From Rhodothermales bacterium (lineage in GTDB: Bacteria; Bacteroidota; Rhodothermia; Rhodothermales; Bin80): a stretch of DNA of 64,000 bases. Positions 1 through 64,000 of the stretch are shown here, in pieces; positions within the stretch are counted from its first letter, which is position 1, and each line of letters opens with the position of its first letter. Made by a program: the position numbers and the translations under genes. The stretch lies in NCBI GenBank assembly GCA_958296045.1, contig CATQHT010000003.1, forward strand, positions 2,192,501 through 2,256,500. The letters are read 5' to 3'. Under the pieces are notes generated by a model. The model was not told where the DNA came from. It saw nothing but the letters and a program-made list of their open reading frames with translations, and did not search any database.

Positions 1-1497
<1,497 letters not shown>

Positions 1498-1601
1498 TTG
1501 ACTTTTTGACATCCGTGATTCCGGGGAATCGTTTGCGCGCGCGGGTTTATTTGGCGAAGTCATCTTGTCAAGACTTCTTGCCAGCAGCAGGCACGCGAGC
1601 T

Positions 1602-1714
1602 TTCTGGTGCTTATAGCGCGGGGGCCACACCTCTTCTCATTCCGAACAGAGCCGTTAAGTCCCGCAGCGCCGATGGTACTGCCCTTCGTGGTGGGAGAGT
1701 AGGACGGTGCCAGA
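1602..1714 (+). rRNA. rrf: 5S ribosomal RNA
   Basis: About 113 nt, 105 nt after the 23S end, in the usual 23S-5S order. It has the 5S hallmarks: a terminal stem formed by tctggtgc and ggtgccaga, the ccacacctcttctcattccg box (loop B/C), the gaacagagccgttaag segment and the ggtgggagagtaggacg arm. No tRNA is seen between 23S and 5S. Confidence 0.95.
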
Positions 1715-1725
1715 TTCTGCAGACC

Positions 1726-1785
1726 GGTGCAAAGGCCCCGCCCCTCGGGGCGGAGCCTGCACCGAGGCTGGCACTGTTCTTTTTA
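1726..1785 (+). terminator. rRNA operon terminator
   Basis: A strong GC hairpin follows 5S: ggtgca (1726-1731) pairs with tgcacc (1758-1763) around an inner cgcccc/ggggcg stem. A second small stem (agcc/ggct) and the T-rich run gttctttttac follow, ending near 1785. Position and structure fit an intrinsic terminator of the rRNA operon. Confidence 0.7.
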
Positions 1786-1811
1786 CGTCACTTTGCATTG
1801 ACGATGCGCAC

Positions 1812-1893
1812 ATCGTTGGGGGTGCCTTCTGCACGGAGGCTGAGATAAGACCCTTGGAACCTGATCCGGCTTGCACCGGCGTAGGGAATACGA
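1812..1893 (+). promoter_or_regulatory. TPP (THI-element) riboswitch
   Basis: The conserved thiamine pyrophosphate aptamer core is directly visible: ggggtgc, then ggctgagataagaccc, then gaacctgatccgg, then accggcgtaggga. An intrinsic terminator lies 16 nt downstream and the receptor start codon about 75 nt downstream. This is the layout of a transcription-attenuating OFF switch: with TPP bound the terminator should form and silence the receptor gene. Confidence 0.95.
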
Positions 1894-1908
1894 GTTTGCC
1901 ATGGCATT

Positions 1909-1943
1909 AGGCCGCCTCACACAGATGTGGGCGGCCTTTTTTG
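1909..1943 (+). terminator. Riboswitch expression-platform terminator
   Basis: The perfect stem aggccgcc/ggcggcct, with loop tcacacagatgtg, is followed at once by a run of T (cttttttg). It sits between the TPP aptamer and the receptor gene, so it is the likely regulatory terminator of that riboswitch. Confidence 0.9.
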
Positions 1944-1966
1944 TATCACTCTCTAGTGCACAAGCC

Positions 1967-4459
1967 ATGCTGCGAAAATATCTATTCGTTGTCGGTCTGT
2001 TTCTGCTCCCGGCTTTGGCGTCGGGTCAGGTGTTGGGCTCGGTGTCGGGCGACGGGGCGCGCCCTCTGGAGGCAGCCGCGGTTCAGGTCTTTGACCACAC
2101 TAGTGGCCAGTCGCGCTATGCGGCCGTTACGGGTGCGGACGGCCGATTTGAGATCGCCAGCGTAGCGCCGGGCCGCTACTATCTGCTCATCACACATCTC
2201 GGCTACGCGCCGCACCGCCAGGACATTGAGGTAGGGCACCAAGCCCTCCAGCTCAGCATTGTATTGTCCACGCGCGCGCTCGAAAGCGAAGCGGTGGTGG
2301 TGGGCGCTGATCGCGCGCGCCGGCAGGTCACCCCCATCACACACGCCAACGTCACCGCGCGTGACCTGGAGCTCATGCCTTCTATGAAGGACCTGCCAGC
2401 CAACCTACGTCGGAGCGCGTCGGTGACCCATTACTCCGAAAGCGGCCACGACATGGGCTATGTGTACCTGCGGCTGCGTGGGTTCGGGCAACGGCGTATC
2501 GCTGTTGCCATCAACGGCATCCCACAGAACGATCCAGAGGAGCACAGCGTGTTTTGGATAAACTTCTTCGACCTGCAGGGCAGCATCCGGGACATTCAGA
2601 TTCAACGGGGCGCCGGCAGCGCCTTTTACGGGTCAGCGGGCATTGGCGGGGCCATCAACGTGGTAGCTACGCCCTATGAGCCTCGGCCATACGTGCGGCT
2701 GGAGGTAGGTGGCGGCAGCTACAACACTCAGCGGTATACCGTGCAGGGCAATACGGGCCTGGTTGGGGGTCGTTATGTCGCCTTTGTGCGCATGAGTCGC
2801 CTGACAAGTGACGGGTACCGGGACTGGTCATGGTCCAGATTCTGGCGACTTTTTGCGGGCGTCACGCGCTATGGTGACCGTCATACACTGACGCTGCAGG
2901 GCTACGGCGGTCCGCAGAATGATGGTCTGGCCTATGTGGGTATCCCCAAGGCGGCCAACACGTCGGTGGTCACAGACGATTTTGGCACACGCATTGACCG
3001 GCGCTACAACTTCAGCGAGGTGACGAGAGATGAGGAGTGGTTCCATCAGCCGCACGCGGAGCTGATCCACACTTGGACGCCGCGCTCGGACATGCACCTG
3101 AAGCAGACCCTGTTCTATGTGGCCGGTGTGGGTCACTTCGATTTTGGCGGCACTTTTCGGTCGGCCGACTATCTGCGCCTGCCCGACGGCTGGCGCGACC
3201 TGAGTCCAGAAGAGCGCACATGGCCGCTGTTTGCTTCTGCGCCAGATGTACAGGTGTTATTCAGGGCAGCACTGGACCAGTACCAGGTGGGATGGTTGCC
3301 TCGGATCACCTGGACGCGTGGCGCGCACGCAACGACGGTGGGGATGGAGGTGCGGCTGCACCGGTCGTTGCGCTGGGGGCGCACCCAGGAGGCTACAGGT
3401 CTGCCGGCTTCGGTGGTGGGCGCGGACCAGGACTATCGGGTATACAGCTTCCGGGGCGAGAAGGTGGTGGCGTCCATGGTGGGCAGTCACCATGCCCGCG
3501 TGCACGAGCGGCTGGCGCTCCAAGCGGATGTGCAGCTGACTTGGCGCCGGTACCGAACCTTTGACGAACAGTTTTTCGACAACGCCTTTAAGGTGCCGTA
3601 CATGTTTGTCAATCCGCGCGTAGGGTTGACCCTCAACCCGGAGCGGCCGCTAAGCGCGTATTTCAGCGTAGCACTTGCCAACCGCGAGCCTCGCATGAAG
3701 TCGCTCTATGATGGCGAGGAGGCCGGGGCGGGGGCGATGCCGCAGTTTCGCGCAACGAGTGCGGGCATGTTTGATTACCAGGAGCCACTAGTGAGGCCGG
3801 AGCGGCTGGTCGATGTCGAGCTTGGTGCACAGTTGACGCGCGTGGCTTGGCGTGCGGGTGCTAACCTGTACTTGATGCAGTTCACCGATGAGATTGTGCC
3901 CAGTGGTGGTCTGGACCAGTTTGGCGTCCCGCGCACCGGCAATGCGGAGCGCACGCGCCACATAGGTCTGGAGCTGGAGGCGGCCGCACGTCTGGCGCGA
4001 GGCTTGGACGTATATGGCAACGCGACGCTGAGTCGTAGCCGTTACCTCCGCTTTGTCGAATATGTGACAGGAGAGGGCATGGATCGCGCCGGCAGTCCCA
4101 TCGCGGGCTTTCCGTCTCTGGTGGCGAATCTGGGTATGACGTATTCGCGCCAAGGGCTTCGAGTGCGCGTCGAGCTCTTGCACACCGGAAAGCAGAATGT
4201 GGACAACGGCGGCGGGTTGGATGCGAGCGGGCGTCCGAACCCGGAATTCGTGGTGGATGCATACACGCTGGTCAACGCCTCGGTCCGGCACGCCTTTGGG
4301 GGCTCTTCGGTGCTTGACGGGCTGGAGCTGTCTCTAGATGTCAACAATGCGCTAAGCAGCCGGGTGCTGCTCTCGGGCAATGCCGGCTTTGGGGCGCCGC
4401 AGTTTTTTCCGTCCGCGCTTCGCCACATCTTTGTGGGTGCACGTTACACGATAAAGTAG
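1967..4459 (+). CDS. TonB-dependent outer-membrane receptor, thiamine-regulated
   Basis: A receptor of about 830 aa. The first 20 residues form a signal peptide (MLRKYLFVVGLFLLPALASG). An N-terminal carboxypeptidase-regulatory-like beta-sandwich domain follows (about residues 25-105), typical of Bacteroidota receptors, then the plug (about 125-230, with GGAINV near its end) and a 22-strand-type barrel to the C-terminus. The start at 1967 is chosen because the frame upstream runs through the riboswitch and its terminator. TPP-riboswitch control implies uptake of thiamine or a precursor, matching the thiamine-regulated receptor (omr1) predicted in this phylum. The usual partners, a PnuT-type permease and thiamine pyrophosphokinase, are not next to it; purL follows after 190 bp. 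Substrate is inferred from regulation only. Confidence 0.9.
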   Translation: MLRKYLFVVGLFLLPALASGQVLGSVSGDGARPLEAAAVQVFDHTSGQSRYAAVTGADGRFEIASVAPGRYYLLITHLGYAPHRQDIEVGHQALQLSIVLSTRALESEAVVVGADRARRQVTPITHANVTARDLELMPSMKDLPANLRRSASVTHYSESGHDMGYVYLRLRGFGQRRIAVAINGIPQNDPEEHSVFWINFFDLQGSIRDIQIQRGAGSAFYGSAGIGGAINVVATPYEPRPYVRLEVGGGSYNTQRYTVQGNTGLVGGRYVAFVRMSRLTSDGYRDWSWSRFWRLFAGVTRYGDRHTLTLQGYGGPQNDGLAYVGIPKAANTSVVTDDFGTRIDRRYNFSEVTRDEEWFHQPHAELIHTWTPRSDMHLKQTLFYVAGVGHFDFGGTFRSADYLRLPDGWRDLSPEERTWPLFASAPDVQVLFRAALDQYQVGWLPRITWTRGAHATTVGMEVRLHRSLRWGRTQEATGLPASVVGADQDYRVYSFRGEKVVASMVGSHHARVHERLALQADVQLTWRRYRTFDEQFFDNAFKVPYMFVNPRVGLTLNPERPLSAYFSVALANREPRMKSLYDGEEAGAGAMPQFRATSAGMFDYQEPLVRPERLVDVELGAQLTRVAWRAGANLYLMQFTDEIVPSGGLDQFGVPRTGNAERTRHIGLELEAAARLARGLDVYGNATLSRSRYLRFVEYVTGEGMDRAGSPIAGFPSLVANLGMTYSRQGLRVRVELLHTGKQNVDNGGGLDASGRPNPEFVVDAYTLVNASVRHAFGGSSVLDGLELSLDVNNALSSRVLLSGNAGFGAPQFFPSALRHIFVGARYTIK

Positions 4460-4650
4460 GGTTACCGTTGGGCGAAGCCATGCCTTCGGGCTGTGCAGAG
4501 GAAGGCGCGGTTGGTCTGCCCTCTTGATTACGCTGTCAGGCATAAACCGGGCACATCCTGCGTACAAGTCGCTGCCGCGTGAGTGGAAGCGCTAGGTGAC
4601 GGGCTGTTGCCTGGCACGCCGCCTGAGGACCCCGAACCCGGACTGAGTGG

Positions 4651-6948
4651 ATGCACAACACGAGTCAATCCCAAGAGCTGGTGGTCAGCGAGGCTTTGGC
4701 GTTGGAGCACGGCCTGACCGCGGAAGAGTATGGGTGGATCTATGAGCACTTGGGACGGACGCCCACGTGGACGGAGCTTGGCATCTACTCGGTGATGTGG
4801 AGCGAGCACTGTTCCTACAAGAACTCTATTAGTGTCCTTAAGACGCTTCCGCGCGACGGAGAGGTGATGCTGGTAGGTGCTGGCGACGAGAATGCGGGTC
4901 TGGTGGACATCGGCGACGGCCTCGCGGTGGCCTTCAAAATTGAGAGTCACAACCATCCTTCTGCCGTAGAGCCATACCAAGGTGCTGCCACTGGGGTGGG
5001 GGGTATTCACCGGGATATCTTCACGATGGGTGCCCGGCCGGTATGTGCGCTGAATTCGCTGCGCTTTGGTCCGCTGACCAGTCCGCGTGTGCGATATCTG
5101 TTTGACGGCGTCGTGCGCGGCATTGGGGACTACGGCAACAGCTTCGGCGTGCCGACGGTTGGCGGCGAGGTGTATTTCGATCCAGCCTACGAAGGCAACC
5201 CCTTAGTGAACGCTATGAGCGTCGGGCTGGTCAAGGTGGGACGTACCTCCAGTGCCACGGCCGCCAGCGTAGGCAACACCATCTTTATTGTCGGTTCTGC
5301 TACGGGTCGTGACGGGATTCACGGCGCCACTTTTGCTTCAGAAGAGCTTTCGGAGGAGAGCGAGGCGCGTCGGCCGAGCGTTCAGGTGGGGGACCCGTTC
5401 ACGGAAAAGCTGCTGCTGGAGGCCACGCTGGAGGCGATACGCGCGGGCGTGGTGGCGGGTATCCAGGACATGGGGGCGGCGGGGCTGACCTGTTCTTCGT
5501 GCGAGATGAGTGCTAAGGCAGGTGTAGGTATGCACCTCAACCTTGATCTGGTGCCCGTGCGCGAGCCACGCATGAGCGCCTACGAGATGATGCTGTCTGA
5601 GAGCCAGGAGCGCATGCTGATCAGCTGCGCTCCGGGCCGCGAGGCGGATCTAGGGGCCATATTTGGTAAGTGGGAATTGCATGCGGTCGCCATCGGACAT
5701 GTCACAGGCAGCGGTCGCGTCACGGTGGAGCACCAGGGCCGGATGGTGGCGGACGTTGAGGCGGAGCATCTGGTCTTGGGCGGGGGTGCGCCTGTGTACA
5801 AGCGTGAGGCCCGGCGACCCGCATATCTAGACGCTGTGCGCGCCGCGCCCATACCGCCCGATGTGGAGCCAGGCCAGGTGGCCGGGTCGCTCAGGGCCCT
5901 TCTGGCTGCGCCCAACATCGCTTCGAAGCGGTGGGTCTACGAGCAATATGACACCATGGTGCGCACCGGTACTGCGCAGGGGCCCGGGACCGGTGATGCC
6001 GCCCTTGTTCGGCTGAAGGGCTCGCGCAAGGCGCTGGCGGTTACCACGGACTGCAATGGCCGCTATGTGTACCTCGATCCGCGTCGCGGCGGCCAGATTG
6101 CTGTAGCCGAAGCGGCGCGCAACGTGGTCTGTTCCGGTGCTCGGCCTTTGGCCATCACCAATTGCTTGAATTTTGGCAACCCGTACAAGCCGGAGGTCTT
6201 CTGGACCTTCAAGGAGGCGGTAGCAGGCATGGGCGAAGCCTGCCGCGCGTTGGGCACTCCTGTCACGGGAGGCAACGTATCGTTTTACAATGAGAACCCA
6301 GAGGGTGCGGTGTTTCCTACGCCGACCATCGGGATGCTGGGGCTGGTGGACGACCTGGATGCTCACGGCACCGGAGCGGCATTCGTGGCTACGGGTGACC
6401 TTGTGGTTTTGCTCACTCCAGGTGCTTGGGCCTGGTGCACCTCGGTCGCTGCTTTGGGGGGTTCGGAATATCTGGCCACGGTGCATGGCATGACCGCGGG
6501 CTCGGCGCCACATCTGGACCTTCGCGAAGAGGTGGCGGTCCAGGCTGCGCTGTTGCGGCTGATCCGTGCCGGTCTGGTGCGCAGCGCTCATGACGTGTCC
6601 GATGGCGGCATGGCGGTGTGTCTGGCGGAGAAGGCTATTTTCTCTGGCGGGCACCTGGGCGCTCGTGTGGATGTGTCTGCACCTGCCACATGCCGGCTGG
6701 ATGCGCTGCTGTTTGCTGAGGCGCAGTCGCGCATCATTTTCACGACGGAGTCGCGTGCTTGGCCTGCAGTGGAGGCTGCACTCAGCGGGATGGGTGTTCG
6801 CGCGCAGGTTATCGGCCGCGTTTGGGAGGGCGCCTTTGAAATCGCTGTCGCAGGTGAGACGGTGATTAAGGAGGCGGTGCCGAATCTGCAGGCCATCTAT
6901 GACCACGCCATTGCGAAGACATTGGGCATCCCTAGCGCGGCGGATTAG
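4651..6948 (+). CDS. purL: Phosphoribosylformylglycinamidine synthase II
   Basis: 765 aa. Catalyses the ATP-dependent amidation of FGAR to FGAM in purine synthesis, in the cytoplasm. The length fits the small PurL that works with separate PurS and PurQ subunits, not the 1,300-aa fused enzyme. The family signature [11 protein letters not shown] lies near residue 50, [20 protein letters not shown] near 107, and both AIRS-type N and C domain pairs are present (second half from about residue 400, with GGNVSFYNE). The ATG at 4651 is taken as start; no clear ribosome-binding site precedes it. PurS and PurQ are not in the window. Large frames on the opposite strand are shadows. Confidence 0.97.
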
Positions 6949-7318
6949 ATGGTAGGTGCGTGGCTGCGCACCAGACGTTGCTGAAGTCGGGCGGCCAGAT
7001 GCGTGAAGAGCCGTTGTGCGCGGCTTGCATTGAGGCAGAGGGCGTGTCAAGCGGTGGAGTCGGCATCCATATAAGTGCACCACTGTGCAACGATGTGTTC
7101 GCGTACGCAGCCGAAATGGATGCCAGCCTTAGCAGGTGTCGGGGGGTAATGCGTGGCGTGCATATTCCAGAGCAAGTGCGCCACTTACATGCACATGTGT
7201 GCATCGTAGTCTTTGGGGCTGTTGGAGCTGGTGTAACTGGGGGTATAACGGCGTGTAGAAGGCCTCCATGTCATCGTTATTCTGGGTCATTGTTTAATCA
7301 GGCAAGAGGCCCAGAGCC
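6949..7318. other. Intergenic, no supported gene
   Basis: About 370 bp after purL. A small inverted repeat (ggtgcg/cgcacc, near 6954-6971) lies just past the purL stop but has no T-run. The open frames here show no recognisable domain and I do not call them. Confidence 0.5.
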
Positions 7319-7513
7319 ATGGCAGCACATCGTATTCCCATGAAGGGAGTCAGGCGCATTTTGGTGCTTTACTTTGAGCCATCCTACTCTGAGCGCCGTA
7401 TAGCTCAGCATGTAGGAGGCAGCCGTCGTACGGTATCTCGCACGCTTTCGCGGCAGAAGCAGGCGGGATTGACCTGGGCGCAGTGCAAGGAGTTGAGCGA
7501 TATCGATCTGTAG
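7319..7513 (+). pseudogene. IS21-family istA remnant (N-terminal HTH)
   Basis: 64 codons matching the N-terminus of an IS21 transposase. The MKGVRRILVLYF start is followed by a helix-turn-helix (SERRIAQHVGGSRRTVSRTL) and then QAGLTW, matching RRAKAAGVHWPLPEG in the intact istA of this window (minus strand near 18.7 kb). It stops where IstA normally continues, and no istB follows. A more decayed copy lies at about 25.5-25.6 kb on the minus strand. Confidence 0.7.
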
Positions 7514-8240
7514 AACAAGCTTCACGGCGTGCCTGCGCCTTGGTCCACGTGCACGCTACGCGCGCGGCCTTGACATGTGTCGTACCCTGCGCTCCGTACA
7601 CCGCCAAAACCGAGTGCGGTGCGAAGCACAGACCGCCCGCTACAACGAGGTACGCTTCACTTGTCGGACAACTATGTGGCCGGGAACCAAGCCTTTCGTA
7701 TCCTATGCCCCATGTAGACTCGTTATTAAGTTGCTCAAGTAAGTACAGGGGAAGGCTACGTGCGTCTCCTCCGGTGTTTCACCACGATTGATCGCGTTAC
7801 CGTGTGGATTCCATCTGTAATGGGTTTCAATTCATCCGTCTGGGACGAAGGCCTCCGAAGCCGATACGCGTCCATCTCAGGGATTTGTCGGGCGTGGGAA
7901 TGTCCCCAGAGTCTGGAGCGGAGGCGTCTTTGCGAGTGCCGTCGGGGACGATGCGGCCGTGTCTCCAAGGGAAGTGCGGATCCCCGTGTCGAACAGGAGC
8001 TTCGGCGTCACCATGCTTGGACGCTGAAGGGCCAGTTGTAATGCAGTCAACTCTTGGAAACGTCTCAATGTCGCAGGACGCATCAGGGCCGTCGGGCACC
8101 GCCGACAGCGGCCTCGTCGGGCGCTCCAGCCGGGGGGACTCCTCTGAGTACAGGGTCGGCCCTGCAGCGGCGTACGTTTCTCACATTGCCGGTCCGCTGA
8201 TTCTGATTGAGTCCCAATCCCTGCCGATGTAGATTCCCTT
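7514..8240. other. Non-coding or decayed stretch, nothing recognised
   Basis: About 730 bp between the istA remnant and the methyltransferase gene. Open frames of up to 142 codons exist on both strands, but none shows a known motif, none overlaps cleanly with a neighbour, and the stretch reads like decayed DNA. It must hold the promoter of the following operon; no promoter could be assigned. Confidence 0.4.
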
Positions 8241-9290
8241 ATGCTCACAGCTCTCGATCTTTTCGCAGGCGCGGGCGGTACCACTCAAGGCCTCAAGGAT
8301 GCGGGCTATAGGGTGCTCGCGGCCGTAGAGAAACGGTCCGACGCTGTCCGCTCGTTCACCGCCAACCATCCCGAAGTAGGGGTTCTGGAGCAGGCCATCC
8401 GCCACGTCGAGTCAAGAGCGTTGCGGACACCGCTGGAGCTGTCTGTGGGCAGCCTCGACCTAATCACTGCCTGTCTTCCCGTCCAGAGCTTTTCCACGCT
8501 CGGCAGGAAGGATGCGTCCACCTCGCGAAACGACCTAATTGCGGAGACCGAACGCTTCGCGCGCGAGTTCCTTCCTGCCGCAATCACCTTCGAAAATGTC
8601 CCCGGGGTAGCGCGTGACCCGCGCTTCGAATGCCTTCGGACGCGGCGGGAACAAACGGGATACCATGACTTTCGGGCCTACGATGTGGTCGCCTCTGACT
8701 TCGGTGTTCCACAGCGACGCCGCCGGCTGATCGCGAGCGCTCTCCAGGTGGGGCCTCACGGGGCGCTGCCCGACGATCTGGGCACCATCGTGCCGGATTC
8801 TCTCGCAGTAACGCAACCAGACGCCGGGGAGGCGATCGACCTCGCTGGACCGATCGAAGGTACGAGCGATTCGCTTCACCGTGCCCGCAGGCCGACGCCC
8901 TTGGTCGTGGAGCGAAGTCGCGCCATGTTGCCAGGAGGAAACCGGTTCGACCTCCCGCCGCACCTTTGGTTGGCCCGTCACAAGCGGATCAAGCGAAAGG
9001 GGGCTTGGGCACCCTACGGGCGGATCCGGCGGAGAGGTTCGGCTCCCACGATGACAACGAAGTGTACCACACCCTCATGCGGGCGTGTCGTCCATCCGAC
9101 CGAGTACCGCGGCATCAGCCTCCGCGAAGCTGCCCTTCTGCAGACATTGCCCCAGAGCTATCGGTTCGTGGGCAGCTATGGGTCCATCGAGCGGCAGATC
9201 GGCAATGCGGTTCCCGTCAGGTTTGAGAAGGCGTTGGGTTTCGCGGTCAAGCGCTGCATGGGGTCGGCTAGAGAGGGGAGGGCGGCATGA
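8241..9290 (+). CDS. DNA C5-cytosine methyltransferase homologue, catalytic Cys replaced
   Basis: 349 aa with the ordered motifs of the C5 family: motif I DLFAGAGGTTQGL (residues about 5-17), motif VI FENVPG (about 118), motif VIII QRRRRL (about 159), a target-recognition stretch (about 170-275), and motif X IGNAVPVRF near the C-terminus. Motif IV, normally PPCQ-FS, reads LPVQSFSTLGR: the nucleophilic Cys is Val (codon gtc, 8481-8483, residue 81). The protein is otherwise full length and uninterrupted. Its stop overlaps the start of the MORC-like ATPase gene (ATGA), so the two are one operon. Either methylation is lost, or the protein now only binds its target, or the base is a sequence error. 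Confidence 0.85.
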   Translation: MLTALDLFAGAGGTTQGLKDAGYRVLAAVEKRSDAVRSFTANHPEVGVLEQAIRHVESRALRTPLELSVGSLDLITACLPVQSFSTLGRKDASTSRNDLIAETERFAREFLPAAITFENVPGVARDPRFECLRTRREQTGYHDFRAYDVVASDFGVPQRRRRLIASALQVGPHGALPDDLGTIVPDSLAVTQPDAGEAIDLAGPIEGTSDSLHRARRPTPLVVERSRAMLPGGNRFDLPPHLWLARHKRIKRKGAWAPYGRIRRRGSAPTMTTKCTTPSCGRVVHPTEYRGISLREAALLQTLPQSYRFVGSYGSIERQIGNAVPVRFEKALGFAVKRCMGSAREGRAA

Positions 9291-11263
9291 GCGAAGAAGC
9301 GGCACTGAGACTGAAGTTTCTGGGAGCGTTGGTCGAGCAGCTCGGAGCGCAGATGTATCCCAGCGCTACGGCGACGATTGCCGAACTTATCTCCAACGCG
9401 TGGGACGCCGATGCTAAGAACGTATGGGTAGAGTTTCCCTTCGGTGAGCCATGGACGGAAGACTCCAAGATCGTTGTGCTCGACGACGGGCACGGCATGA
9501 CCCGCGCCGAGGCAGCAGGTCAGTACCTTGTCGTTGGTCGCAAGCGGAGGGTGGAGGCACGTTCGGACCGGTCGCGAGGGGGCCGCCTTCTTCATGGTAG
9601 AAAAGGGATCGGAAAGCTGGCCGCTTTCGGGACGGCGCGGATACTCGAGTGCTACAGCGTGGCAAGAGTCCCGTCCGAGGAAGGGGCGGACATCACCGAT
9701 GTAGCTCCGATCAGCTTTCGTTTGGACTACGACCACATCCGCCGTCGACCGGCCGGGTCCAGCTACGAGATTGAAGCAGCTCAAGACATGTCCCCGCTGG
9801 TTTTGCCCGGCGGCAGGGAAATCGTCCACGGCACTCGCATCACGTTGTCCAGGCTTCGCATGAAGCGAGCTATTGGAGAGGGGCGCTTTCTCGACTCGAT
9901 GTCGCGACGTTTCGCCCTGGATGCGGCCGAAATGCGCATTTACTTCAACGGTTGGCCGCTGTCGCGCTTCAATTACGATGTGCAGATCCGTCTTCCTCGC
10001 GACATGACGGGCGAGAGGCCTAGAGAAGGTATGCACAGGGGTGGTGATTGGGCGACGGAGGAATTTGCTGACGGCCGACGCGTCCGCTGGTGGATCGGGT
10101 TCACAGAGAAGCCGCTTACCGACGAGAATCAGCGTGGGGTATCCGTGCTAGCTCGTGGCAAGATGGCTCAGCGGCCGTTTCACTTCGAGCGTGTCGGCGG
10201 CGAGTCGAATCAGCTCGGACTCGAATACATGGTTGGGGAGGTGGAGGCCGACTGGCTCGACGAAGGCTGGGACATCGAAGAGGACCGCATCCAGGCTAAC
10301 CGTGACCAGTTGAGGTTGGAGGACGACCTGCTTGATCCCTTCCTCACATGGGGGCGCAAGTTGGTGGCATGGGCACTTCGGGAGCGCCGAGAGCTGCGCA
10401 CGGGAACGGTGAAGAGAGAGATCGCCGCCGATCTGGCGGATCTGCTGACGCCGTTCACTGCCGATCAGCGCAAGGCTCTCAGTCGCATCCCGGCGGCCCT
10501 TGCGGCGACGGAAATGTCGTCTCTCGAAGTAATGCAAGTCATGCACGACGCGGTGAATGCTCGCGACGACCAGGTTGTGCGTCAGATGTTGGAGGACATT
10601 GATAAGGAGGCACCGGACGCAAGGGTCCAGATCTGGGACGTGATTCATCGCTTCGGGCTCATTGACGCGCGTCGTAACCAGACGATCATCGAGGCGCGGC
10701 TCAAGGTCATCGATCAGCTGAAGGCGTACGTAGAGGAGGGCGCGAAGGAAGTGCCGACCATTCACCAGCACATCAAGGAGAATGTCTGGTTACTCGATCC
10801 ACGCTGGCACCTATTGGGGGATGAGGTTCGCCTGGAGGATCTGGGAATCGCGTATGAGCCCGAGCCCGATGTCGGGAGGCGCATGGACTATCTGTTCGCG
10901 ATGCAACCGTCGGCTCCGTCAACTGTCGATGAGATTCTGGTTGTCGAGATCAAGCGCGCGAACAACAAGGACGGGCGTGTTCGCAAGGTCAGTCCCAACG
11001 AAGTGACGAAGTTCCAGGACTACCTCAATCAGGCTGTGCAGGTCTATGCCCGCGACAGACACCCACCGCGGATTAGCGGAATGATGATTGCAGACGGCTT
11101 CAGCGCGGCGGCGTGGCAGAGAGCGAAGATGATAATCCCGGGCGTGCGTCTGCACTACCGCAAGTGGGCGACGGTGGTCCACGAGACCGAGCGCCTACAC
11201 CGGGGGTGGCTTGCCGTGGCGACTAGACGGGCACAATCGACGGGGAGAGACGCCGCTTATTGA
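9287..11263 (+). CDS. MORC-like GHKL ATPase with C-terminal PD-(D/E)XK nuclease
   Basis: 658 aa. The N-terminal GHKL ATPase fold shows the N box ELISNAWDADA (about residue 28), G1 LDDGHGM (about 65) and a lysine-rich lid GRKGIGKLAAFG (about 105), as in HSP90/MutL/MORC. An S5-like domain follows, then a helical middle. The C-terminus carries a restriction-type nuclease core: D534 (RRMDYLF), then E554 and K556 (LVVEIKR). MORC-like ATPases coupled to methylases were described as a family of restriction systems by Iyer, Aravind and colleagues. It overlaps the upstream methyltransferase gene by 4 bases. Likely role: ATP-dependent DNA recognition and cleavage in defence. The nuclease assignment is from motif order only. 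Confidence 0.8.
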   Translation: MSEEAALRLKFLGALVEQLGAQMYPSATATIAELISNAWDADAKNVWVEFPFGEPWTEDSKIVVLDDGHGMTRAEAAGQYLVVGRKRRVEARSDRSRGGRLLHGRKGIGKLAAFGTARILECYSVARVPSEEGADITDVAPISFRLDYDHIRRRPAGSSYEIEAAQDMSPLVLPGGREIVHGTRITLSRLRMKRAIGEGRFLDSMSRRFALDAAEMRIYFNGWPLSRFNYDVQIRLPRDMTGERPREGMHRGGDWATEEFADGRRVRWWIGFTEKPLTDENQRGVSVLARGKMAQRPFHFERVGGESNQLGLEYMVGEVEADWLDEGWDIEEDRIQANRDQLRLEDDLLDPFLTWGRKLVAWALRERRELRTGTVKREIAADLADLLTPFTADQRKALSRIPAALAATEMSSLEVMQVMHDAVNARDDQVVRQMLEDIDKEAPDARVQIWDVIHRFGLIDARRNQTIIEARLKVIDQLKAYVEEGAKEVPTIHQHIKENVWLLDPRWHLLGDEVRLEDLGIAYEPEPDVGRRMDYLFAMQPSAPSTVDEILVVEIKRANNKDGRVRKVSPNEVTKFQDYLNQAVQVYARDRHPPRISGMMIADGFSAAAWQRAKMIIPGVRLHYRKWATVVHETERLHRGWLAVATRRAQSTGRDAAY

Positions 11264-11988
11264 ACATCAAGGCAACGGCATGACAAGAGGGATCGAGGCG
11301 GTCACGGGCGGCGAAGCTCCCGCACATCGCTGCAAACTCCTAGAGGATGTGCTCTGCCACAGCGACTGCGGAGGATGTGCGCTAGGCTAACTCTGCCCAG
11401 TACTCACTTGAGCAACCTAACAATGAGCGCTCAGTGTGCACAGAGTGGGTGCACCTTGGCCTTCAGCCACGCGGTTACCCGACAATCACAGCATAGCCCC
11501 TCGCAGGGGGAGGCCTGAGCTTCACGATGGAAGCGAATTTCACATTGTTCTAAGTGGTGGATGCGAAAGGGCAAGACTTTTCGCGGAGCGGGCGTGGGTC
11601 AAGGGTGTATGCGCTGGCTGCGACGGGTGCGTGTACCCCTGTATCTTGTACCTGACGCTTGATGAGCTTCGACGGAAGTGTGATCCATGGGGTGGAGACT
11701 GCGACAGCTTTGGCTTTGCATGACTGTCTACGGGCTTGGCCAGCCCGGTCTTGTGATTGCCAGAAGCGTCGAATTCCGTCTTGCGACTTGTCACGACGAG
11801 TCAACTCGCCGGGAGTCACCAATAGCCCCCTGCTGCTTTGAGCGCCTGGGGGGGATCTGTGCCTCGGATGAGTACTGTGACAAACCCCCCGTAGGGAGTT
11901 TATGCCTTCGAGTACCGAAACAGGGACTGTTGGAACGTCACAGCGACTCGCACCAATTCGTCCACACAAGTCAAGGGGGCAATCGCCG
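11264..11988 (+). other. IS110 left-end region; possible bridge-RNA segment
   Basis: 725 bp without a convincing gene. The part next to the IS110 transposase (about 11550-11988) is the right size and place for the non-coding left end that encodes the target- and donor-binding bridge RNA in IS110-group elements. It contains a marked hairpin: ggggggg at 11848-11854 pairs with cccccc at 11885-11890 around a 30-nt loop. The left boundary of the IS could not be placed, because IS110 elements lack terminal repeats and usually leave no target duplication. Confidence 0.4.
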
Positions 11989-13242
11989 ATGTTAACTGAA
12001 TCTCAACCCACCTCTTTCGCTGGTATTGACTGGGGCTCGAAGTCACATCAGGCCTGTATTCTGGCATCTGACGGCACGGTCCTCGGTGAAAGGGCCTTCC
12101 CTCACTCTGGCGAGGGTCTCGTTAAGATGCAGGAATGGATTCTATGCCACACGGACGCGGAACCCGGGCAGATCGCCGTCGCCATCGAGATTCCTCACGG
12201 ACCGGTTGTCGATAGCCTACTTGACGGTGGTTTTCGAGTCTATTCGATCGACCCCAAGCAGCTGGGTCGCTTTCGGGATCGGTACTCACCTGCTGGTGCC
12301 AAGGATGACTGCCGTGGCGCTCGCGTACTGGCAGACGCTGTTCGCACCGATCCAAAGTGCCTGCGAGCGCTCAGCCCGCTAGAGGCCGAAGTGGTCGAGC
12401 TGCGCGAATTGTCGCGCATGGCCGATGACTTGACGGCCGAGCGCACCAGCCTCACCAACCGCTTCCGCGAGCAACTTTGGCGCTATTACCCGCAGTTTCT
12501 CGACCTCGGAGATGATCTTTCCGCCGAGTGGGTCCTATCTCTTTGGAAACTTGCGCCTACACCACAGGCTGTGCGCCGGGTTCGGCCGTCATCTATCGCA
12601 AAGTTGCTGAAAAAACACCGCATACGGCGATTCACAGCCGAGGACGTTATCCGAATTTTGCGAGCCAAGCCCGTGGCCGTCGCCCCCGGCGTCGTCGCAG
12701 CCGCAACGCTGCATATTCGGAGCCTCACTGAAAAGCTTGCCGTGGTTGGGAAGCAACTGAAAGAGGCCAACAGTGCTATTGCCGACATCATCGACACGGT
12801 GTCCTCCGACGATGAAGCCACGTCAGAGAAGCCCCAGGCGTTGCGGGATGCAAAGATCCTCTCGTCACTACCAGGCGTCGACCAACGTGTCGTCGCAACG
12901 CTGCTCTCGGAAGCATACGACCCATTGGACACCCGGGACTACCAAGCCCTCCGCTGCTTGTGTGGCGTTGCACCGGTAACCCGACAATCCGGTAAATCGC
13001 GGCGCGTAGTGCGCCGCCGAGCCTGTCAGCCCCGCTTGGTGAACGCCATCTATCACTGGAGCAGCGTAGCTGTACAGCACGATCCTGTCAGCCGCGCCAA
13101 GTACCGTGCATTGCGCCAACGCGGCCACACTCACCGCCGAGCACTACGCTCGGTGGCAGACCGGCTATTGGCTGTAGCCTGTGCTATGCTGCGAACCGGT
13201 ACCACCTTTGATCCCTCACGCACAACTGCTAACAACGGATAG
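11989..13242 (+). CDS. IS110-family transposase (DEDD recombinase)
   Basis: 417 aa. The N-terminal RuvC-like DEDD domain shows FAGIDWGSKSHQ (first Asp), EIPHGPVV (Glu) and the paired Asp in AGAKDDCRGA. A helical linker follows, and the C-terminal Transposase_20 domain has LSSLPGVDQRVVATLLSEA and the serine-containing QSGKSRRVV segment. The ATG at 11989 is chosen over upstream in-frame starts because it is preceded by aaggggg at the right spacing and begins just before the conserved domain. The gene looks intact. Nothing recognisable occupies 13243-13597 after it. Confidence 0.9.
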   Translation: MLTESQPTSFAGIDWGSKSHQACILASDGTVLGERAFPHSGEGLVKMQEWILCHTDAEPGQIAVAIEIPHGPVVDSLLDGGFRVYSIDPKQLGRFRDRYSPAGAKDDCRGARVLADAVRTDPKCLRALSPLEAEVVELRELSRMADDLTAERTSLTNRFREQLWRYYPQFLDLGDDLSAEWVLSLWKLAPTPQAVRRVRPSSIAKLLKKHRIRRFTAEDVIRILRAKPVAVAPGVVAAATLHIRSLTEKLAVVGKQLKEANSAIADIIDTVSSDDEATSEKPQALRDAKILSSLPGVDQRVVATLLSEAYDPLDTRDYQALRCLCGVAPVTRQSGKSRRVVRRRACQPRLVNAIYHWSSVAVQHDPVSRAKYRALRQRGHTHRRALRSVADRLLAVACAMLRTGTTFDPSRTTANNG

Positions 13243-13777
13243 ATGGTCCACCCAACCACAGGATCACCTCATCCCGACGATACCTTCCGGGTTTGGTTAC
13301 GAAAATGATCCGAGATGCGTAGTAAAAGAGGATCTCCATTCTTGCCGCAATCCAGCGCGTGAGTCCCCAGTGGCAGCTACACAGTTCAGGAGAATCCGCT
13401 TCCTCCGCCTCCAGCACCCAGATGCAGATCCTTCGCTTTGGACGGCGTTTTTATCACTTGTTGGCTTGCTTAAATGGTAGGGAGTCCCCCTTGAATTCAC
13501 TCACAGGTGCAGCCTGTTATGCCTTTTGAGTCGCAAGCTCCCCAAAAGGACGGGCAAAAGTGGGACATTCCCTCTTGACTCCCCAAGCACCTGTGCTTCA
13601 CGTCCATGCACGGGATGCACATGGTTCATCCGTCACAGCAGGTATTGCCTCCTCTGCCCCAGTGGATGCTTCACTAAAGGGGAATCTTTCCCATGGTCTC
13701 TCCAACCGCCCCTCAATGCGGGCTACACGCTCAGACAATCTGGACACATGGCGCGACAGATCGTCAAACTTGGATTC

Positions 13778-15676
13778 GTGTGTCACGTACAGGCATGGAG
13801 GTGAAAGTATGAGGTAGGAAAAAGAGCCTGATAACTACGTGAGGGATGGAGGTAGGCCCTCCGCAGCCGCCAGTCAGGTGGAGGCTGCAAACCGCCCACT
13901 GCTGCTGCGCTTAAGAGGCGTGGTGGTTAGCGAGCTGGGAAAAGGCGGGGAAGTACCCCGTCAGGTACGAGTCGTCGAAGTCGAACGAAAGTGAACCGTC
14001 GAAGACGTGTCGAAAGCGATAGACGATGTCAAAACCAGGGTAGGAATCCGTCCCTGGGACGAGGTCGGAGGGGTCCTGAAGCTTGTCCGATCGGCATCCG
14101 GCATATAGGCGGCGAGAGCGCGACTCAGGCCCTTGCGTGGAACGTGAGAACCTGTCGGAGTGATGCTAAGGGAGCCTGGCAAGTGGGCAATACCCACAAG
14201 TCATTGAGTACCAATGCACTCCACAGGGGCGGACTGTCTCGTAGTAGTGATGATGATCCTGTAATGGGATCGGAGCGAAGGGGACAGCTCGTGCGGCTAA
14301 CATCATCAGAGCAACTCAAAAGGGAAGGACTCAGATGAAGAAAGCAAAGCCGTTTCCAGTCTCCCAGGCTCAGGTCTGGGAGGCATGGCGACGAGTGAAG
14401 AGGAACCAAGGTGGAGCGGGAGTGGATGGCATGACCCTTGCCGACTTTGAAGCTAATCTAGAGGACAACCTCTATAAGCTTTGGAATCGTATGGCATCGG
14501 GTAGCTACCACCCCAAGCCGGTACGACGGGTGGACATACCCAAGGCGGATGGGAGTACTCGTCCGTTAGGGATTCCCACGGTGACGGATCGGATTGCCCA
14601 GATGGTAGCGAAGATGGCGTTGGAGGAGGATATGGAACGCGAGTTTCATGAAGACTCGTACGGTTATCGGCCGGGAAAGTCAGCGCATGATGCCCTGAAG
14701 AAGACACGTAAGCGCTGCTGGGACAGAGCGTGGGTGTTGGATCTGGATATCAAGGCGTTCTTTGACACGATTGACCATACGCTGTTGATGCGTGCTGTAC
14801 GGAAACATACGAGCGAGAAGTGGCTGCTGCTATATATTCAGCGGTGGTTGACGGCTCCGGTCGTGATGCCCGATGGCGAGGAGGCAGAGCGGACCATAGG
14901 CACCCCGCAAGGGGGCGTAATCAGTCCGATTCTGGCGAATCTGTTTCTGCACTACGCCTTTGACAAGTGGATGACGATCTATTTTCCGACGATACCCTTT
15001 GAGCGGTACGCGGACGACATAGTCTGTCACTGCCATACGGAGCGCCAAGCACGCAATCTATGGGCAGCACTGGAGCGCCGCTTTGCGAAGTGTGCGCTGT
15101 CGCTGCATCCTGAGAAGACCCGGATAGTGTACTGCAAGCAGTCCAACCGGAAGGGTAACTATCCTGACGTCTCGTTCACCTTCTTAGGCTTTACGTTTAG
15201 GCCACGAAGAGTGAAATCCCGAGGCGGAAGGCTATTCACAGGGTATACGCCTGCCATCAGCCGAAAAGCCGCAAAGGCCATTCGGCAAGATGTGCGTAGC
15301 TGGCGCCTGTGTCGGCAGACCTCAAGCAGGATGGAGGATCTCGCACGGCACTACAATGCTAAGATACGCGGATGGCTGAACTACTACGGGGCCCACAGCA
15401 AGTGGATCCTGTACTATGTGCTGCAATCCATAGATGGCCATCTGGTGGCATGGGCCCGACGCAAATACAAGCGGTTGCGGCGCAGCAAGCGCCGCGGATA
15501 CCGCTGGCTAAGGTCTATGGCCTACCGAAACCCGCACCTGTTTGCTCACTGGCCGGAGCTCCACGGACCCTCTTTATTCAAATCCAGGCGGCTGCACGAG
15601 AAGAGCCGTGTGAGGTGAGAGTCTCACGCACGGTTCTGTGAGAGCCTGGGGGTGAGAGTCCCCCAGGCTACTTGAC
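13778..15676 (+). mobile_element. Complete group II intron with RT/maturase
   Basis: 1,899 bp. It begins GTGTGTCAC (group II consensus GUGYG) and ends CTACTTGAC. Domain V is at 15603-15636 (34 nt, gagccgtgtg...cacggttc) and domain VI is the gcctggggg/cccccaggc hairpin. The ribozyme domains I-III occupy the 550 bp before the RT gene, which sits in domain IV. The ends are fixed because excision restores the host frame exactly. A 73-bp piece of the same 5' end recurs at 19356, and diverged relatives occur at 35543 and 53446. Confidence 0.92.
14335..15618 (+). CDS. ltrA: Group II intron reverse transcriptase/maturase
   Basis: 427 aa. RT motifs in order: RNQGGAGVDGMT (RT0/1), SYGYRPGKSAHDAL, DLDIKAFFDTIDH, GTPQGGVISPILANLFL, the catalytic FERYADDIV (YADD), and the RT7 region LGFTFRPR. 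The maturase (X/thumb) region follows with RGWLNYYG. No C-terminal HNH endonuclease domain is present, so retrotransposition would be endonuclease-independent or use host nicks. Its stop codon (tga, 15616-15618) falls inside domain V of the intron. Confidence 0.93.
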   Translation: MKKAKPFPVSQAQVWEAWRRVKRNQGGAGVDGMTLADFEANLEDNLYKLWNRMASGSYHPKPVRRVDIPKADGSTRPLGIPTVTDRIAQMVAKMALEEDMEREFHEDSYGYRPGKSAHDALKKTRKRCWDRAWVLDLDIKAFFDTIDHTLLMRAVRKHTSEKWLLLYIQRWLTAPVVMPDGEEAERTIGTPQGGVISPILANLFLHYAFDKWMTIYFPTIPFERYADDIVCHCHTERQARNLWAALERRFAKCALSLHPEKTRIVYCKQSNRKGNYPDVSFTFLGFTFRPRRVKSRGGRLFTGYTPAISRKAAKAIRQDVRSWRLCRQTSSRMEDLARHYNAKIRGWLNYYGAHSKWILYYVLQSIDGHLVAWARRKYKRLRRSKRRGYRWLRSMAYRNPHLFAHWPELHGPSLFKSRRLHEKSRVR

Positions 15677-15820
15677 GAGTTTCGCCAAGCCCTGCTTGAA
15701 TTCCAGGCGGAGAGCGTCAAGCTTATCACCCACACCCCGGTTGATCCTCCACATAAAGCCTAGTAGCGCTATCAGCAGAATGAGGTTAATCAGCTCGGTA
15801 CCATCAAAGTTGAACGTCAT

Positions 15821-16227
15821 AGGCAGCGTCCTCGCTGTTTTTGGAATACACAATACGCAGACACATACAAAATAGTGCCCCGTTCCCTGATTACTGCCGC
15901 GAAGGGCACAGGCAGCACTCCAGAGGAATTGCCCTCCTTGCATGGAAAGTACACGTTATCGTTGCCAAACGCTAATCCCGACACGGATCCCACACGCAAA
16001 GCACCAGCGCAAGCCGAAGAAGATATTGCCCGTATAGCCATCCTGCTGGTGCGCGAAGACTTACTACGTGCGATCAGCTTCTATCGTGCACGGTGGCGGC
16101 GTAGGAATTGACGTTGATATGGTTCCGAAGCCGGATCGTGCGAGGTATTGCGCCAGGTGTAGTTGGGTTTCGGTGAGTTGGTGTGGGGGTGGCCGATATT
16201 CTCCACCCTTATTTGTCGTTCATATGA
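15821..16227. other. Intergenic, nothing recognised
   Basis: About 400 bp between the start of the small membrane-protein gene (minus) and the left end of the IS21 remnant. It should carry the promoter of the minus-strand gene. No supported coding region is seen. Confidence 0.4.
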
Positions 16228-16523
16228 TGTTCAGCGACAACTAGAATTGAGGGGGAACGAATCGATGCGATGCGTATGCACGGGCAGGATTGTTCACCTA
16301 TCAACATGCATTCAGCATCGTTACTGATCAGCAAGTTAAGCTCCTGTTCAAGCTGGTTAACTGGGAGAAGAGGGCACGGTCAACGGCTGTGCATATTCCA
16401 CGGAAAAAAACCACTCGTTCCACGGTATGGCGACCACCGATTCCACGGTTAATCGACCACCTGATTCGGCGTGCTGAGTCCGCGCTGGATAGCGCTGCAT
16501 CGTGACTGTTCTGGGTACCATTT

Positions 16524-17303
16524 TCACGGCTGTCTGGCGTCAGTTACGCTTGTCTTCTCTGGAAGGTTCTGCCATTGTGGCAGACGTTGTCTCATGGACT
16601 CTCCCTTCAGCGCGATGTGGTGTGCATTGTGAATGAGGCGATCCAGGATAGCATCAGCGAGTGTTGGGTCTTCCATGCCTTCGTGCCACACACTCACAGG
16701 CATCTGGCTGGTAACGACGATGGATCCCTTCTGATACCGATCATCGATGAGCTCAAGCAGATCCCGCTGGTGCAGCGCACTGATTCGTGACAACCCCCAG
16801 TCATCGAGAACCAGTAGGTGGAAGCGCGTCAACTGCTTCAGCAGTTTCAGGAAGCGTCCGTCCCCGTGCGCGAGTTGCAGATCTTCCAGAAGACGATGCA
16901 GTCGGTGGTAGCGTACGGTGAACCCCTCCATGCAGGCTTTATGCGCCAGCGCGCACGCCACGAAGCTCTTGCCGACACCGGTGGGTCCGGTAATGATCAC
17001 ATTGTGATGTTTGCCCACCCAGTCGCAGGTGGAAAGCGAGGCCATCAGGAGCCGATCCAGATTGCGACCGCGACGATAGTCCAGATCGGCCATGGAGGCC
17101 TCTTGGCGTAACCGGGCGCGGCGTAGGCGCGACCGCAGGCGATTGTTGTATCGCACGATCTCCTCGTGGTCAACCAATAGGCCCAGGCGGTCCATGAACG
17201 GGAGCTGCTCCATTTCCGGTTGGGTAAGCTGATCACGCAGCGCGCGCGCCATGCCATGCAGACGCATCTGCTCGAGCTTGTCAAGGGTAGGGTGTAGGAG
17301 CAT
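16524..17303 (-). CDS. istB: IS21 helper ATPase IstB
   Basis: 259 aa. AAA+ ATPase that assists IstA in target selection. Walker A GPTGVGKSFVACALAH at about residue 106, Walker B LLVLDDWGLS near 168, a sensor-1-like SIVVTSQMPVSVWHE, and a C-terminal DRLIHNAHHIALKGESMR typical of the family. The N-terminal MLLHPTLDKLEQMRLHGMA is the usual IstB start. Its ATG overlaps the istA stop (TGATG), so translation is coupled. Confidence 0.95.
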   Translation of the reverse strand: MLLHPTLDKLEQMRLHGMARALRDQLTQPEMEQLPFMDRLGLLVDHEEIVRYNNRLRSRLRRARLRQEASMADLDYRRGRNLDRLLMASLSTCDWVGKHHNVIITGPTGVGKSFVACALAHKACMEGFTVRYHRLHRLLEDLQLAHGDGRFLKLLKQLTRFHLLVLDDWGLSRISALHQRDLLELIDDRYQKGSIVVTSQMPVSVWHEGMEDPTLADAILDRLIHNAHHIALKGESMRQRLPQWQNLPEKTSVTDARQP

Positions 17304-18865
17304 CAGTCCTTCGAGGTTTGGTGAGGAGAATCCGATTTGGTGTCGTAATAGCTTGGGCCCCGGATGTTGTCATGGTCTATGGGAGGCGGAGACTCCGAGT
17401 CCAGCGGATGCTTGTCGAGTCCATTCTTCAGGATGGACGCGATGCTCCTGTACGAGCGGGTGCCGATAGCGATTGCCCGCGTACACGCGTTTTCCATGCG
17501 GCTCTTACCGTAGATGCGAGCCAAGCGGAGCAGGCCCATGAGCGTGCGGTAACGAATCAGCGGGTGCCGCTCAGCATCGATGATCTGCCGCACGATATTG
17601 TGTGTGTCCGGCCCGATGCGTTCTGCCTCGGTTACGAAGCGGCTCATATCGTTCATTTGGCGTTGGGCGTCCGGCATGTGTTCATCCTTGGTGGTGACCC
17701 CTTTCTGGTGGCTACGCGGGTGCGTCGCCACCCGTTTGTCGTCAAAAAATACCTCCAGGGTGGTATCTGTAAGGCGAACCTGTACCGAACGCCCTACATA
17801 TCGATAAGGAACGCTATAACGGTGCCAGCGCACCTCGATGTGCGCATCTCTGTGCACCTTGGCTTTGCGCCACTCCGCGTGCTCGTACGGCTCCGCCGGC
17901 AAGGGCTTCATCGCTGATCGCTCCCACGTGTCAAACCAGCTCTTACGACTGCCTTCCAGCTTCTGAAAAGGCCGCTCGTTAAGCTCCTTCAGATGGACAC
18001 GAATGTGCCGGTTCACGTGCGCTAGACCGATGAAACGCTTATCGCTTAACGGAGCCAGAATGCGCCTCTCTGCATGCAACACGGCTTGCTCGACCTTGGC
18101 CTTGTCCCTGGGCTTCCCGGGACGCGTAGGCACAACCACGGTCTTGTAGTGCATCGCAAGGTCCTGATACGACGGATTGATCTCCGGATCGTATCGGTGG
18201 GACTTGCGCACGCCACTCTTCAAATTGTCACAGACCACATAGGAAGGCACCGCCCCGAAATACTCGAACATGCGACGATGCGAGCCCAGCCAGTCCCCAA
18301 GACGCTGCGTCCACGTCGCCTCAACGTAGAGATAATTGGAGAATCCCAGCACACCAACAAAGGTCTCCACCCGACGCCGCTTACGCGTAAGCTGGTCTAT
18401 CGCCTCCAGGCGCATGCCTGCATAGTCCACGAAGGCCGAATGACCCGCAGGATGATCCATCGGAACCGTCACCTGGCCAAATTCCTTCTTCCAGGCAGAG
18501 TAAAGAGCGCAGAACTTGCTGTAGCCGTAACCATCGCTGTGGTCCCGCCTGTACCGCTCCCACATCAGGCGCCGCGTGAACCCCTTGACCTGCATCTTAC
18601 GCTCCACCTCGGACCAGTCCGGCAACGGACGCGTCTCCTTGGCAACCTCCGGCGGACCATAAAGCAATGCCTTCAACTTGGCCTCCGGCATACCCTCGGG
18701 CAAAGGCCAATGCACACCCGCTGCCTTAGCACGACGCAAGTAACCAAGTACCGTGCTGTGCGATATTCCCAGCGCACGACCGATACCACGTACGCTCAAA
18801 TCAGACTCCGCAGACAACCGCAGAACGTCCCACAAAACACGCATAACAACCCTCTTGTTTGGCAT
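17303..18865 (-). CDS. istA: IS21 transposase IstA
   Basis: 520 aa. N-terminal helix-turn-helix (RGIGRALGISHSTVLGYLRR), an rve-type DDE integrase core (SAFVDYAGM first Asp; VCDNLKSGV second Asp; KDKAKVEQAV Glu), and the C-terminal beta-barrel-like region (RYSVPYRYVGRSVQVRL). The ATG at 18865 is chosen because the HTH begins about 15 residues later; the frame upstream runs into the terminal repeats. Intact. Confidence 0.93.
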   Translation of the reverse strand: MPNKRVVMRVLWDVLRLSAESDLSVRGIGRALGISHSTVLGYLRRAKAAGVHWPLPEGMPEAKLKALLYGPPEVAKETRPLPDWSEVERKMQVKGFTRRLMWERYRRDHSDGYGYSKFCALYSAWKKEFGQVTVPMDHPAGHSAFVDYAGMRLEAIDQLTRKRRRVETFVGVLGFSNYLYVEATWTQRLGDWLGSHRRMFEYFGAVPSYVVCDNLKSGVRKSHRYDPEINPSYQDLAMHYKTVVVPTRPGKPRDKAKVEQAVLHAERRILAPLSDKRFIGLAHVNRHIRVHLKELNERPFQKLEGSRKSWFDTWERSAMKPLPAEPYEHAEWRKAKVHRDAHIEVRWHRYSVPYRYVGRSVQVRLTDTTLEVFFDDKRVATHPRSHQKGVTTKDEHMPDAQRQMNDMSRFVTEAERIGPDTHNIVRQIIDAERHPLIRYRTLMGLLRLARIYGKSRMENACTRAIAIGTRSYRSIASILKNGLDKHPLDSESPPPIDHDNIRGPSYYDTKSDSPHQTSKD

Positions 18866-19136
18866 AAGTATCCCTCTTTTGGTAAGTAAAGAGGGTACGA
18901 TACCACCTGCGCTTGACCTGCCGCCATCACCCGCGACAGGCAACAATAACCCGTTTCTAACTCCGCCAGACTGCCAATTTGGCAGGCCCGTTAACCGACC
19001 TCCTACACCCCGCCGCCACCGGTCGGCGCGCGCCAGCTCAGGTGGTCGATTTGCCGTGGAGCCACTGGTCGATTTGCCGTGGAATCGGTGGTCGATTTCC
19101 CGTGGAACCACTGGTCGATTTGAAGCGGAATACGCA

Positions 19137-19355
19137 GGCTGCGGCGAAGGCCGGTAGGTCCGAGAATACCGCACGCAAGTACTTGCGCGCGGGCAAGCTG
19201 CCCAGCGAAATGAAGACCCAGCGAACGTATTGCACGCGTCCAGGCGCATTTGCGGATGTATGGGGCGAAATACCGCCCTATCTGGAGGAGAACCTTGGGC
19301 TGGAGGTCAAGGCTGTGTTCGAGGACTTGCAGCGCCGCCCTGGTCGGTTCCATTC
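19137..19355 (+). pseudogene. istA 5' fragment (outer IS21)
   Basis: Continuation of the outer IS21's istA after the inner insertion. The DNA matches codons about 30-98 of the intact istA at 56659, with the segment SENTARKYLRAGKLPSEMKT recognisable. It stops abruptly at a group II intron fragment. The start codon region left of the inner IS (near 16317) reads atc where the intact copy has atg. Confidence 0.8.
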
Positions 19356-19428
19356 GTGTGTCACGTACAGGCATGGAGGTGAAAGTATGAGGTAGAAGAA
19401 AAGCCTGATAACTGCGTGGGGGATGGAC
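19356..19428 (+). mobile_element. Group II intron 5' fragment
   Basis: About 73 bp nearly identical to the first 73 bp of the intron at 13778 (GTGTGTCACGTACAGGCATG...). The four bases before it (attc) are the same as those before the complete intron, consistent with shared IBS1 pairing. It ends where IS21 tail sequence resumes, so the rest was deleted. Confidence 0.75.
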
Positions 19429-20003
19429 CCCTTTTAGTCCACCGAACAGCGGTGAGATGGCCTTGCTCTGTGTTCTGGGCTGCACGGTTCCGCATCGCCG
19501 TATGATGCTCAGGGACACGCGAGAAAGGCGCATACGACGGCCTCAGCCTGAACACCCTGGTATGCCTCCAGCACGGGCGAGAGCGCACCGAGGGCCTGTA
19601 CGATGGCTACAGAGACTGCACGAAAGCGGCCCCGCGAGGACACGGTATCGACCAAACGGGGCAGCCTATGGACCACCCGCCCGCCCTGTTGCCTTCAGCC
19701 AGCCGGAAACCAACGGCACGCGTATGGTGAGGGTGACGGCCGCCCTAAACAGGCTCCAGCAGCATTACCACAGAGGATGACTGGAAGCCTCCAACCAACG
19801 CCAATCAAACAAGGAAAAACCTGAATTATATGTCTCCCATGCAGCAGTATCTTTACCCCGAACGAACGCGGTACGGACCCCTGAACGCCTACGAAATCGG
19901 ACAGACTCCCCGGCTTCGCAGGTCGCTGCTCCGCCGGGGAGTCTCCTCCTCCCGAACCGCAATTCTAATTGTCGCTGGTCTCAATTCTAGTTGTCGTTGG
20001 ACA

Positions 20004-20420
20004 AAGGTTTCGGCGCCCACCGCCAGAGACGCTACACTCAGCCGTACACCTAGTGGCCTATTTGGGGTGTCACCTGAACCGCAGCCGGGATGGCCCACCG
20101 GGTAACGAGTCATGTGGCGTGGGCTGGACCGATTAACAACAGCCGTATTCGCTATGAGCTTGCTGGAGGATGACCACAACCATGCGTACCGTTTGAGCAT
20201 CCACATACGTGGGAGTACGGGGAAGGTGCGGCCCGTTCGAGGCCGTAGCCTGTGCCCCAATTATCGACCTCGCGGAATCAACATGCTACCGGACCTATCG
20301 GTACAACCTCCCATATGTTTTCCACTACAGTCCACAAATCTACCATCAGACTACCCGATGAACCATACGCTCCCACATATTGTGAGACGCACCGTTATGG
20401 TCAAATGGCAGAGATAGCGA
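20004..20420 (+). mobile_element. IS4/DruA-type element, 3' remnant
   Basis: Begins within the last codons of the transposase (tttcggcgcccaccgcc) and runs through about 390 bp of non-coding 3' tail to the element's terminal repeat (near ggcagaga). It aligns with the reverse complement of 35662-36070. Joined directly to the IS21 right end on its left, without a target duplication. Confidence 0.75.
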
Positions 20421-21076
20421 GGCCGCATGCGCTGATGGCGGCGCAAAAGGCACCTATCAGCTCCGTGACCACGCGGATCTGGGCGCCGAGCGCCTTGTGT
20501 TCGGTCGGCGAGTCCGCTTCGTGTGCATCAAGTGTGGATTGAAAGCGTTGGATAGGGTACGAGGGAGCCGCATATTGTGGCAGTTAACTCAGCAGATGAG
20601 CGTCGCGGCAGCGGACGTTAGTGCGCACAAGAGCGTCGTAGCGCAGTGCGTGGTTCGACTCCAATCTACATTGGTCGTCGCTGCTTTTGTCCACTGTAGC
20701 TCCCGTATCACATGAAGGTATGGATAGGGGTTCCAGTGCGTGGCGACGTTGGAGCGGACTGCCGTCCGCGCCAATGGCCAGGTGGCAAGAGTCCACTGGA
20801 TGTGTCACCGACGCAGGCGGAAGTCTGTCGCAGGCGGGGATGCCGCTGCCTTTGAGGCATGCGGGCAAGGCGTGTTCTGCCACACTGTGAGGCAGGGTCG
20901 AAAGGCTTTCCTGTGCAGACGGTCGCAATGCGCCGGTTGGCAGGTTTTGGCGCATGCGCAGTCTGGCAGTCCGCCAACGCAGCGCCGGCACGATTCTTTC
21001 TGGAAACAGCGCCGCGCGCGGTCTGTAACAGCGGCTGCGCGGCAATACGGACTCATCAAACGATAGCAACATTGTT
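20421..21076. other. Intergenic, no supported gene
   Basis: About 650 bp before trxA. Short frames exist (for example a Cys-containing one near 20440-20580), but no domain can be named and composition looks degenerate. The trxA promoter must lie at its right end. No tRNA passes inspection. Confidence 0.4.
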
Positions 21077-21418
21077 ATGGCAGGAAAAACGGTTGACGTT
21101 ACCGACGCTACCTTCCGCTCGGAGGTGCTCAATGCATCTGTGCCAGTCTTGGTGGACTTCTGGGCACCATGGTGCGGCCCCTGCCGCGCGATAGCACCAA
21201 CAGTGGCGGCCGTAGCGACTGAATATGAAGGTCGTGCGAAGGTTGTGAAAGTCAATGTGGATAACAACCAGCGTGTGTCGATGCGCTACCAAGTGCGTTC
21301 CATCCCGACACTGCTGTTTTTCAACGGTGGCAAGGTGACGGATCACCTAGTAGGGGCGGTATCGAAGCAGGCTCTGACCCAGCGCCTTGACCAGATGGTG
21401 AGCGAGCAGCCAGCGTAG
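21077..21418 (+). CDS. trxA: Thioredoxin
   Basis: 113 aa cytoplasmic disulfide reductase. The active site [10 protein letters not shown] is at about residues 29-38, the conserved cis-Pro is in [11 protein letters not shown], and KVNVDNNQ precedes it. Standard length. It is followed 58 bp later by thioredoxin reductase in the same direction, so the pair probably forms a complete NADPH-thioredoxin system in one transcript. Confidence 0.97.
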
Positions 21419-21476
21419 CTGCTACGGCTGCCCTGCAGACCATTGGACGGCAGCCACCCACATACCCTCTCTTATC

Positions 21477-22466
21477 TTGATGGGATCGCTGCAGAGTGAG
21501 GCGGGCTCCGCTGGCGCCGAGGAGCGTCGTATCGTAATCATCGGATCGGGGCCTGCTGGCTACACGGCTGCCCTGTACGCGGCGCGTGCCAGCCTGCAGC
21601 CGCTGGTGATCGCCGGTCTTGAGCCCGGTGGGCAACTGACCACCACGACCGATGTGGAAAACTACCCCGGGTACACTGACGGGGTGATGGGTCCAGAGAT
21701 GATGGAAGATTTCCGGCGCCAGGCCGTCCGGTTTGGGGCGGACATTCGCCCTGGCGTTGTTACGCGAGTGGACTTGTCATTGCGGCCTTTCCGCCTAGTG
21801 GTCGATGATGAGGCCGCCGTGATGGCCGAGGCATTGATCATTGCGACTGGCGCTAGTGCCCGATACCTTGGACTAGATAACGAGAGACGATTGCTGGGTC
21901 GCGGCGTTTCCGCTTGTGCAACGTGTGACGGAGCCTTTTTTTGGGGCGAGGAGCTGGCCGTGGTGGGCGGCGGCGACTCGGCTATGGAAGAGTCACTGTT
22001 TCTTACCCGATTCGCGTCCAAGGTGACGGTCATCCACCGTAGGGATGCGTTCCGGGCTTCAAAGATCATGCAGGAGCGTGTCTTTGCGCACCGTAAGATC
22101 CATGTCCTGTGGGATGCTGTCGTCATCGATGTGCTGGGTGAGGACTCCGTAACCGGCGTGCGCGTGCGCAGCACACGCAATGGGACTGTGCGTGACCTGA
22201 GCGTAGGTGCGCTATTTGTGGCCATAGGCCACACGCCCAACACGCAGCTCTTCAAGCAATGGCTAACGATGGATGAGCAGGGGTACTTGGTGACAGAGCC
22301 GCGGTCGACCCTGACCGATATTCCCGGCGTCTTTGCATGCGGCGATGTGCAGGACCGCAAATACCGCCAAGCCGTCACGGCTGCTGGCACAGGATGCATG
22401 GCGGCCATCGATGCGGAGCATTTTCTGGCCCAAGCGGACGCCGCAAAGAGCGCTCCTGGTGCATGA
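21477..22466 (+). CDS. trxB: Thioredoxin reductase
   Basis: 329 aa FAD/NADPH flavoenzyme that reduces thioredoxin. FAD-binding GSGPAGYTAALYAARA near residue 24, the redox pair CATCDG near 145, the NADPH motif VVGGGDSAMEE near 162, and the C-terminal FAD motif GVFACGDVQDRKYRQA near 285. Length is slightly above the usual 310-320 because of a short N-terminal extension. Confidence 0.97.
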   Translation: MMGSLQSEAGSAGAEERRIVIIGSGPAGYTAALYAARASLQPLVIAGLEPGGQLTTTTDVENYPGYTDGVMGPEMMEDFRRQAVRFGADIRPGVVTRVDLSLRPFRLVVDDEAAVMAEALIIATGASARYLGLDNERRLLGRGVSACATCDGAFFWGEELAVVGGGDSAMEESLFLTRFASKVTVIHRRDAFRASKIMQERVFAHRKIHVLWDAVVIDVLGEDSVTGVRVRSTRNGTVRDLSVGALFVAIGHTPNTQLFKQWLTMDEQGYLVTEPRSTLTDIPGVFACGDVQDRKYRQAVTAAGTGCMAAIDAEHFLAQADAAKSAPGA

Positions 22467-22929
22467 CCGTCCCGTAGAGCGCATTGATTGAAGGCCATGT
22501 ATCCATCATATTTCTTGATGGGGCCCTTTATGGATATGTAGCAACCTCGGCTCCAGGCTGGTTAGGAATATCTTCCGCTGTGGCGTGATGGCTTGGGTTT
22601 ATGACACCGAGCAGGCCTGCTGAGGATTGGTCGAGGCATAGAGAGGTGGTTGCCTGTGGGATACAAGCGTCCCGTACGATGCATATTGCATTGATTGGAT
22701 GGGTCTTCTCTGCGTGCCGCTACCGTGGTCGACACCTCTGGCACGGCACTGTGAAGCGTTTCCAGGATCCCGAGTTGCCTTTGCATGCCCGTAAGGTCCC
22801 TGATGCAACAGCCGTGGTCAAGTCACGATTGAAGACTTAAGGGAGCCCTTGGGGTATGGGGGCATCGTAGACTTCTTGCCTCTGATGCAGGCTCAGGAAC
22901 CGCGTGAGTCGCAGCTGTGTCCAACCGAT
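22467..22929. other. Intergenic, nothing recognised
   Basis: About 460 bp between trxB and the TIR-SLOG gene. One 79-codon frame (22601-22840) has no recognisable feature. The TIR-SLOG frame can be extended to a TTG at 22849, but that segment shows no domain. Confidence 0.4.
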
Positions 22930-24906
22930 ATGTCATTTATGCCTCCTCCGCCATTTCTGATCCATGTGCTGAGGCCCCCGGGCAGCGATCAGGCTTCCCA
23001 GGTAGCGGAACGCATTAGGGATCATTTCGGCACTTGCCTCAACCACAACTTCATGGGCGGCCCCGGCATTGAAGTGGCATTCCAGGGGATACTTGATTCT
23101 GACGCACCCTCTCCCCTTCAGTGGAGCTGGCAAGCCGGGTACCCCATTGCCATCATAGCTTTGATCACCGGGTCCTTTGCTGCGGATGCTGGATGGGTAA
23201 CCCGGCTCCGCGATTTGGGCCGACGTGTCGCACAGCAACGATTTGGAGCCCTTCTCTTACCCGTAGCGATGGAAGCCGGTGTTCTCGACAAAGTGGAGCT
23301 TGAGGAGCAGGTTCTCCGCTGGGACCAGTGGGATTCGGCGAACGAGGCACGCGAGAAGCGGCTTATCAGGGAGTTAGCGTACGAATTTGCTCGAATGTTG
23401 CGCCACCATTCGAGTAGCGATCAATCCGGGCTTGAAGGGTACTTGGAAAAGATTCAGATCTTTCTAAGCTACACTAGGCAGGACGGAAAGGAGATCGCGG
23501 AAGAGATCCGCTGCTGGCTCCACAAGAACAGCGCGCTTTCCACTTTTTTGGATGTCAATGACATTCCAGGGGGACTGCCCTTCTCCGAGGTTCTTATTCA
23601 CAACATCCGAAACTCAATCTTCCTGGCGATCCACACGGATTGTTATTCCTCTCGCGAATGGTGCCGACGTGAGGTACTCGAGGCGAAGCGCAAGGGGGCA
23701 CCCATGATCGTCGTGGATTGTCTACGTGATGGCGACGAAAGAGCATTCCCGTATCTCGGCAATGTGCCGGTCGTTAGAATGGACCCCGTCAAGAAGAATC
23801 GCTTTCCAGAGATCGCCGGAAAGCTGCTGGACGAGGTGCTCATGTGGTTTCTCTGGCGCTGTCGGGTCAAGGCGCTGCCAGAGCACCCGACCGGCACTAT
23901 CTTTATGTCCCGTCCACCCGAACTCGCCTCCCTGGCAACCCTGGCGATCACACAGGAGATGTGCAGAACCGTAGTGTATCCTAACCCTCCGATTAGCAAA
24001 GAGGAAACGAAGCTCATGAGTGCGATCTGGAACGGTCTTAAAGTCCAGTCCATGACCGATTGGCTGGCGAAGGAAGGGGATATGAGCCCGATGCAGAAAC
24101 CGATGACCGTTGCCATCTCGACGTCGGATAGCCCGGACATGGCAGCACTGGGCCTGAGCGAAGGCCACCTCAAGGAGGCCACGGCCAAGCTTGCCCTTCA
24201 CCTTCTCGCGGCCGACACGAACCTTGCCTACGGTGGCGACCTGCGTGCCGACGGATTCACGCGACTTCTCTTCGAGCTGGTGTTGCGATACACCTCCAAT
24301 GCTGACTTGAAGAGTGTTGTCAGGGTTACCAATCACTTGGCATGGCCTGTTCATATCGAGTTCCGAATGGACCAGATTGACGAGCTCCAAGCGGAGCTTC
24401 GGGGAGCGGCCGAGCTCATTCTCCTCGGGTGTGACGGGGCTCCGCTGCCAATGGACGCTCGTCGCAGCCTTCTAACGCGTGCACCAAGACGTAATGAATG
24501 GATTGCTGGACTGACCGCAATGCGTGAGTACCAGTGTTCTTCCACTGATGCTCGAGTGCTACTTGGCGGTCAGGTTGCAGGCTACAGAGGGCGTATGCCC
24601 GGGGTGGCGGAAGAGGCACTGCTGTCGCTTCGCGCCAGCCAACCGTTGTTCCTGATTGGCGGGTTCGGCGGATGTGCCCGCGATGTGGCCGAGACCCTTG
24701 GTCTCGTTGAGCCGTGGGCCGGATCACGCAATGGCTGGCCGGGCCGGCAAAAGTTCGAGCAATGGACCAGCGGGGACTTGAAGAACGGGCTGTCGGCAGA
24801 GGAAAACAAGATGTTAGCGAGCACTCCGTTCATCGGACATGCTGTCCTGCTCGTGCTCCGAGGCGTACACCGATTGCGTCAGCAAACGCCCGAACAAACA
24901 CCTTAA
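22930..24906 (+). CDS. TIR-SLOG protein, Thoeris-like effector or sensor
   Basis: About 658 aa from the ATG at 22930. Three parts: an N-terminal alpha/beta domain (about residues 8-140, LIHVLRPPG... ALITGSF) of uncertain family, perhaps TIR-like; a clear TIR domain (about 178-300) beginning IQIFLSYTRQDGKE with SREWCRREVLEA, whose Glu (about residue 248) is the expected NADase catalytic residue; and a C-terminal SLOG-superfamily nucleotide-sensing domain (about 420-600) with LAYGGDLRADGFT and LIGGFGGCARDVAE. SLOG domains in Thoeris-type systems bind TIR-made nucleotide signals. The adjacent gene is a ThsB-like TIR gene, now broken. Function in antiphage defence is inference from architecture and context. 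Confidence 0.8.
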   Translation: MSFMPPPPFLIHVLRPPGSDQASQVAERIRDHFGTCLNHNFMGGPGIEVAFQGILDSDAPSPLQWSWQAGYPIAIIALITGSFAADAGWVTRLRDLGRRVAQQRFGALLLPVAMEAGVLDKVELEEQVLRWDQWDSANEAREKRLIRELAYEFARMLRHHSSSDQSGLEGYLEKIQIFLSYTRQDGKEIAEEIRCWLHKNSALSTFLDVNDIPGGLPFSEVLIHNIRNSIFLAIHTDCYSSREWCRREVLEAKRKGAPMIVVDCLRDGDERAFPYLGNVPVVRMDPVKKNRFPEIAGKLLDEVLMWFLWRCRVKALPEHPTGTIFMSRPPELASLATLAITQEMCRTVVYPNPPISKEETKLMSAIWNGLKVQSMTDWLAKEGDMSPMQKPMTVAISTSDSPDMAALGLSEGHLKEATAKLALHLLAADTNLAYGGDLRADGFTRLLFELVLRYTSNADLKSVVRVTNHLAWPVHIEFRMDQIDELQAELRGAAELILLGCDGAPLPMDARRSLLTRAPRRNEWIAGLTAMREYQCSSTDARVLLGGQVAGYRGRMPGVAEEALLSLRASQPLFLIGGFGGCARDVAETLGLVEPWAGSRNGWPGRQKFEQWTSGDLKNGLSAEENKMLASTPFIGHAVLLVLRGVHRLRQQTPEQTP

Positions 24907-24921
24907 CCCTTCAGAGCGCAA

Positions 24922-25528
24922 ATGCACAAGGTATTCGTAAGCTTCCACCACTCAAACGACCAGTGGTATAAGGATCACATCGTTGAGATGGCTCACCGGG
25001 ACGCTATATTCCACGACGTCTCCGTGGACACCGGTAATATTGACGATTCCCTTTCCGATTAACGCATTCGAGAGCATCAGGGACGAGTACTTGAGGGATT
25101 CGACGGTGACCATTGTGCTGATTGGCCAGGATACGAAGCGCAGAAAGCACGTCGACTGGGAGATTTATTCAAGCATGTTGGATGGCAAGGTTAACAAGAA
25201 ATCGGGCGTTCTGGTTATCAATCTGCTCGGACCTTCGGACCAGGGCGTAGCGCAGAGCAAAGAAGAAAGGGAGGAAATATATCCAGATGTTGATCCACAA
25301 CGTTGGAGACCAATTGGAAGCCGAGCGGAATACGAGCGCCAATATCCTCATATGCCTGCACGGATCATCGACAATCTCTTGACGAAACCAGCCTGTATAT
25401 CCGTCGTTCCCTGGGGGAGGATTGCTGAGAGTCCAAACAAATTACGGTGGCTTGTCGAGGCGGCATTCCGAAATCGAACACGTTGCAACTATGACCAGTC
25501 GCGGCGCATGCGTCGCGCGAATTCGTGA
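24922..25528 (+). pseudogene. ThsB-like TIR protein (DUF1863 type), broken
   Basis: Starts MHKVFVSFHHSNDQWYKDH, the N-terminus typical of ThsB/DUF1863 TIR proteins of Thoeris. After SVDTGNIDDSLSD a TAA stop (25060-25062) interrupts the frame. A few bases later the coding frame shifts by +1, and the protein continues as SIRDEYLRDSTVTIVLIGQD, then RRKHVDWEIYSS and NKKSGVLVINL, through to 25528. One nonsense change and one frameshift therefore separate it from an intact gene of about 200 aa. In Thoeris, ThsB makes the cyclic ADP-ribose-like signal. It lies 15 bp after the TIR-SLOG gene. Confidence 0.8.
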
Positions 25529-25646
25529 GAGATACCGGGCGACGACTAACTCCTGCGTGCTCAGGAATCCGGCGCTTAGAATAGCACCTTCCAAAGTTTG
25601 TAAAGCACCTAAATGCGCCTGACTCTCTTGACCCCACCTTATTCAC
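25500..25646 (-). pseudogene. Decayed IS21 istA N-terminus
   Basis: The minus strand here aligns with 7319-7450: agtcaggcgcat..aggtgcttta, then the HTH segment, giving SKRRIPEHAGVSRRPVS against SERRIAQHVGGSRRTVS. Only the first ~45 codons survive and it runs into the end of the broken TIR gene. Confidence 0.5.
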
Positions 25647-25715
25647 CAGTTGGAATTCGTTAGCGGCCGCTGGGGGACTGGCTGGCGATCTTGGTGCATG
25701 CCCCGTTGACGGAGC

Positions 25716-25850
25716 CTATTCGTGTTGGTACAGCGCGTTTTCGGGGGTTTGCGACGTGCTCAGGGTGGCATTGTGCCCGTCTGCATAATCCGATTGCCTA
25801 TTCCGATCCAAGTTGAACGGGTAATCCGAGACAAGGCTGGACACTTGTGG
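25716..25850 (-). pseudogene. IS5-type transposase fragment
   Basis: About 40 codons (DYPFNLDRNRQSDYADG) related to the IS5-type transposase remnant at 61.6-62.2 kb (DYPSSLDRNGCTNSSDYAPG). Joined directly to the 3' end of the IS1182 pseudogene. Confidence 0.45.
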
Positions 25851-27283
25851 AGGGCTGGTGGGGCCTGTCTCTGGATTAACGGACACGGCCTTGCGTCCCT
25901 CACGCCCCAATGCTACGTATCCGTCCACACCACACGACGTTAAACCAGCAAGATTGGCCTCGCAGCAATAGCCCTTGTCTGCCAACACCTTATCGGGCTG
26001 CTGACCATAGGTTTCCTTTACTGCCGACACCATCGGTAACAATTGCTTCTGATCCGCGGCTGGGTTCTCACGCACGTCTCCACGATCAGCTGATACTCAG
26101 ACTCCACAATCGTCTATGCATTGTACGCTTGCTGGAAGCCATGTTGGCTCGTTTTCATAATCGGCTCTCGGGGTCGGTGAAGTCGCATTTTGCCTGGTTG
26201 TCCGGTACCCCGAAGGGACGTTTATACGCTGGGCCACCCCATGGCTTGCGCTCCTTCGCCGCATCCGCTGCACGCTGCCTGGCTTCCAACGCCGCCTTCC
26301 CCTCCCCAATGGTCTTGAGCTCTTTCTGGCGTCGCACTATGTCCGCATCTATGGTGCTGCCTTCTGGAACGTCCACCACCGGAGGCGGAGCAGACTTGGG
26401 ATCCTTCGGGCGGTCCTCATCCCTAGCGGCGGCCAAACCATCGCGGCGGCCACCCGCTGCCTCCAGGGCCGGATCTGATGTGTGATCGGCAACATTTGGA
26501 ATTCTTTGCCGAGAGGGCCCCCGATATGGCACCTGTGGCCGCGTCGGCTTCATTTGTAGCGACAGAACGGCCCACCGGACGCTCGGCTGGTGCATCGGAT
26601 CGCAGATCCGACGGACTAGACGCATCCGCTGAATGATTGCCCGACTGCTTCTTGGCAGACCCCATCGCCTTGGCCCTAACAGACTTGTGCTCGCGCCAGA
26701 GCACCTCAAGCTGCTGTTCCGCTTCCTCCCATGCCTTCTGTCGACCGCTATGAGTAGCCACGACCAGCGGCAATACAACGTCGCCACCCACCTTCCCGAA
26801 GCGCGCATCCGCCTCTGCATCGGTACGCGTCGAACGTGCCAGTAATTCATCTATCTCCCCCTGAAGGCGCGCCGACTCCTTGACCATGCGATCGTAACTC
26901 ATCGCCCTGCGCTTACTCGCGTTGGCTTCCACCTACGTGCCGTCTATCGAAACCTTACCCAGCTTTGTTAACCCCGCCGCACGAGCCACCATAACAAGCT
27001 CAATGAACAACTTCCGAAAATCCTGCAGGTAGCGTTGACGAAACGCACAGATCGTCCGGTGATTCGGACGATTGCCCGCTGCTAATACCAGAAACGCTAC
27101 ATCGGTCTCCAGACGGGCAGCAATCTTGCGGGACGATAATACCCCGACCATATAAGCATAAATCAGCACCTTCAACATCATCGCCGGATGGCACGGCCGA
27201 TTACGGCGACCATCACCGTCGTAGGGAGCGTAAACCGCACTCAAGTCCAGCCGATCCACGAAATCAGACACATAGTAAACCAA
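25851..27283 (-). pseudogene. IS1182-family transposase, degenerate
   Basis: The gene reads rightmost to leftmost: VDRLDLSAVYAPYDGDG with PCHPAMMLKVLIYAYMVG and RPNHRTICAFRQRYL, then KVSIDGT, then a TAG stop. It continues NASKRRAMSYDRMVKE, a charged central region, YKRPFGVPDN, FTDPESRL, a stop, and VRENPAADQKQLLPM with VLADKGYC. At least two stops and a frameshift break it, and its C-terminal quarter is missing. DDE transposase in origin, inactive now. Confidence 0.8.
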
Positions 27284-27514
27284 GTGATCCTCCAGCAGCC
27301 AGTCTCAGAGCGATCCAGGAAGCATGCGCGGAACATTCGGCTAGCAATCGCGAAACATCGTACCCATCGGCAAAGCAGCGATAGCGAGCAGTAGCGTACA
27401 TCTCCAAAATACGGGGCCAATGGACAATAACGGATATCAAAGTGCCAAGCCGGCCGATGCACGCAGGCGCAAGCCGCCTACCGTCGCCCCTAAGCGTTTC
27501 TGCTGCGAAGAATC
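27284..27514. other. Short spacer, nothing recognised
   Basis: About 230 bp between the start of the IS1182 pseudogene and the 3' end of the split nuclease gene. Probably contains the IS1182 terminal sequence. No gene seen. Confidence 0.4.
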
Positions 27515-27859
27515 CTAGACTAGACTCGCCGTGGCAGATAAGAATAGGTGTTGTATCGCTAGCCGACCTCCGTTGGGCCCACGCCAGTGCTGTGTCTCTT
27601 TAGCTGCATAGTCTACCGTTCGGATTGAAGACTGGAGCACGAAGCAAGGCTCTCTCATACCCAATTCCTTGCACCACCTGCCGCTTGCGGCTTACACGCG
27701 CCTTATCGCTTCCGCATCATTCCCATCTAGTACGTAGGGCTGGCGAAAATTTAACCTATCTGCCTAGTTGGCCGGGGCGGTGAGCCATTATTAGTGGAAA
27801 CGCGGCACGCTCAGGGGGGACAATGCACCTGAGCTCCCTAACCACAACGCACTTTATCG

Positions 27860-28939
27860 ATGCCATTAGAAGGACGACATGCTGTAATACCTGCCGTATC
27901 AGGTGATGCTCTGACGAGCGTCGACGGCTGGCGGTTGTATCTCTTGAAGCAATGCAACCTGATCATTGAGCTTCTGGGTCGCGAGTGGCCCGATCCTCCA
28001 TTGCAATCTCTGGTGGCCGCTAACGATGCGGGTTCAGAGACGCAGGGAAACACAGATGGTAAGTCGGCTGTACCGTTGTGCTCGACGTGTGGTAGTGATT
28101 CCGAGCATCAAGAGAAAGCTGAAGATCCGCTCTTATCGGATTATCGGCTGGAAGCAGACCGTGCGGATCGTGCTTATGAGGAGTTTTGCACACGCTCGTT
28201 TACTGACGAGAACTTCGTGGCTCTCTGGATGAGTGCCGCATACGTCCAGGCGGTGCAATACACCTTCGTTGTGGGCGTCACCGAAGCCGGGTACAAGCGG
28301 ATATTGAGCCTGGCAGCCTGCTCGTTGCAGCATACGGAGGCATTAAAGGGAATGCTGGAGCAGCTTGCGCGTCGCGGGTTGCGCATGAGCGAAAGCCTGT
28401 TGTACGTAATACCGGGCGCCGTGGGACTCAGGCGGGCGTTGGTGGCCCACTCTGGTGACCGCATCGTTGTGCAGCGCTGCCTTGCTGAGAAGCGTGCGCG
28501 GGTACTGAGCTATCTGCCGCAGGAGTATCGTCTGAAGGTGGGCCGTGCGCTGCATCATGCATGGGGCGCGCTGGAATATGGTGATGCTCTTGGGGCCCTG
28601 AAGCGGCTGCAACAACGGGTGTACCGCATCAATGAGTCGGCTGGCCGCGCGTTGGCCAAGGGGCTGGAAGAGACGCTCACCGTGCACCGTGCCGGGGCCT
28701 ATATGGCATTGGGGCGCAGCTTAACGACGACGCGCGTGATTACGCGTCTGGCGCAGCGACTCTGTGGGCGCCTGCGCCAACGCTCAGACTGGATGCCATC
28801 GGATCAGCGCAGTACCTTTATGGCCCTTGACCTGATGGCCATGGAAGCAGGGATGTACCGCTTGGGCCACGCCGCGTATCTTCCGGCGCTGCGTGAGCAG
28901 CTTACCGGCTTAAATCAACCCCACTCTACGAGAATATGA
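27860..28939 (+). CDS. Inactive IS256 transposase paralogue
   Basis: 359 aa. Its C-terminal two thirds align with the IS256 transposase encoded next to it: RRGLRMSESLLYVIPGAVGL against DRGLPIHQGLLCVVDGAKGL, IVVQRCLAEKR against VQVQRCCWHKR, and LEETLTVHRAG against MEETLTIQRLG. The first two catalytic Asp are lost (ALWMSAAYV for LFIDGKYF, and IPG for VDG), while the Glu is kept. The N-terminal ~110 residues are unrelated. The frame is open and its stop overlaps the next start (ATGA), so it is translated with the active transposase. It may be a regulatory or accessory subunit; function is inference. Confidence 0.75.
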   Translation: MPLEGRHAVIPAVSGDALTSVDGWRLYLLKQCNLIIELLGREWPDPPLQSLVAANDAGSETQGNTDGKSAVPLCSTCGSDSEHQEKAEDPLLSDYRLEADRADRAYEEFCTRSFTDENFVALWMSAAYVQAVQYTFVVGVTEAGYKRILSLAACSLQHTEALKGMLEQLARRGLRMSESLLYVIPGAVGLRRALVAHSGDRIVVQRCLAEKRARVLSYLPQEYRLKVGRALHHAWGALEYGDALGALKRLQQRVYRINESAGRALAKGLEETLTVHRAGAYMALGRSLTTTRVITRLAQRLCGRLRQRSDWMPSDQRSTFMALDLMAMEAGMYRLGHAAYLPALREQLTGLNQPHSTRI

Positions 28940-30222
28940 GCGCATTTACGATCACAATCACGGCTGACGGGCGAATAACAGGGATCCAGGAAGCCTTTTC
29001 GAAGATGAGCTTGGTTGATCTCATCGCTCGCGTGGTCAACTGGCCGAGTCTGCATCTGAAAATGATCATGGCCGTCATGGCTGCGGAGGTCGAGGCACTT
29101 TGCGGCAAACGCTACAGCAGGAAGGGTGCCAGCCAGAGGCCTTGCTACCGGCATGGCACCAACCCCGGTACGGTCCGCATTAGTGGGCGCCGTGTGCCGA
29201 TCAGGGTGCCCCGGGTACGCGACGTGAAGGTAAAGTGCGAGCGTGTCCTGCGCAGCTATCGCGCGTTTCACGAGGCGAGAATCAATGAAGATGCGCTCAT
29301 GCGCACCTTGTTCTTCGGCGTCAGTCAACGCAACTACGAGGCCATCGCGGACGAGTACACCGATGCGTTCGGGCTGAGCCAATCATCGGTAGGTCGCATC
29401 TTCCGGCGCAGCGCTGCGAAGGTACTGAAGGAATTCTATGAACGCCCGCTGAACGACTACGATCTGGTAGGTCTGTTCATCGATGGCAAGTACTTTCGCA
29501 AGCACCAGGTGCTCATCGCCATGGGGCTGACCTCTGAAGGTAAGAAGGTCGTTCTTGGGTGCGTCGAAGTGGGGTCCGAGAGCCAAGAGGCCACCAAGGG
29601 GCTCTTAGAAGACCTGCTCGACCGGGGTCTGCCAATACATCAGGGCCTGCTCTGCGTCGTCGACGGCGCCAAAGGGCTCCACGCCGCTATCAAAGAGGTC
29701 TTCGGCGGGTTCGTGCAGGTGCAGCGCTGCTGTTGGCACAAGCGGGAAAACGTCGTGGCCCACATGAGCAAAGAAGATAAGCTCGTATATCGGGCGCGCC
29801 TGCAGAAAGCCTATCAGATTCCAGACTACAGAGACGCGAAGGCGGAGCTCCTATCGATCAAGGACGACCTGGAAGCCTCTAACCAACTCAAGGCCATGAA
29901 GAGTCTGGAGGAAGGCATGGAGGAAACGCTCACGATCCAAAGGCTCGGAATAGCCAAAGAGCTCGGCCAAAGCCTGCGCACCTCCAATTGTATTGAGAAT
30001 CTCAATAGTACCCTCGGCAGATTGACGCGCAATGTTTGCAGTTGGAAAAACTCGACACAGGTCCACCGCTGGACGGCGCTGGCGCTCATGTATGCAGAAC
30101 CCAAACTGAAAACCATCCCCAATCACCAACACCTGCTCAAGCTCCGAAAGGCACTTATAAAGGCCAGGACCCGACTGCCAAACCCCAAAATCCCCTTCTC
30201 CCCCAAGCCACGTTTCCACTAA
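28936..30222 (+). CDS. IS256-family transposase
   Basis: 428 aa, full length. DDE residues: D in LVGLFIDGKYFRK, D in LLCVVDGAKGL, E in GMEETLTIQRL. The N-terminal region has the usual SRKGASQRPCYRHGTN and RVPIRVPRVRD. The C-terminal SNCIENLNSTLGRLTRNVCSW is the conserved helical end. Intact; translationally coupled to the upstream paralogue. Confidence 0.95.
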   Translation: MSAFTITITADGRITGIQEAFSKMSLVDLIARVVNWPSLHLKMIMAVMAAEVEALCGKRYSRKGASQRPCYRHGTNPGTVRISGRRVPIRVPRVRDVKVKCERVLRSYRAFHEARINEDALMRTLFFGVSQRNYEAIADEYTDAFGLSQSSVGRIFRRSAAKVLKEFYERPLNDYDLVGLFIDGKYFRKHQVLIAMGLTSEGKKVVLGCVEVGSESQEATKGLLEDLLDRGLPIHQGLLCVVDGAKGLHAAIKEVFGGFVQVQRCCWHKRENVVAHMSKEDKLVYRARLQKAYQIPDYRDAKAELLSIKDDLEASNQLKAMKSLEEGMEETLTIQRLGIAKELGQSLRTSNCIENLNSTLGRLTRNVCSWKNSTQVHRWTALALMYAEPKLKTIPNHQHLLKLRKALIKARTRLPNPKIPFSPKPRFH

Positions 30223-30237
30223 TTTTGGCGCACCCCC

Positions 30238-31512
30238 TGGGCCGGTGGTCAATTTCGCCTGCACTCGTGGGTGCGCAACACCCCTGCGGATGCAGCTCAC
30301 GAGCACGATTCTGTACACTCCCCAGACCTGCCACAGCATCCAACAGCGGATGCCGCTCAGCGTCCGGGTGAGCAGACACGTGTTGCGCGTACGATAGGCT
30401 CGCCGCCCATCCATCAGGGCAAAGGCCCCGATACAACACGTTCAACGCCGCGTTAACGTCGCGGCACTGGGTCTTTCCGCACATGGCACAACGATGCTTC
30501 CTGTCAGCCAGGCGTAGCCTTTCCTCCGGCTTATGATGGCAAGCGCTGCATCTCTGCGTTGTGTCGTTCGGCGGAACCAGCTCCACCTTGCCGCCAAGCA
30601 AAGCGGATTTGTACTTCAACAGCTGTACCAATTCGTACAGCCCTTGCGCGCGCATCGATCGGTTCAGCCCCGTCTTGCGGCTGCCACCGGCGCGTGTCAT
30701 GCATCCTACTTTCAGGTCTTCCAGAAACAGATTCGCGGATCGCTTGACGACGTCGGCAGCCACCTCGTGGCGGTACCCGCGGTTGCGTCTTACTACGCGC
30801 TCGGCCTCCTTGCGCCAAGCACCGAACCGCTTTCGGCGCAGACGCGTGCCTTTCTTCGTTTTAGCAGCCCGACGCCGCAAAGCGTCCCTGCGGGGCTCAC
30901 TCTTTTTGATGGGCGCGTAGCTCTTTCCATCCGCCAGCGTCGCGATGGCCTTGCAGCTAAGGTCCACGGCCATCGGCGTGTCTGCGCAGCTGTTCTCTGG
31001 CGCCTCGGGGCGCTCGTACACGACTTGTATCGTGTATTCGGTACCTAGCGACGACCGCACGATGCGCACGAACTTGCAGCCGTAGCGCTTGATCAACCCG
31101 CGCCGATCGGTGAAACGGACGTACCCGACGCCCTTGATGCGAACGCGATAGTCTTAGCGCCTGACGCGTTCGGGCTTTCGTAGCAGCCTGAAGCTCTTCA
31201 CCAAGTCGCCGCTGAAACGCGGCGGGCGCGCATGGTGCTTATTGAAAAGCGCTTGTAACCCTCCGTCACGCCCCTGATCACAGAACGCTGCTCAGCCACG
31301 CCGAACTCGAGATTGCGCTCATCGGCTCTGCGGGCGGCCGTCCAGAGCTTCGTCAACGTGAAATAGCTCGGATGCTTCTCTGCTACCTTGTGTGCGTTGC
31401 GGCATTGTTCGACCGCCCAGTTGCGGACCCACTTACCGTTAACGAACATCCGCCGCAGGCGGGCATAGCCCGCCTTCTTCGTATAGCAGCGGTATGTCTG
31501 GCTCAGTAGCAA
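30238..31512 (-). pseudogene. tnpB: tnpB (RuvC-like RNA-guided nuclease), broken copy
   Basis: Reads from TTG 31512: LLSQTYRCYTKKAGYARLRR, then WVRNWAVEQCRNAHK. One A is missing near 31244-31248 relative to the copy at 50.2 kb, causing a frameshift, and a TAA (31154-31156) replaces CAA. The rest is open: the first catalytic Asp region reads AVDLSCKAIATL, the Glu region LFLEDLKV, then the zinc ribbon CSACHHKPEE...CAMCGKTQCRDVNAAL. The C-terminus ran to the element end before the IS256 insertion. Any guide RNA would come from the left end, next to the insertion. Confidence 0.85.
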
Positions 31513-31514
31513 GG

Positions 31515-31709
31515 CTACGGGCGCTCTCGTGGGTCGGCTTTCAGTCGTGCCGTCTGGGCAGCTCGGATCCGCTTCGAGTACGCAATCAGGGCCTCATCGA
31601 CAACAGCTCGGCGAAAGACGTCCGTGTACGGCGTTCCTTCGCGCAGGGCCAGACTGAAAGCAGCGTAAAGGGAGCTACGTGAAACGTAAATAAGGACTAT
31701 TTCCGACAT
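31515..31709 (-). CDS. Small RHH-like protein of the tnpB element
   Basis: 64 aa, at the 5' side of tnpB in both copies of the element (also 62356-62550). The sequence SLYAAFSLALREGTPYTD, VFRRAVVDEALIAYSK looks like a ribbon-helix-helix DNA-binding or antitoxin-like protein. Its stop lies just upstream of the tnpB start in another frame. Differences between the two copies are mostly conservative, suggesting it was under selection. The fold is inferred by eye. Confidence 0.5.
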   Translation of the reverse strand: MSEIVLIYVSRSSLYAAFSLALREGTPYTDVFRRAVVDEALIAYSKRIRAAQTARLKADPRERP

Positions 31710-32237
31710 TCAGGCAGGCGGGAGCGGTTATCGGCGTGCATAGCATCTACGCAGTTACGGAGCCGATGGTTCCGATCAGGATAAGTTAATATGTCGCCAA
31801 CCCGTAGCCCAGCATACCAGCATGTTGGACTTGTGACGCGTACTGACCAGTGATGAATCGCATCATCCCGTCGTCAATTACGTATTCCGTGGCGTATGAG
31901 CGAGTAAAGCCGGCCTTTAGCACGTTGGGCCTCTTACACTCCAGACAGTAATAAACGACCTCGGTTGGTGCCAGGGGGGAAAAGACAATGTCCATCCTTC
32001 CCTGATCGGTGTCCGACGAGTCGCCGAGCTCCACAAGCTGGGTGTCTATCCGGAGTGGTAGCTTTGCCGCATCCCGACTTTGCCTTAGTCGGCGGCAAAA
32101 CTCGTCGGTTGTAGGATCCTCTCGTGCGTCTGGCGCAAGCGGGAGCATCGTCTGCCACATGCACCGCGGGAGCGCTAGTATGTCGGGCACGTACGATGTG
32201 ATCAGATCGCGCCAGTCGTCGGGTGACCCAAGCGATC

Positions 32238-35200
32238 TCATCCGTTGACCGACCGCATGCTGGCAAGCAGTGTCGCCGCGAGGGCGTCAGCGTCGTTAAG
32301 CGCAGCTGTTTCCGTCCAATGGATTCGCGCGGCTGGCTTCAAAATGTACAGTTTGTTACGGTCGAACAACACTACCTCCCGCAGCGACCTCCAACTGCTG
32401 CTATCAACGGCGAGCGCGTCGCGAATTTTTCGAAGCACGCGCGGTAGCTCCTGTCCGATGCGTGGCGAGGATCCAGTACGCTCCGCAAGCCGCATCTTCT
32501 CTAATAGCACAACTCCCACGCCTAAGGGCTTCGAGATCGTGACGGTGCCCCGTACCGAGTAGCTCGACCGCCGAGCCCAATTGTTCAGGGTTGTGCAGAG
32601 CCGCTCCGTGTACGCCTCACCTTGCGCCTCAGTGCAGATTGCTAAGCCAGGCATGGTCCTTTGTTGCTGCCGAGGCTGAGCCGATGGCGCCACGATGCGG
32701 ACCGTATCCGCAATCAGCACTTTCTCCGATGGGTATATGCTGAAGTACTCGTTTACCAGCGGTTCAACACATGCGCTTACCGATGCAACGCTAATAGCCC
32801 TGTTAATAACGCACTTGTCGAGCTCACGGTACGCCGTATCCACAATTCTGCACACTTCGTCGATGATCCGCAGTCCCTGCTGCGGATCATCCAGCTGCTC
32901 TGGAAGAGGCAGGGGAAGCCGCAATACTTCGTTGATAGTCACCTTGGGCTGGTAAACGCCCCAGTGTGACGATGTATGAAAGCTGAAGTAGCGGGCCAAA
33001 TCAGTTCGTAGGTAGCAGGCCAGGAATATCAGTAGGTTGCGATCCTCCTTCGGCCCGTGTATTCCTCTCACCGTGTGCCGAAAACTGACGTCGAAGTCCG
33101 CGAACGCAATGCGTTTGAATCCCTCCGTGATGAGAACATGCGGTGCTCGAAAAATCCCTGTGTAGGAATTGGATCGTTGCTGCACACCAATAATGCTCGA
33201 TGACAAGATGCGGCAGTCGCTTGGCAACAGGATGAGGTCGATCGCCGAGCTCCTAGCATCAATGAAACGAGTCGACGGGAGCTCCAGTTGCTTCACCGGG
33301 CACTCTTTGTCGCTGGGCCCTGTGAACTGGAAACCTCCCGCCATTATCCATCGTTCCGGACCGTCGCGTCTACGAGGACCCCGCACATGATCGCGCAGGC
33401 GCGGAAGCTCCATCAGCCGATCGAGAAACTGCTGATCCCTGGGGGTAGCCCGGAAGTGTCGCTTCCACACTTGCGGTGCGTCTGGGGTATCCAGATCCTT
33501 GAGCACGTCACAGACGGCGATCCCAGTCCGATCCCGCGGTCCCGCCGCAGCGATGTTCGCCTTGGTGGTCAACCAGCTCACCTTCGGCGCCCAGTACTCT
33601 ACCTTACCGTGGATCCTGTCGGGCGGGGCATTCCGGTACCGTACGACGATCGCGGGGAGACTCGCGTCCCGAAACAGGAAGAAACGCAGGTCCGTTAAGT
33701 TCAAGATGTGTTCGACGCGATACTCCTCGAACCACGCCTTCTGGAACTCCAGTGCCTTCCTCCCATGGTTGAATAGCGTGCCGTACGGAAGTACAAGGCA
33801 CACAACTGCCTCTGCGCGCGCATGTTTTATGGCTTTCCAAACGAACGCCGTTGCGATCTGCCTATTCGGCATAACCCTTGCGTGATCCATACACCATTGA
33901 GCCGCCGGTACTTCCTGGGTTACGCTGCCCCATGGTGGATTGCCAACCACGAAATCCACACTTTCTGGCAAATTGGCGGAGAAAAAGTCTGCGCACACGA
34001 TGTTGCGTCGCTCCACCTCCGGGCCGTGCGCTGATCCACCATGTTCGTCTACCAGACGCGGCAGGGGTGGCCCGTTTCGTTGCAACTCCTGGATATCGCG
34101 GGGACTTAGTTGGGCGAGGAAGGCCAGATATAGGCTAAATGTTGCGATGCGGCACGCCACCGGGTTCTTGTCGATGCCAAACAAGCTGTCGCGGAGCAAC
34201 CGGATCAATCCCTCGGCTCGCCGCTCGTTTGGGACATCGGGATGAGACTGCGTCCACTCCCATGCCAAACGATTGAAGAGTCCGACCAGAAAGACTCCAG
34301 ACCCACAGGCTGGATCCAGGAACGTCTTTCCGAGCAGTTCCCGCTTGCCCTCGAGCGCCGTGTCGAGCACGATTTCGGCTAGGAATCGCGGAGTGTAGAA
34401 GGCCCCGTTGTGACTCTTGTCCGACTTCAGGAAGTGCTCGTAAATCTCGCTGATTGTTTCCACAGCAATGTAGCGGAAATCATACGGCCAGAACTGCCCC
34501 TGGTGCGTGCGCACATCCGTCCCATGGAAGAACTCATAGAGCGTCTGGATGTGCATATCTTGCACCAAACATTCCTCTTCCTGGAGGTCGTTACTGAACA
34601 GGTCGCCATTAAAGTCCTCGTCGAGCTGGCGGAATAAGTTGTAGAGCGCTGCCTTGGCCGATCGTAACGGGCGAATGCCCAGCACATCGCGAAGGTGTGC
34701 GCAATCCGCTATCTCTAGGTCCGCGAGGTAGCGTTCGCCGATTACCTCACGGTCGAACAGATAGCATGTGAAGATAAGTCGGCATAGCAGTGCATCGAGG
34801 CTGCCCTTAGCGACAACATGGCGAACCTCCGCCCGTAGCACCTCGCGTGCATTGCTCAGATTTGTGAGCAGATCCCTGTCAACGCGATTGCTGGGGGCGA
34901 ACGACCCCTGATGTTCGCGAAAGTACGCTCCGCTGTCCACTGCAACGAGGAAGTTCTGCAGCTCGCTGGCCACCCGCTCCAGCTTTTCGACCAGGCAGTT
35001 CGGGTCTTCCGTGCTTTCTTCCGTCGGCTGCGGTCGCGCCATGCCAGAGTACACGTGGACCTGACCTGGCGCAATGAGGACGAGGATGGGTGCTGTACCG
35101 TGGTTCCAGAACCTACGGTGCAACCTGAGGGCTTGACCGGGCTCTATCGCGTCAGTCTCTTTGAAATAGACGAGCGGCGTCTGTTCCGAACAGAATACGC

Positions 35201-35351
35201 CATCCAACTCGAGCAGCTCGAACGCTTGCCGCAGGCCATGCGAATGGCGTACCTCTGCCGCTAGGCTGTCCATGCTGGCGGCGAACCCAGGGTACGCGCC
35301 GTTCTGTATACCAAAGTCGAGTTGCCAAGACGCCACGCTGGCCGTACTCAT
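32238..35351 (-). CDS. N6-adenine DNA methyltransferase, Eco57I type
   Basis: 1,037 aa. SAM-binding motif I LDPACGSGVFLVGL (about residue 335) and catalytic motif IV NPPWGS (about 470), the order of gamma-class amino methyltransferases. A long N-terminal helical region includes FYTPRFLAEIVLDTAL just before motif I, and a C-terminal target-recognition region follows. The ATG at 35351 is chosen: MSTASVASWQLDFGI starts the conserved part, while the upstream frame overlaps an intron fragment. No nuclease motif is evident inside it, and a PD-(D/E)XK nuclease gene overlaps its stop. It belongs to the large Eco57I/PglX-like group; target unknown. Confidence 0.85.
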   Translation of the reverse strand: MSTASVASWQLDFGIQNGAYPGFAASMDSLAAEVRHSHGLRQAFELLELDGVFCSEQTPLVYFKETDAIEPGQALRLHRRFWNHGTAPILVLIAPGQVHVYSGMARPQPTEESTEDPNCLVEKLERVASELQNFLVAVDSGAYFREHQGSFAPSNRVDRDLLTNLSNAREVLRAEVRHVVAKGSLDALLCRLIFTCYLFDREVIGERYLADLEIADCAHLRDVLGIRPLRSAKAALYNLFRQLDEDFNGDLFSNDLQEEECLVQDMHIQTLYEFFHGTDVRTHQGQFWPYDFRYIAVETISEIYEHFLKSDKSHNGAFYTPRFLAEIVLDTALEGKRELLGKTFLDPACGSGVFLVGLFNRLAWEWTQSHPDVPNERRAEGLIRLLRDSLFGIDKNPVACRIATFSLYLAFLAQLSPRDIQELQRNGPPLPRLVDEHGGSAHGPEVERRNIVCADFFSANLPESVDFVVGNPPWGSVTQEVPAAQWCMDHARVMPNRQIATAFVWKAIKHARAEAVVCLVLPYGTLFNHGRKALEFQKAWFEEYRVEHILNLTDLRFFLFRDASLPAIVVRYRNAPPDRIHGKVEYWAPKVSWLTTKANIAAAGPRDRTGIAVCDVLKDLDTPDAPQVWKRHFRATPRDQQFLDRLMELPRLRDHVRGPRRRDGPERWIMAGGFQFTGPSDKECPVKQLELPSTRFIDARSSAIDLILLPSDCRILSSSIIGVQQRSNSYTGIFRAPHVLITEGFKRIAFADFDVSFRHTVRGIHGPKEDRNLLIFLACYLRTDLARYFSFHTSSHWGVYQPKVTINEVLRLPLPLPEQLDDPQQGLRIIDEVCRIVDTAYRELDKCVINRAISVASVSACVEPLVNEYFSIYPSEKVLIADTVRIVAPSAQPRQQQRTMPGLAICTEAQGEAYTERLCTTLNNWARRSSYSVRGTVTISKPLGVGVVLLEKMRLAERTGSSPRIGQELPRVLRKIRDALAVDSSSWRSLREVVLFDRNKLYILKPAARIHWTETAALNDADALAATLLASMRSVNG

Positions 35352-35542
35352 AGTACACCTGGAGAACGTTGCTGCGATGCTGGTGTACGGATTTACTCGT
35401 ACGCCCAGCCGGTGCAGTGCCTGAGGGGCTTGGTTCCGTACCCCTGGTGCCTCAAGTATACGATGTCGCGGGATACTGTTACCATCGAAACGGCGACCTC
35501 TTCCGTGAGTGTGGAATCGGAATAGGTATTGCCGTGATTTGG
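35352..35542. other. Upstream flank of the methyltransferase gene
   Basis: About 190 bp between the methyltransferase start and a group II intron fragment. It should hold the methyltransferase promoter unless the intron and IS insertions removed it. No gene is seen. Confidence 0.4.
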
Positions 35543-35661
35543 GTGTGTTACATGGATGACATACGCCGTGAGCCACCAACATGCGGAGGGATACTGATAT
35601 GATGTAACCTTCCTGCAGCTGTGCTGCACAGGAGATGAGGGTAGGTCCCTTGATGCCGAGG
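35543..35661 (+). mobile_element. Group II intron 5' fragment cut by an IS
   Basis: Begins GTGTGTTACATGG and shares gcggagggatactgatatg, and further on ggagatgaggg, with the intron starting at 53446 (minus). About 119 bp of domain I are present; the IS4-type element begins immediately after. No continuation was recognised on the far side of the IS. Confidence 0.65.
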
Positions 35662-38221
35662 CTTGCTCTGCCGTTTCACCATATCAGTGCGTCTTATAAC
35701 ATTTAGCAGCGTAGGGTTCATTGGGTAGTCTGATGGTAGATTTGTGGACTGTAGGGGATAACATATGGGAGGTTGTACCGATAGATCCGGTGGCATATGG
35801 ATTCCGCGAGGTCGATAGTCGGGTCACAGGCTACGGCCTCGAACGGGCCGCACCTTCTCCGTAGTCCCACGTATGTGGATGTTCAAACGGTACGCATGGT
35901 TGTCATGGGTCATCCTCCAGCAAGCTCATAGCGAATACGGCTGTTATTAATCGGTCCAGCCCACGCCACATGATCTCGTTACCCGGTGGGCCATCCCGGC
36001 TTCGGTTCAGGTGACCCCCAACTAGGCCACCAGATGTATGGCTGCAGCCAGCGTCTATGGCGGTGGGCGCCGAAAGCTCTTTGCGTATCGCTCGAAGAAA
36101 CGAAGCTCCGCATTGGTGAAGAACACCTCCGCGGGCAAGTCTGGGGCCTCGCGCCCCAACAGCGTCAGGAGCATGACGCGCCAAGCGAGGACACAATAGA
36201 TGGCAATGGCCCGCGACAGACGCTCGGCCTTCCGTAAGGACAGCTTTTCCACCCTACATCCGTTCTTGAGGACACAGAAAAACTCCTCCATGCGCCAGCG
36301 GCGCACATAATAACTCACCACCCTAAGGGCATCGTTCGCCGTCTCGACCTTTATGCTGGTGAGCAAGGTCCAGTTGATGGGTTCAGTATCATCGTCTGGC
36401 GGATTCGGCTCGGTAACACTCACCTCATACATGGATAAGGGGGGCCGTCTCTTACGTTGAGACCGCATGGTGATGCGAGCAAAGCGAATCTCCAGATGGG
36501 CTGTCCGCTGGGGCCGACCCTTCGCCTTCTTGCGCTTGGATAGACGGCGCAGATCCAACCTGATCTCACAAGCGGGCGGTTCTTGCGCAAGCTGGTTAAT
36601 CAGCCGCTCTCCTGATTCCAGTATTCGATTATGCTTCACCCGGACCAGCATCTCTACCCGACCGGCCTGCCGCTGCGCATCAAACAACGCAAAGCAGTCT
36701 GCTTCCCGATCCATCACGCACACCACACACGTATCGGCCGGAAGGGCCTCGGCAGCCTCGCAAATATCCGCATACCCGTCCAGCCACGACTGCATCTTCG
36801 GCTTCAGCGGACCGGTATCGGGGTGTTTTGTGCTGCAGCGCAATACACCCAACGGCACACCGTATTCCGTTGTCGCCAAGGTCACATGCAAATGCAGACC
36901 ACGCAATTGCACACCCATCTGATTGCTGCCGATCACCTGCAACCCCTTACAGGTCAACTTTGTATCGTAGTTAAGGTGGGATCCGTCCTGGACACATAAC
37001 ACGACCTTCTGACTGCGCATCCGCTCCAGCGTCCGTGCCCGATGCGGCGACAAAATGTTCTCCAGAGTGACCGGTGAATCCGCCTCTTTGGATAAAAGCC
37101 GGTAACAGCCCCGAACATCGGCCAGCTTATAGTCGGTGTGCCGTGCAATGCCCTCACCCAGCACATCATTGAGCATGGCGGCGGTCTTCTCCAATCGTAC
37201 CGACAATCTGCGATCTCCAAAAGGTGCTCCGCCAAATTCCCCTGATACCCACTCCGAGAGTCCCTCTTCCGGCTGCCGTACCGGCAGCGTACTGATCGTA
37301 TGCGCCTGCAGCTCTTTCCTCCAGCTAGGGGCTAACTCATACACAAAGACCGCTTTCGGTGTACGCGGCTCATCCTCGGGGTGGCGTTTTTTGCCAGAGG
37401 ACTGCCCAATGTATCTGAAATTGGCGGCCTTAAAGCAGCTGCCGGTTCGCTCAGCGTCCACAAACGTCTCAATGATCCAGGGCCGATAGCCGTAACACGC
37501 TTCAAAGTCCGCCCCCATACGCCGTAACACTTGACCCAGGACATGACTGGCCAGATTCCGACACGGACCACGAATCAACAAGCGACTCAGGCAGAGCACC
37601 CGATGCAGATGCCGTTTACGCTCGACATCACTCCAGCCCATCCAGATGTCCCGACACGCTAAACGCAGACACGAAGCCGAAAAGCCAAGGGCACCCAAAT
37701 AGCCGTGCTCACTGTGGATGAGATATTTGCGCTGGGCCCCAAGAAACCGACTCACACCGCGTGGGTGCTCTTCAGCCAGCAGCGTGTTCCACAGCACAAG
37801 CTGCTCACGTTCGGTAACCAGACTGATGGATAGTCCATCAATGTCCTGTACTTGTTCCGGCAGCCCTGAAGGCTGTGGTACCGGCTCAGGCAGTGTGCGC
37901 ACATGCCCACTGCGCGGCAGTAGGGGCCGTGCCTCTGGCAACGCCACCAGCCCGCGTTCGGCCAACATCGACAGCGCCCGGCTACAATTAGTCTCCTGCA
38001 AGCGACCACATGCATCCCGAAAATTAAAGGCCTCACAGGTGGCACGCGCCAACGCAGCCCGACTTTCTACGGGTTGGTCTGTGGCAAGCTGCCGCAAACG
38101 CGGCAGCGACGAAGGCCGGCTCAAGGTCCGGAGAATCTGATTCTGTATGTACATGACGCTAATCTAAGCGGCACTGTTGCTAAAGTCAAATTTGTCGGAT
38201 GTAGTAACACGGCAGAGCAAG
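35662..38221 (-). mobile_element. IS4/Tn5-type element with DruA-like domain
   Basis: About 2,560 bp bounded by the 13-bp inverted repeat CTTGCTCTGCCGT. One gene occupies most of it, with about 390 bp of non-coding DNA between the transposase stop and the left end. That tail is conserved in the truncated copy at 20004-20420. No clear target duplication was found. Confidence 0.8.
36055..38154 (-). CDS. IS4-family transposase fused to an N-terminal DUF4338 (DruA-like) domain
   Basis: 699 aa. Residues about 60-290 match DUF4338: LGALGFSASCLRLACRDIWM, GWSDVERKRHLHRVLCLSR, LASHVLGQVLRRMGADFEA, YGYRPWIIETFVD. Residues about 300-690 are a Tn5-type DDE transposase: GDRRLSVRLEKTAAML, VRGCYRLLSKE, VVLCVQDGSHLNYD (first Asp), VMDREADCFALF (second Asp) and RWRMEEFFCVLKNGCRVEKL (the Y-x-R/E region with the catalytic Glu). 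DUF4338 is also the fold of DruA in Druantia defence, but here it is part of a transposase within a bounded IS, so a role in end binding is more likely. Confidence 0.85.
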   Translation of the reverse strand: MYIQNQILRTLSRPSSLPRLRQLATDQPVESRAALARATCEAFNFRDACGRLQETNCSRALSMLAERGLVALPEARPLLPRSGHVRTLPEPVPQPSGLPEQVQDIDGLSISLVTEREQLVLWNTLLAEEHPRGVSRFLGAQRKYLIHSEHGYLGALGFSASCLRLACRDIWMGWSDVERKRHLHRVLCLSRLLIRGPCRNLASHVLGQVLRRMGADFEACYGYRPWIIETFVDAERTGSCFKAANFRYIGQSSGKKRHPEDEPRTPKAVFVYELAPSWRKELQAHTISTLPVRQPEEGLSEWVSGEFGGAPFGDRRLSVRLEKTAAMLNDVLGEGIARHTDYKLADVRGCYRLLSKEADSPVTLENILSPHRARTLERMRSQKVVLCVQDGSHLNYDTKLTCKGLQVIGSNQMGVQLRGLHLHVTLATTEYGVPLGVLRCSTKHPDTGPLKPKMQSWLDGYADICEAAEALPADTCVVCVMDREADCFALFDAQRQAGRVEMLVRVKHNRILESGERLINQLAQEPPACEIRLDLRRLSKRKKAKGRPQRTAHLEIRFARITMRSQRKRRPPLSMYEVSVTEPNPPDDDTEPINWTLLTSIKVETANDALRVVSYYVRRWRMEEFFCVLKNGCRVEKLSLRKAERLSRAIAIYCVLAWRVMLLTLLGREAPDLPAEVFFTNAELRFFERYAKSFRRPPP

Positions 38222-38522
38222 GGTGCTGCTTGGCGTGCTCGCCGCCACCCACAAGCGCACAACCCGGCACAAGCAGGGTACCGAACGCACTGCAAAAGAA
38301 ACAGGCCGCCACCTAAGAACCACATAGGCCTACTAGTCTCGATCATATACGGCAATCTTACTGGGAAAAGTCAGGGTGCGACACACAAAGCACTGGAAAC
38401 TGTGAGCCAAAGGGCGATACCGCCATCAACATAGGACACATACCCAGGTGCGCGCGTACCGAAAGTAGCACATGCAGGGACCGGGTCCCGAGTTCGGGTT
38501 AGAAGCTGCACCCAACAGCATC
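38222..38522. other. Intergenic, nothing recognised
   Basis: 300 bp between the IS right end and the proline dehydrogenase stop. No gene, hairpin or repeat was recognised. Confidence 0.4.
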
Positions 38523-39389
38523 TTATCTGCGGAAAATGTTTCGTAACAGGAATGTGATGTTTTCCGGTCGCTCTCTAAGACGGCGCGAATAGTAGGGCAA
38601 CCACATGTTGCCGTAAGGGATGTATACGCGCATGTTGTAGCCCGAAGCGGCCAGCTGCTGCTGCCGTCTTGGGCGCATCCCATACAGCATCTGAAACTCA
38701 AAGGTATCCGCCCCCAGCCCCTTGTCTTTTGCAAAGGACTGCGTGGCGCGTATCAGGCGATCGTCATGCGTCGCGATAGCCGGGTAATGGCCGCGGCGCA
38801 GGAGCACCTGCATGCATTCCACAAAGCGGGTCCGGATCTCGCTCATCCGCTGATAGGCCAAGCGGCTGGGCTCGCGATACGCTCCCTTGCACAGCCGAAC
38901 GCGGGCCCCCAGGTCGCACATGCGCTCCACATCGTCGCGGGTGCGCTTCAGGTAGGCCTGCAGCACAATCCCGACAGACTTGGGAAACTCTGGATAGACC
39001 GCATCGAAAAGTCGAAGCGTCGACTCCAGGATAGTGCTGTTTTCCATGTCCAAGCGTACGAAACCGCCCACTTCGCGGGCTACCGTCAACAGACTGCGGA
39101 GGTGCTCGTAGCACAGATCCTCATCAATGATCTGCCCCATCATGCTGAGCTTGATGGAGATATTTACCTCGACGCCGTGTGCGGCGTGCTCAGCCGCTAA
39201 GGCATAAAGCAGCTGCACATACTGATCTCTCGCTGCCGCGGCCAGCCTCCGATTTCTGACATGCTCGCCCAAGAGGTCCACAGTCGTAAGCAAACCGGTC
39301 TTGTGCGCGCCTATAATGACCGGCATAGCCGCTGCCATCGTCTCGGCCGCGACAAATCCCCGCGCCAGAAAGAAGGGAAGCCGGACCAT
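38523..39389 (-). CDS. Proline dehydrogenase
   Basis: 288 aa, FAD enzyme oxidising proline to pyrroline-5-carboxylate, usually membrane-associated through its electron acceptor. Monofunctional length (PRODH/PutA domain only). Seen: DLLGEHV near the N-terminus, SIKLSMMGQ, FVRLDMENS, ARVRLCKGAYREP, TFEFQMLYGMRP, and the C-terminal signature RVYIPYGNMWLPYYSRRLRE with RPEN. The ATG at 39389 is chosen; the frame upstream soon meets a stop. A partner P5C dehydrogenase is not nearby. Confidence 0.92.
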   Translation of the reverse strand: MVRLPFFLARGFVAAETMAAAMPVIIGAHKTGLLTTVDLLGEHVRNRRLAAAARDQYVQLLYALAAEHAAHGVEVNISIKLSMMGQIIDEDLCYEHLRSLLTVAREVGGFVRLDMENSTILESTLRLFDAVYPEFPKSVGIVLQAYLKRTRDDVERMCDLGARVRLCKGAYREPSRLAYQRMSEIRTRFVECMQVLLRRGHYPAIATHDDRLIRATQSFAKDKGLGADTFEFQMLYGMRPRRQQQLAASGYNMRVYIPYGNMWLPYYSRRLRERPENITFLLRNIFRR

Positions 39390-39784
39390 GGCAAAGATTA
39401 TGACGGCCGGGCCAAAACTCCAGATTTACCTGCATGGGGCCGTAACAACCCGCAGCATCTTCCGTAATGCAGGACGTCTTCCGGTGAGTGGGGGATCCAG
39501 GGTGCCACGTGACTTTTCCCAGGGGTCGCGGGCACCCATTCCATTATGTGGAATCTACGCTTTTCTGCGCAGTGCCGCCGCCCATCGGTCGCCAGTAGTC
39601 CAGTAGCGCAGGCAGAAGGTCGGGATTGCCTGTGACGAAGTCTGCTCCCCTTGCTAACAGAAGGTCGCGTTGCGAGGCTGCATCGAGGTAGGGCGGTACG
39701 CACCCGGCAGCCCACATGCCAGCACGTTTGGCTGCCGTCATGTCGTCCACCGAATCCCCCACGTACAGCGCCTGCTCAGCCCAT

Positions 39785-39926
39785 CTTTGGCACTCGGGCT
39801 GACGGCGGGGCCTCGTTCGCCCTCAATTATCCGCCTGGAGGGCCGATTTCGGCCATCTTTGTCACTCAGGCTGACGGCGGGGCCTCGTTTTTCTTCGTTT
39901 TCCTCCTAGCGGGCCGATTTCAGCGC
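39785..39926 (+). repeat. Tandem duplication of an IS terminal module
   Basis: Two direct copies, 72 bp apart, share ctttg-cactc-ggctgacggc, then ggggcctcgtt and gggccgatttc. The inner copy (39857) resembles the right terminus more closely than the outer one. Confidence 0.75.
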
Positions 39927-40078
39927 CGTTTTTCGTCGATATTGTCGCCGATCGCGTTGTAGTGAAATAGATAGGGCCTCCGGGAACGCGCCGCGATCGG
40001 CGCCGTAACACCACCCCGGACCAGACGCGCAGCGCCATCTTCGTACGAGCCTCTAATTACCGCCGCAAAAACGGCCAG

Positions 40079-41869
40079 GTGCGAACCTCATTCGCGCTCC
40101 TTCAATCCGTACGCGTCGAAGGACAATCCACCCACCGTACCCTACTCAACCTCGGACGGGATTTCAGTATCCCTAAGCAAGACTGGCCCGAACTCGCCAA
40201 GCAGGTCACCGCCCGACTGAAAGGACAAGCGCGCATCCCCGTACAGGAAGAGGATGAGCACCTGAAGAACGCGGTCGATGATATCGTCAAACGACTTCTG
40301 GACCAAGGCTTTGACATCAATGCAAAACACCCGGATGGTCGCGACACCATTCTTACAGACAAGGTCTACAACCCCGACGCCAAGACCGTCGGAGGCGAGC
40401 GCCTAGCGCTGCAAGCGCTCGAACTGCTGGGCATGGAAGAACTCTTGCGTGAACTCGAGTTTCCCGAAAATCATATCAAGCTCGCCTGTGCGTTGATCGT
40501 CGGACGCATGCTCTGTCCCGGCAGTGAACGGCGCACCCATAAGTGGATGACGGAGACCTCCAGTATCCTGGAGCTGCTGAACCTCCAGGAGCCAAGTCTG
40601 AGCATGCTGTACCGATGCTCAGACCGGTTGCACAAGCACCGGCATGAGATCATGAACCGCCTCTTTGGAAACACAAAGAGGGTGTTGGATTTTGACGAGA
40701 CGATCGTGTTTTATGATCTAACAAATGCCTTTTATCACGGTCGGGAGAAAGGAGAACTCCTTCGTCGTGGGCGCAGCAAAGAGAAGCGGAGCGATTGTCC
40801 TCTGGTCACGCTGGCGCTGACGCTCGATGCCTCGGGATTCCCGCGCGGTGTGGAGATTCTACCTGGCAACGCGAGCGAGCCGGCTACGCTCCAAAAGGCC
40901 ATAGAGAACCTGAACGGAGCGACGCCCACCATCATCATGGATGCCGGTATTGCCACCAAAGCAAATCTGGCGTACTTGAAGGACAACAACCTCAACTGGA
41001 TCTGTGTGGAGCGAAAAAGGGTGCCTCCTGTGCCCACCCAGGCACCCGATCAAGAGTTTGTAACCGCTAATGAGGTGAAAGTCCGGGCTTGGAAGCTCCC
41101 CGAGGAGGAGGGAGTAGTGCGCGTCTATGTACACAGTGAAGCCCGGCAGGCCACCGACGAGCAGATCTTGCAGACCAAATGCGACCAGTTTGAAGCGGCA
41201 CTGCAATACCTCCATGAGGGACTGCCCGTGCCCAGACGCCTGAAAAATATCAAGAAAGTCGAACGCAAGGTTGGTCGCCTGCAGGAGAAGTACAAGTCGG
41301 TGGCCCACCTGTATGAGGTTGAGGTGAAGCAGAAGGAGGGGACACAGCGTGCCGCATCGGTCACGTTTAGCAAGCGTACCTCCCATCAGAAAAAAACCCA
41401 GGCCGCCGGAGGGTATGTGCTCAGCACCAGCCATACCACCTGGTCTGCCAAAAAGATTGCGCGCACCTACTGGCGGCTCACGGAAATTGAGGCCACGTTC
41501 CGAGTCATGAAGTCCGACCTGGGATTACGGCCTATCTATCACAGCAAAGATGAGCGGATTGAAGGACATCTGTTCATTACCGTGCTGGCCTACCACGTGT
41601 CCCATTTGATCCGCACCAAGCTCAAGGCCAACCATGTCCATGAAAGCTGGAATGCGCTCCGCTTCAAACTCAACCGGATCCATCGGATTACCACGGTGCT
41701 ACCAAAGAGTAAGCACCGCTATATCGTCCTCAAAGTGGATCAGAAGTTGACGCCATGCTTGCAGCGGATCGTCCATTGTCTGGGCATGAGCTACGATCCC
41801 GCGGCGACAAGAAGCAAGGAGGAATACTCCAGTGAGCCGAACGATCTGAAAAAACCTCCTGATTCATGA
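40079..41869 (+). CDS. IS1634-family transposase
   Basis: 596 aa, or slightly longer, since in-frame codons upstream (IFVRASNYRRKNGQ) look like the true N-terminus but lack a standard start codon. DDE core: DETIVFYDLTNAFYHG (first Asp), TIIMDAGIATKANLAYL (second Asp) and YWRLTEIEATFRVMKSDL (Glu). The family-typical HLFITVLAYHVSHLI follows. Otherwise intact. Confidence 0.88.
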   Translation: MRTSFALLQSVRVEGQSTHRTLLNLGRDFSIPKQDWPELAKQVTARLKGQARIPVQEEDEHLKNAVDDIVKRLLDQGFDINAKHPDGRDTILTDKVYNPDAKTVGGERLALQALELLGMEELLRELEFPENHIKLACALIVGRMLCPGSERRTHKWMTETSSILELLNLQEPSLSMLYRCSDRLHKHRHEIMNRLFGNTKRVLDFDETIVFYDLTNAFYHGREKGELLRRGRSKEKRSDCPLVTLALTLDASGFPRGVEILPGNASEPATLQKAIENLNGATPTIIMDAGIATKANLAYLKDNNLNWICVERKRVPPVPTQAPDQEFVTANEVKVRAWKLPEEEGVVRVYVHSEARQATDEQILQTKCDQFEAALQYLHEGLPVPRRLKNIKKVERKVGRLQEKYKSVAHLYEVEVKQKEGTQRAASVTFSKRTSHQKKTQAAGGYVLSTSHTTWSAKKIARTYWRLTEIEATFRVMKSDLGLRPIYHSKDERIEGHLFITVLAYHVSHLIRTKLKANHVHESWNALRFKLNRIHRITTVLPKSKHRYIVLKVDQKLTPCLQRIVHCLGMSYDPAATRSKEEYSSEPNDLKKPPDS

Positions 41870-42681
41870 ATGCTGTGACGCCCCCCATGCCTCACGCCAG
41901 TACCCACTCCAGAAGGAGTAGCGTGAGCTGTGTCCGATTCGGACAGATGAGACCCGATCAAGGGGCCCCAATACGACGAAGGACACGCAAGACAGGGGCG
42001 AACACCCCCTAAGCCACCACCGACCGCTCCGGTAATCAGAAAGGCTCCATAGCACCCGGAAAAACGCCCCCCAGAACGGGGACAGGGGAGGTCCGACCTC
42101 TCACTTCACTACAAGTGACAAAGTCGAGCCAGGGAGGATGCCCGGCGCAAAGCAGGACAGCGCCAGCTGCAGCGGATACGGCTCAGGCTTAAGGCGCGGT
42201 TCGCAGTCCTCGCGTGCCACCAACACAGGAAAGCAGTCCTGCCACCCGAACCGGGCTACAGTCCAGCGGGCTTCGGCGGTAGGCCGGCCGGTGACAATGC
42301 CCAAGCGAAGGCTGCGCTGGCTGAGCAACTGCAACGTACTCGTGACGACAAGGGGCGTCTCGTCCGTGATGAACCCGTCAAAGGAGCGTCCCCGATAATG
42401 GCGCTGAAACTCGCTAATAACTGCGGTAAGACGCACATCGGAGCCTTAGCTCAAGATCAGGGCGTGTGTAAGCTCCCAGTCGTCATGGAATCCGCCCTGG
42501 TCTTTTAGGCGCTGGGCTGCGGTGGCTTCAGGGTATGCGCCTGTGAAGTGTCGAACGGTCTCACGGATAGCTCGGCGATAGGACCGTGACACGTCCACCA
42601 GTACGCCGTCCATGTCGAACAGTACCAGCCGAAGGCCAGCACGGGTCTTTGTCATAGTCGCCGGCGGCCGATAGCGTCACC

Positions 42682-44379
42682 CTATGAGTTCATCGTTACT
42701 AAGAACTCATCATTGCTCTTGGTGCCCCTGAGGCGGTCAAGCAGAAAATTCATGGCCGGGATCGGATCCATATCTGCCAGGAGCTTCCGCAGGATCCATA
42801 TGCGCATCAGGCGTGCCTCATTGATCAGCAGCTCCTCGCGGCGCGTCCCCGACATCACCACATTCATGCTGGGATAGATACGCCGGTCAGCCATCTCGCG
42901 GTTTAGCACCAGCTCCATGTTGCCCGTGCCTTTGAATTCCTCAAAGATCACTTCATCCATGCGGCTGCCGGTGTCAATAAGCGCTGTGCCTATGATAGTC
43001 AAAGAGCCGCCCTCTTCGATGTTGCGTGCCGCCCCGAAGAATCGCTTGGGGCCTCGCAGCGCTCCGGCTTCAATGCCGCCGGAAAGGGTGCGCCCCGAGT
43101 CTGGGGCGACCGCGTTATGGGCCCGCGCCAGACGCGTGATGGAATCCAAGAGAATCACGACGTCCTGCTTCGCTTCCACCAAGCGTTTGGCCTTTTCAAG
43201 GACGATTCCAGACACGACCACATGGCGCTCTGGATCCTGGTCGAACGTAGACGCGATGACCTCGCCTTTGACGCTGCGCCGCATGTCGGTCACCTCCTCT
43301 GGGCGCTCGTCCACCAGAAGAATCAAGAGGTGCGCCTCTGGATGGTTGGTCGAGATGGAGTTGGCGATCTTCTGCAAGAGAATGGTCTTGCCCGTCTTGG
43401 GTTGGGCGACGATGAGTCCGCGCTGGCCTTTGCCGATGGGTGCAAACAGGTCCATCACCCGCATGCTCATCTCATTAGGGCGCGTCTCCAGGCGCAGCTG
43501 CTCTTCCGGGTACAGGGGAGTCAGATACTCAAAGCTCTGACGTTCCTCGACCGAGCCCGGCTCGCGTCCATTGACATTGTGGACTTGGATGAGTGCGAAA
43601 AAGCGTTCCCCCTCTTTGGGCGGGCGAACGGCACCATCCACGGTGTCTCCCAGACGCAGGCTGAAGCGCTTAATCTGGCTGGGTGACACGTAAATGTCAT
43701 CCGGGCTGGGCAGGTAGTTGTATTCCGGGGACCGCATGAAGCCATACCCGTCGGGCAGAATCTCTAGGACGCCGGTCTTGCGGATCATGGCGTCCAGCTC
43801 CATGCGGGCGGGATCGTGGTGCGCCATATACTCCGGGCGCCCTTCGTATACGCGTCTGCGGCGCTCTCCACGCATGGTGCGACGGTTGTCGCGTCGCGAG
43901 CGGTGTCTGTCGCCGCCTCTGCCGGGATTGCCGCCACTTCGCCAATCTTTGCGTGCCCCCCGTTTGGGCTCATCCCGCGGTACGCGCCGGGGGCCTTCCT
44001 GACCGGTGCGTGGCTTTGGTTGCCGGGAGGCGTCGCCACCAGCGCGTGGGCCGCGGACCTTGTCTGCCTTCTGACCACGGCGGATCCGTGGCCGCCCGCC
44101 GCGGGATGCTGCGGCGGGTGAGATTGCAGGTGGCGAGGCGGGCCGCCCAGCGGCATCGGGCGGCTTCGGTGATGCCACGCGCGCCGGCGGGGTGGGTGCT
44201 ACCACCACCGAAGCCCCATTGCTGGACTTGGTTGCGGCGGTGGCGTCAGACGCCAGGCGGCTTGCAAGGAAATCGATCAGTCCCTGCTTCCGCAGGTGAG
44301 TCCAGCCCTTGAACTGGTTCGTTCGGGCTATCTCTGTCAGTTCGGACAGCTTCTTGTCCTTCAGTTCAGCAAGAGTCAT
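42682..44379 (-). CDS. rho: Transcription termination factor Rho
   Basis: 565 aa hexameric RNA helicase. N-terminal Rho_N helices ([20 protein letters not shown]), then about 150 residues rich in Arg, Gly, Pro and Ala, then the cold-shock RNA-binding domain ([20 protein letters not shown]). The ATPase core has Walker A AQPKTGKT and Walker [17 protein letters not shown]. The low-complexity insert is typical of Rho in Bacteroidota and is probably disordered. Start at 44379 is used because the Rho_N domain begins there. The gene stands alone, downstream of folC. Confidence 0.97.
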
Positions 44380-44646
44380 GAAAAGGGTGGTGTGACGGTG
44401 CCGGTAGCGGCATGGCGGGGCTCGATGCCGAACGTCCGACGGGAAAATGTGCGCCAAAAGGGCCCTAAGGCCTTCTTTCAGACAGAAATACTAACCAGAC
44501 GAAGCAGTTTACAGCCGGGCAGGCAGCCCAACGAGGAGAAAGCCAAGGCGGCACGAGTGAATGCTGCTGTCGCGCGCACCTGCCGAGTCTACGAGCCAGC
44601 TTCGACTCTGTTGCAAAACAACATAAGAAAAATCATAACAACGGGA

Positions 44647-45927
44647 TCATTGCCAATCGGCCAACACTGCGCCAGCCAGATAATGAGAACCGCAGATAAG
44701 GATCACATCCCGTGCGGTAGCGCGCTCGCGCGCGTGGGCCAGAGCGTCTTTCCAGTGCCCTGACTGGGTCACCGGCACATGCCATCGCCGCAGTGTTCGG
44801 CTAAGGACCTGTGCATCCAGACCGCGCCGCGCGGATAGCTCGCAGGGGTATGCGATGGCACGTTCTCGAAAAAGCTCGCGCGCCATGCCGTCGGCATCCT
44901 TGCTTTGTACCAGCCCGATAAGCACAAATAGGCGCTCAGGGCTCTGGCTTCTAAGGTAGCGCAGGGCCGCACGGAGACCTGCCGGGTTGTGCGCCACATC
45001 TAGCACGATCCTGGGCGAATGCTGCAGGGTTTCTAGGCGGGCACGAAGCCCGCTCAGCTGGTGCACATCCCTAAGTCCGGTCCGCACGGCGTTGGCTGGC
45101 ACGTCGGCGAAGAGCTCCGTCACTCGGATAGCCAACAGCGTGTTGTCCATCTGGTGTGCTCCTGCCAGACGTAGCGATAGGCCGCGGTATCGGGTTCGCG
45201 GTGTCACGACATCGTATGATGGGCCGGTCGAGCCAAGCTCCGCCGCTTCCCATCTGCATTCGCTGTGGGTCACATACAGCGGCGCGCCACGCTCGGTCGC
45301 CATCGCTTTGAGCACATCCAGGGCCGCTGGTGCCCGTGCAGCCGTCACCAGAGGAACCTGGAGTTTGATGATCCCACCTTTTTCGCGTGCGATGGCGCTG
45401 AGCTTGTGCCCGAGCACGTGCGTATGGTCATAGTCTACATTGGTGATGACGCTCAAGCGCGGATGCAGGATGTTGGTGGCATCGAGGCGTCCGCCAAGGC
45501 CGGTTTCGATGACGGCGGCTGACACTTGCTGTTCTGCAAAGTAGCAGAAGGCCAGCGCTGTCATGGCTTCGAAAAAGCTTGGACGCACGGTAAGCATCGC
45601 GTCCCTGTACTGAGCCACGGCACGAGTCATCCACGAACTGGGGACCGGGGCGCCGTCAAAGCGGATACGCTCGCGCATGCTGACCAGGTGGGGCGAGGTA
45701 TACAGCCCGACGCGTGTGAAGCCGTTCGCCCGCAGGATGGCGGAAATCATCGACGCTGTCGAGCCTTTGCCGTTGGTGCCAGCGACATGGATGCTGCTGA
45801 ATCGCCGATGGGGGTTCCCCATGGCCGTCATCAATGCCTGCACACGCTCTGGTCCCGGGTTCAGCGCCAGGGTTCCCCTGTCTCCGTAGCGGGGCAGCTG
45901 AAGCAGAAAAGCCTCGTAACCCTCCAT
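44647..45927 (-). CDS. folC: Folylpolyglutamate/dihydrofolate synthase
   Basis: 426 aa Mur-ligase-fold enzyme adding glutamate to folates. P-loop VAGTNGKGSTASMIS near residue 48, AAVIETGLGGRLDATN near 140, NVDYDHTHVLG near 163, and IVLDVAHNPAGLRAAL in the C-terminal domain. Its ATG directly follows the porX stop (tagatg), so the two are co-transcribed. Confidence 0.95.
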   Translation of the reverse strand: MEGYEAFLLQLPRYGDRGTLALNPGPERVQALMTAMGNPHRRFSSIHVAGTNGKGSTASMISAILRANGFTRVGLYTSPHLVSMRERIRFDGAPVPSSWMTRAVAQYRDAMLTVRPSFFEAMTALAFCYFAEQQVSAAVIETGLGGRLDATNILHPRLSVITNVDYDHTHVLGHKLSAIAREKGGIIKLQVPLVTAARAPAALDVLKAMATERGAPLYVTHSECRWEAAELGSTGPSYDVVTPRTRYRGLSLRLAGAHQMDNTLLAIRVTELFADVPANAVRTGLRDVHQLSGLRARLETLQHSPRIVLDVAHNPAGLRAALRYLRSQSPERLFVLIGLVQSKDADGMARELFRERAIAYPCELSARRGLDAQVLSRTLRRWHVPVTQSGHWKDALAHARERATARDVILICGSHYLAGAVLADWQ

Positions 45928-47496
45928 CTACTGGCGCGGGCGCAGCGTGAGGACCGGCAGAATCATCTCCTCCATAGATGCACCGCCGTGCTGCATCGAG
46001 TCGTTATAGAGGTTGAGGTAGTGGTGAAAATTGGTGGGATACAGGAAGTAGTAATCCTCGCGCGCGATGATGTATTCGGTGGTCATCCGGTCAGAGGGCA
46101 GCCCCCAGGTACGCGGATCCCGGACAATGAGGGCGTGCCTGTCGTCAGCCTTCAGGTTGCGGCCGCACTTGTAGCGGAGCGCCGTAGAGGTGCGCCGGTC
46201 GCCCCGAACACGCGTGGCACGCAGGCTGCGGATGGCTCCATGATCTGTAGTGATGACCACCAGGCAGTCATGCCTAGCGAGGCTCTGGAAGGCCTGGTAC
46301 AGCCATGAGTGTTCAAACCAGGTGCGTGTCAGGGCACGATAGGCGCGCTCATCGGGAGCTAGCTCCTTGATGATGTCGTGGTCAGCGCGGCTGTGCGCCA
46401 GGATATCTACGAAATTCACCACGATCGCGCTAAGGTCAGTTTGCAGGCAGTTGGTGACTCCAGATGCGAAAGCGCGTCCGTCCGCCTTTCCGATAAGCTT
46501 CTGATAGCGCATCCGCACATCACCTAGCCGCTTGCGGCGCAGCTGCTCGGCGAGAAATGCTTCCTCGTGGCGGTTCCGACTGTGCTCGTCCCCTTCGCTG
46601 GAGTTCCACCGCCTGGGATGGCGACGGGCGATGTCGCGCGGAAGCATCCCGCTAAAGATGGCGTTGCGCGAATAAGGGGTGGCCGTGGGAAGGATGGAAT
46701 AGTGAAAATCCTTCTCAATGGTAAAGAGCGGATAGAGCAGCTTTTCAAACTCCAACCATTGGTCGTACCGCATGCAGTCAATAACAAAAAACAGCACGGG
46801 TCGGTGGCCGCCAAGGTGCGGCATAACCCAACGATTGACAACCTCGTGGGACAGGCTGGGTCGCCGGTCCGCCAGCTTCTGGTACGCGGTGCGTATCCAT
46901 GCCGGGTAGTGATTGCCAATAAAGCGTCCGAAAGCGCGGTTTGCTTCCTGGTACTGGTCGCGCAGGATCTGCCGGGCGTTGTCGTCGCCTTCCAGCTCCA
47001 CATCGAAGCGCACCATTTCCTGGTACAGGTCCACCCATTCCTGTGGCGAGAGTGGGTCCGACAGTGCCATCGAGATCTGGCTGAAGCGGCGCAGGTACTG
47101 TTCGGACACCTTTTCGCTGCGCAGGCGCGGCCGTTCCAGTAGGCGCTTGCAGGTGAGCAGGATCTGGCTCGGGTTGACCGGTTTGGTGAGGTAGTCGCTG
47201 ATCTGGTCGCCGAGCGCTTCTTCCATCAGCTGCTCTTCCTCACTCTTGGTGACCATGACCACCGGTACGCGCGGCCGGATATGCTTGATCGCCGTCAGCG
47301 TGTCGAGCCCGCCCATGCCGGGCATCTGTTCATCTAGGAGAACGACATCAAAGGGTCCTTTGGTGACTGCGGCCACGGCGTCGGCGCCGTTGGTGACGCG
47401 CGTCACCTGGTATCCTTTGCTTTCAAGAAAGAGGATGTGCGCCCGAAGGAGTTCAATTTCGTCATCGGCCCAAAGGATGTGCGGTGCACTGGTCAT
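45928..47496 (-). CDS. porX: PorX-like response regulator with PglZ domain
   Basis: 522 aa. N-terminal receiver domain (residues about 6-120) with the acidic pair WADDEIE, phospho-acceptor DVVLLDEQMPG and Lys in DYLTKPV. A helical linker follows, then a PglZ alkaline-phosphatase-like domain (about 210-515) with metal-site motifs VLFFVIDCMRYDQW and VVITTDHGAIRS. PorX works with PorY in control of type IX secretion and gliding and is nearly restricted to Bacteroidota and relatives, so it supports the taxonomic call. No porY or secretion gene is in the window. Upstream of the adjacent folC. Confidence 0.92.
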   Translation of the reverse strand: MTSAPHILWADDEIELLRAHILFLESKGYQVTRVTNGADAVAAVTKGPFDVVLLDEQMPGMGGLDTLTAIKHIRPRVPVVMVTKSEEEQLMEEALGDQISDYLTKPVNPSQILLTCKRLLERPRLRSEKVSEQYLRRFSQISMALSDPLSPQEWVDLYQEMVRFDVELEGDDNARQILRDQYQEANRAFGRFIGNHYPAWIRTAYQKLADRRPSLSHEVVNRWVMPHLGGHRPVLFFVIDCMRYDQWLEFEKLLYPLFTIEKDFHYSILPTATPYSRNAIFSGMLPRDIARRHPRRWNSSEGDEHSRNRHEEAFLAEQLRRKRLGDVRMRYQKLIGKADGRAFASGVTNCLQTDLSAIVVNFVDILAHSRADHDIIKELAPDERAYRALTRTWFEHSWLYQAFQSLARHDCLVVITTDHGAIRSLRATRVRGDRRTSTALRYKCGRNLKADDRHALIVRDPRTWGLPSDRMTTEYIIAREDYYFLYPTNFHHYLNLYNDSMQHGGASMEEMILPVLTLRPRQ

Positions 47497-47705
47497 CTGC
47501 GAAGCCCGTCTGTTGCGATTACGTAACGGTGCGTCAGCCGGTGCGGCGCAAGGGCCGGTAGATGTGGCAAGGGAATGCTTATTAAATTATACGCGGCCTA
47601 GCCGATGCTGTTGCGCCTTCTGCACGGCACAAAGGACATGCTGCATCGTTGGCCACACAGCACGACCGATAGAGACAAAAAGACAACACGAAACGCGTTA
47701 GCATC

Positions 47706-48224
47706 ATGAAGGGTGGCAACGCTGTGTCCGGTGTCATGCAGGCGGCCATTAGCCAGCAGATTCAGGCTGAGCTGGAAAGTGCTTACCTGTACCTAGCGCT
47801 TTCGGCCCATATGGAGCTGAAGAATCTGAAGGGATTCGCGCATTGGCTGCGCCTGCAGTGGGAAGAAGAGCTGGCCCATGCGCTCAAGCTACAGGACTAC
47901 CTTTTGCAGCGGGACGCGCCCATCACGTATGGCGCGCTGCGCGCGCCCGTTTGTGAGGTCGACACGCCCCTGGAGGTCTTTGAATTGGTGCTCCGCCACG
48001 AGCAGAAGGTGACGCGGCTGATCAACGAGCTGTACGCATTGGCGGTCGCTGAATCGGATTACGCTTCGCAGACGATGCTCCAGTGGTTTGTGACCGAGCA
48101 ATTGGAGGAGGAAGAGAATGCCCGCACCGTTGTGGAAGATCTGCGTTGGTCTGGTGGCGCAGGTCCCAGCCTGCTGCTATTGGATCGGGAGCTGGCCGCT
48201 CGCGTGCCTGAACCTTCGCAGTAG
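47706..48224 (+). CDS. ftnA: Ferritin
   Basis: 172 aa four-helix iron-storage protein. Ferroxidase residues can be placed: Glu in QAELESAYLYLA, Glu and His in WEEELAHALK (ExxH), Glu in VTRLINELY, and Gln in FVTEQLEEEE, the bacterial FtnA pattern. No haem Met as in bacterioferritin was assigned. Divergent from porX, so 47497-47705 holds two promoters. Confidence 0.95.
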   Translation: MKGGNAVSGVMQAAISQQIQAELESAYLYLALSAHMELKNLKGFAHWLRLQWEEELAHALKLQDYLLQRDAPITYGALRAPVCEVDTPLEVFELVLRHEQKVTRLINELYALAVAESDYASQTMLQWFVTEQLEEEENARTVVEDLRWSGGAGPSLLLLDRELAARVPEPSQ

Positions 48225-48232
48225 GGTGATCT

Positions 48233-48264
48233 TGGCCTGTGCAGCACAGTGCAGGCCCGTTTTG
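48233..48264 (+). terminator. Hairpin terminator after ferritin
   Basis: ggcctg (48234-48239) pairs with caggcc (48252-48257), followed by cgtttt. An alternative inner stem ctgtg/cacag also forms. The T-run is short, so termination may be partial and allow read-through into the next gene. Confidence 0.5.
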
Positions 48265-48286
48265 CAATAGAACCACACATAGACTC

Positions 48287-49201
48287 ATGAGACGACCCAC
48301 TTGCACCGTAATCCTGGCTGCTGTCCTGTGGGCCGTCCTGTCCGGTGACGCCTTGGCGCAACGCGACTTCGATGCGGTCGAGGTCGGAATCGAGGTAGTG
48401 GCCGACGGCGTTTACATGCTCACCGGCGCAGGCGGCAACATTGGCGCCTCGGTGGGTGCCGACGGCACGTTTCTGGTTGACGACCAGTTTGCGCCGTTGA
48501 CGGAGAAAATCCTGGCCGCGCTTGCCACGGTAACCGAAGGTCCGGTGCGTTTTGTCATCAATACGCATTTTCACGGTGACCATACCGGTGGCAATGAGAA
48601 TCTCGGCAAAGCCGGAGCGGTCATCGTGGCGCACGAAAATGTGCGCAAGCGCATGACGATGGAGGAGTTCGATGCGTCGGTGGGACCCACCAGCCATTCT
48701 GCGCCACCGGGTGCGCTTCCGGTGATCACGTTTGCCGAGGGGCTCACCTTTCACTGGAATGGTGCGACCATCCGCGTCTTTCATCATGAAGATGGTCACG
48801 CCCACACTGATGGCGACGCCATCATCCACTTTGTGGAAGCGAACGTGTTCCACATGGGCGATACCTATTTCAATGGTATGTACCCGTTCATTGATGTCAA
48901 TGACGGTGGCAGCGTCCAGGGGCTTATTGAGGTTGTAAGCCACGTTATCGACTTGGCGGACGATGACACGAAGATTATTCCCGGGCACGGGCCTCTTTCT
49001 GACAAGGCCGAGCTGAGGGTATATCGTGACATGCTGCAATCGATAGTCCGGGCCGTGCGGGCGGGCATCGACCGGGGGCTTACGTTGGAGGCCATGGTGC
49101 AAGAAGCGCCGACAGCCGAGTACGATGCCGACTGGGGTGGGGGCTTTATTAGCGCGGAGCGCCTCATTGAGGCGTGCTACACCTCATTGGCGGACCGGTA
49201 G
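48287..49201 (+). CDS. Secreted metallo-beta-lactamase-fold hydrolase
   Basis: 304 aa. Signal peptide (TVILAAVLWAVLSGDALA, cut near AQR), then an MBL-fold domain with the zinc motif TNTHFHGDHTGG-type sequence (NTHFHGDHTGG), a further His in EDGHAHTDGDA, Asp in FHMGDTYFNG and His in IIPGHGPLSD. Exported to the periplasm. It resembles the broad class of secreted MBL hydrolases related to subclass B3-like and quinoprotein-associated proteins; substrate unknown. The ATG at 48287 is chosen because the signal peptide starts there. Confidence 0.88.
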   Translation: MRRPTCTVILAAVLWAVLSGDALAQRDFDAVEVGIEVVADGVYMLTGAGGNIGASVGADGTFLVDDQFAPLTEKILAALATVTEGPVRFVINTHFHGDHTGGNENLGKAGAVIVAHENVRKRMTMEEFDASVGPTSHSAPPGALPVITFAEGLTFHWNGATIRVFHHEDGHAHTDGDAIIHFVEANVFHMGDTYFNGMYPFIDVNDGGSVQGLIEVVSHVIDLADDDTKIIPGHGPLSDKAELRVYRDMLQSIVRAVRAGIDRGLTLEAMVQEAPTAEYDADWGGGFISAERLIEACYTSLADR

Positions 49202-49211
49202 CGGTGTCTTA

Positions 49212-50433
49212 GGGCTGGCGAAAAATTAACTATTTGCCTAGTTGGCCGGTGGTCAATTTCGCCTGCACTCGTGGGTGCGCAACACCCCTGCGGATGCAGC
49301 TCACGAGCACGATTCTGTACACTCCCCAGACCCGCCACAGCATCCAACAGCGGATGCCGCTCAGCGTCCGGGTGAGCAGACACGTGTTGCGCGTACGATA
49401 GGCTCGCCGCCCATCCATCAGGGCAAAGGCCCCGATACAACACGTTCAGGGCCGCGTTAACGTCGCGGCACTGGGTCTTTCCGCACATGGCACAACGATG
49501 CTTCCTGTCAGCCAGGCGTAGCCTTTCCTCCGGCTTGTGATGGCAAGCGCTGCATCTCTGCATTGTGTCGTTCGGCGGAACCAGCTCCACCTTGCCGCCA
49601 AGCAAAGTGGATTTGTACTTCAATAGCTGCACCAATTCGTACAGCCCTTGCGCGCGCATCGATCGGTTCAGCCCCGTCTTGCGGCTGCCACCGGCGCGTG
49701 TTATGCGTTCTACCTTCAGGTCTTCCAGAATCAGATTCGCGGATCGCTTAACGACGTCGGCAGCCACCTCGTGGCGGTACCCGCGGTTGCGTCTTTCTAC
49801 TCGCTCGGCCTCCTTGCGCCAAGCACCGAACCGCTTTCGGCGCAGACGCGTGCCTTTCTTCGTCTTAGCAGCCCGACGCTGCAAAGCGTCCCTGCGGGGC
49901 TCACTCTTTTTGATGGGCGCGTAGCTCTTTCCATCCGCCAGCGTCGCGATGCTCCTGCAGCCAACGTCCACGGCCATCGGTGTGTCTGCGCAGCTGTTCT
50001 CTGGCGCCTCGGGGTGCTCGTACACGACTTGTATCGTGTATTCGGTACCCAGCGACGACCGCACGATGCGCACGAACTTGCAGCCGTAGCGCTTGATCAG
50101 CCCGCGCCGATCGGTGAAACGGACGTACCCGACGCCCTTGATGCGAACGCGATAGTCTTGGCGCCTGACGCGTTCGGGCTTTCGTGGCAGCCTGAAGCTC
50201 TTCACCAAGTCGCCGCTGAAACGCGGCGGGCGCGCATTGTGCTTATCGAAAAAGCGCTTGTAACCCTCCGTCACGCCCCTGATCACAGAACGCTGCTCTG
50301 TCACGCCGAACTCGAGATTGCGCTCATCGGCGTTGCGGGCGGCCGTACAGAGCTTCGTCAATGTGAAATAGCTCGGATGCTTCTCTGCTACCTTGTGTGC
50401 GTTGCGGCATTGGTCGACCGCCCAGTTGCGGAC
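49212..50433 (-). pseudogene. tnpB: tnpB 3' exon (copy 2)
   Basis: Codes for VRNWAVDQCRNAHK through to the C-terminus. RuvC-like residues: Asp in MAVDVGCRSIATL, Glu in ANLILEDLKV, Asp in TQCRDVNAALNVL; zinc ribbon Cys pairs in CSACHHKPEE and CAMCGKTQC. The frame is open here, unlike copy 1. Its N-terminal part (QTYRCY... ...FVNGKW) is at 62270-62353, and joining the two at the intron boundaries gives the uninterrupted sequence ggtaagtgg|gtccgcaac seen in copy 1. The apparent 90-residue extension upstream of VRNWAV is intron sequence, not protein. Confidence 0.88.
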
Positions 50434-50840
50434 ATCGCGGTAGCCCCAGGGTTTCCCTTGGGGCCCCGCACAGATCCGTGCGTGCGCGTTGACGCACACG
50501 GCTCCTCCCGCAGGTCGCGCTGTCGCGCATGACGTTAGGAAGTGGGGATACCCACCTCCAGCCGTAAGCGGTACACCTGCGCCCCGACTGTGACTCTGAG
50601 TCCACAGCCATTGGACAGATTCACAACATCCGACCCAGAGTCCGGCATGAATCTGGCTTCCCGCTTTCCCCTTGGGTGCGACCCTTGGCTCCACCGGCTC
50701 CTCCCTTGGGTCGCACCGGCGTGCATGGCGACATATCGTTGATTAGGCCAGGGGTGTTTGATCTTGAGCGCAGGCCATCACCATGTAATCATGGTCTCCA
50801 GCTTACTCCATGTCATGCGATCCTTCTGCGAACGTCTGCG
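50434..50840 (-). mobile_element. Outer group II intron A, 3' part
   Basis: Contains the last codons of an RT gene (cgcagacgttcgcagaag onward), domain IV, domain V at 50473-50504 (gagccgtgtgcg...cacggatc) and domain VI, ending ctaccgcgat next to the tnpB exon. The RT portion is about 95 percent alike to the intact RT at 51415. Its upstream part continues at 53447 after the inserted intron. Confidence 0.85.
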
Positions 50841-51358
50841 GTCAAGTAGCCCGGGGGAATCTCACCCCCAGGCCCTCACAGAACCGGACGTGCGCGTCTC
50901 CACGCATCCGGCTCTTCCCGGTCCGTCAGACGGTTGTTACCAACCATCCAGAGCTGTCTCCCAATGGATCGTCCCGTTTCCGGTTGTCCTATAGATCAAC
51001 AACAGACCAGGGTACTCCCTTCGCTCCACCTCCATTACAGAGGGTTCAGCACTACTACGAAGTACTCCGCCCCTGTGCCCCGCTTCGGTACTCAGTCGCT
51101 TGAGGTATTTCCTCTTGCGAGTCTCCCTTAACATCAGGACGACAGGTTCCCACGTTCCGCACAAGAGCCTGATCCGACCTCTTGCCGCTTCTATGCCGGA
51201 GGCCGCCAGGGCAGTAAGCAGATCTCTCCCTGACTGCTCCCGGGGCAATCATCCAACCCCGGTTTTGACCTCGTCTAAGGATGTTTCGACACGTCATCAG
51301 CGGTTCGCTTGCGCTCAACTTGAATGGATCACACCTGACCCGATCTTTGCCGGGCCTT

Positions 51359-53284
51359 CTCGCGGTAGGGACCCGGGTTTCCCCGGGCCCCCCGCACAGA
51401 TCCGGACGGGCGCGTTAACGCATCCGGCTCCTCCCTTGGGTCGCACCGGCGTGCATGGCGACATATCGTTGATCAGGCCAGGGGTGTTTGATCTTAAGCG
51501 CAGGCCAGCACCATGTAACCATGGTCTCCAGCTTACTCCATGTCATGCGATCCTTCTGCGAACGTCTGCGGATGACCTTCATCCATTCACGCTTCAGGCG
51601 GGTAAAGAACCTTCGTAGAAACACAAAGCTGGTGGGAACAGCGTAGTAGTTCAGCCATCCCCCAAGTACGCGCCCCAGCCACTGGGCTGTAGCGTGTAAC
51701 GGTGCATGCATCCTACGGCGAAGCTCCTGACACAGGCTTTTCAGCTTTCGTGCCATGCGCTTGCCCACCGGTTTCCGTCCCAATCCGAAACGACCACGGC
51801 GAGTCTTACGGCAATAATGCGTAAAACCCAGAAAGTCAAACGTCTCGGGACGACCCTCACCTCGGCTGCGGCGATTCACCGCCGCAAACCGCCCAAATTC
51901 CAACAAGCGAGTCTTCTTCGGATGCAGGGATAAGCCAAATTTGGCCATCCGCTGCCCTAAATCTCTTAGAAAACGCTGCGCGTCGTGCTTCCGCTGGAAG
52001 CCTACCACAAAGTCGTCCGCATAACGGACAAGGCAGGTTTCTCCCCACGCCACCCGCACGCGCCATCGCTTATCATACCACAGGTCCAGGGCATAATGCA
52101 GGTACACATTCGCCAGTATCGGCGAGATAACCGCGCCTTGCGGGGTGCCCATCGGACTGTCCCGCAAAACACCGGCCTCCATTACGCCTGCCTTGAGCCA
52201 TTTGATGATCAGCCAAATGACCCGTTTGTCCGCTATGCGGTGCTCCAGAAACCGAACCAACCAGCCCTGGTCCACCATGTCAAAGAAAGAACGTATGTCC
52301 GCATCAACAATCCAGTTGACCTTCGTACGCCCGATCGCATAGGCCAACGCGTCCAACGCATCATGCGCCTTTCGCTTGTACCTAAACCCATAGCTGAAGT
52401 CAAGAAACTCCTCCTCATAGATCGGGAGCAGGATACAGATCGCCACCGCAGCCTGGACAATCTTGTCCTCCAGTGCCGCAATGCCGAGCGGTCGTGTACT
52501 GCCATCTGGCTTGGGTATCTCAACCCGCCTGGACGGCATCGCCCGGTACGCTCCGCTGTGCACGCGGTCGTGTAAGTCAGCCAAACGCGCTGTCAATCCA
52601 ACCTCGTACTCCGCCCATGTCACGCCGTCCACGCCTGGCGCTGCCTTCCTCTTTAAACGATAGAAGGCATGCCGCAGCGATTTCACCGTGATATGGTGCA
52701 GAAGCGTCGTGAGCTGCTCCTTGGGTTTCCGCTTCACGAATTGTCGCAACCGGTCCGCTCCTTGTTGCACCGCTACCCGATCCCGCGCCCGGACAGTGTT
52801 AGAGTTTTCCAGTTTCCCCTCAGGTACAGGACTTGGCTCCGGCAGCTCCGCCGGGCGGCTACGCCCCTTGTTCGCTGCTTTCTTAGCTACTATTCCTGTA
52901 TCGGACTTCTCCATGTCGTTCATCTCCAGTTACGGGGATTAACCCTCTCTTTCGCGACCCTGAACGACTCCAGGGTGACACGGAGACCTCCCAGGTCCCG
53001 GCGTAGTACGTACGTGCGTGCCTGGGTTCTTAGACACCGTGGGACCCTCCTTCGCCTCACCATTGGCGGCAAAGAAGATGTTGCCTTCGACCAAAGAAAA
53101 AGCCTCGGCATCCCAGACTATAGCGTTTTCGGTGCTCATTAGCCCTGCCCACACGCGCCTCTACCGACGCTTCGCCTGTACCCTCGCGAGTACCGACGCA
53201 CGGCTCGAGGTGATGTGCAGATGGTTAGTCTTTCACAACGGGGGACTTGCACCCCCTGTACTATCGCCAGTTAGCCTGGCGCAC
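51359..53284 (-). mobile_element. Inner group II intron B, complete, inside intron I
   Basis: About 1,926 bp. Starts GTGCGCCAGGCTAACTGG at 53284 and ends ctaccgcgag near 51359, with domain V at 51399-51430. It lies in domain I of intron I, between ggtaagaa and aaggcccgg; the intron at 13778 shows the uninterrupted arrangement. The 5' flank ggtaag is shared with the 5' flank of intron A in tnpB (ggtaagtgg), consistent with the same EBS/IBS targeting. Introns A and B are the same species. Confidence 0.88.
51415..52923 (-). CDS. ltrA: Group II intron reverse transcriptase/maturase (intron B)
   Basis: 502 aa, intact. RT motifs: APGVDGVTWAEYE, SYGFRYKRKAHDALDAL, DADIRSFFDMVDQ, GTPQGAVISPILANVYL, the catalytic VRYADDFVVGF (YADD), and the maturase region GGWLNYYAVPTSFVF. 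Without an obvious HNH endonuclease. Distinct class from the 427-aa RT at 14335. The stop (taa, 51415-51417) lies in the loop of domain V. This is the only intact RT in the nest and could act in trans on intron A. Confidence 0.92.
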   Translation of the reverse strand: MNDMEKSDTGIVAKKAANKGRSRPAELPEPSPVPEGKLENSNTVRARDRVAVQQGADRLRQFVKRKPKEQLTTLLHHITVKSLRHAFYRLKRKAAPGVDGVTWAEYEVGLTARLADLHDRVHSGAYRAMPSRRVEIPKPDGSTRPLGIAALEDKIVQAAVAICILLPIYEEEFLDFSYGFRYKRKAHDALDALAYAIGRTKVNWIVDADIRSFFDMVDQGWLVRFLEHRIADKRVIWLIIKWLKAGVMEAGVLRDSPMGTPQGAVISPILANVYLHYALDLWYDKRWRVRVAWGETCLVRYADDFVVGFQRKHDAQRFLRDLGQRMAKFGLSLHPKKTRLLEFGRFAAVNRRSRGEGRPETFDFLGFTHYCRKTRRGRFGLGRKPVGKRMARKLKSLCQELRRRMHAPLHATAQWLGRVLGGWLNYYAVPTSFVFLRRFFTRLKREWMKVIRRRSQKDRMTWSKLETMVTWCWPALKIKHPWPDQRYVAMHAGATQGRSRMR

Positions 53285-53446
53285 TTCTTACCTGCTTACC
53301 ACCACGCCTCTTAAGCGCAGCAGCGGTAAGTGGTTTGATGCCTCCGTCTGCACGGCGGCACCGAGGGGCCGACCCTCATCTCCTATGCAGCATAGCTGCG
53401 GGAAGGTTACTACATATCAGTATCCCTCCGCGCCTTCGTGGCGCAC

Positions 53447-53540
53447 GATGATCTTCATCCATTCACGCTTCAGGCGGGTAAAGAATCTTTGTAGGAACAT
53501 AAAGCTGGTGGGAACAGCATAGTAGTTCAGCCACCCCCGA
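53447..53540 (-). pseudogene. RT gene fragment of outer intron A
   Basis: 94 bp coding LNYYAVPTSFMFLQRFFTRL-like sequence through EWMKII, which continues at 50840 across intron I. Similarity to the intact RT ends abruptly near 53540, so the rest of intron A's RT gene and domains I-III are missing here. The intron's 5' end is at 62166-62269. Confidence 0.8.
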
Positions 53541-54067
53541 AGGGCCGTCGTGTGTCTCGGACGGATTGGTGGCACCTCAAATGTAGCTTCTCATTGCCTG
53601 TTTCCGTCCACCAACCGCCTAACTCACAGCCCGCGTGCGCGTAGCCTACCACAAAACAAGATCCGTTCCCCCACCGAACGGCCCAAATCTAGAATCGCTG
53701 GTGTGCTCGCAAATAGAGGCAAAGGATAGCGAAGAAAGTAGGGAGGAGCCGTTCCATCGAAGGGAGGGCGAAGCCCGACCGGAGATGGAACGGCGTCGGT
53801 CAGACTGAAACAGCGCTTTGGGCCCCAAAAGCTTCGACGCCAGCGGGGCAAGCGTACCCCTACCCCTTGCCCTTATGCAATCATCGCAGTAATGATGCGA
53901 TGGTCAGCCCATTCTCGCACCAAATCACATGTTGCAGTTCGTTGTTAAATGGGCCCGCTTAAATGCGCCCCTGTTTACTCGGAAATTTAGACGCATGTCG
54001 TATTTTGGCTACGATCTGCTTCCGTGAATTCATCCAGGGTACTGGGAGAATGGAGCAAGTGACGAAG
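53541..54067. other. Region upstream of hsdM with a long hairpin
   Basis: No gene is supported. An 11-bp perfect inverted repeat (gccgttccatc at 53748-53758, gatggaacggc at 53784-53794) encloses a second small stem (gggc-gaa-gccc). It could be a structured RNA, an IS end or a regulator binding site. The hsdM frame can be extended upstream to 53963 but without conserved sequence. Confidence 0.45.
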
Positions 54068-55651
54068 ATGGCAAACAGTCGAATCGATAACGGCGTAACG
54101 ACGGGCTACGAGGCCGAGCTGTGGGCAACGGCCGATTCACTCCGCGGCTCGATGGATGCTGCCGAGTACAAGCACGTCGTGCTCGGCCTCATCTTCCTCA
54201 AGTACATCTCGGACGCCTTCGAAGAGCGTCGCACAGCGGTGCTGACTGGGCGGGGAGAAGATGCGGCAGAGGACCGCGATGAATACGTCGCAGAGAATAT
54301 CTTTTGGGTGCCGCCGAAGGCCCGCTGGCTGCATCTGAAGGCCCAGGCGAAGCAATCAACCATCGGCCAGACCATCGATCGGGCCATGGCCGCGATCGAG
54401 CGTGACAACCCGGTGCTGAAGGATGTGCTACCCAAGGACTACGCGCGGCCTGCCTTGGACAAGCAGCGTCTTGGCCAGTTGATCGACATGATCGGGAACA
54501 TCCGCATCGGGAACACTGATGCCCGCTCTCGAGAGGTGCTCGGCCGTGTCTACGAGTACTTCCTTTCGCAGGCCGCCAGCGCTGAGGGCAAGCAGGGCGG
54601 CGAGTTCTATACCCCGCGCTGCGTCGTCAAGCTGCTCATCGAAATGCTGAAGCCCTACCAGGGGCGGGTCTATGATCCCTGCTGCGGATCCTCGGGCATG
54701 TTCGTGCAGGCTATCGAAAGTGTTCGTGCCCACGCCAACGGCGGCCAGGCATGTGGCGACATCTCGATCTACGGCCAGGAGTCGAATTACACGACGTGGC
54801 GGCTCGCGAAGATGAACCTAGCTATGCGAGGGATCGAGGGACAGATTGCCCACGGCGACAGCTTCCACAACGACCACCATATGGATCTGAAGGCCGATTT
54901 CATCCTCGGCAATCCCCCCTTCAACGTCTCGAACTGGGGCGGCGAACGACTGGTTGAGGATCAGCGTTGGGTTTACGGCGTTCCCCCGAAGCGCAACGCC
55001 AACTTTGCTTGGGTGCAGCACATGGTCCACCACTTGGCACCAAGGGGTGTCGCGGGGCTCGTGCTCGCCAATGGATCGATGTCGTCAAGTCAGCCCAACG
55101 AGGGAAAGATCCGGAGAAACCTGGTAGAATCGGATCTGGTGGAATGCATGGTCGCGCTGCCAGGCCAGCTTTTCTACTCGACCCAGATTCCGGCCTGCCT
55201 GTGGTTGTTGGCGCGTGGACGCAAGCGGCGTGAAGAAGTCCTTTTTGTCGATGCCCGCCCACTTGGCCGGATGATAAGTCGCAGACATCGCGAGCTGACC
55301 GAAGCTGACATCGACCGTATTGCCAACACTTTCCGTATGTGGCGTAAAGGATCAAAGGCCGTCGGTTACGAAGATATTCCAGGCTTCTGCAAGAGTACCA
55401 CGCTGGACGAAATCCGCAAGCACAGCCATGTGCTGACACCAGGACGTTATGTGGGAACCAAAGCAGCACCCGACGACGATGAGCCGTGTGAGGCGCAAAT
55501 GCACCACCTTGTCGAGACACTGCGAACACAGCAAGCGGAAGGAGCGCGACTCGATGCTGCCATCGCTGATAATCTTAAGATGCTGGGATTCGACCCACCA
55601 CATAGTCCAGACACTGCCAGCAATAACATTCTATCACCCACCCGGCAATAA
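54068..55651 (+). CDS. hsdM: Type I restriction-modification methyltransferase subunit
   Basis: 527 aa. N-terminal HsdM helical domain ([36 protein letters not shown]), then the SAM-binding motif [14 protein letters not shown] (about residue 225) after [11 protein letters not shown], and catalytic NPPFN (about 295). N6-adenine methylation as a complex with HsdS. The ATG at 54068 is chosen ([10 protein letters not shown]); an ATG at 54050 is an alternative. Followed after 15 bp by the HEPN gene. No hsdR is present in the window. Confidence 0.95.
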
Positions 55652-55666
55652 GCCGGCCGCGGCGCA

Positions 55667-56083
55667 ATGATCGACTACGATAAGTTCCGACTGTTCCTCC
55701 TACGGCTGGAGGAGCAGAACGAGAATCATAAACAGCAGAACCCGGTGCTCTCCGACTTGGATCGTGAGGCCATTGCGGAATCGGTTATCCAGCGCTTCGA
55801 AACCTGCTATGATTACCTGTGGAAGGTGCTGAAGCGGCATCTGGCCGAGGAACTGGGTCTTGCAGATCTGCCCAACAGTCCCAAGCCGATCTTAAGGCTG
55901 GCATTCAAAAACGATCTGTTAGACGTACCCTTAGCTCAATGGTTTCGATACGCGAAGGCCCGGATCAGTACATCACACGACTACGACGGCAGGAAGGCGA
56001 AGGCATGTCTTGCACTGGTACCTGATTTCATAGACGACGCTATCGGTCTCTACCGGACCATGAGTGGAAAGACGTGGGAGTAG
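55667..56083 (+). CDS. HEPN-domain protein (nucleotidyltransferase substrate-binding type)
   Basis: 138 aa, all-helical HI0074-like family. It carries the HEPN RNase motif R-x4-H as RISTSHDYDG. HEPN-MNT pairs act as toxin-antitoxin modules in which the MNT nucleotidyltransferase AMPylates and silences the HEPN RNase. The stop overlaps the start of the next frame, which encodes the MNT partner. Placement inside a type I restriction operon is a recurring arrangement and suggests it guards or regulates the system. Confidence 0.85.
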   Translation: MIDYDKFRLFLLRLEEQNENHKQQNPVLSDLDREAIAESVIQRFETCYDYLWKVLKRHLAEELGLADLPNSPKPILRLAFKNDLLDVPLAQWFRYAKARISTSHDYDGRKAKACLALVPDFIDDAIGLYRTMSGKTWE

Positions 56084-56658
56084 GCCAGACGATAGATATC
56101 ACCACCGAAGAGCGCAAGACTATTCAATTTCTGCTTGAACGACATCTTCCCAGCACGCCTGCTTGGGTTTATGGCTCCCGGGCGAAGTGGACCTCTTGTC
56201 CGAAATCCGATCTCGACCTCGTGGTGTTCGCGGCACCTGAACACCAACAACAGGTTGGTACCTTACGAGAGGCATTCGAAACCAGCGACCTGCCATTCCT
56301 GGTAGATCTGTTTGTATGGCGAGACTTACCTGAAGCATTCAAGAAACAGATTGAAGCGGATCACGTGGTGATTCAACCACGGGCCCTGTTCGAGAAGAGC
56401 TACGCGCAATCAGGCATTGCGGCTGAACAGAACTGGACTACGTTCGGCAAATGTAGCGTGCTAGTATGCGATACAGCCTTACCATCCAACTTGGGGCCAG
56501 TTCCGCACATAGGCCTTGAGCACATTGGGAAAGGAACATTATCCTTCTGTTCAGCGACAATTAGAATTGCGTTTGGCGACAACTAGAATTGCGGGGGAAG
56601 GAATCGGTGAGATGCGTATCTACGGGCAGGATTGTTCACCTGTCAACACGCATTCATT

Positions 56659-58146
56659 ATGGTTACCGATCAGCAAGTCAAGCTCCTGTTCAAGCTCGTT
56701 AACGGGAAAAAGAGGGCACGGTCAACGGCTGCGGCGAAGGCTGGTATGTCTGAGAACACCGCACGCAAGTACCTGCGTGCGGGCAAACTGCCGAGTGAGA
56801 TGAAGACCGAGCGAACGTATCGCACGCGTCCCGACGCGTTTGCGGAAGTATGGGGCGAAATACTGCCCTATTTGGAGGAGAACCCTGGGCTGGAGGTCAA
56901 GGCTGTGTTCGAGCACTTGCAGCGCCGCCACCCTGGCCAGTTTCAGTCGAGTCAGCTGCGCACATTGCAGCGGCGTGTGAAGCGGTGGCGAGCCGAAGCG
57001 GGTCCTGGGAAGGAGGTCTTTTTTGACCAGGCATACGAACCTGGTGAGCGGGCGCAGTCGGACTTCACCTGCATGAACAAGCTGGGCGTAACCATCCAAG
57101 GCCAGCCGTTTAAGCATATGCTGTTTCACTTCGTTTTGCCCTACTCCAACTGGGAGGCGGGAACGATCTGCAAGTCTGAGAGCTTTGAGGCGCTAAGTGA
57201 GGGGCTGCAGAATGCGCTCACGCAGTTGGGTGGTGTGCCCCGGCTGCACCAGACCGACTCTATGAGCTGTGCGGTACGCAATCTAAAGCGTACCGAGAAG
57301 GAGGGAGCCCCCTTTACCGACCGATATGGTGCTCTGATGCGGCATTACGGGATGGAGGCGCAGCACACGCAGCCACGGCGCCCCAACGAGAACGGGAAGA
57401 TTGAGCAGAGTCACTTTCGGCTCAAGCGCGCGATCGGTAACCAGCTCGCCTTGCGGGGCAGTTCGGACTTTGAAAGTAGGCAAGAATATGAGGCATTTCT
57501 GGCCAAGGTGTTTGCGGGGCGCAATGCTAATCGAGAGGCCCGTCTCAAAGAGGATCAGGCCAAGCTGCGCTCGTTACCCGCGCGGCGCCTGAACAGCTAT
57601 CAGCGCAGACGTATGCGCGTGAGCAAGGGCGGGTTGGTCCGCGTGAAGAAGAACTGGTATTCGGTTAATAGTCGGCTGATCGGGGAGCTGGTGGATGTAC
57701 GGATTTATGCGGAGCGGATCGAGGTGTGGTATGCGCAGCGGCGCGTGACGCAGATGCCACGGCTCCACGGCACAGGTAAGGCTCGGGTCGAATACCGCCA
57801 TGTGATTGACATGCTGGTGCGCAAGCCTGGAGCCTTTGCTCATTATCGGTACAAGGCCGATCTATTTCCATCTCATACGTTTCGCATGGCGTATGACGAG
57901 CTAAAGCGTGTCCACTCGAGCTCGCTTGCGGCCGACAAGCAATACCTGCGGGTGCTGCATCTGGCGGCCAAAGAGAGCGAAGCCGCCGTATCTGCTGCGC
58001 TTAGCCAGTTGCTCAATAGTACGCAGCCGCTTACGCTCGTTTCGGTAAAGACGCTCATGAATCAAGAGATTGAGGAGCCATCGGTGCAGGTTTGTGCGGT
58101 GGATCTGAGCGCCTATAATAGCCTGTTACACCACGAAGCGCAATGA
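56659..58146 (+). CDS. istA: IS21 transposase IstA
   Basis: 495 aa. HTH region (AAAKAGMSENTARKYLRAG), DDE core with Asp in RAQSDFTCMNKL, Asp in LHQTDSMSCAV and Glu in RPNENGKIEQSHFRLK, and the C-terminal barrel (VKKNWYSVNSRLIGELVDV). The ATG at 56659 (MVTDQQVKLLFKL) is the family start. A different IS21 subgroup from the element at 16390. Its stop overlaps the original istB start (ATGA). Confidence 0.93.
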   Translation: MVTDQQVKLLFKLVNGKKRARSTAAAKAGMSENTARKYLRAGKLPSEMKTERTYRTRPDAFAEVWGEILPYLEENPGLEVKAVFEHLQRRHPGQFQSSQLRTLQRRVKRWRAEAGPGKEVFFDQAYEPGERAQSDFTCMNKLGVTIQGQPFKHMLFHFVLPYSNWEAGTICKSESFEALSEGLQNALTQLGGVPRLHQTDSMSCAVRNLKRTEKEGAPFTDRYGALMRHYGMEAQHTQPRRPNENGKIEQSHFRLKRAIGNQLALRGSSDFESRQEYEAFLAKVFAGRNANREARLKEDQAKLRSLPARRLNSYQRRRMRVSKGGLVRVKKNWYSVNSRLIGELVDVRIYAERIEVWYAQRRVTQMPRLHGTGKARVEYRHVIDMLVRKPGAFAHYRYKADLFPSHTFRMAYDELKRVHSSSLAADKQYLRVLHLAAKESEAAVSAALSQLLNSTQPLTLVSVKTLMNQEIEEPSVQVCAVDLSAYNSLLHHEAQ

Positions 58147-58943
58147 AGACACTGACCACCGCGCAGCTGGACCGTGCGCTGCGTGCAGGCTAGAAGGAGC
58201 TTCGTTTGCCGAGTATGCGCGACGGCTACCGGGATAGGGCGGACTTGGCTCGACGGGAGTCTTTGAGCTTTGAACGGTTCTTGTGGGAACTGGTCGAGAC
58301 GGAGGTGCACACCCGCCGCAACAACCGGATACAGCGCTGGCTCCGGGAATCCGGGCTACCACTGGAGAAAACCATGGACACGTTTGACCGGGGTCGGCTG
58401 CCAGTTCGAATCGATCATCATGTGAGCGTGCTCCTAGAAGGTGGCTTTCTGGATCGCAAGGAGAATGTGCTGGCCTTCGGTCCTCCAGGCAGCGGAAAGA
58501 CCCATTTGCTGTGTGCGCTGGGCCGGGAGCTCATCTTTCAGCACCGCCGCGTGAAGTTTTATCGCTGCGGCATGCTCGTCCAGCAACTACTCGCCGCTAA
58601 GCGTGACCTGCGATTACCGCAGATGCTGAAGCGGCTGAGGCGATACGAGGCGCTGATCCTGGACGACATCGGCTACGTACAGCACAGCCGCGAAGAGATG
58701 GAGGTCTTGTTCCACTTGCTGGCCGAACGCTACGAACGCGGCAGCATCCTGATTACCAGCAATCTCGCCTTCAGCCACTGGGAAAGCATCTTCAAGGATC
58801 CGATGACCACCGCCGCTGCCATAGATCGCATCGTGCATCACAGCGTGATCCTAGAGCTCAACCTGCCCAGCTATCGACTGGAAGTATCCAGGCAGCGGCA
58901 ACAAGCCCAGGGTAAGCCTAATGCTAACGCAGCAGCCCCTTAG
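58143..58943 (+). pseudogene. istB: IstB helper ATPase with an in-frame amber codon
   Basis: From ATG 58143 the frame reads MKTLTTAQLDRALRAG, then TAG (58191-58193), then KELRLPSMRDGYRDRADLA and on to 58943. Walker A GPPGSGKTHLLCALG, Walker B ALILDDIGYVQ, sensor SILITSNLAFSHW are intact. The stop codon is followed directly by AAGGAG and then a TTG (58206) and ATG (58215) in frame, so translation could restart and give about 245 aa lacking only the first 20 residues. Whether it is dead or re-initiated cannot be told from sequence. Confidence 0.8.
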
Positions 58944-59531
58944 CGGTTCCATGGAGCCGTCGCGAGCGCTTAGCCGTCGCGGCGGGCTCTGCCCTTACCT
59001 AGTGCTGATCCAGATGAGATACTCGCACCCAATAGTGGATCTGAGCGCCTATGACGGCCTGCAGCGTCCATGGAACAGGTTGACCGCGATACCGCCGAGC
59101 CGAAAGGTCGGTTCACCGGGAGTCTGTCCGGTGTCTCCGAGCTGTTCATGCCGTCTGCCGAAGCATCGGATCAACAAGCAGCGGAATTGCGGATTCCCGC
59201 GTCAACATGCCCAGCAAAATCCCTTGAGAACGCAGCAGCTCCTTAGTGGTTCCATGGGGCCGTCGCGAGCGGCTAGCGGTCGCAGCGGGTCTGCCCTTAC
59301 CTAGTGCTGATCCAGATGAGATACTCGCACCCAATAGTGGATCTGAGCGCCTATGACGGCCTGCAGCGTCCATGGAACAGGTTGATCGCGATACCGCCGA
59401 GCATACAGCTTCGTTCACCGCGAGTCTGTCCGGTGTCTCCGAGCTGTTCATGCCGTCTGCCGAAGCATCGGGTCAATAAGCAGCGGAATTGTGGATTCCC
59501 GCTGGAGAAAATCTCGGGGGTCTGTGATCAA
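58926..59531 (+). repeat. Tandem ~303-bp repeat in the IS21 tail
   Basis: Unit one starts aacgcagcagccccttag at 58926, unit two aacgcagcagctccttag at 59229. Each contains a decayed echo of the istA-istB junction (gtggatctgagcgcctat, as at the end of istA; gctt-cgttcaccg, as at the start of istB). Past the second unit, 59500-59590 resembles istB sequence (cgctggagaaaa, catcatgacctgagcgtg). Confidence 0.75.
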
Positions 59532-59603
59532 ACGCGGCCGCCCACTCGCATCCATCATGACCTGAGCGTGTACTTGGAAGGCGGCTGCCGGGACCAGGGA
59601 GCA

Positions 59604-60205
59604 CACAGGACCCCCTTCAGTCCACCGAACAGCGGTGAGAGGTCCTTGCTGTGTTCTGGGTTGCACGGTTCCGGATCGCCGTATGATGCTCAGGGACACG
59701 TGAGAAAGGCGCTTACGACGGTCTCAGCCCGGACACCCTGGTACGCCTCCAGCACAGGCGTGAGCGCACCGAGGGCCTGTACGATGGCTACAGAGACCGC
59801 ACGAAAGCGATCCCGCGAGGAAACGGTATCGACCAAACGGGGCAGCCTACGGACACCCGCCCGCCCCGTTGCCTTCAGCCAGCCGGAAACCAACGGCACG
59901 CCTATGGTGGGGGTGACGGCCGCCCTAAACAGGCTCCAGCAGCACTACCACAGCGGATGACTGGAAGCCTCCAAACAACGCCAATCAAACAAGGAAATAC
60001 CTGAATCATATGTCTCCCATGCAGCAGTATCTTTACCCCGAACGAACGAGGTACAGACCCCTGAACGCCTACGAAATCGGACAGACTCCCCGGCTTCGCA
60101 GCTCGCTGCTCCGCCGGGGAGTCTCCTCCTCCCGAAACGCAATTCTAATTGTCGCTGGTCTCAATTCTAATTGTCGCTGGTCTCAATTCTAGTTGTCGTT
60201 GGACA
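59604..60205 (+). other. Conserved non-coding tail of the IS21 element
   Basis: About 600 bp nearly identical to 19429-20003 in the deleted copy. Reading frames are not conserved between the copies (frameshifts and stops differ), so it is not evidently coding. Near the end, gactccccggcttcgca...gctccgccggggagtc forms a strong hairpin (about 60084-60124), then the terminal repeats follow. Confidence 0.55.
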
Positions 60206-61570
60206 ATCCTTCCTCGGTTACGGAACAGCGAACGATGTCACTAGTGCTAAATCCCGATTTCAGCGAGGAGACATTCTGTTTGGAAAGGTTCGACCACACT
60301 TCCGCAAGGTAGCCAGAGCTTCATTTGACGGTGTTTGCTCCACGGACATCTGGGTTGTAAGATCCTCACGTAAGGTAGACACGGGTTTTCTGTACTATCT
60401 AATGGCCTCACAGGAATTCGTTGATGCGGCTACTCAAGGGGCCGAGGGTACGCGGATGCCTCGTGCTAAGTGGGAATTCGTATCCCAGTTAAGGGTATTA
60501 CTTCCACCGCTCTCTGAACAACGAAAAGCAGCTGATATTCTGGGAGCGCTGGACGACAAGATCAACCTGAATCGTCGGATGAATAAAACGCTGGAGGCGA
60601 TGGCGCGAGCGCTGTTCAAATCCTGGTTCGTCGATTTCGATCCGGTCCGAGCCAAAATGGAGGGCCGGGACACAGGCTTACCGCAAGATATCACCGACCT
60701 GTTCCCCGACCAGCTTATTGACTCGGACATTGGTGAGATTCCACAAGGCTGGAAGGTGGTCTCGCTTGACTCAATCGCTCGATTCCACAACGGGCTCGCC
60801 CTTCAGAGACTCCATCCCGCCCAGAACGAAGCACAATTGCCTGTGGTCACGATCGCCCAGCTACGGGCTGGAGAGGCAAACAGCGGAGAGTGGGCGAGCG
60901 CCACGATTAAGCCCGAATCCGTCATTGAGGACGGAGATGTCGTCTTCTCTTGGTCTGGGGGCCTCTTGATCAAGATGTGGTGCGGCGGGCGAGCCGCCTT
61001 GAACCAGCATCTCTTCAGGGTCACGTCATCGAGATATCCCAAGTGGTTCTACCTGCATACCCTGTTGTTTCATTTTTCGAAGTTTCGGCGGATTGCTCAG
61101 GATAAAGCCACCACGATGGGACCTATCAGACGGCACCACCTGACGGAAGCCCTGTGCGTTGTGCCTCCCGACGGCGTGATCGCGGGACTTTGCGATACGT
61201 TCGGATTCATACTGGAGCGGCACGTTACTAATGAACTTGTGGGCCGCACCCTTGCCGCTCTTCGCGACACGCTACTCGCTAAGCTCATTTCGGGTGAAAT
61301 CCGCGTACGGGACGCCGCGAGGGTTTTGGAGTCCACTACATGAGCCTCTTGCAAAAAACCCGAAAAACGGCAAGTACTCCCTCCGCAGGCGCGGGAGAAG
61401 AGGTGGCGCCTCGGTCGTGGGTATCGTAATGATGTTCACCAGAATCGTTGACTAACGCGGTGAGGTTGACCTCAAAAAGACAGATTTCGGGCCTTAGCGA
61501 TGACAATTACGCATACCTTTCCCACTACACGGGGCACTACAACCGCAATTCTGTGCGCCGGTGAACCCAG

Positions 61571-62165
61571 TTAGCACACAAGGCGCGCCATTTGGTCGAT
61601 CGTCAACGCGAGTATGCCGAACCCAAGATGACATAGCACCTTCGCATGACCACGTACGCGAATATGGCGACCGCCATATTCGTCCTTGAGACGACCAAAG
61701 ACGTGCTCGACAGCCGAACGCTCGTGGTAGCGTACGCGCTCTGGTGGTACCCATCCGGCCGCACGCTGCGCCTTCGCCTCACGCTTTTTCGCCGCCTTAC
61801 GTGCGCGTGTACGCGGGTTCGCATCAATGATCGGCACATGCCCAAGACGCTCGCTGTGAAGGCGTATCTCCTTCGCATCATAGGCGCTATCCATCACATC
61901 ATACAAAGTCGTGACCCGCTCCGCAGACTTCGTAGCTAAGGGAATGGCCACCTGACTATCATGCACCGACGCAGATGTTACCAGGTAGCTGATTGGTACG
62001 CCCCCGTCGGCCACATCCGCGTGCAGCTTATAGTCGTTCCAGCTGTGCCGGTAACCCTTAGCATTGCGCTTAGCGCCTCGGTTACACTCCCCGGGTGCGT
62101 AATCCGACGAATTCGTGCACCCATTCCGATCCAAGCTGGACGGGTAATCCGAGGCAAGCTGGACA
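61571..62165 (-). pseudogene. IS5-type transposase remnant
   Basis: The C-terminal part of a DDE transposase: DYPSSLDRNGCTNSSDYAPG, RHSWNDYKLHADVADGG, VMDSAYDAKEIRLH (catalytic Asp), and RYHERSAVEHVFGRLKDEYG (Glu region) with CHLGFGILALTIDQ. The N-terminal part is missing, replaced at 62166 by a group II intron 5' fragment. The element end probably lies near 61345 (gagcctcttgcaaaa), immediately after hsdS, where hsdR would be expected. Confidence 0.7.
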
Positions 62166-62269
62166 CCCGCGCGGGTACCAACGCACGGCTCGAGGAGATG
62201 CGTGGATGGTTAATCCTTCACATCGGGAGACTTTCACTCCCTGTACTGGCACCAGTTAGCCTGGCGCAC
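62166..62269 (-). mobile_element. Outer group II intron A, 5' fragment
   Basis: Starts GTGCGCCAGGCTAACTGG at 62269 and follows the first ~104 bases of intron B (53284 downward), including ccatc and ctcgagccgtgcg. It sits exactly at the tnpB exon boundary (ggtaagtgg). The rest of intron A is found at 53447-53540 and 50434-50840. Confidence 0.85.
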
Positions 62270-62353
62270 CCACTTACCGTTTACGAACATCCGCCGCAGG
62301 CGGGCATAGCCCGCCTTCTTTGTATAGCAGCGGTATGTCTGGCTCAGGAGCAA
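62270..62353 (-). pseudogene. tnpB: tnpB 5' exon (copy 2)
   Basis: Encodes QTYRCYTKKAGYARLRRMFV and NGKW, matching copy 1 (31.44-31.5 kb). The remainder of the gene is 11.8 kb away at 50433. Confidence 0.85.
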
Positions 62354-62355
62354 GG

Positions 62356-62550
62356 CTACGGGCGCTCTCGTGAGTCGGCTTTCAGGCGTGCCGTCTGGGC
62401 AGCCCGGATCCGCTTCGAGTACGCAATGAGGGCCTCATCGACAACGGCTCGGCGCACGACGTCCGTGTACGGCACCACTTCGCGCCGGGCAAGACCGAAA
62501 GCAGCGTAAAGGGAGCTACGTGAATCGCAAAGAAGGACTATTTCCGACAT
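62356..62550 (-). CDS. Small RHH-like protein of the tnpB element (copy 2)
   Basis: 64 aa homologue of the frame at 31515-31709, with SLYAAFGLARREVVPYTD, VVRRAVVDEALIAYSK. Open in both copies, while tnpB itself is broken in both. Possible DNA-binding regulator of the element; function unknown. Confidence 0.5.
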   Translation of the reverse strand: MSEIVLLCDSRSSLYAAFGLARREVVPYTDVVRRAVVDEALIAYSKRIRAAQTARLKADSRERP

Positions 62551-62667
62551 TCAGGCAGGCGGGAGCGGTTATCGACGTGCATAGCATCTGCGCAGTTACG
62601 GAGCCGATGGTTCCGGTCAGGCTAAGTTAATATTTCGCCAGCCCTTAGCCTGTCGGGCGGCGCACCC

Positions 62668-63516
62668 TTAGAGCAGGCCAGCGGATTCGGCCGCTTGGCG
62701 CAGGATTCGCCTTTGGGTTGCCGTCAGCGATTCGGGGATGGTGATTTTGACGGGCGCGACCATATCGCCGCCAGCAGCGCCTTTGTTGGGTACCCTGAGT
62801 GTGGTGCCGGGCTGCATGCCTGCAGGGATCCGCACGGTGATGGGCTTCCCGCTGGGGTGTGCCACCTGGCAGCTGCCTCCCAGCACTGCCTTTATGACGG
62901 GGACCTTGAGCGGGACCTTAAGGATCAGGTCATTGCCGTCCATGCGGAATGCTTTGTGCGTAGCTACTTCGAAGGTGACCTGGAGGGGTGGTCCGTTGAC
63001 GTCCCGTATTCGTATCGAATACCCGGACTTAACGCCTTCGGGCAGTGTGACGCGTACGGGTCCTTCGCGAGGTACCGGAATGGTGACGGGTCCGCCTCTG
63101 AAGGCTCGCTGGAACGGGAGCGTGAGTCTGATGCGTCGCATGGTGGCCGGATCGCCAAAGAGCCAGCTCAGCCACCAGCTGCCTCGGCTGGCGGGACGCT
63201 CCTTCTTGGTTTGCCGCTCGTAGGTGCCATCTGGACGCTGCCTGTAGCGTGTGCCGCGCGGTGTGGTGGTCTGACGGGACGCCTGATCCGCTAGACGCAG
63301 TTTGCGGTCGTAGGCCAGCCGCTTATCCGCGTCCCCGAGGACGCTGTACGCTTCCTGGACGCGCTTGAACTGTTCTTCGGCAAGCGCATTGCCCGGGTTA
63401 CGGTCCGGGTGGTAGCGCTTGGCGAGCTTTCTGAAGGCGCGCTTGATGTTCGTCCCTGAAGCGCTGGGTTGCACGCCCAGCACCCGGTAGTAATTCTTTA
63501 CTGCTGCGCTCGGCAC
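62668..63516 (-). CDS. DnaJ-class co-chaperone, CbpA-like
   Basis: 282 aa. J domain at residues about 7-72 with the HPD motif in AKRYHPDRNPG, stimulating Hsp70 ATPase. A linker follows, then the two-part C-terminal substrate-binding region (VTIPVPREGPVRVTLPEGVK, CQVAHPSGKPITVRIP). The Cys-rich zinc domain of true DnaJ is absent, as in CbpA. The next gene on this strand lies upstream at 63693. Confidence 0.9.
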   Translation of the reverse strand: MPSAAVKNYYRVLGVQPSASGTNIKRAFRKLAKRYHPDRNPGNALAEEQFKRVQEAYSVLGDADKRLAYDRKLRLADQASRQTTTPRGTRYRQRPDGTYERQTKKERPASRGSWWLSWLFGDPATMRRIRLTLPFQRAFRGGPVTIPVPREGPVRVTLPEGVKSGYSIRIRDVNGPPLQVTFEVATHKAFRMDGNDLILKVPLKVPVIKAVLGGSCQVAHPSGKPITVRIPAGMQPGTTLRVPNKGAAGGDMVAPVKITIPESLTATQRRILRQAAESAGLL

Positions 63517-63692
63517 CGTGTGCTTCGTTCCGTGATGATGCAGATTTTACGAATTTCCTGGCTGCCTTGATGCGAACGGCGCCAAAATGCAGGCGAATCG
63601 TTGTGTCCAGCACGCAGCGCCGTATGCTTGGCGCGGCTTTGAGTCCCATAAAGGCGCTGGTCTGGTCCGCATGATGCCGCTCTGGGTGGTTT
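63517..63692. other. Short intergenic gap
   Basis: About 175 bp between the methyltransferase stop and the DnaJ-like gene start on the minus strand. No terminator or small gene is evident. Confidence 0.4.
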
Positions 63693-64000
63693 CTATACCT
63701 TTAGTGCCAGCGTGAGCCCGTCTCCGATGGGCACCATGCTCAAATGTATGCGCCGGTCGGTGTGCAGCTTCGCGTTAAGTCGCTGGATGGCGGCTGTAGC
63801 GGTGCTGTCAGAAGGCGGACCCGCCACCGCTCCCTGGCGCAGCACGTTGTCAATCATGACCAGGCCTCCGGGCCGTAGAAGGCGCAATATCAGTTCGTAA
63901 TACGTGTCGTACGCCTCTTTGTCCGCGTCAATGAAGGCCAAGTCTACCGTGCCTTGCTGCCCGTCATCTAAAAGCCGCTGGAGGGTGATGGCGGCTGGTG
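63693..64000 (-). CDS. O-methyltransferase, CCoAOMT-like, C-terminal part
   Basis: Partial: the frame runs off the right edge of the window. Visible motifs are VDLAFIDADKEAYDTYYE and GGLVMIDNVLRQGAV, then the C-terminal LSMVPIGDGLTLALK, all typical of the SAM- and metal-dependent caffeoyl-CoA-type O-methyltransferase family in bacteria. Substrate unknown. Confidence 0.9.
   Translation of the reverse strand, partial: PAAITLQRLLDDGQQGTVDLAFIDADKEAYDTYYELILRLLRPGGLVMIDNVLRQGAVAGPPSDSTATAAIQRLNAKLHTDRRIHLSMVPIGDGLTLALKV

Follow-up and report, generated by a model that had tools for sequence, protein, structure and literature searches.

The window analysed here, a stretch of 64,000 nucleotides from the genome of a Rhodothermales bacterium, contains a two-gene operon whose first gene (positions 8241 to 9290, forward strand) encodes a 349-residue homologue of C5-cytosine DNA methyltransferases. 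The protein matches the Pfam profile PF00145 with 143 bits (cut-off 22) over profile positions 2 to 319 of 324. It retains motif I (LFAGAGG), motif VI (ENV; E118, N119 and V120), motif VIII (QRRRR; Q158, R160 and R162) and a C-terminal GNAVP motif. Thus the ENV and QxRxR signatures of a C5-methyltransferase are present, whereas the PCQ of motif IV, with its catalytic cysteine, is not. Motif IV instead reads TACLPVQSFS, and the catalytic PPCQ of DNMT1 aligns with valine 81, encoded by GTC at positions 8481 to 8483 of the forward strand. An AF2 model of the protein, like that of the ATPase described below, was built from input alignments without one sequence from an annotated plasmid record. Overall pLDDT is 87.9, with residues 81 to 90 weakly modelled (mean 55). 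A Foldseek search with this model matched MET1 (E 2e-23) and HhaI (E about 1e-16), as well as DNMT1 and HaeIII. A sequence-only reading of this DNA had reported the reading frame, its coordinates and codon 81, the LPVQSFS in place of PCQ and the intactness of the remaining motifs, all of which were verified in the letters. A frameshift or truncation is ruled out as the cause, as the frame and both ends agree with those of orthologues. The gene is confirmed to encode a full-length C5-methyltransferase homologue that lacks the catalytic cysteine.

The methylase gene is coupled to the gene for a nuclease-bearing ATPase, as the same reading had claimed. The TGA stop (9288 to 9290) shares bases with the ATG of the second gene (starting at 9287) in a 4-base ATGA overlap. 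The second gene (9287 to 11263, forward strand) encodes a 658-residue protein, a GHKL ATPase with a C-terminal PD-(D/E)XK core, and is predicted to be a restriction enzyme of the BbrUII/HgiDII type. It matches PF13589 with 61 bits and is called REase_II (type II restriction enzyme) by PADLOC. Foldseek with an AF2 model of the ATPase part placed Hsp90/TRAP1 first and MORC2 17th, and the similarity to MORC2 by phmmer is marginal (E 0.05). The nuclease core (10751 to 11092, forward strand) was recognised from predicted secondary structure, with the order alpha-beta-beta-beta-alpha-beta and D534, E554 and K556 as the putative active-site residues. Among 59 relatives, D534 is kept in 55, E554 in 57 and K556 in about half. 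A Pfam search with the isolated nuclease region returned nothing significant; SduA_C appeared at E 0.15 for one relative only. The protein departs from the consensus at one of 49 conserved columns and retains the GHKL and D..ExK residues, and the ATPase shows no sign of a degradation of the whole cassette. The PD-(D/E)XK core of this partner looks intact from its residues.

The operon is enclosed by an inverted pair of repeat arms, the left at 7719 to 7750 (forward strand) and the right at 11396 to 11427 (reverse strand), which are 84% complementary over 32 nucleotides. Both arms are part of a dispersed genomic repeat present in dozens of copies that are about 70-90% identical. Just downstream of the operon, an IS110-family transposase gene (11902 to 13242, forward strand; PF01548 and PF02371) belongs to an element that lies at the end of the right-arm repeat. 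Upstream of the operon is the remnant of a multi-copy insertion element (7165 to 7540, 376 bp), approximately 90% identical to about ten copies. A group II intron reverse transcriptase is encoded at 14335 to 15618; the genome has eight full-length, frame-intact copies of this gene that are 98-100% identical. Elsewhere in the genome there are two other pairs of a C5-methylase and a GHKL ATPase (G000:C3:822495 and G000:C1:534888-538081), both with an intact PCQ. In the list of open reading frames of the window, no second or back-up methylase was found in the operon or adjoining it, and a back-up copy within the operon is thereby ruled out.

The survey of relatives reveals how exceptional the valine is. 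The sequence-only reading had raised the question whether the cysteine is often lost beside MORC-like ATPases. When 84,980 species genomes were scanned with an alignment of the ATPase, a query blind to the methylase motif, 80 loci emerged, and all 65 unique methylases encoded there beside related ATPases have the motif IV cysteine. Loss of the cysteine as a common trait of methylases next to such ATPases is ruled out. When 82 sequences of the methylase subfamily are aligned, position 81 is likewise a cysteine in all 81 others. Of 193 unique related methylase domains, 191 have a cysteine; the remaining two have the valine of the window and one arginine, in Actinomadura. The nearest relatives of the methylase, from a Gammaproteobacteria MAG (L070, 55% identity), a Dehalococcoidia MAG (L071, 53-55%) and Actinomadura litoris (L065, 48%), all contain ACPPCQ. 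A maximum-likelihood tree places the window methylase as the sister of L070 and L071 (support 100/98), which limits the loss to the terminal branch leading to the window gene. In 395 genomes sampled from the same phylum, 294 from Dehalococcoidia and 369 from the class of L070, no orthologue exceeded 56%. Viral contigs searched with single proteins yielded zero methylase relatives and four distant ATPases. A viral survey with the alignment gave a cysteine in 72 of 72 sequences, but this adds little because one search pattern itself contained the cysteine and only four of the 72 sequences do not have that pattern. Among the sampled relatives, the change from cysteine to valine is a single event unique to the window gene.

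C5-methyltransferases attack C6 of cytosine through the motif IV cysteine (PMC4802922), and the C135A variant of M.MpeI transfers methyl groups to cytosine only near background (PMC11347137). Valine provides no nucleophile, and a loss of methylation is to be expected; it would be the most likely consequence of V81. A useful residual activity that still protects self DNA, perhaps by way of Cys78, is improbable. This residue, three positions upstream of V81, is retained in the window and conserved in 77 of 81 members of the subfamily, and an EcoRII methylase with a cysteine-to-serine change is described in its title, as listed in reference 37 of PMC4802922, as 'partially active'. However, Cys78 normally co-occurs with Cys81 and therefore has not arisen as a replacement for it, and valine, unlike serine, offers no nucleophile; the near-background activity of M.MpeI C135A also speaks against this explanation.

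If the nuclease were active and the methylase dead, the chromosome of the host should be attacked. The nuclease must then be unexpressed, dependent on an active methylase partner or cryptically inactive, or its sites must have other protection, unless codon 81 is in error. An error of consensus or assembly at codon 81, such that the true gene has the cysteine and the R-M pair is normal, has an appreciable chance of being correct, though one well short of even. It would account at once for the intact nuclease partner and for the uniqueness of the valine, and the differences from the sister sequences cluster within about nine bases of a C-rich stretch. Nonetheless, turning a cysteine codon into GTC takes at least two substitutions, and an error at this codon leaves the independent odd residues C246R and F303L unexplained. 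Repeated genes in the same genome are also clean: the group II intron reading frame occurs in eight full copies that align without a gap over 1284 bp and have intact 453-residue frames, and all four IS110 copies have 443-residue frames. This argues against frequent indel errors, while being no test of codon 81.

The odd residues of the methylase bear on whether the gene is decaying. It breaks four of the 46 columns that are at least 90% conserved (C81V, V195A, C246R and F303L), compared to a median of one. Four broken columns are not extreme, since as many as five are broken in four of the 82 sequences. Arginine 246 (CGT, 8976 to 8978, forward strand) replaces a cysteine that is 94% conserved in the 82-sequence alignment and belongs to the target-recognition region. 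The branch leading to the window methylase is somewhat longer than those of its sisters (0.60 versus 0.46 and 0.35), and a relative-rate test gave chi-squared values of up to 5.5, significant in some triplets only. These values fit mild signs of relaxed constraint in the methylase, including its catalytic cysteine and a cysteine of the recognition region, and none in the nuclease. The GC3 of the methylase gene is 0.714, within the range of 0.713-0.722 of two neighbouring genes outside the R-M pair; with frame, GC3 and the other motifs intact, any decay would be recent at most.

The only other methylase without the cysteine in the survey, the Actinomadura litoris homologue with GGPPRLPYS, was followed up in 151 genomes of the family of that species, 47 of which contain a relative; the best 30 loci were compared. 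A group of 11 among them (L270-L280), including the query locus, is approximately 50-75% identical to the query; the group with the altered motif is represented by G100:C33:123883-124875 and by nine other genomes. The motif IV cysteine is replaced by arginine, serine or alanine in ten of the 11 and is kept in one (L278), and five of the ten cysteine-less members have ETT or ECT in place of ENV. The other 19 of the best 30 loci keep GGVPCPPFS or GGVPCPPFT. In eight of the ten cysteine-less loci, an intact PPCQGFS methylase is encoded immediately downstream. Four loci (L300-L303) were opened, with genes called by PADLOC and Pfam on one representative each and the remainder assigned by resemblance. 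All four encode a PDC-M33A-like HTH protein, and three have a DUF6339 (PDC-M33C-like) gene; L301 also has a fragment of a DrmA-like helicase, and L302 and L303 each have a Vsr-type gene. A loss common to the clade and the pairing with an intact enzyme are as expected of a pseudo-methylase subunit, and these homologues look like true bacterial examples. No published description of this actinobacterial cysteine-less clade was found in the literature, which is weak evidence of novelty.

Such a clade suggests that selection can retain cysteine-less methylase homologues, here at loci with a PDC-M33A-like protein. The window protein might by analogy be a catalytically dead subunit that still binds DNA and either directs or curbs the GHKL nuclease, whether in methylation-independent restriction, in regulation or by competing for sites; the intact nuclease partner and gene coupling are in keeping with this explanation. 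It nevertheless seems unlikely. The window gene and the actinobacterial homologues share the absence of the motif IV cysteine, but the loss is common to ten of 11 members of the clade and an intact methylase is a neighbour in eight of ten, and the window gene has neither feature: its change is seen in a single genome and in no relative, and its operon has no active methylase. A second conserved cysteine, in the recognition region, has been lost as well. A pseudo-methylase that follows the logic of DNMT3L would show a loss conserved among orthologues and an active partner in the operon; both are absent here. It is more doubtful still that the cysteine-less methylase works as a DNA-recognition or regulatory subunit and that the cell is defended by the GHKL nuclease with no methylation mark from its own operon. 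The sequence-only reading had left two choices, that the system is off or that the protein is a target-recognition subunit. A disarmed methylase is favoured, and the subunit is not, as all sampled relatives of the window gene keep the cysteine.

A disarmed R-M cassette is the reading given very slightly better than even chances. According to this reading, the cassette has probably been exchanged horizontally and its methylase has undergone a lineage-specific change from cysteine to valine that would abolish methylation or leave a small fraction of the normal activity. The starting point would be a two-gene cassette of a C5-methyltransferase and a GHKL-ATPase/PD-(D/E)XK enzyme, distant kin of BbrUII/HgiDII, whose methylase suffered the change in a Rhodothermales genome. 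With methylation lost or nearly so, the system would be silent or the nuclease non-lethal. The latter might apply if the nuclease is unexpressed, depends on a functional methylase partner, has sites that are otherwise protected or is cryptically inactive. The location of the operon between dispersed repeats and next to an IS110 element speaks for this reading. The conserved nuclease partner counts against a disarmed cassette, as it is unlike what is usual for a dead one. Overall, the window gene appears to have undergone an isolated and probably inactivating change within an ordinary R-M pair, which is no new type of system.

The pairing of an intact-looking nuclease with a presumably dead methylase is a natural test of how far self-methylation is a requirement for GHKL nucleases. 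Should the valine codon be genuine and the nuclease expressed, the present picture of such systems would be incomplete; otherwise, the locus is either an R-M cassette disarmed only recently or the product of a consensus error. The actinobacterial pairs of cysteine-less and intact methylases are a better place than the window to seek bacterial pseudo-methylase subunits.

The known systems most like the window pair are those of the BbrUII/HgiDII type (NF050001; M.HgiDII). The reference family is built as a GHKL ATPase with a C-terminal nuclease next to a C5-methyltransferase, and the window pair has this architecture. NF050001 is the closest NCBIfam model for the 658-residue ATPase and also matches 12 of 12 related ATPases that were scanned. 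However, the window protein scores 205 bits over residues 16-585, below the curated cut-off of 550, and is consequently not an equivalog of this family, and its methylase lacks the catalytic cysteine. Operons of the MORC/paraMORC type also place a GHKL ATPase beside cytosine methylases and nucleases, and a minority of them lack helicases (PMC2292703, Iyer/Abhiman/Aravind 2008). The window operon likewise combines ATPase, methylase and nuclease, but has no helicase or Vsr gene.

Comparison of related cassettes suggests that methylase and ATPase partners are swapped among them. The methylase of L070, the nearest relative, follows an ATPase whose likeness to that of the window is only 32%. The nearest full-length relative of the ATPase (L069, 54%) lies behind a distant C5-methylase and a putative GIY-YIG-like protein, and in L066 (49%) the ATPase comes first, followed by a protein that by eye looks Vsr-like and then by a different methylase. 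More generally, in L065-L071, L094 and L111 related GHKL nucleases, approximately 50% identical to that of the window, adjoin distant C5-methylases; in some of these loci a Vsr-like or GIY-YIG-like gene precedes the two or separates them. This arrangement may reflect partner exchange or, alternatively, a common target read by different methylases. The Dehalococcoidia operon (L071) is syntenic with that of the window: the methylase precedes the ATPase with an identical 4-base overlap, and identity is 53-55% for the methylase and 58% for the N-terminal part of the ATPase. Its motif IV reads ACPPCQGFS, unlike that of the window. The proposal that the valine marks a non-classical system is not borne out, given this syntenic cysteine-bearing operon and an operon in the window with no second active methylase.

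Follow-up and report, generated by a model that had tools for sequence, protein, structure and literature searches.

How do group II introns come to lie one inside another, several layers deep, at a single site in a bacterial chromosome, and is such a nest an accident of one locus or the product of a process acting across the genome? The locus that raises this question lies in a stretch of 64,000 nucleotides from a Rhodothermales bacterium (G000:C3:2192501-2256500, where G000 denotes this genome), which we refer to as the window. An earlier note on this DNA had described a triple nest on the minus strand: an intron A in tnpB, its reverse transcriptase (RT) gene split by an ORF-less 680-nt intron I, and domain I of the latter split by an RT-encoding intron B belonging to the same species as A. 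The results discussed below lead us to a revised reading in which we have considerable confidence, namely that the locus holds a nest of mobile group II introns that has decayed in part and that would have arisen through a series of retrohoming events of intron into intron.

Organization of the nest in the window

Tiling of the locus with undivided copies of each intron resolves four levels on the minus strand, in the order alpha' > beta' > gamma > beta from the outside inward (the Greek names are our own, a prime marks a remnant copy, and L-numbers are locus labels). The successive tiles are beta 1619-1714, gamma 1-162, beta 1-1926, gamma 163-680, beta 1714-1861, and alpha 434-706, followed by tnpB. 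Only the inner two introns, gamma and beta, are complete; alpha' and beta' lack their 5' parts here.

The innermost beta (51359-53284, 1926 nt, GTGCGCCAGG...CCGCGAG) carries an open RT/maturase frame of 502 aa with the YADD motif (51415-52923; TIGR04416, E 1.5e-103; RVT_1 as the only Pfam match), and the D1-D4 model RF02005 matches it at 53025-53249 on the minus strand. It splits domain I of the ORF-less gamma into a 5' part (gamma 1-162, 53446-53285; minus-strand RF01999 match at 53260-53377) and a 3' part running from the rest of domain I to domain VI (gamma 163-680, 51358-50841, ending in ...CTACTTGAC). Beta in gamma has the arrangement of a twintron, a complete intron within an intron with both host halves present, and its boundaries are exact: the empty beta site of gamma is found in L032, L033, and L002. 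Gamma in turn interrupts the RT gene of another beta copy, beta'; an uninterrupted version of this site lies at 51571. Of beta', 243 nt remain (beta 1619-1861), recognized by self-comparison and tiling at 53447-53542 (beta 1619-1714) and by tiling at 50694-50840 (beta 1715-1861). The junctions of the nest sit exactly at intron ends, with the host sequence continuous across them.

On its 3' side the beta' remnant is fused to the last 260 nt of alpha (50434-50693, with D5/D6, ending in ...CTACCGCGAT), which abut the tnpB 3' exon (49244-50433, minus strand; 96.7% identical to 30240-31428, with OrfB_IS605 and TNB domains). The alignments of the two remnants overlap by 12 nt at this junction, where the last 65 nt of beta' (its D5/D6) and about 50 nt of alpha are gone, a pattern that a short-homology deletion would explain. 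The 5' end of alpha lies with the tnpB 5' exon at 62269, beyond about 8.6 kb of other DNA outside the nest (53543-62157), in which ORFs judged by eye suggest putative type I restriction-modification genes and IS elements. This alpha fragment (alpha 1-111, 62158-62269, minus strand, 98.2% in the tiling) starts with GTGCGCCAGG after ...AAGTGG, and the adjoining tnpB exon (62270-62640, minus strand) is 93.1% identical to 31423-31799. When the tnpB halves (62270-62640 and 50433-49244) are joined by script, a single open frame of 451 aa runs over the junction; since the halves are collinear, the 8.6 kb would separate the two ends of one original alpha copy.

Much of the inner architecture proposed in the earlier note is borne out. 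Intron B (beta) does split domain I of intron I (gamma), intron I does split an RT gene, and the outermost boundary does join tnpB, which is uninterrupted at 31428. Its three domain V hairpins all fold in the order given, those of gamma (about 50881-50914) and alpha with RF00029 (D5/D6) matches on the minus strand (50841-50916 and 50434-50506, the latter at 40.0 bits) and that of beta (about 51399-51430, within a D5/D6 region at 51359-51432) at 32.2 bits in the genome search, under the Rfam gathering score. A domain I-III fold for intron I, whose absence the note had named as a refutation, is predicted from the gamma/delta alignment. The outer intron has to be redrawn: "A" consists of two remnants, because its RT pieces (53542-53447 and 50840-50694) are beta' while its D5 part (50693-50434) is the ORF-less alpha. 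Tiling with undivided copies led us to reject a single intron with its own RT; instead of an intron with both splice sites, the locus has remnants of two introns, fused to each other and both missing their 5' parts. Identity of species between A and B consequently holds for the RT pieces and fails for the D5 part next to tnpB. A nest with the same intron at its outer and inner levels does not describe the window, although beta does occupy two levels elsewhere, in L012. That the RT of beta also serves the outer intron is plausible, because the 5' domain of alpha is 84-96% identical to that of beta. The intron at 13.9 kb, offered as an uninterrupted copy of I, proved to be a solo delta (13778-15676, plus strand; tiling, RF01999 and RF00029), an RT-encoding relative with 72-82% identity across three pieces, and was replaced as reference by undivided gamma copies in L002 (100% over the pieces compared) and L032/L033 (94%).

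Five intron species

Species were defined from undivided copies among 53 stretches of the genome (37 plus 16, three of the latter overlapping earlier ones), in a genome with 29 RT matches and at least 58 D5 matches (150 of 357 candidates scored). Two are ORF-less, alpha (706 nt) and gamma (679-680 nt), and three encode an RT: beta (1926 nt), delta (1898 nt, the relative of gamma), and epsilon (1968 nt).

Gamma shows domains I-VI with a conserved D5 (RF00029, 59.2 bits), the ends GTGCG...GAC that agree with the 5' GTGYG and 3' AY of group II introns, and a clean empty site around which the host beta is continuous. The D1-D4-2 model RF01999 matches its undivided copies at 111.6-113.9 bits. The gamma/delta fold comprises 174 consensus pairs, 52 with compensatory changes, counted on the same alignment as the prediction and without a shuffled control. 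Beta combines domain I (RF02005, 169.1 bits) and a D5/D6 hairpin that folds despite its sub-threshold score with an RT/maturase scoring 346.6 bits against the TIGR04416 cut-off of 300. It lacks the 3' AY end, all 15 of the 15 listed 3' ends reading ...GCGAG with empty sites placing the boundary after the G; an AY end is usual in group II introns and does not define them.

Nests across the genome

The window is one instance among many. By our own count, at least 25 insertions with host sequence on both sides occur at 13 places including the window, tandem guests being counted once and the one-sided cases L030, L031, L036, L201, and the second alpha of L205 being left out. They represent 12 guest-host site combinations among the five species, every one of which acts as both host and guest. 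Arrays of three or more nested introns, of the type described from Methanosarcina, are present, with EBS1 matches suggesting homing: alpha > beta > gamma in L002 (depth three), delta > gamma > alpha > beta in L004 and delta > beta > gamma > {beta, alpha} in L012 (both depth four, all boundaries being present in these three), and partial beta > alpha > {beta > delta, beta} in L015 (depth four with a partial outer intron). In addition, L001 holds alpha > beta > two deltas in tandem, L008 gamma > {beta, alpha}, and L017 delta > epsilon > alpha with the 5' part of delta missing, where tiling identified delta and eliminated gamma as the host of epsilon; simple guest-host pairs are found at L003, L006, L007, L009, and L016. 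The beta-in-gamma junction of the window recurs at L008 and L012 and the gamma-in-beta junction at L002 and L012, with different flanks, and some nests sit in tnpB or IS genes.

Guests enter at defined positions. Beta is found at alpha 387, gamma 162, and delta 163; alpha at gamma 162, gamma 503, epsilon 62, and beta about 128; gamma at beta 1714 and delta 857; delta at beta 1326; and epsilon at alpha about 670 and delta about 1860. In the predicted folds the beta site in gamma is unpaired and lies in domain I, and the alpha site at gamma 503 would fall on the 3' strand of a helix that we take for domain III; the insertion point of epsilon is the end of D5.

Reverse transcriptases and signs of recent activity

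With guests removed, the split RT genes of the beta hosts in L001, L002, and L015 are open over 504 codons and that of the delta host in L004 over 453 codons; in the deltas of L012 and L016 the guest lies outside an RT frame that is open. The beta host of L012 has an RT frame without a normal end and a 296-nt insert near that end, and the beta of L007 is frameshifted with in-frame stops. Among eight of the ten beta copies (L004 was omitted for an unmatched start pattern and L007 for its frameshift), dN/dS of the RT is 0.16-0.39 in 27 of 28 pairs, the remaining pair being identical. At E 0.001 the RT domain matches comprise RVT_1, plus a maturase domain in delta only, and none is to an endonuclease domain.

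These data bear on the likeliest of the rival explanations, that the nests consist of inactive introns, neither splicing nor moving any longer. The two broken outer introns of the window, the frameshifted L007 beta, and truncated copies such as L034, L036, L194, L196, L197, L199, and L202-L204 would fit such an end state; yet the gammas of L032 and L033 are identical at different sites, as are the betas of L003 and L014, and open RT frames, low dN/dS, and site-matched EBS1 sequences speak for recent activity. We therefore consider wholesale extinction unlikely and prefer a nest that has decayed in part within a population of introns that would have been mobile until recently.

EBS1 and the choice of insertion sites

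In the domain I loop of alpha and beta, the frame is conserved and the EBS1 hexamer, taken here from one fixed loop register, is variable, pairing with the last six bases of the 5' exon. In the window, the beta hexamer TTCTTT (53093-53098, minus strand) pairs at 5/6 with TAAGAA at the gamma site, and the gamma hexamer GATGAT (51248-51253, minus strand) pairs at 6/6 with ATCATC in the beta' RT gene. Across 26 distinct combinations of species, EBS1, and IBS1 drawn from 35 alpha and beta copies, with eight EBS1 types, only the true assignment reaches its score among 40320 permutations; own pairing averages 5.1 of 6, with tandem copies kept in, those of L007 and L015 pairing with their neighbour at only 2/6 and 1/6. 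Pairing is 4/6 for three alphas (L001, L019, and L022) and for the gamma in L008. For gamma and delta, with seven EBS1 types, the true assignment is 1 of 5040 permutations. Epsilon was kept out of this run because its EBS1 had been chosen by match (one 6/6 match in 480 nt, where about one is expected by chance once G-T pairs are allowed); with epsilon included, an earlier run had yielded 1 of 40320. Both runs leave out the tandem delta of L001, whose flank CTTGAC does not match AGATCC. Since the true EBS1 assignments are the best of 40320 and of 5040, serial retrohoming guided by EBS1 is supported.

The hexamer of beta changes with its host: TTCTTT in gamma (three copies), TCCCAT in delta (two), and GCATTT in alpha, the last being carried by the two solo betas as well. 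An alpha that occupies the beta site of gamma has the EBS1 TTCTTG, a 6/6 match, and shares the EBS2 region of the gamma-type betas; EBS2/IBS2 matches, assessed by eye, are clear in some copies only. Because no EBS region is left in the beta' remnant, its homing into alpha would follow by analogy with six other loci, L001, L002, L003, L004, L007, and L015, in which beta sits at alpha 387/388.

That single position could also mean that nests travel as ready-made composite units, for example an alpha carrying its beta, and are not built in place; composite retromobility is named as a possibility for twintrons in a study of such introns (PMC2882425). The six host alphas, however, represent five EBS1 types (CTTCGT in L001 and L002, TCTGTT in L003, TTCTTG in L004, CTGCTT in L007, and TCTATC in L015), while the four betas compared within them (L003, L004, L007, and L015b) are 98.9-99.9% identical, as expected for repeated homing into one site. 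Moreover, the EBS1 of these betas fits the site in alpha, and the beta of L003 is 100% identical to the solo beta L014. Transport of finished nests thus appears improbable, somewhat more so than extinction, and assembly in place by repeated homing is the reading we retain.

Relatives in other genomes

Among the best 80 of 555 loci, a set from which the genome itself may be absent, the nine top-ranking RT relatives share 62-66% identity and come from MAGs assigned to several phyla, several of them presumably of sponge origin, going by the MAG names. Beta RT matches occur in 30 of 114 genomes of the order, G000 included, and DNA matches to gamma and alpha in 15 and 11, respectively, of 16 genomes of the family, reaching 74% over stretches above 400 nt outside G000. 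In a genome of the sister genus (G002), contig C183 (5317 bp), whose tiling resembles that of MPNB01000148.1 (Rhodothermaceae bacterium bin80), holds a beta-like intron in an ORF-less alpha-like one at about 134-146, near the 126-130 site of L015. L210 appears to contain a nest near position 127; in L209, a gamma/delta-like intron interrupts an alpha/beta-like one at about 296-361, where none is seen in G000. From these three cases it follows that nesting exists beyond this genome, partly at other sites. Seven plasmid records show partial matches covering at most 4% of the query, and viral contigs yield four RT relatives at 42-50% identity. High-copy repeats are readily misassembled, but that the nests are artefacts of wrongly joined repeats is very hard to credit given the exact junctions described above, the placement of the window on a 2.88-Mb contig, and the nest in the sister genus.

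A model of nest assembly

Assembly by successive retrohoming would have begun in the window with the entry of an ORF-less alpha into tnpB, followed by that of the RT-encoding beta' into alpha, of the ORF-less gamma into the beta' RT gene, and of beta into domain I of gamma. Alpha and beta' would then have been destroyed by a short-homology deletion and by a loss accompanied by the 8.6 kb of foreign DNA. The same process could account for the guest-in-host insertions throughout the genome. The RTs of beta and delta, and probably of epsilon, would supply the reverse transcriptase and maturase, serving the ORF-less alpha and gamma in trans. A complete nest would have to leave the RNA from the inside out, and beta, followed by gamma, would be the only introns of the window able to splice.

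We also advance, tentatively and at slightly less than even confidence, the wider proposal of a self-sustaining cyclic community, in which alpha is host to beta, beta to gamma, and gamma to alpha, with delta and epsilon also taking part, EBS1 tracking the hosts, and epsilon aimed at the domain V end. Every homing event would then make a target for the next species. Epsilon would be targeting the end of domain V, which is strongly conserved (GGAT or GGTT followed by CTGTG), so that it could home into unrelated group II introns, whose catalysis would come to depend on epsilon splicing. Group II introns here serve as mutual landing sites with target codes readable for most steps, and nests of depth four with open RT frames offer a direct way to address how many ribozymes can be spliced one after another out of a single transcript, whether several introns share one RT, and by what means EBS1 acquires new targets, questions that bear on the origin of intron-rich genomes and of shared splicing machinery.

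Comparison with known nested introns

Nested group II introns are known as a kind, given the cases from Methanosarcina, Thermosynechococcus, and Porphyridium. Within the open-licence literature consulted, we came upon no mention of this genome and none of a bacterial nest more than two deep, of reciprocity among five species, of sites in the ribozyme core, or of one RT intron with three EBS1-matched host introns. One study describes its own pipeline as missing the outer intron of twintrons (PMC8919778). In Trichodesmium, a bacterial group II twintron two deep in a protein gene has been shown to splice sequentially (PMC4649490); for the present nests, sequential splicing is predicted. The Porphyridium plastid twintrons, claimed as the first case of one inner intron in two outer introns (PMC4476101), differ from the present case, in which beta enters three outer species with a separate EBS1 for each.

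Parallels are also offered by TeI3/TeI4 of Thermosynechococcus elongatus (Mohr et al. 2010; PMC2882425), with EBS-defined families, trans-acting RTs, and twintrons. As there, ORF-less introns appear to be served by the RTs of others, and insertions are found both within RT genes belonging to other introns and within an IS200-type element; the twintrons described there have a depth of two, with an ORF-less intron placed inside an RT gene, whereas here depth four is reached and RT-encoding introns enter ORF-less ones too. A further parallel is Methanosarcina acetivorans, in which up to five group II introns are nested (Dai and Zimmerly 2003, as described in PMC4424553 and PMC2882425). Apparently common to both is the recurrent homing of group II introns to specific sites within other group II introns, and that work, by its title, concerns ORF-less as well as RT-encoding introns that home into the ORFs of related introns. 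Compared by description with that archaeal system, the present one belongs to a bacterium and consists of five species that are mutually host and guest, using several sites in the ribozyme (domain I, putative domain III, and the domain V end) besides RT genes, with EBS1 recoded for each host and some of the nests lodged in tnpB or IS genes.

Possible Re-aiming and Spread of the Introns

Among the best 80 of 555 loci, close relatives of the beta RT (59–66%), beta being one of the RT-encoding group II intron species, are found in MAGs (L038–L047 and L102), and since the names of these MAGs represent seven groups in L038–L047 and eight when L102 is included, the distribution suggests horizontal spread within a shared habitat. 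A copy of the ORF-less intron alpha (L004 7960–7573) carries EBS1 and EBS2 guide regions resembling those of the betas that sit in gamma, the other ORF-less species (EBS1 TTCTTT); this alpha is possibly a recombinant, thereby re-aimed at the beta site of gamma.

Interrupted Host Introns and Neighboring Features

Another alpha lies in two parts, both on the plus strand (L195 2097–2743 and 15394–15448), being interrupted at about position 650, within D5, by 12.65 kb that contain a nest of alpha>beta>delta,delta (> marks insertion into the preceding intron; delta is also RT-encoding) on the strand opposite to the host alpha. Inserts of other DNA comprise about 1.9 kb inside alpha at about position 400 (L006 6799–4895), upstream of the insertion of RT-encoding epsilon, and 296 nt in the RT gene of an outer beta, close to its 3′ end (L012 8553–8849), with a 4-nt host overlap at the insert ends. 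In the window, the block between the two ends of alpha holds at 53963–61343, judged by eye, type I restriction-modification-like ORFs together with IS elements. A TPP riboswitch (1808–1905) overlaps the start of a large ORF (1871–4459) that appears by eye to be outer-membrane receptor-like.

Comparison with Known Group II Introns

Group II introns usually end in AY at the 3′ end, whereas all 15 beta 3′ ends compared, including that of the window beta (51359), terminate in AG.
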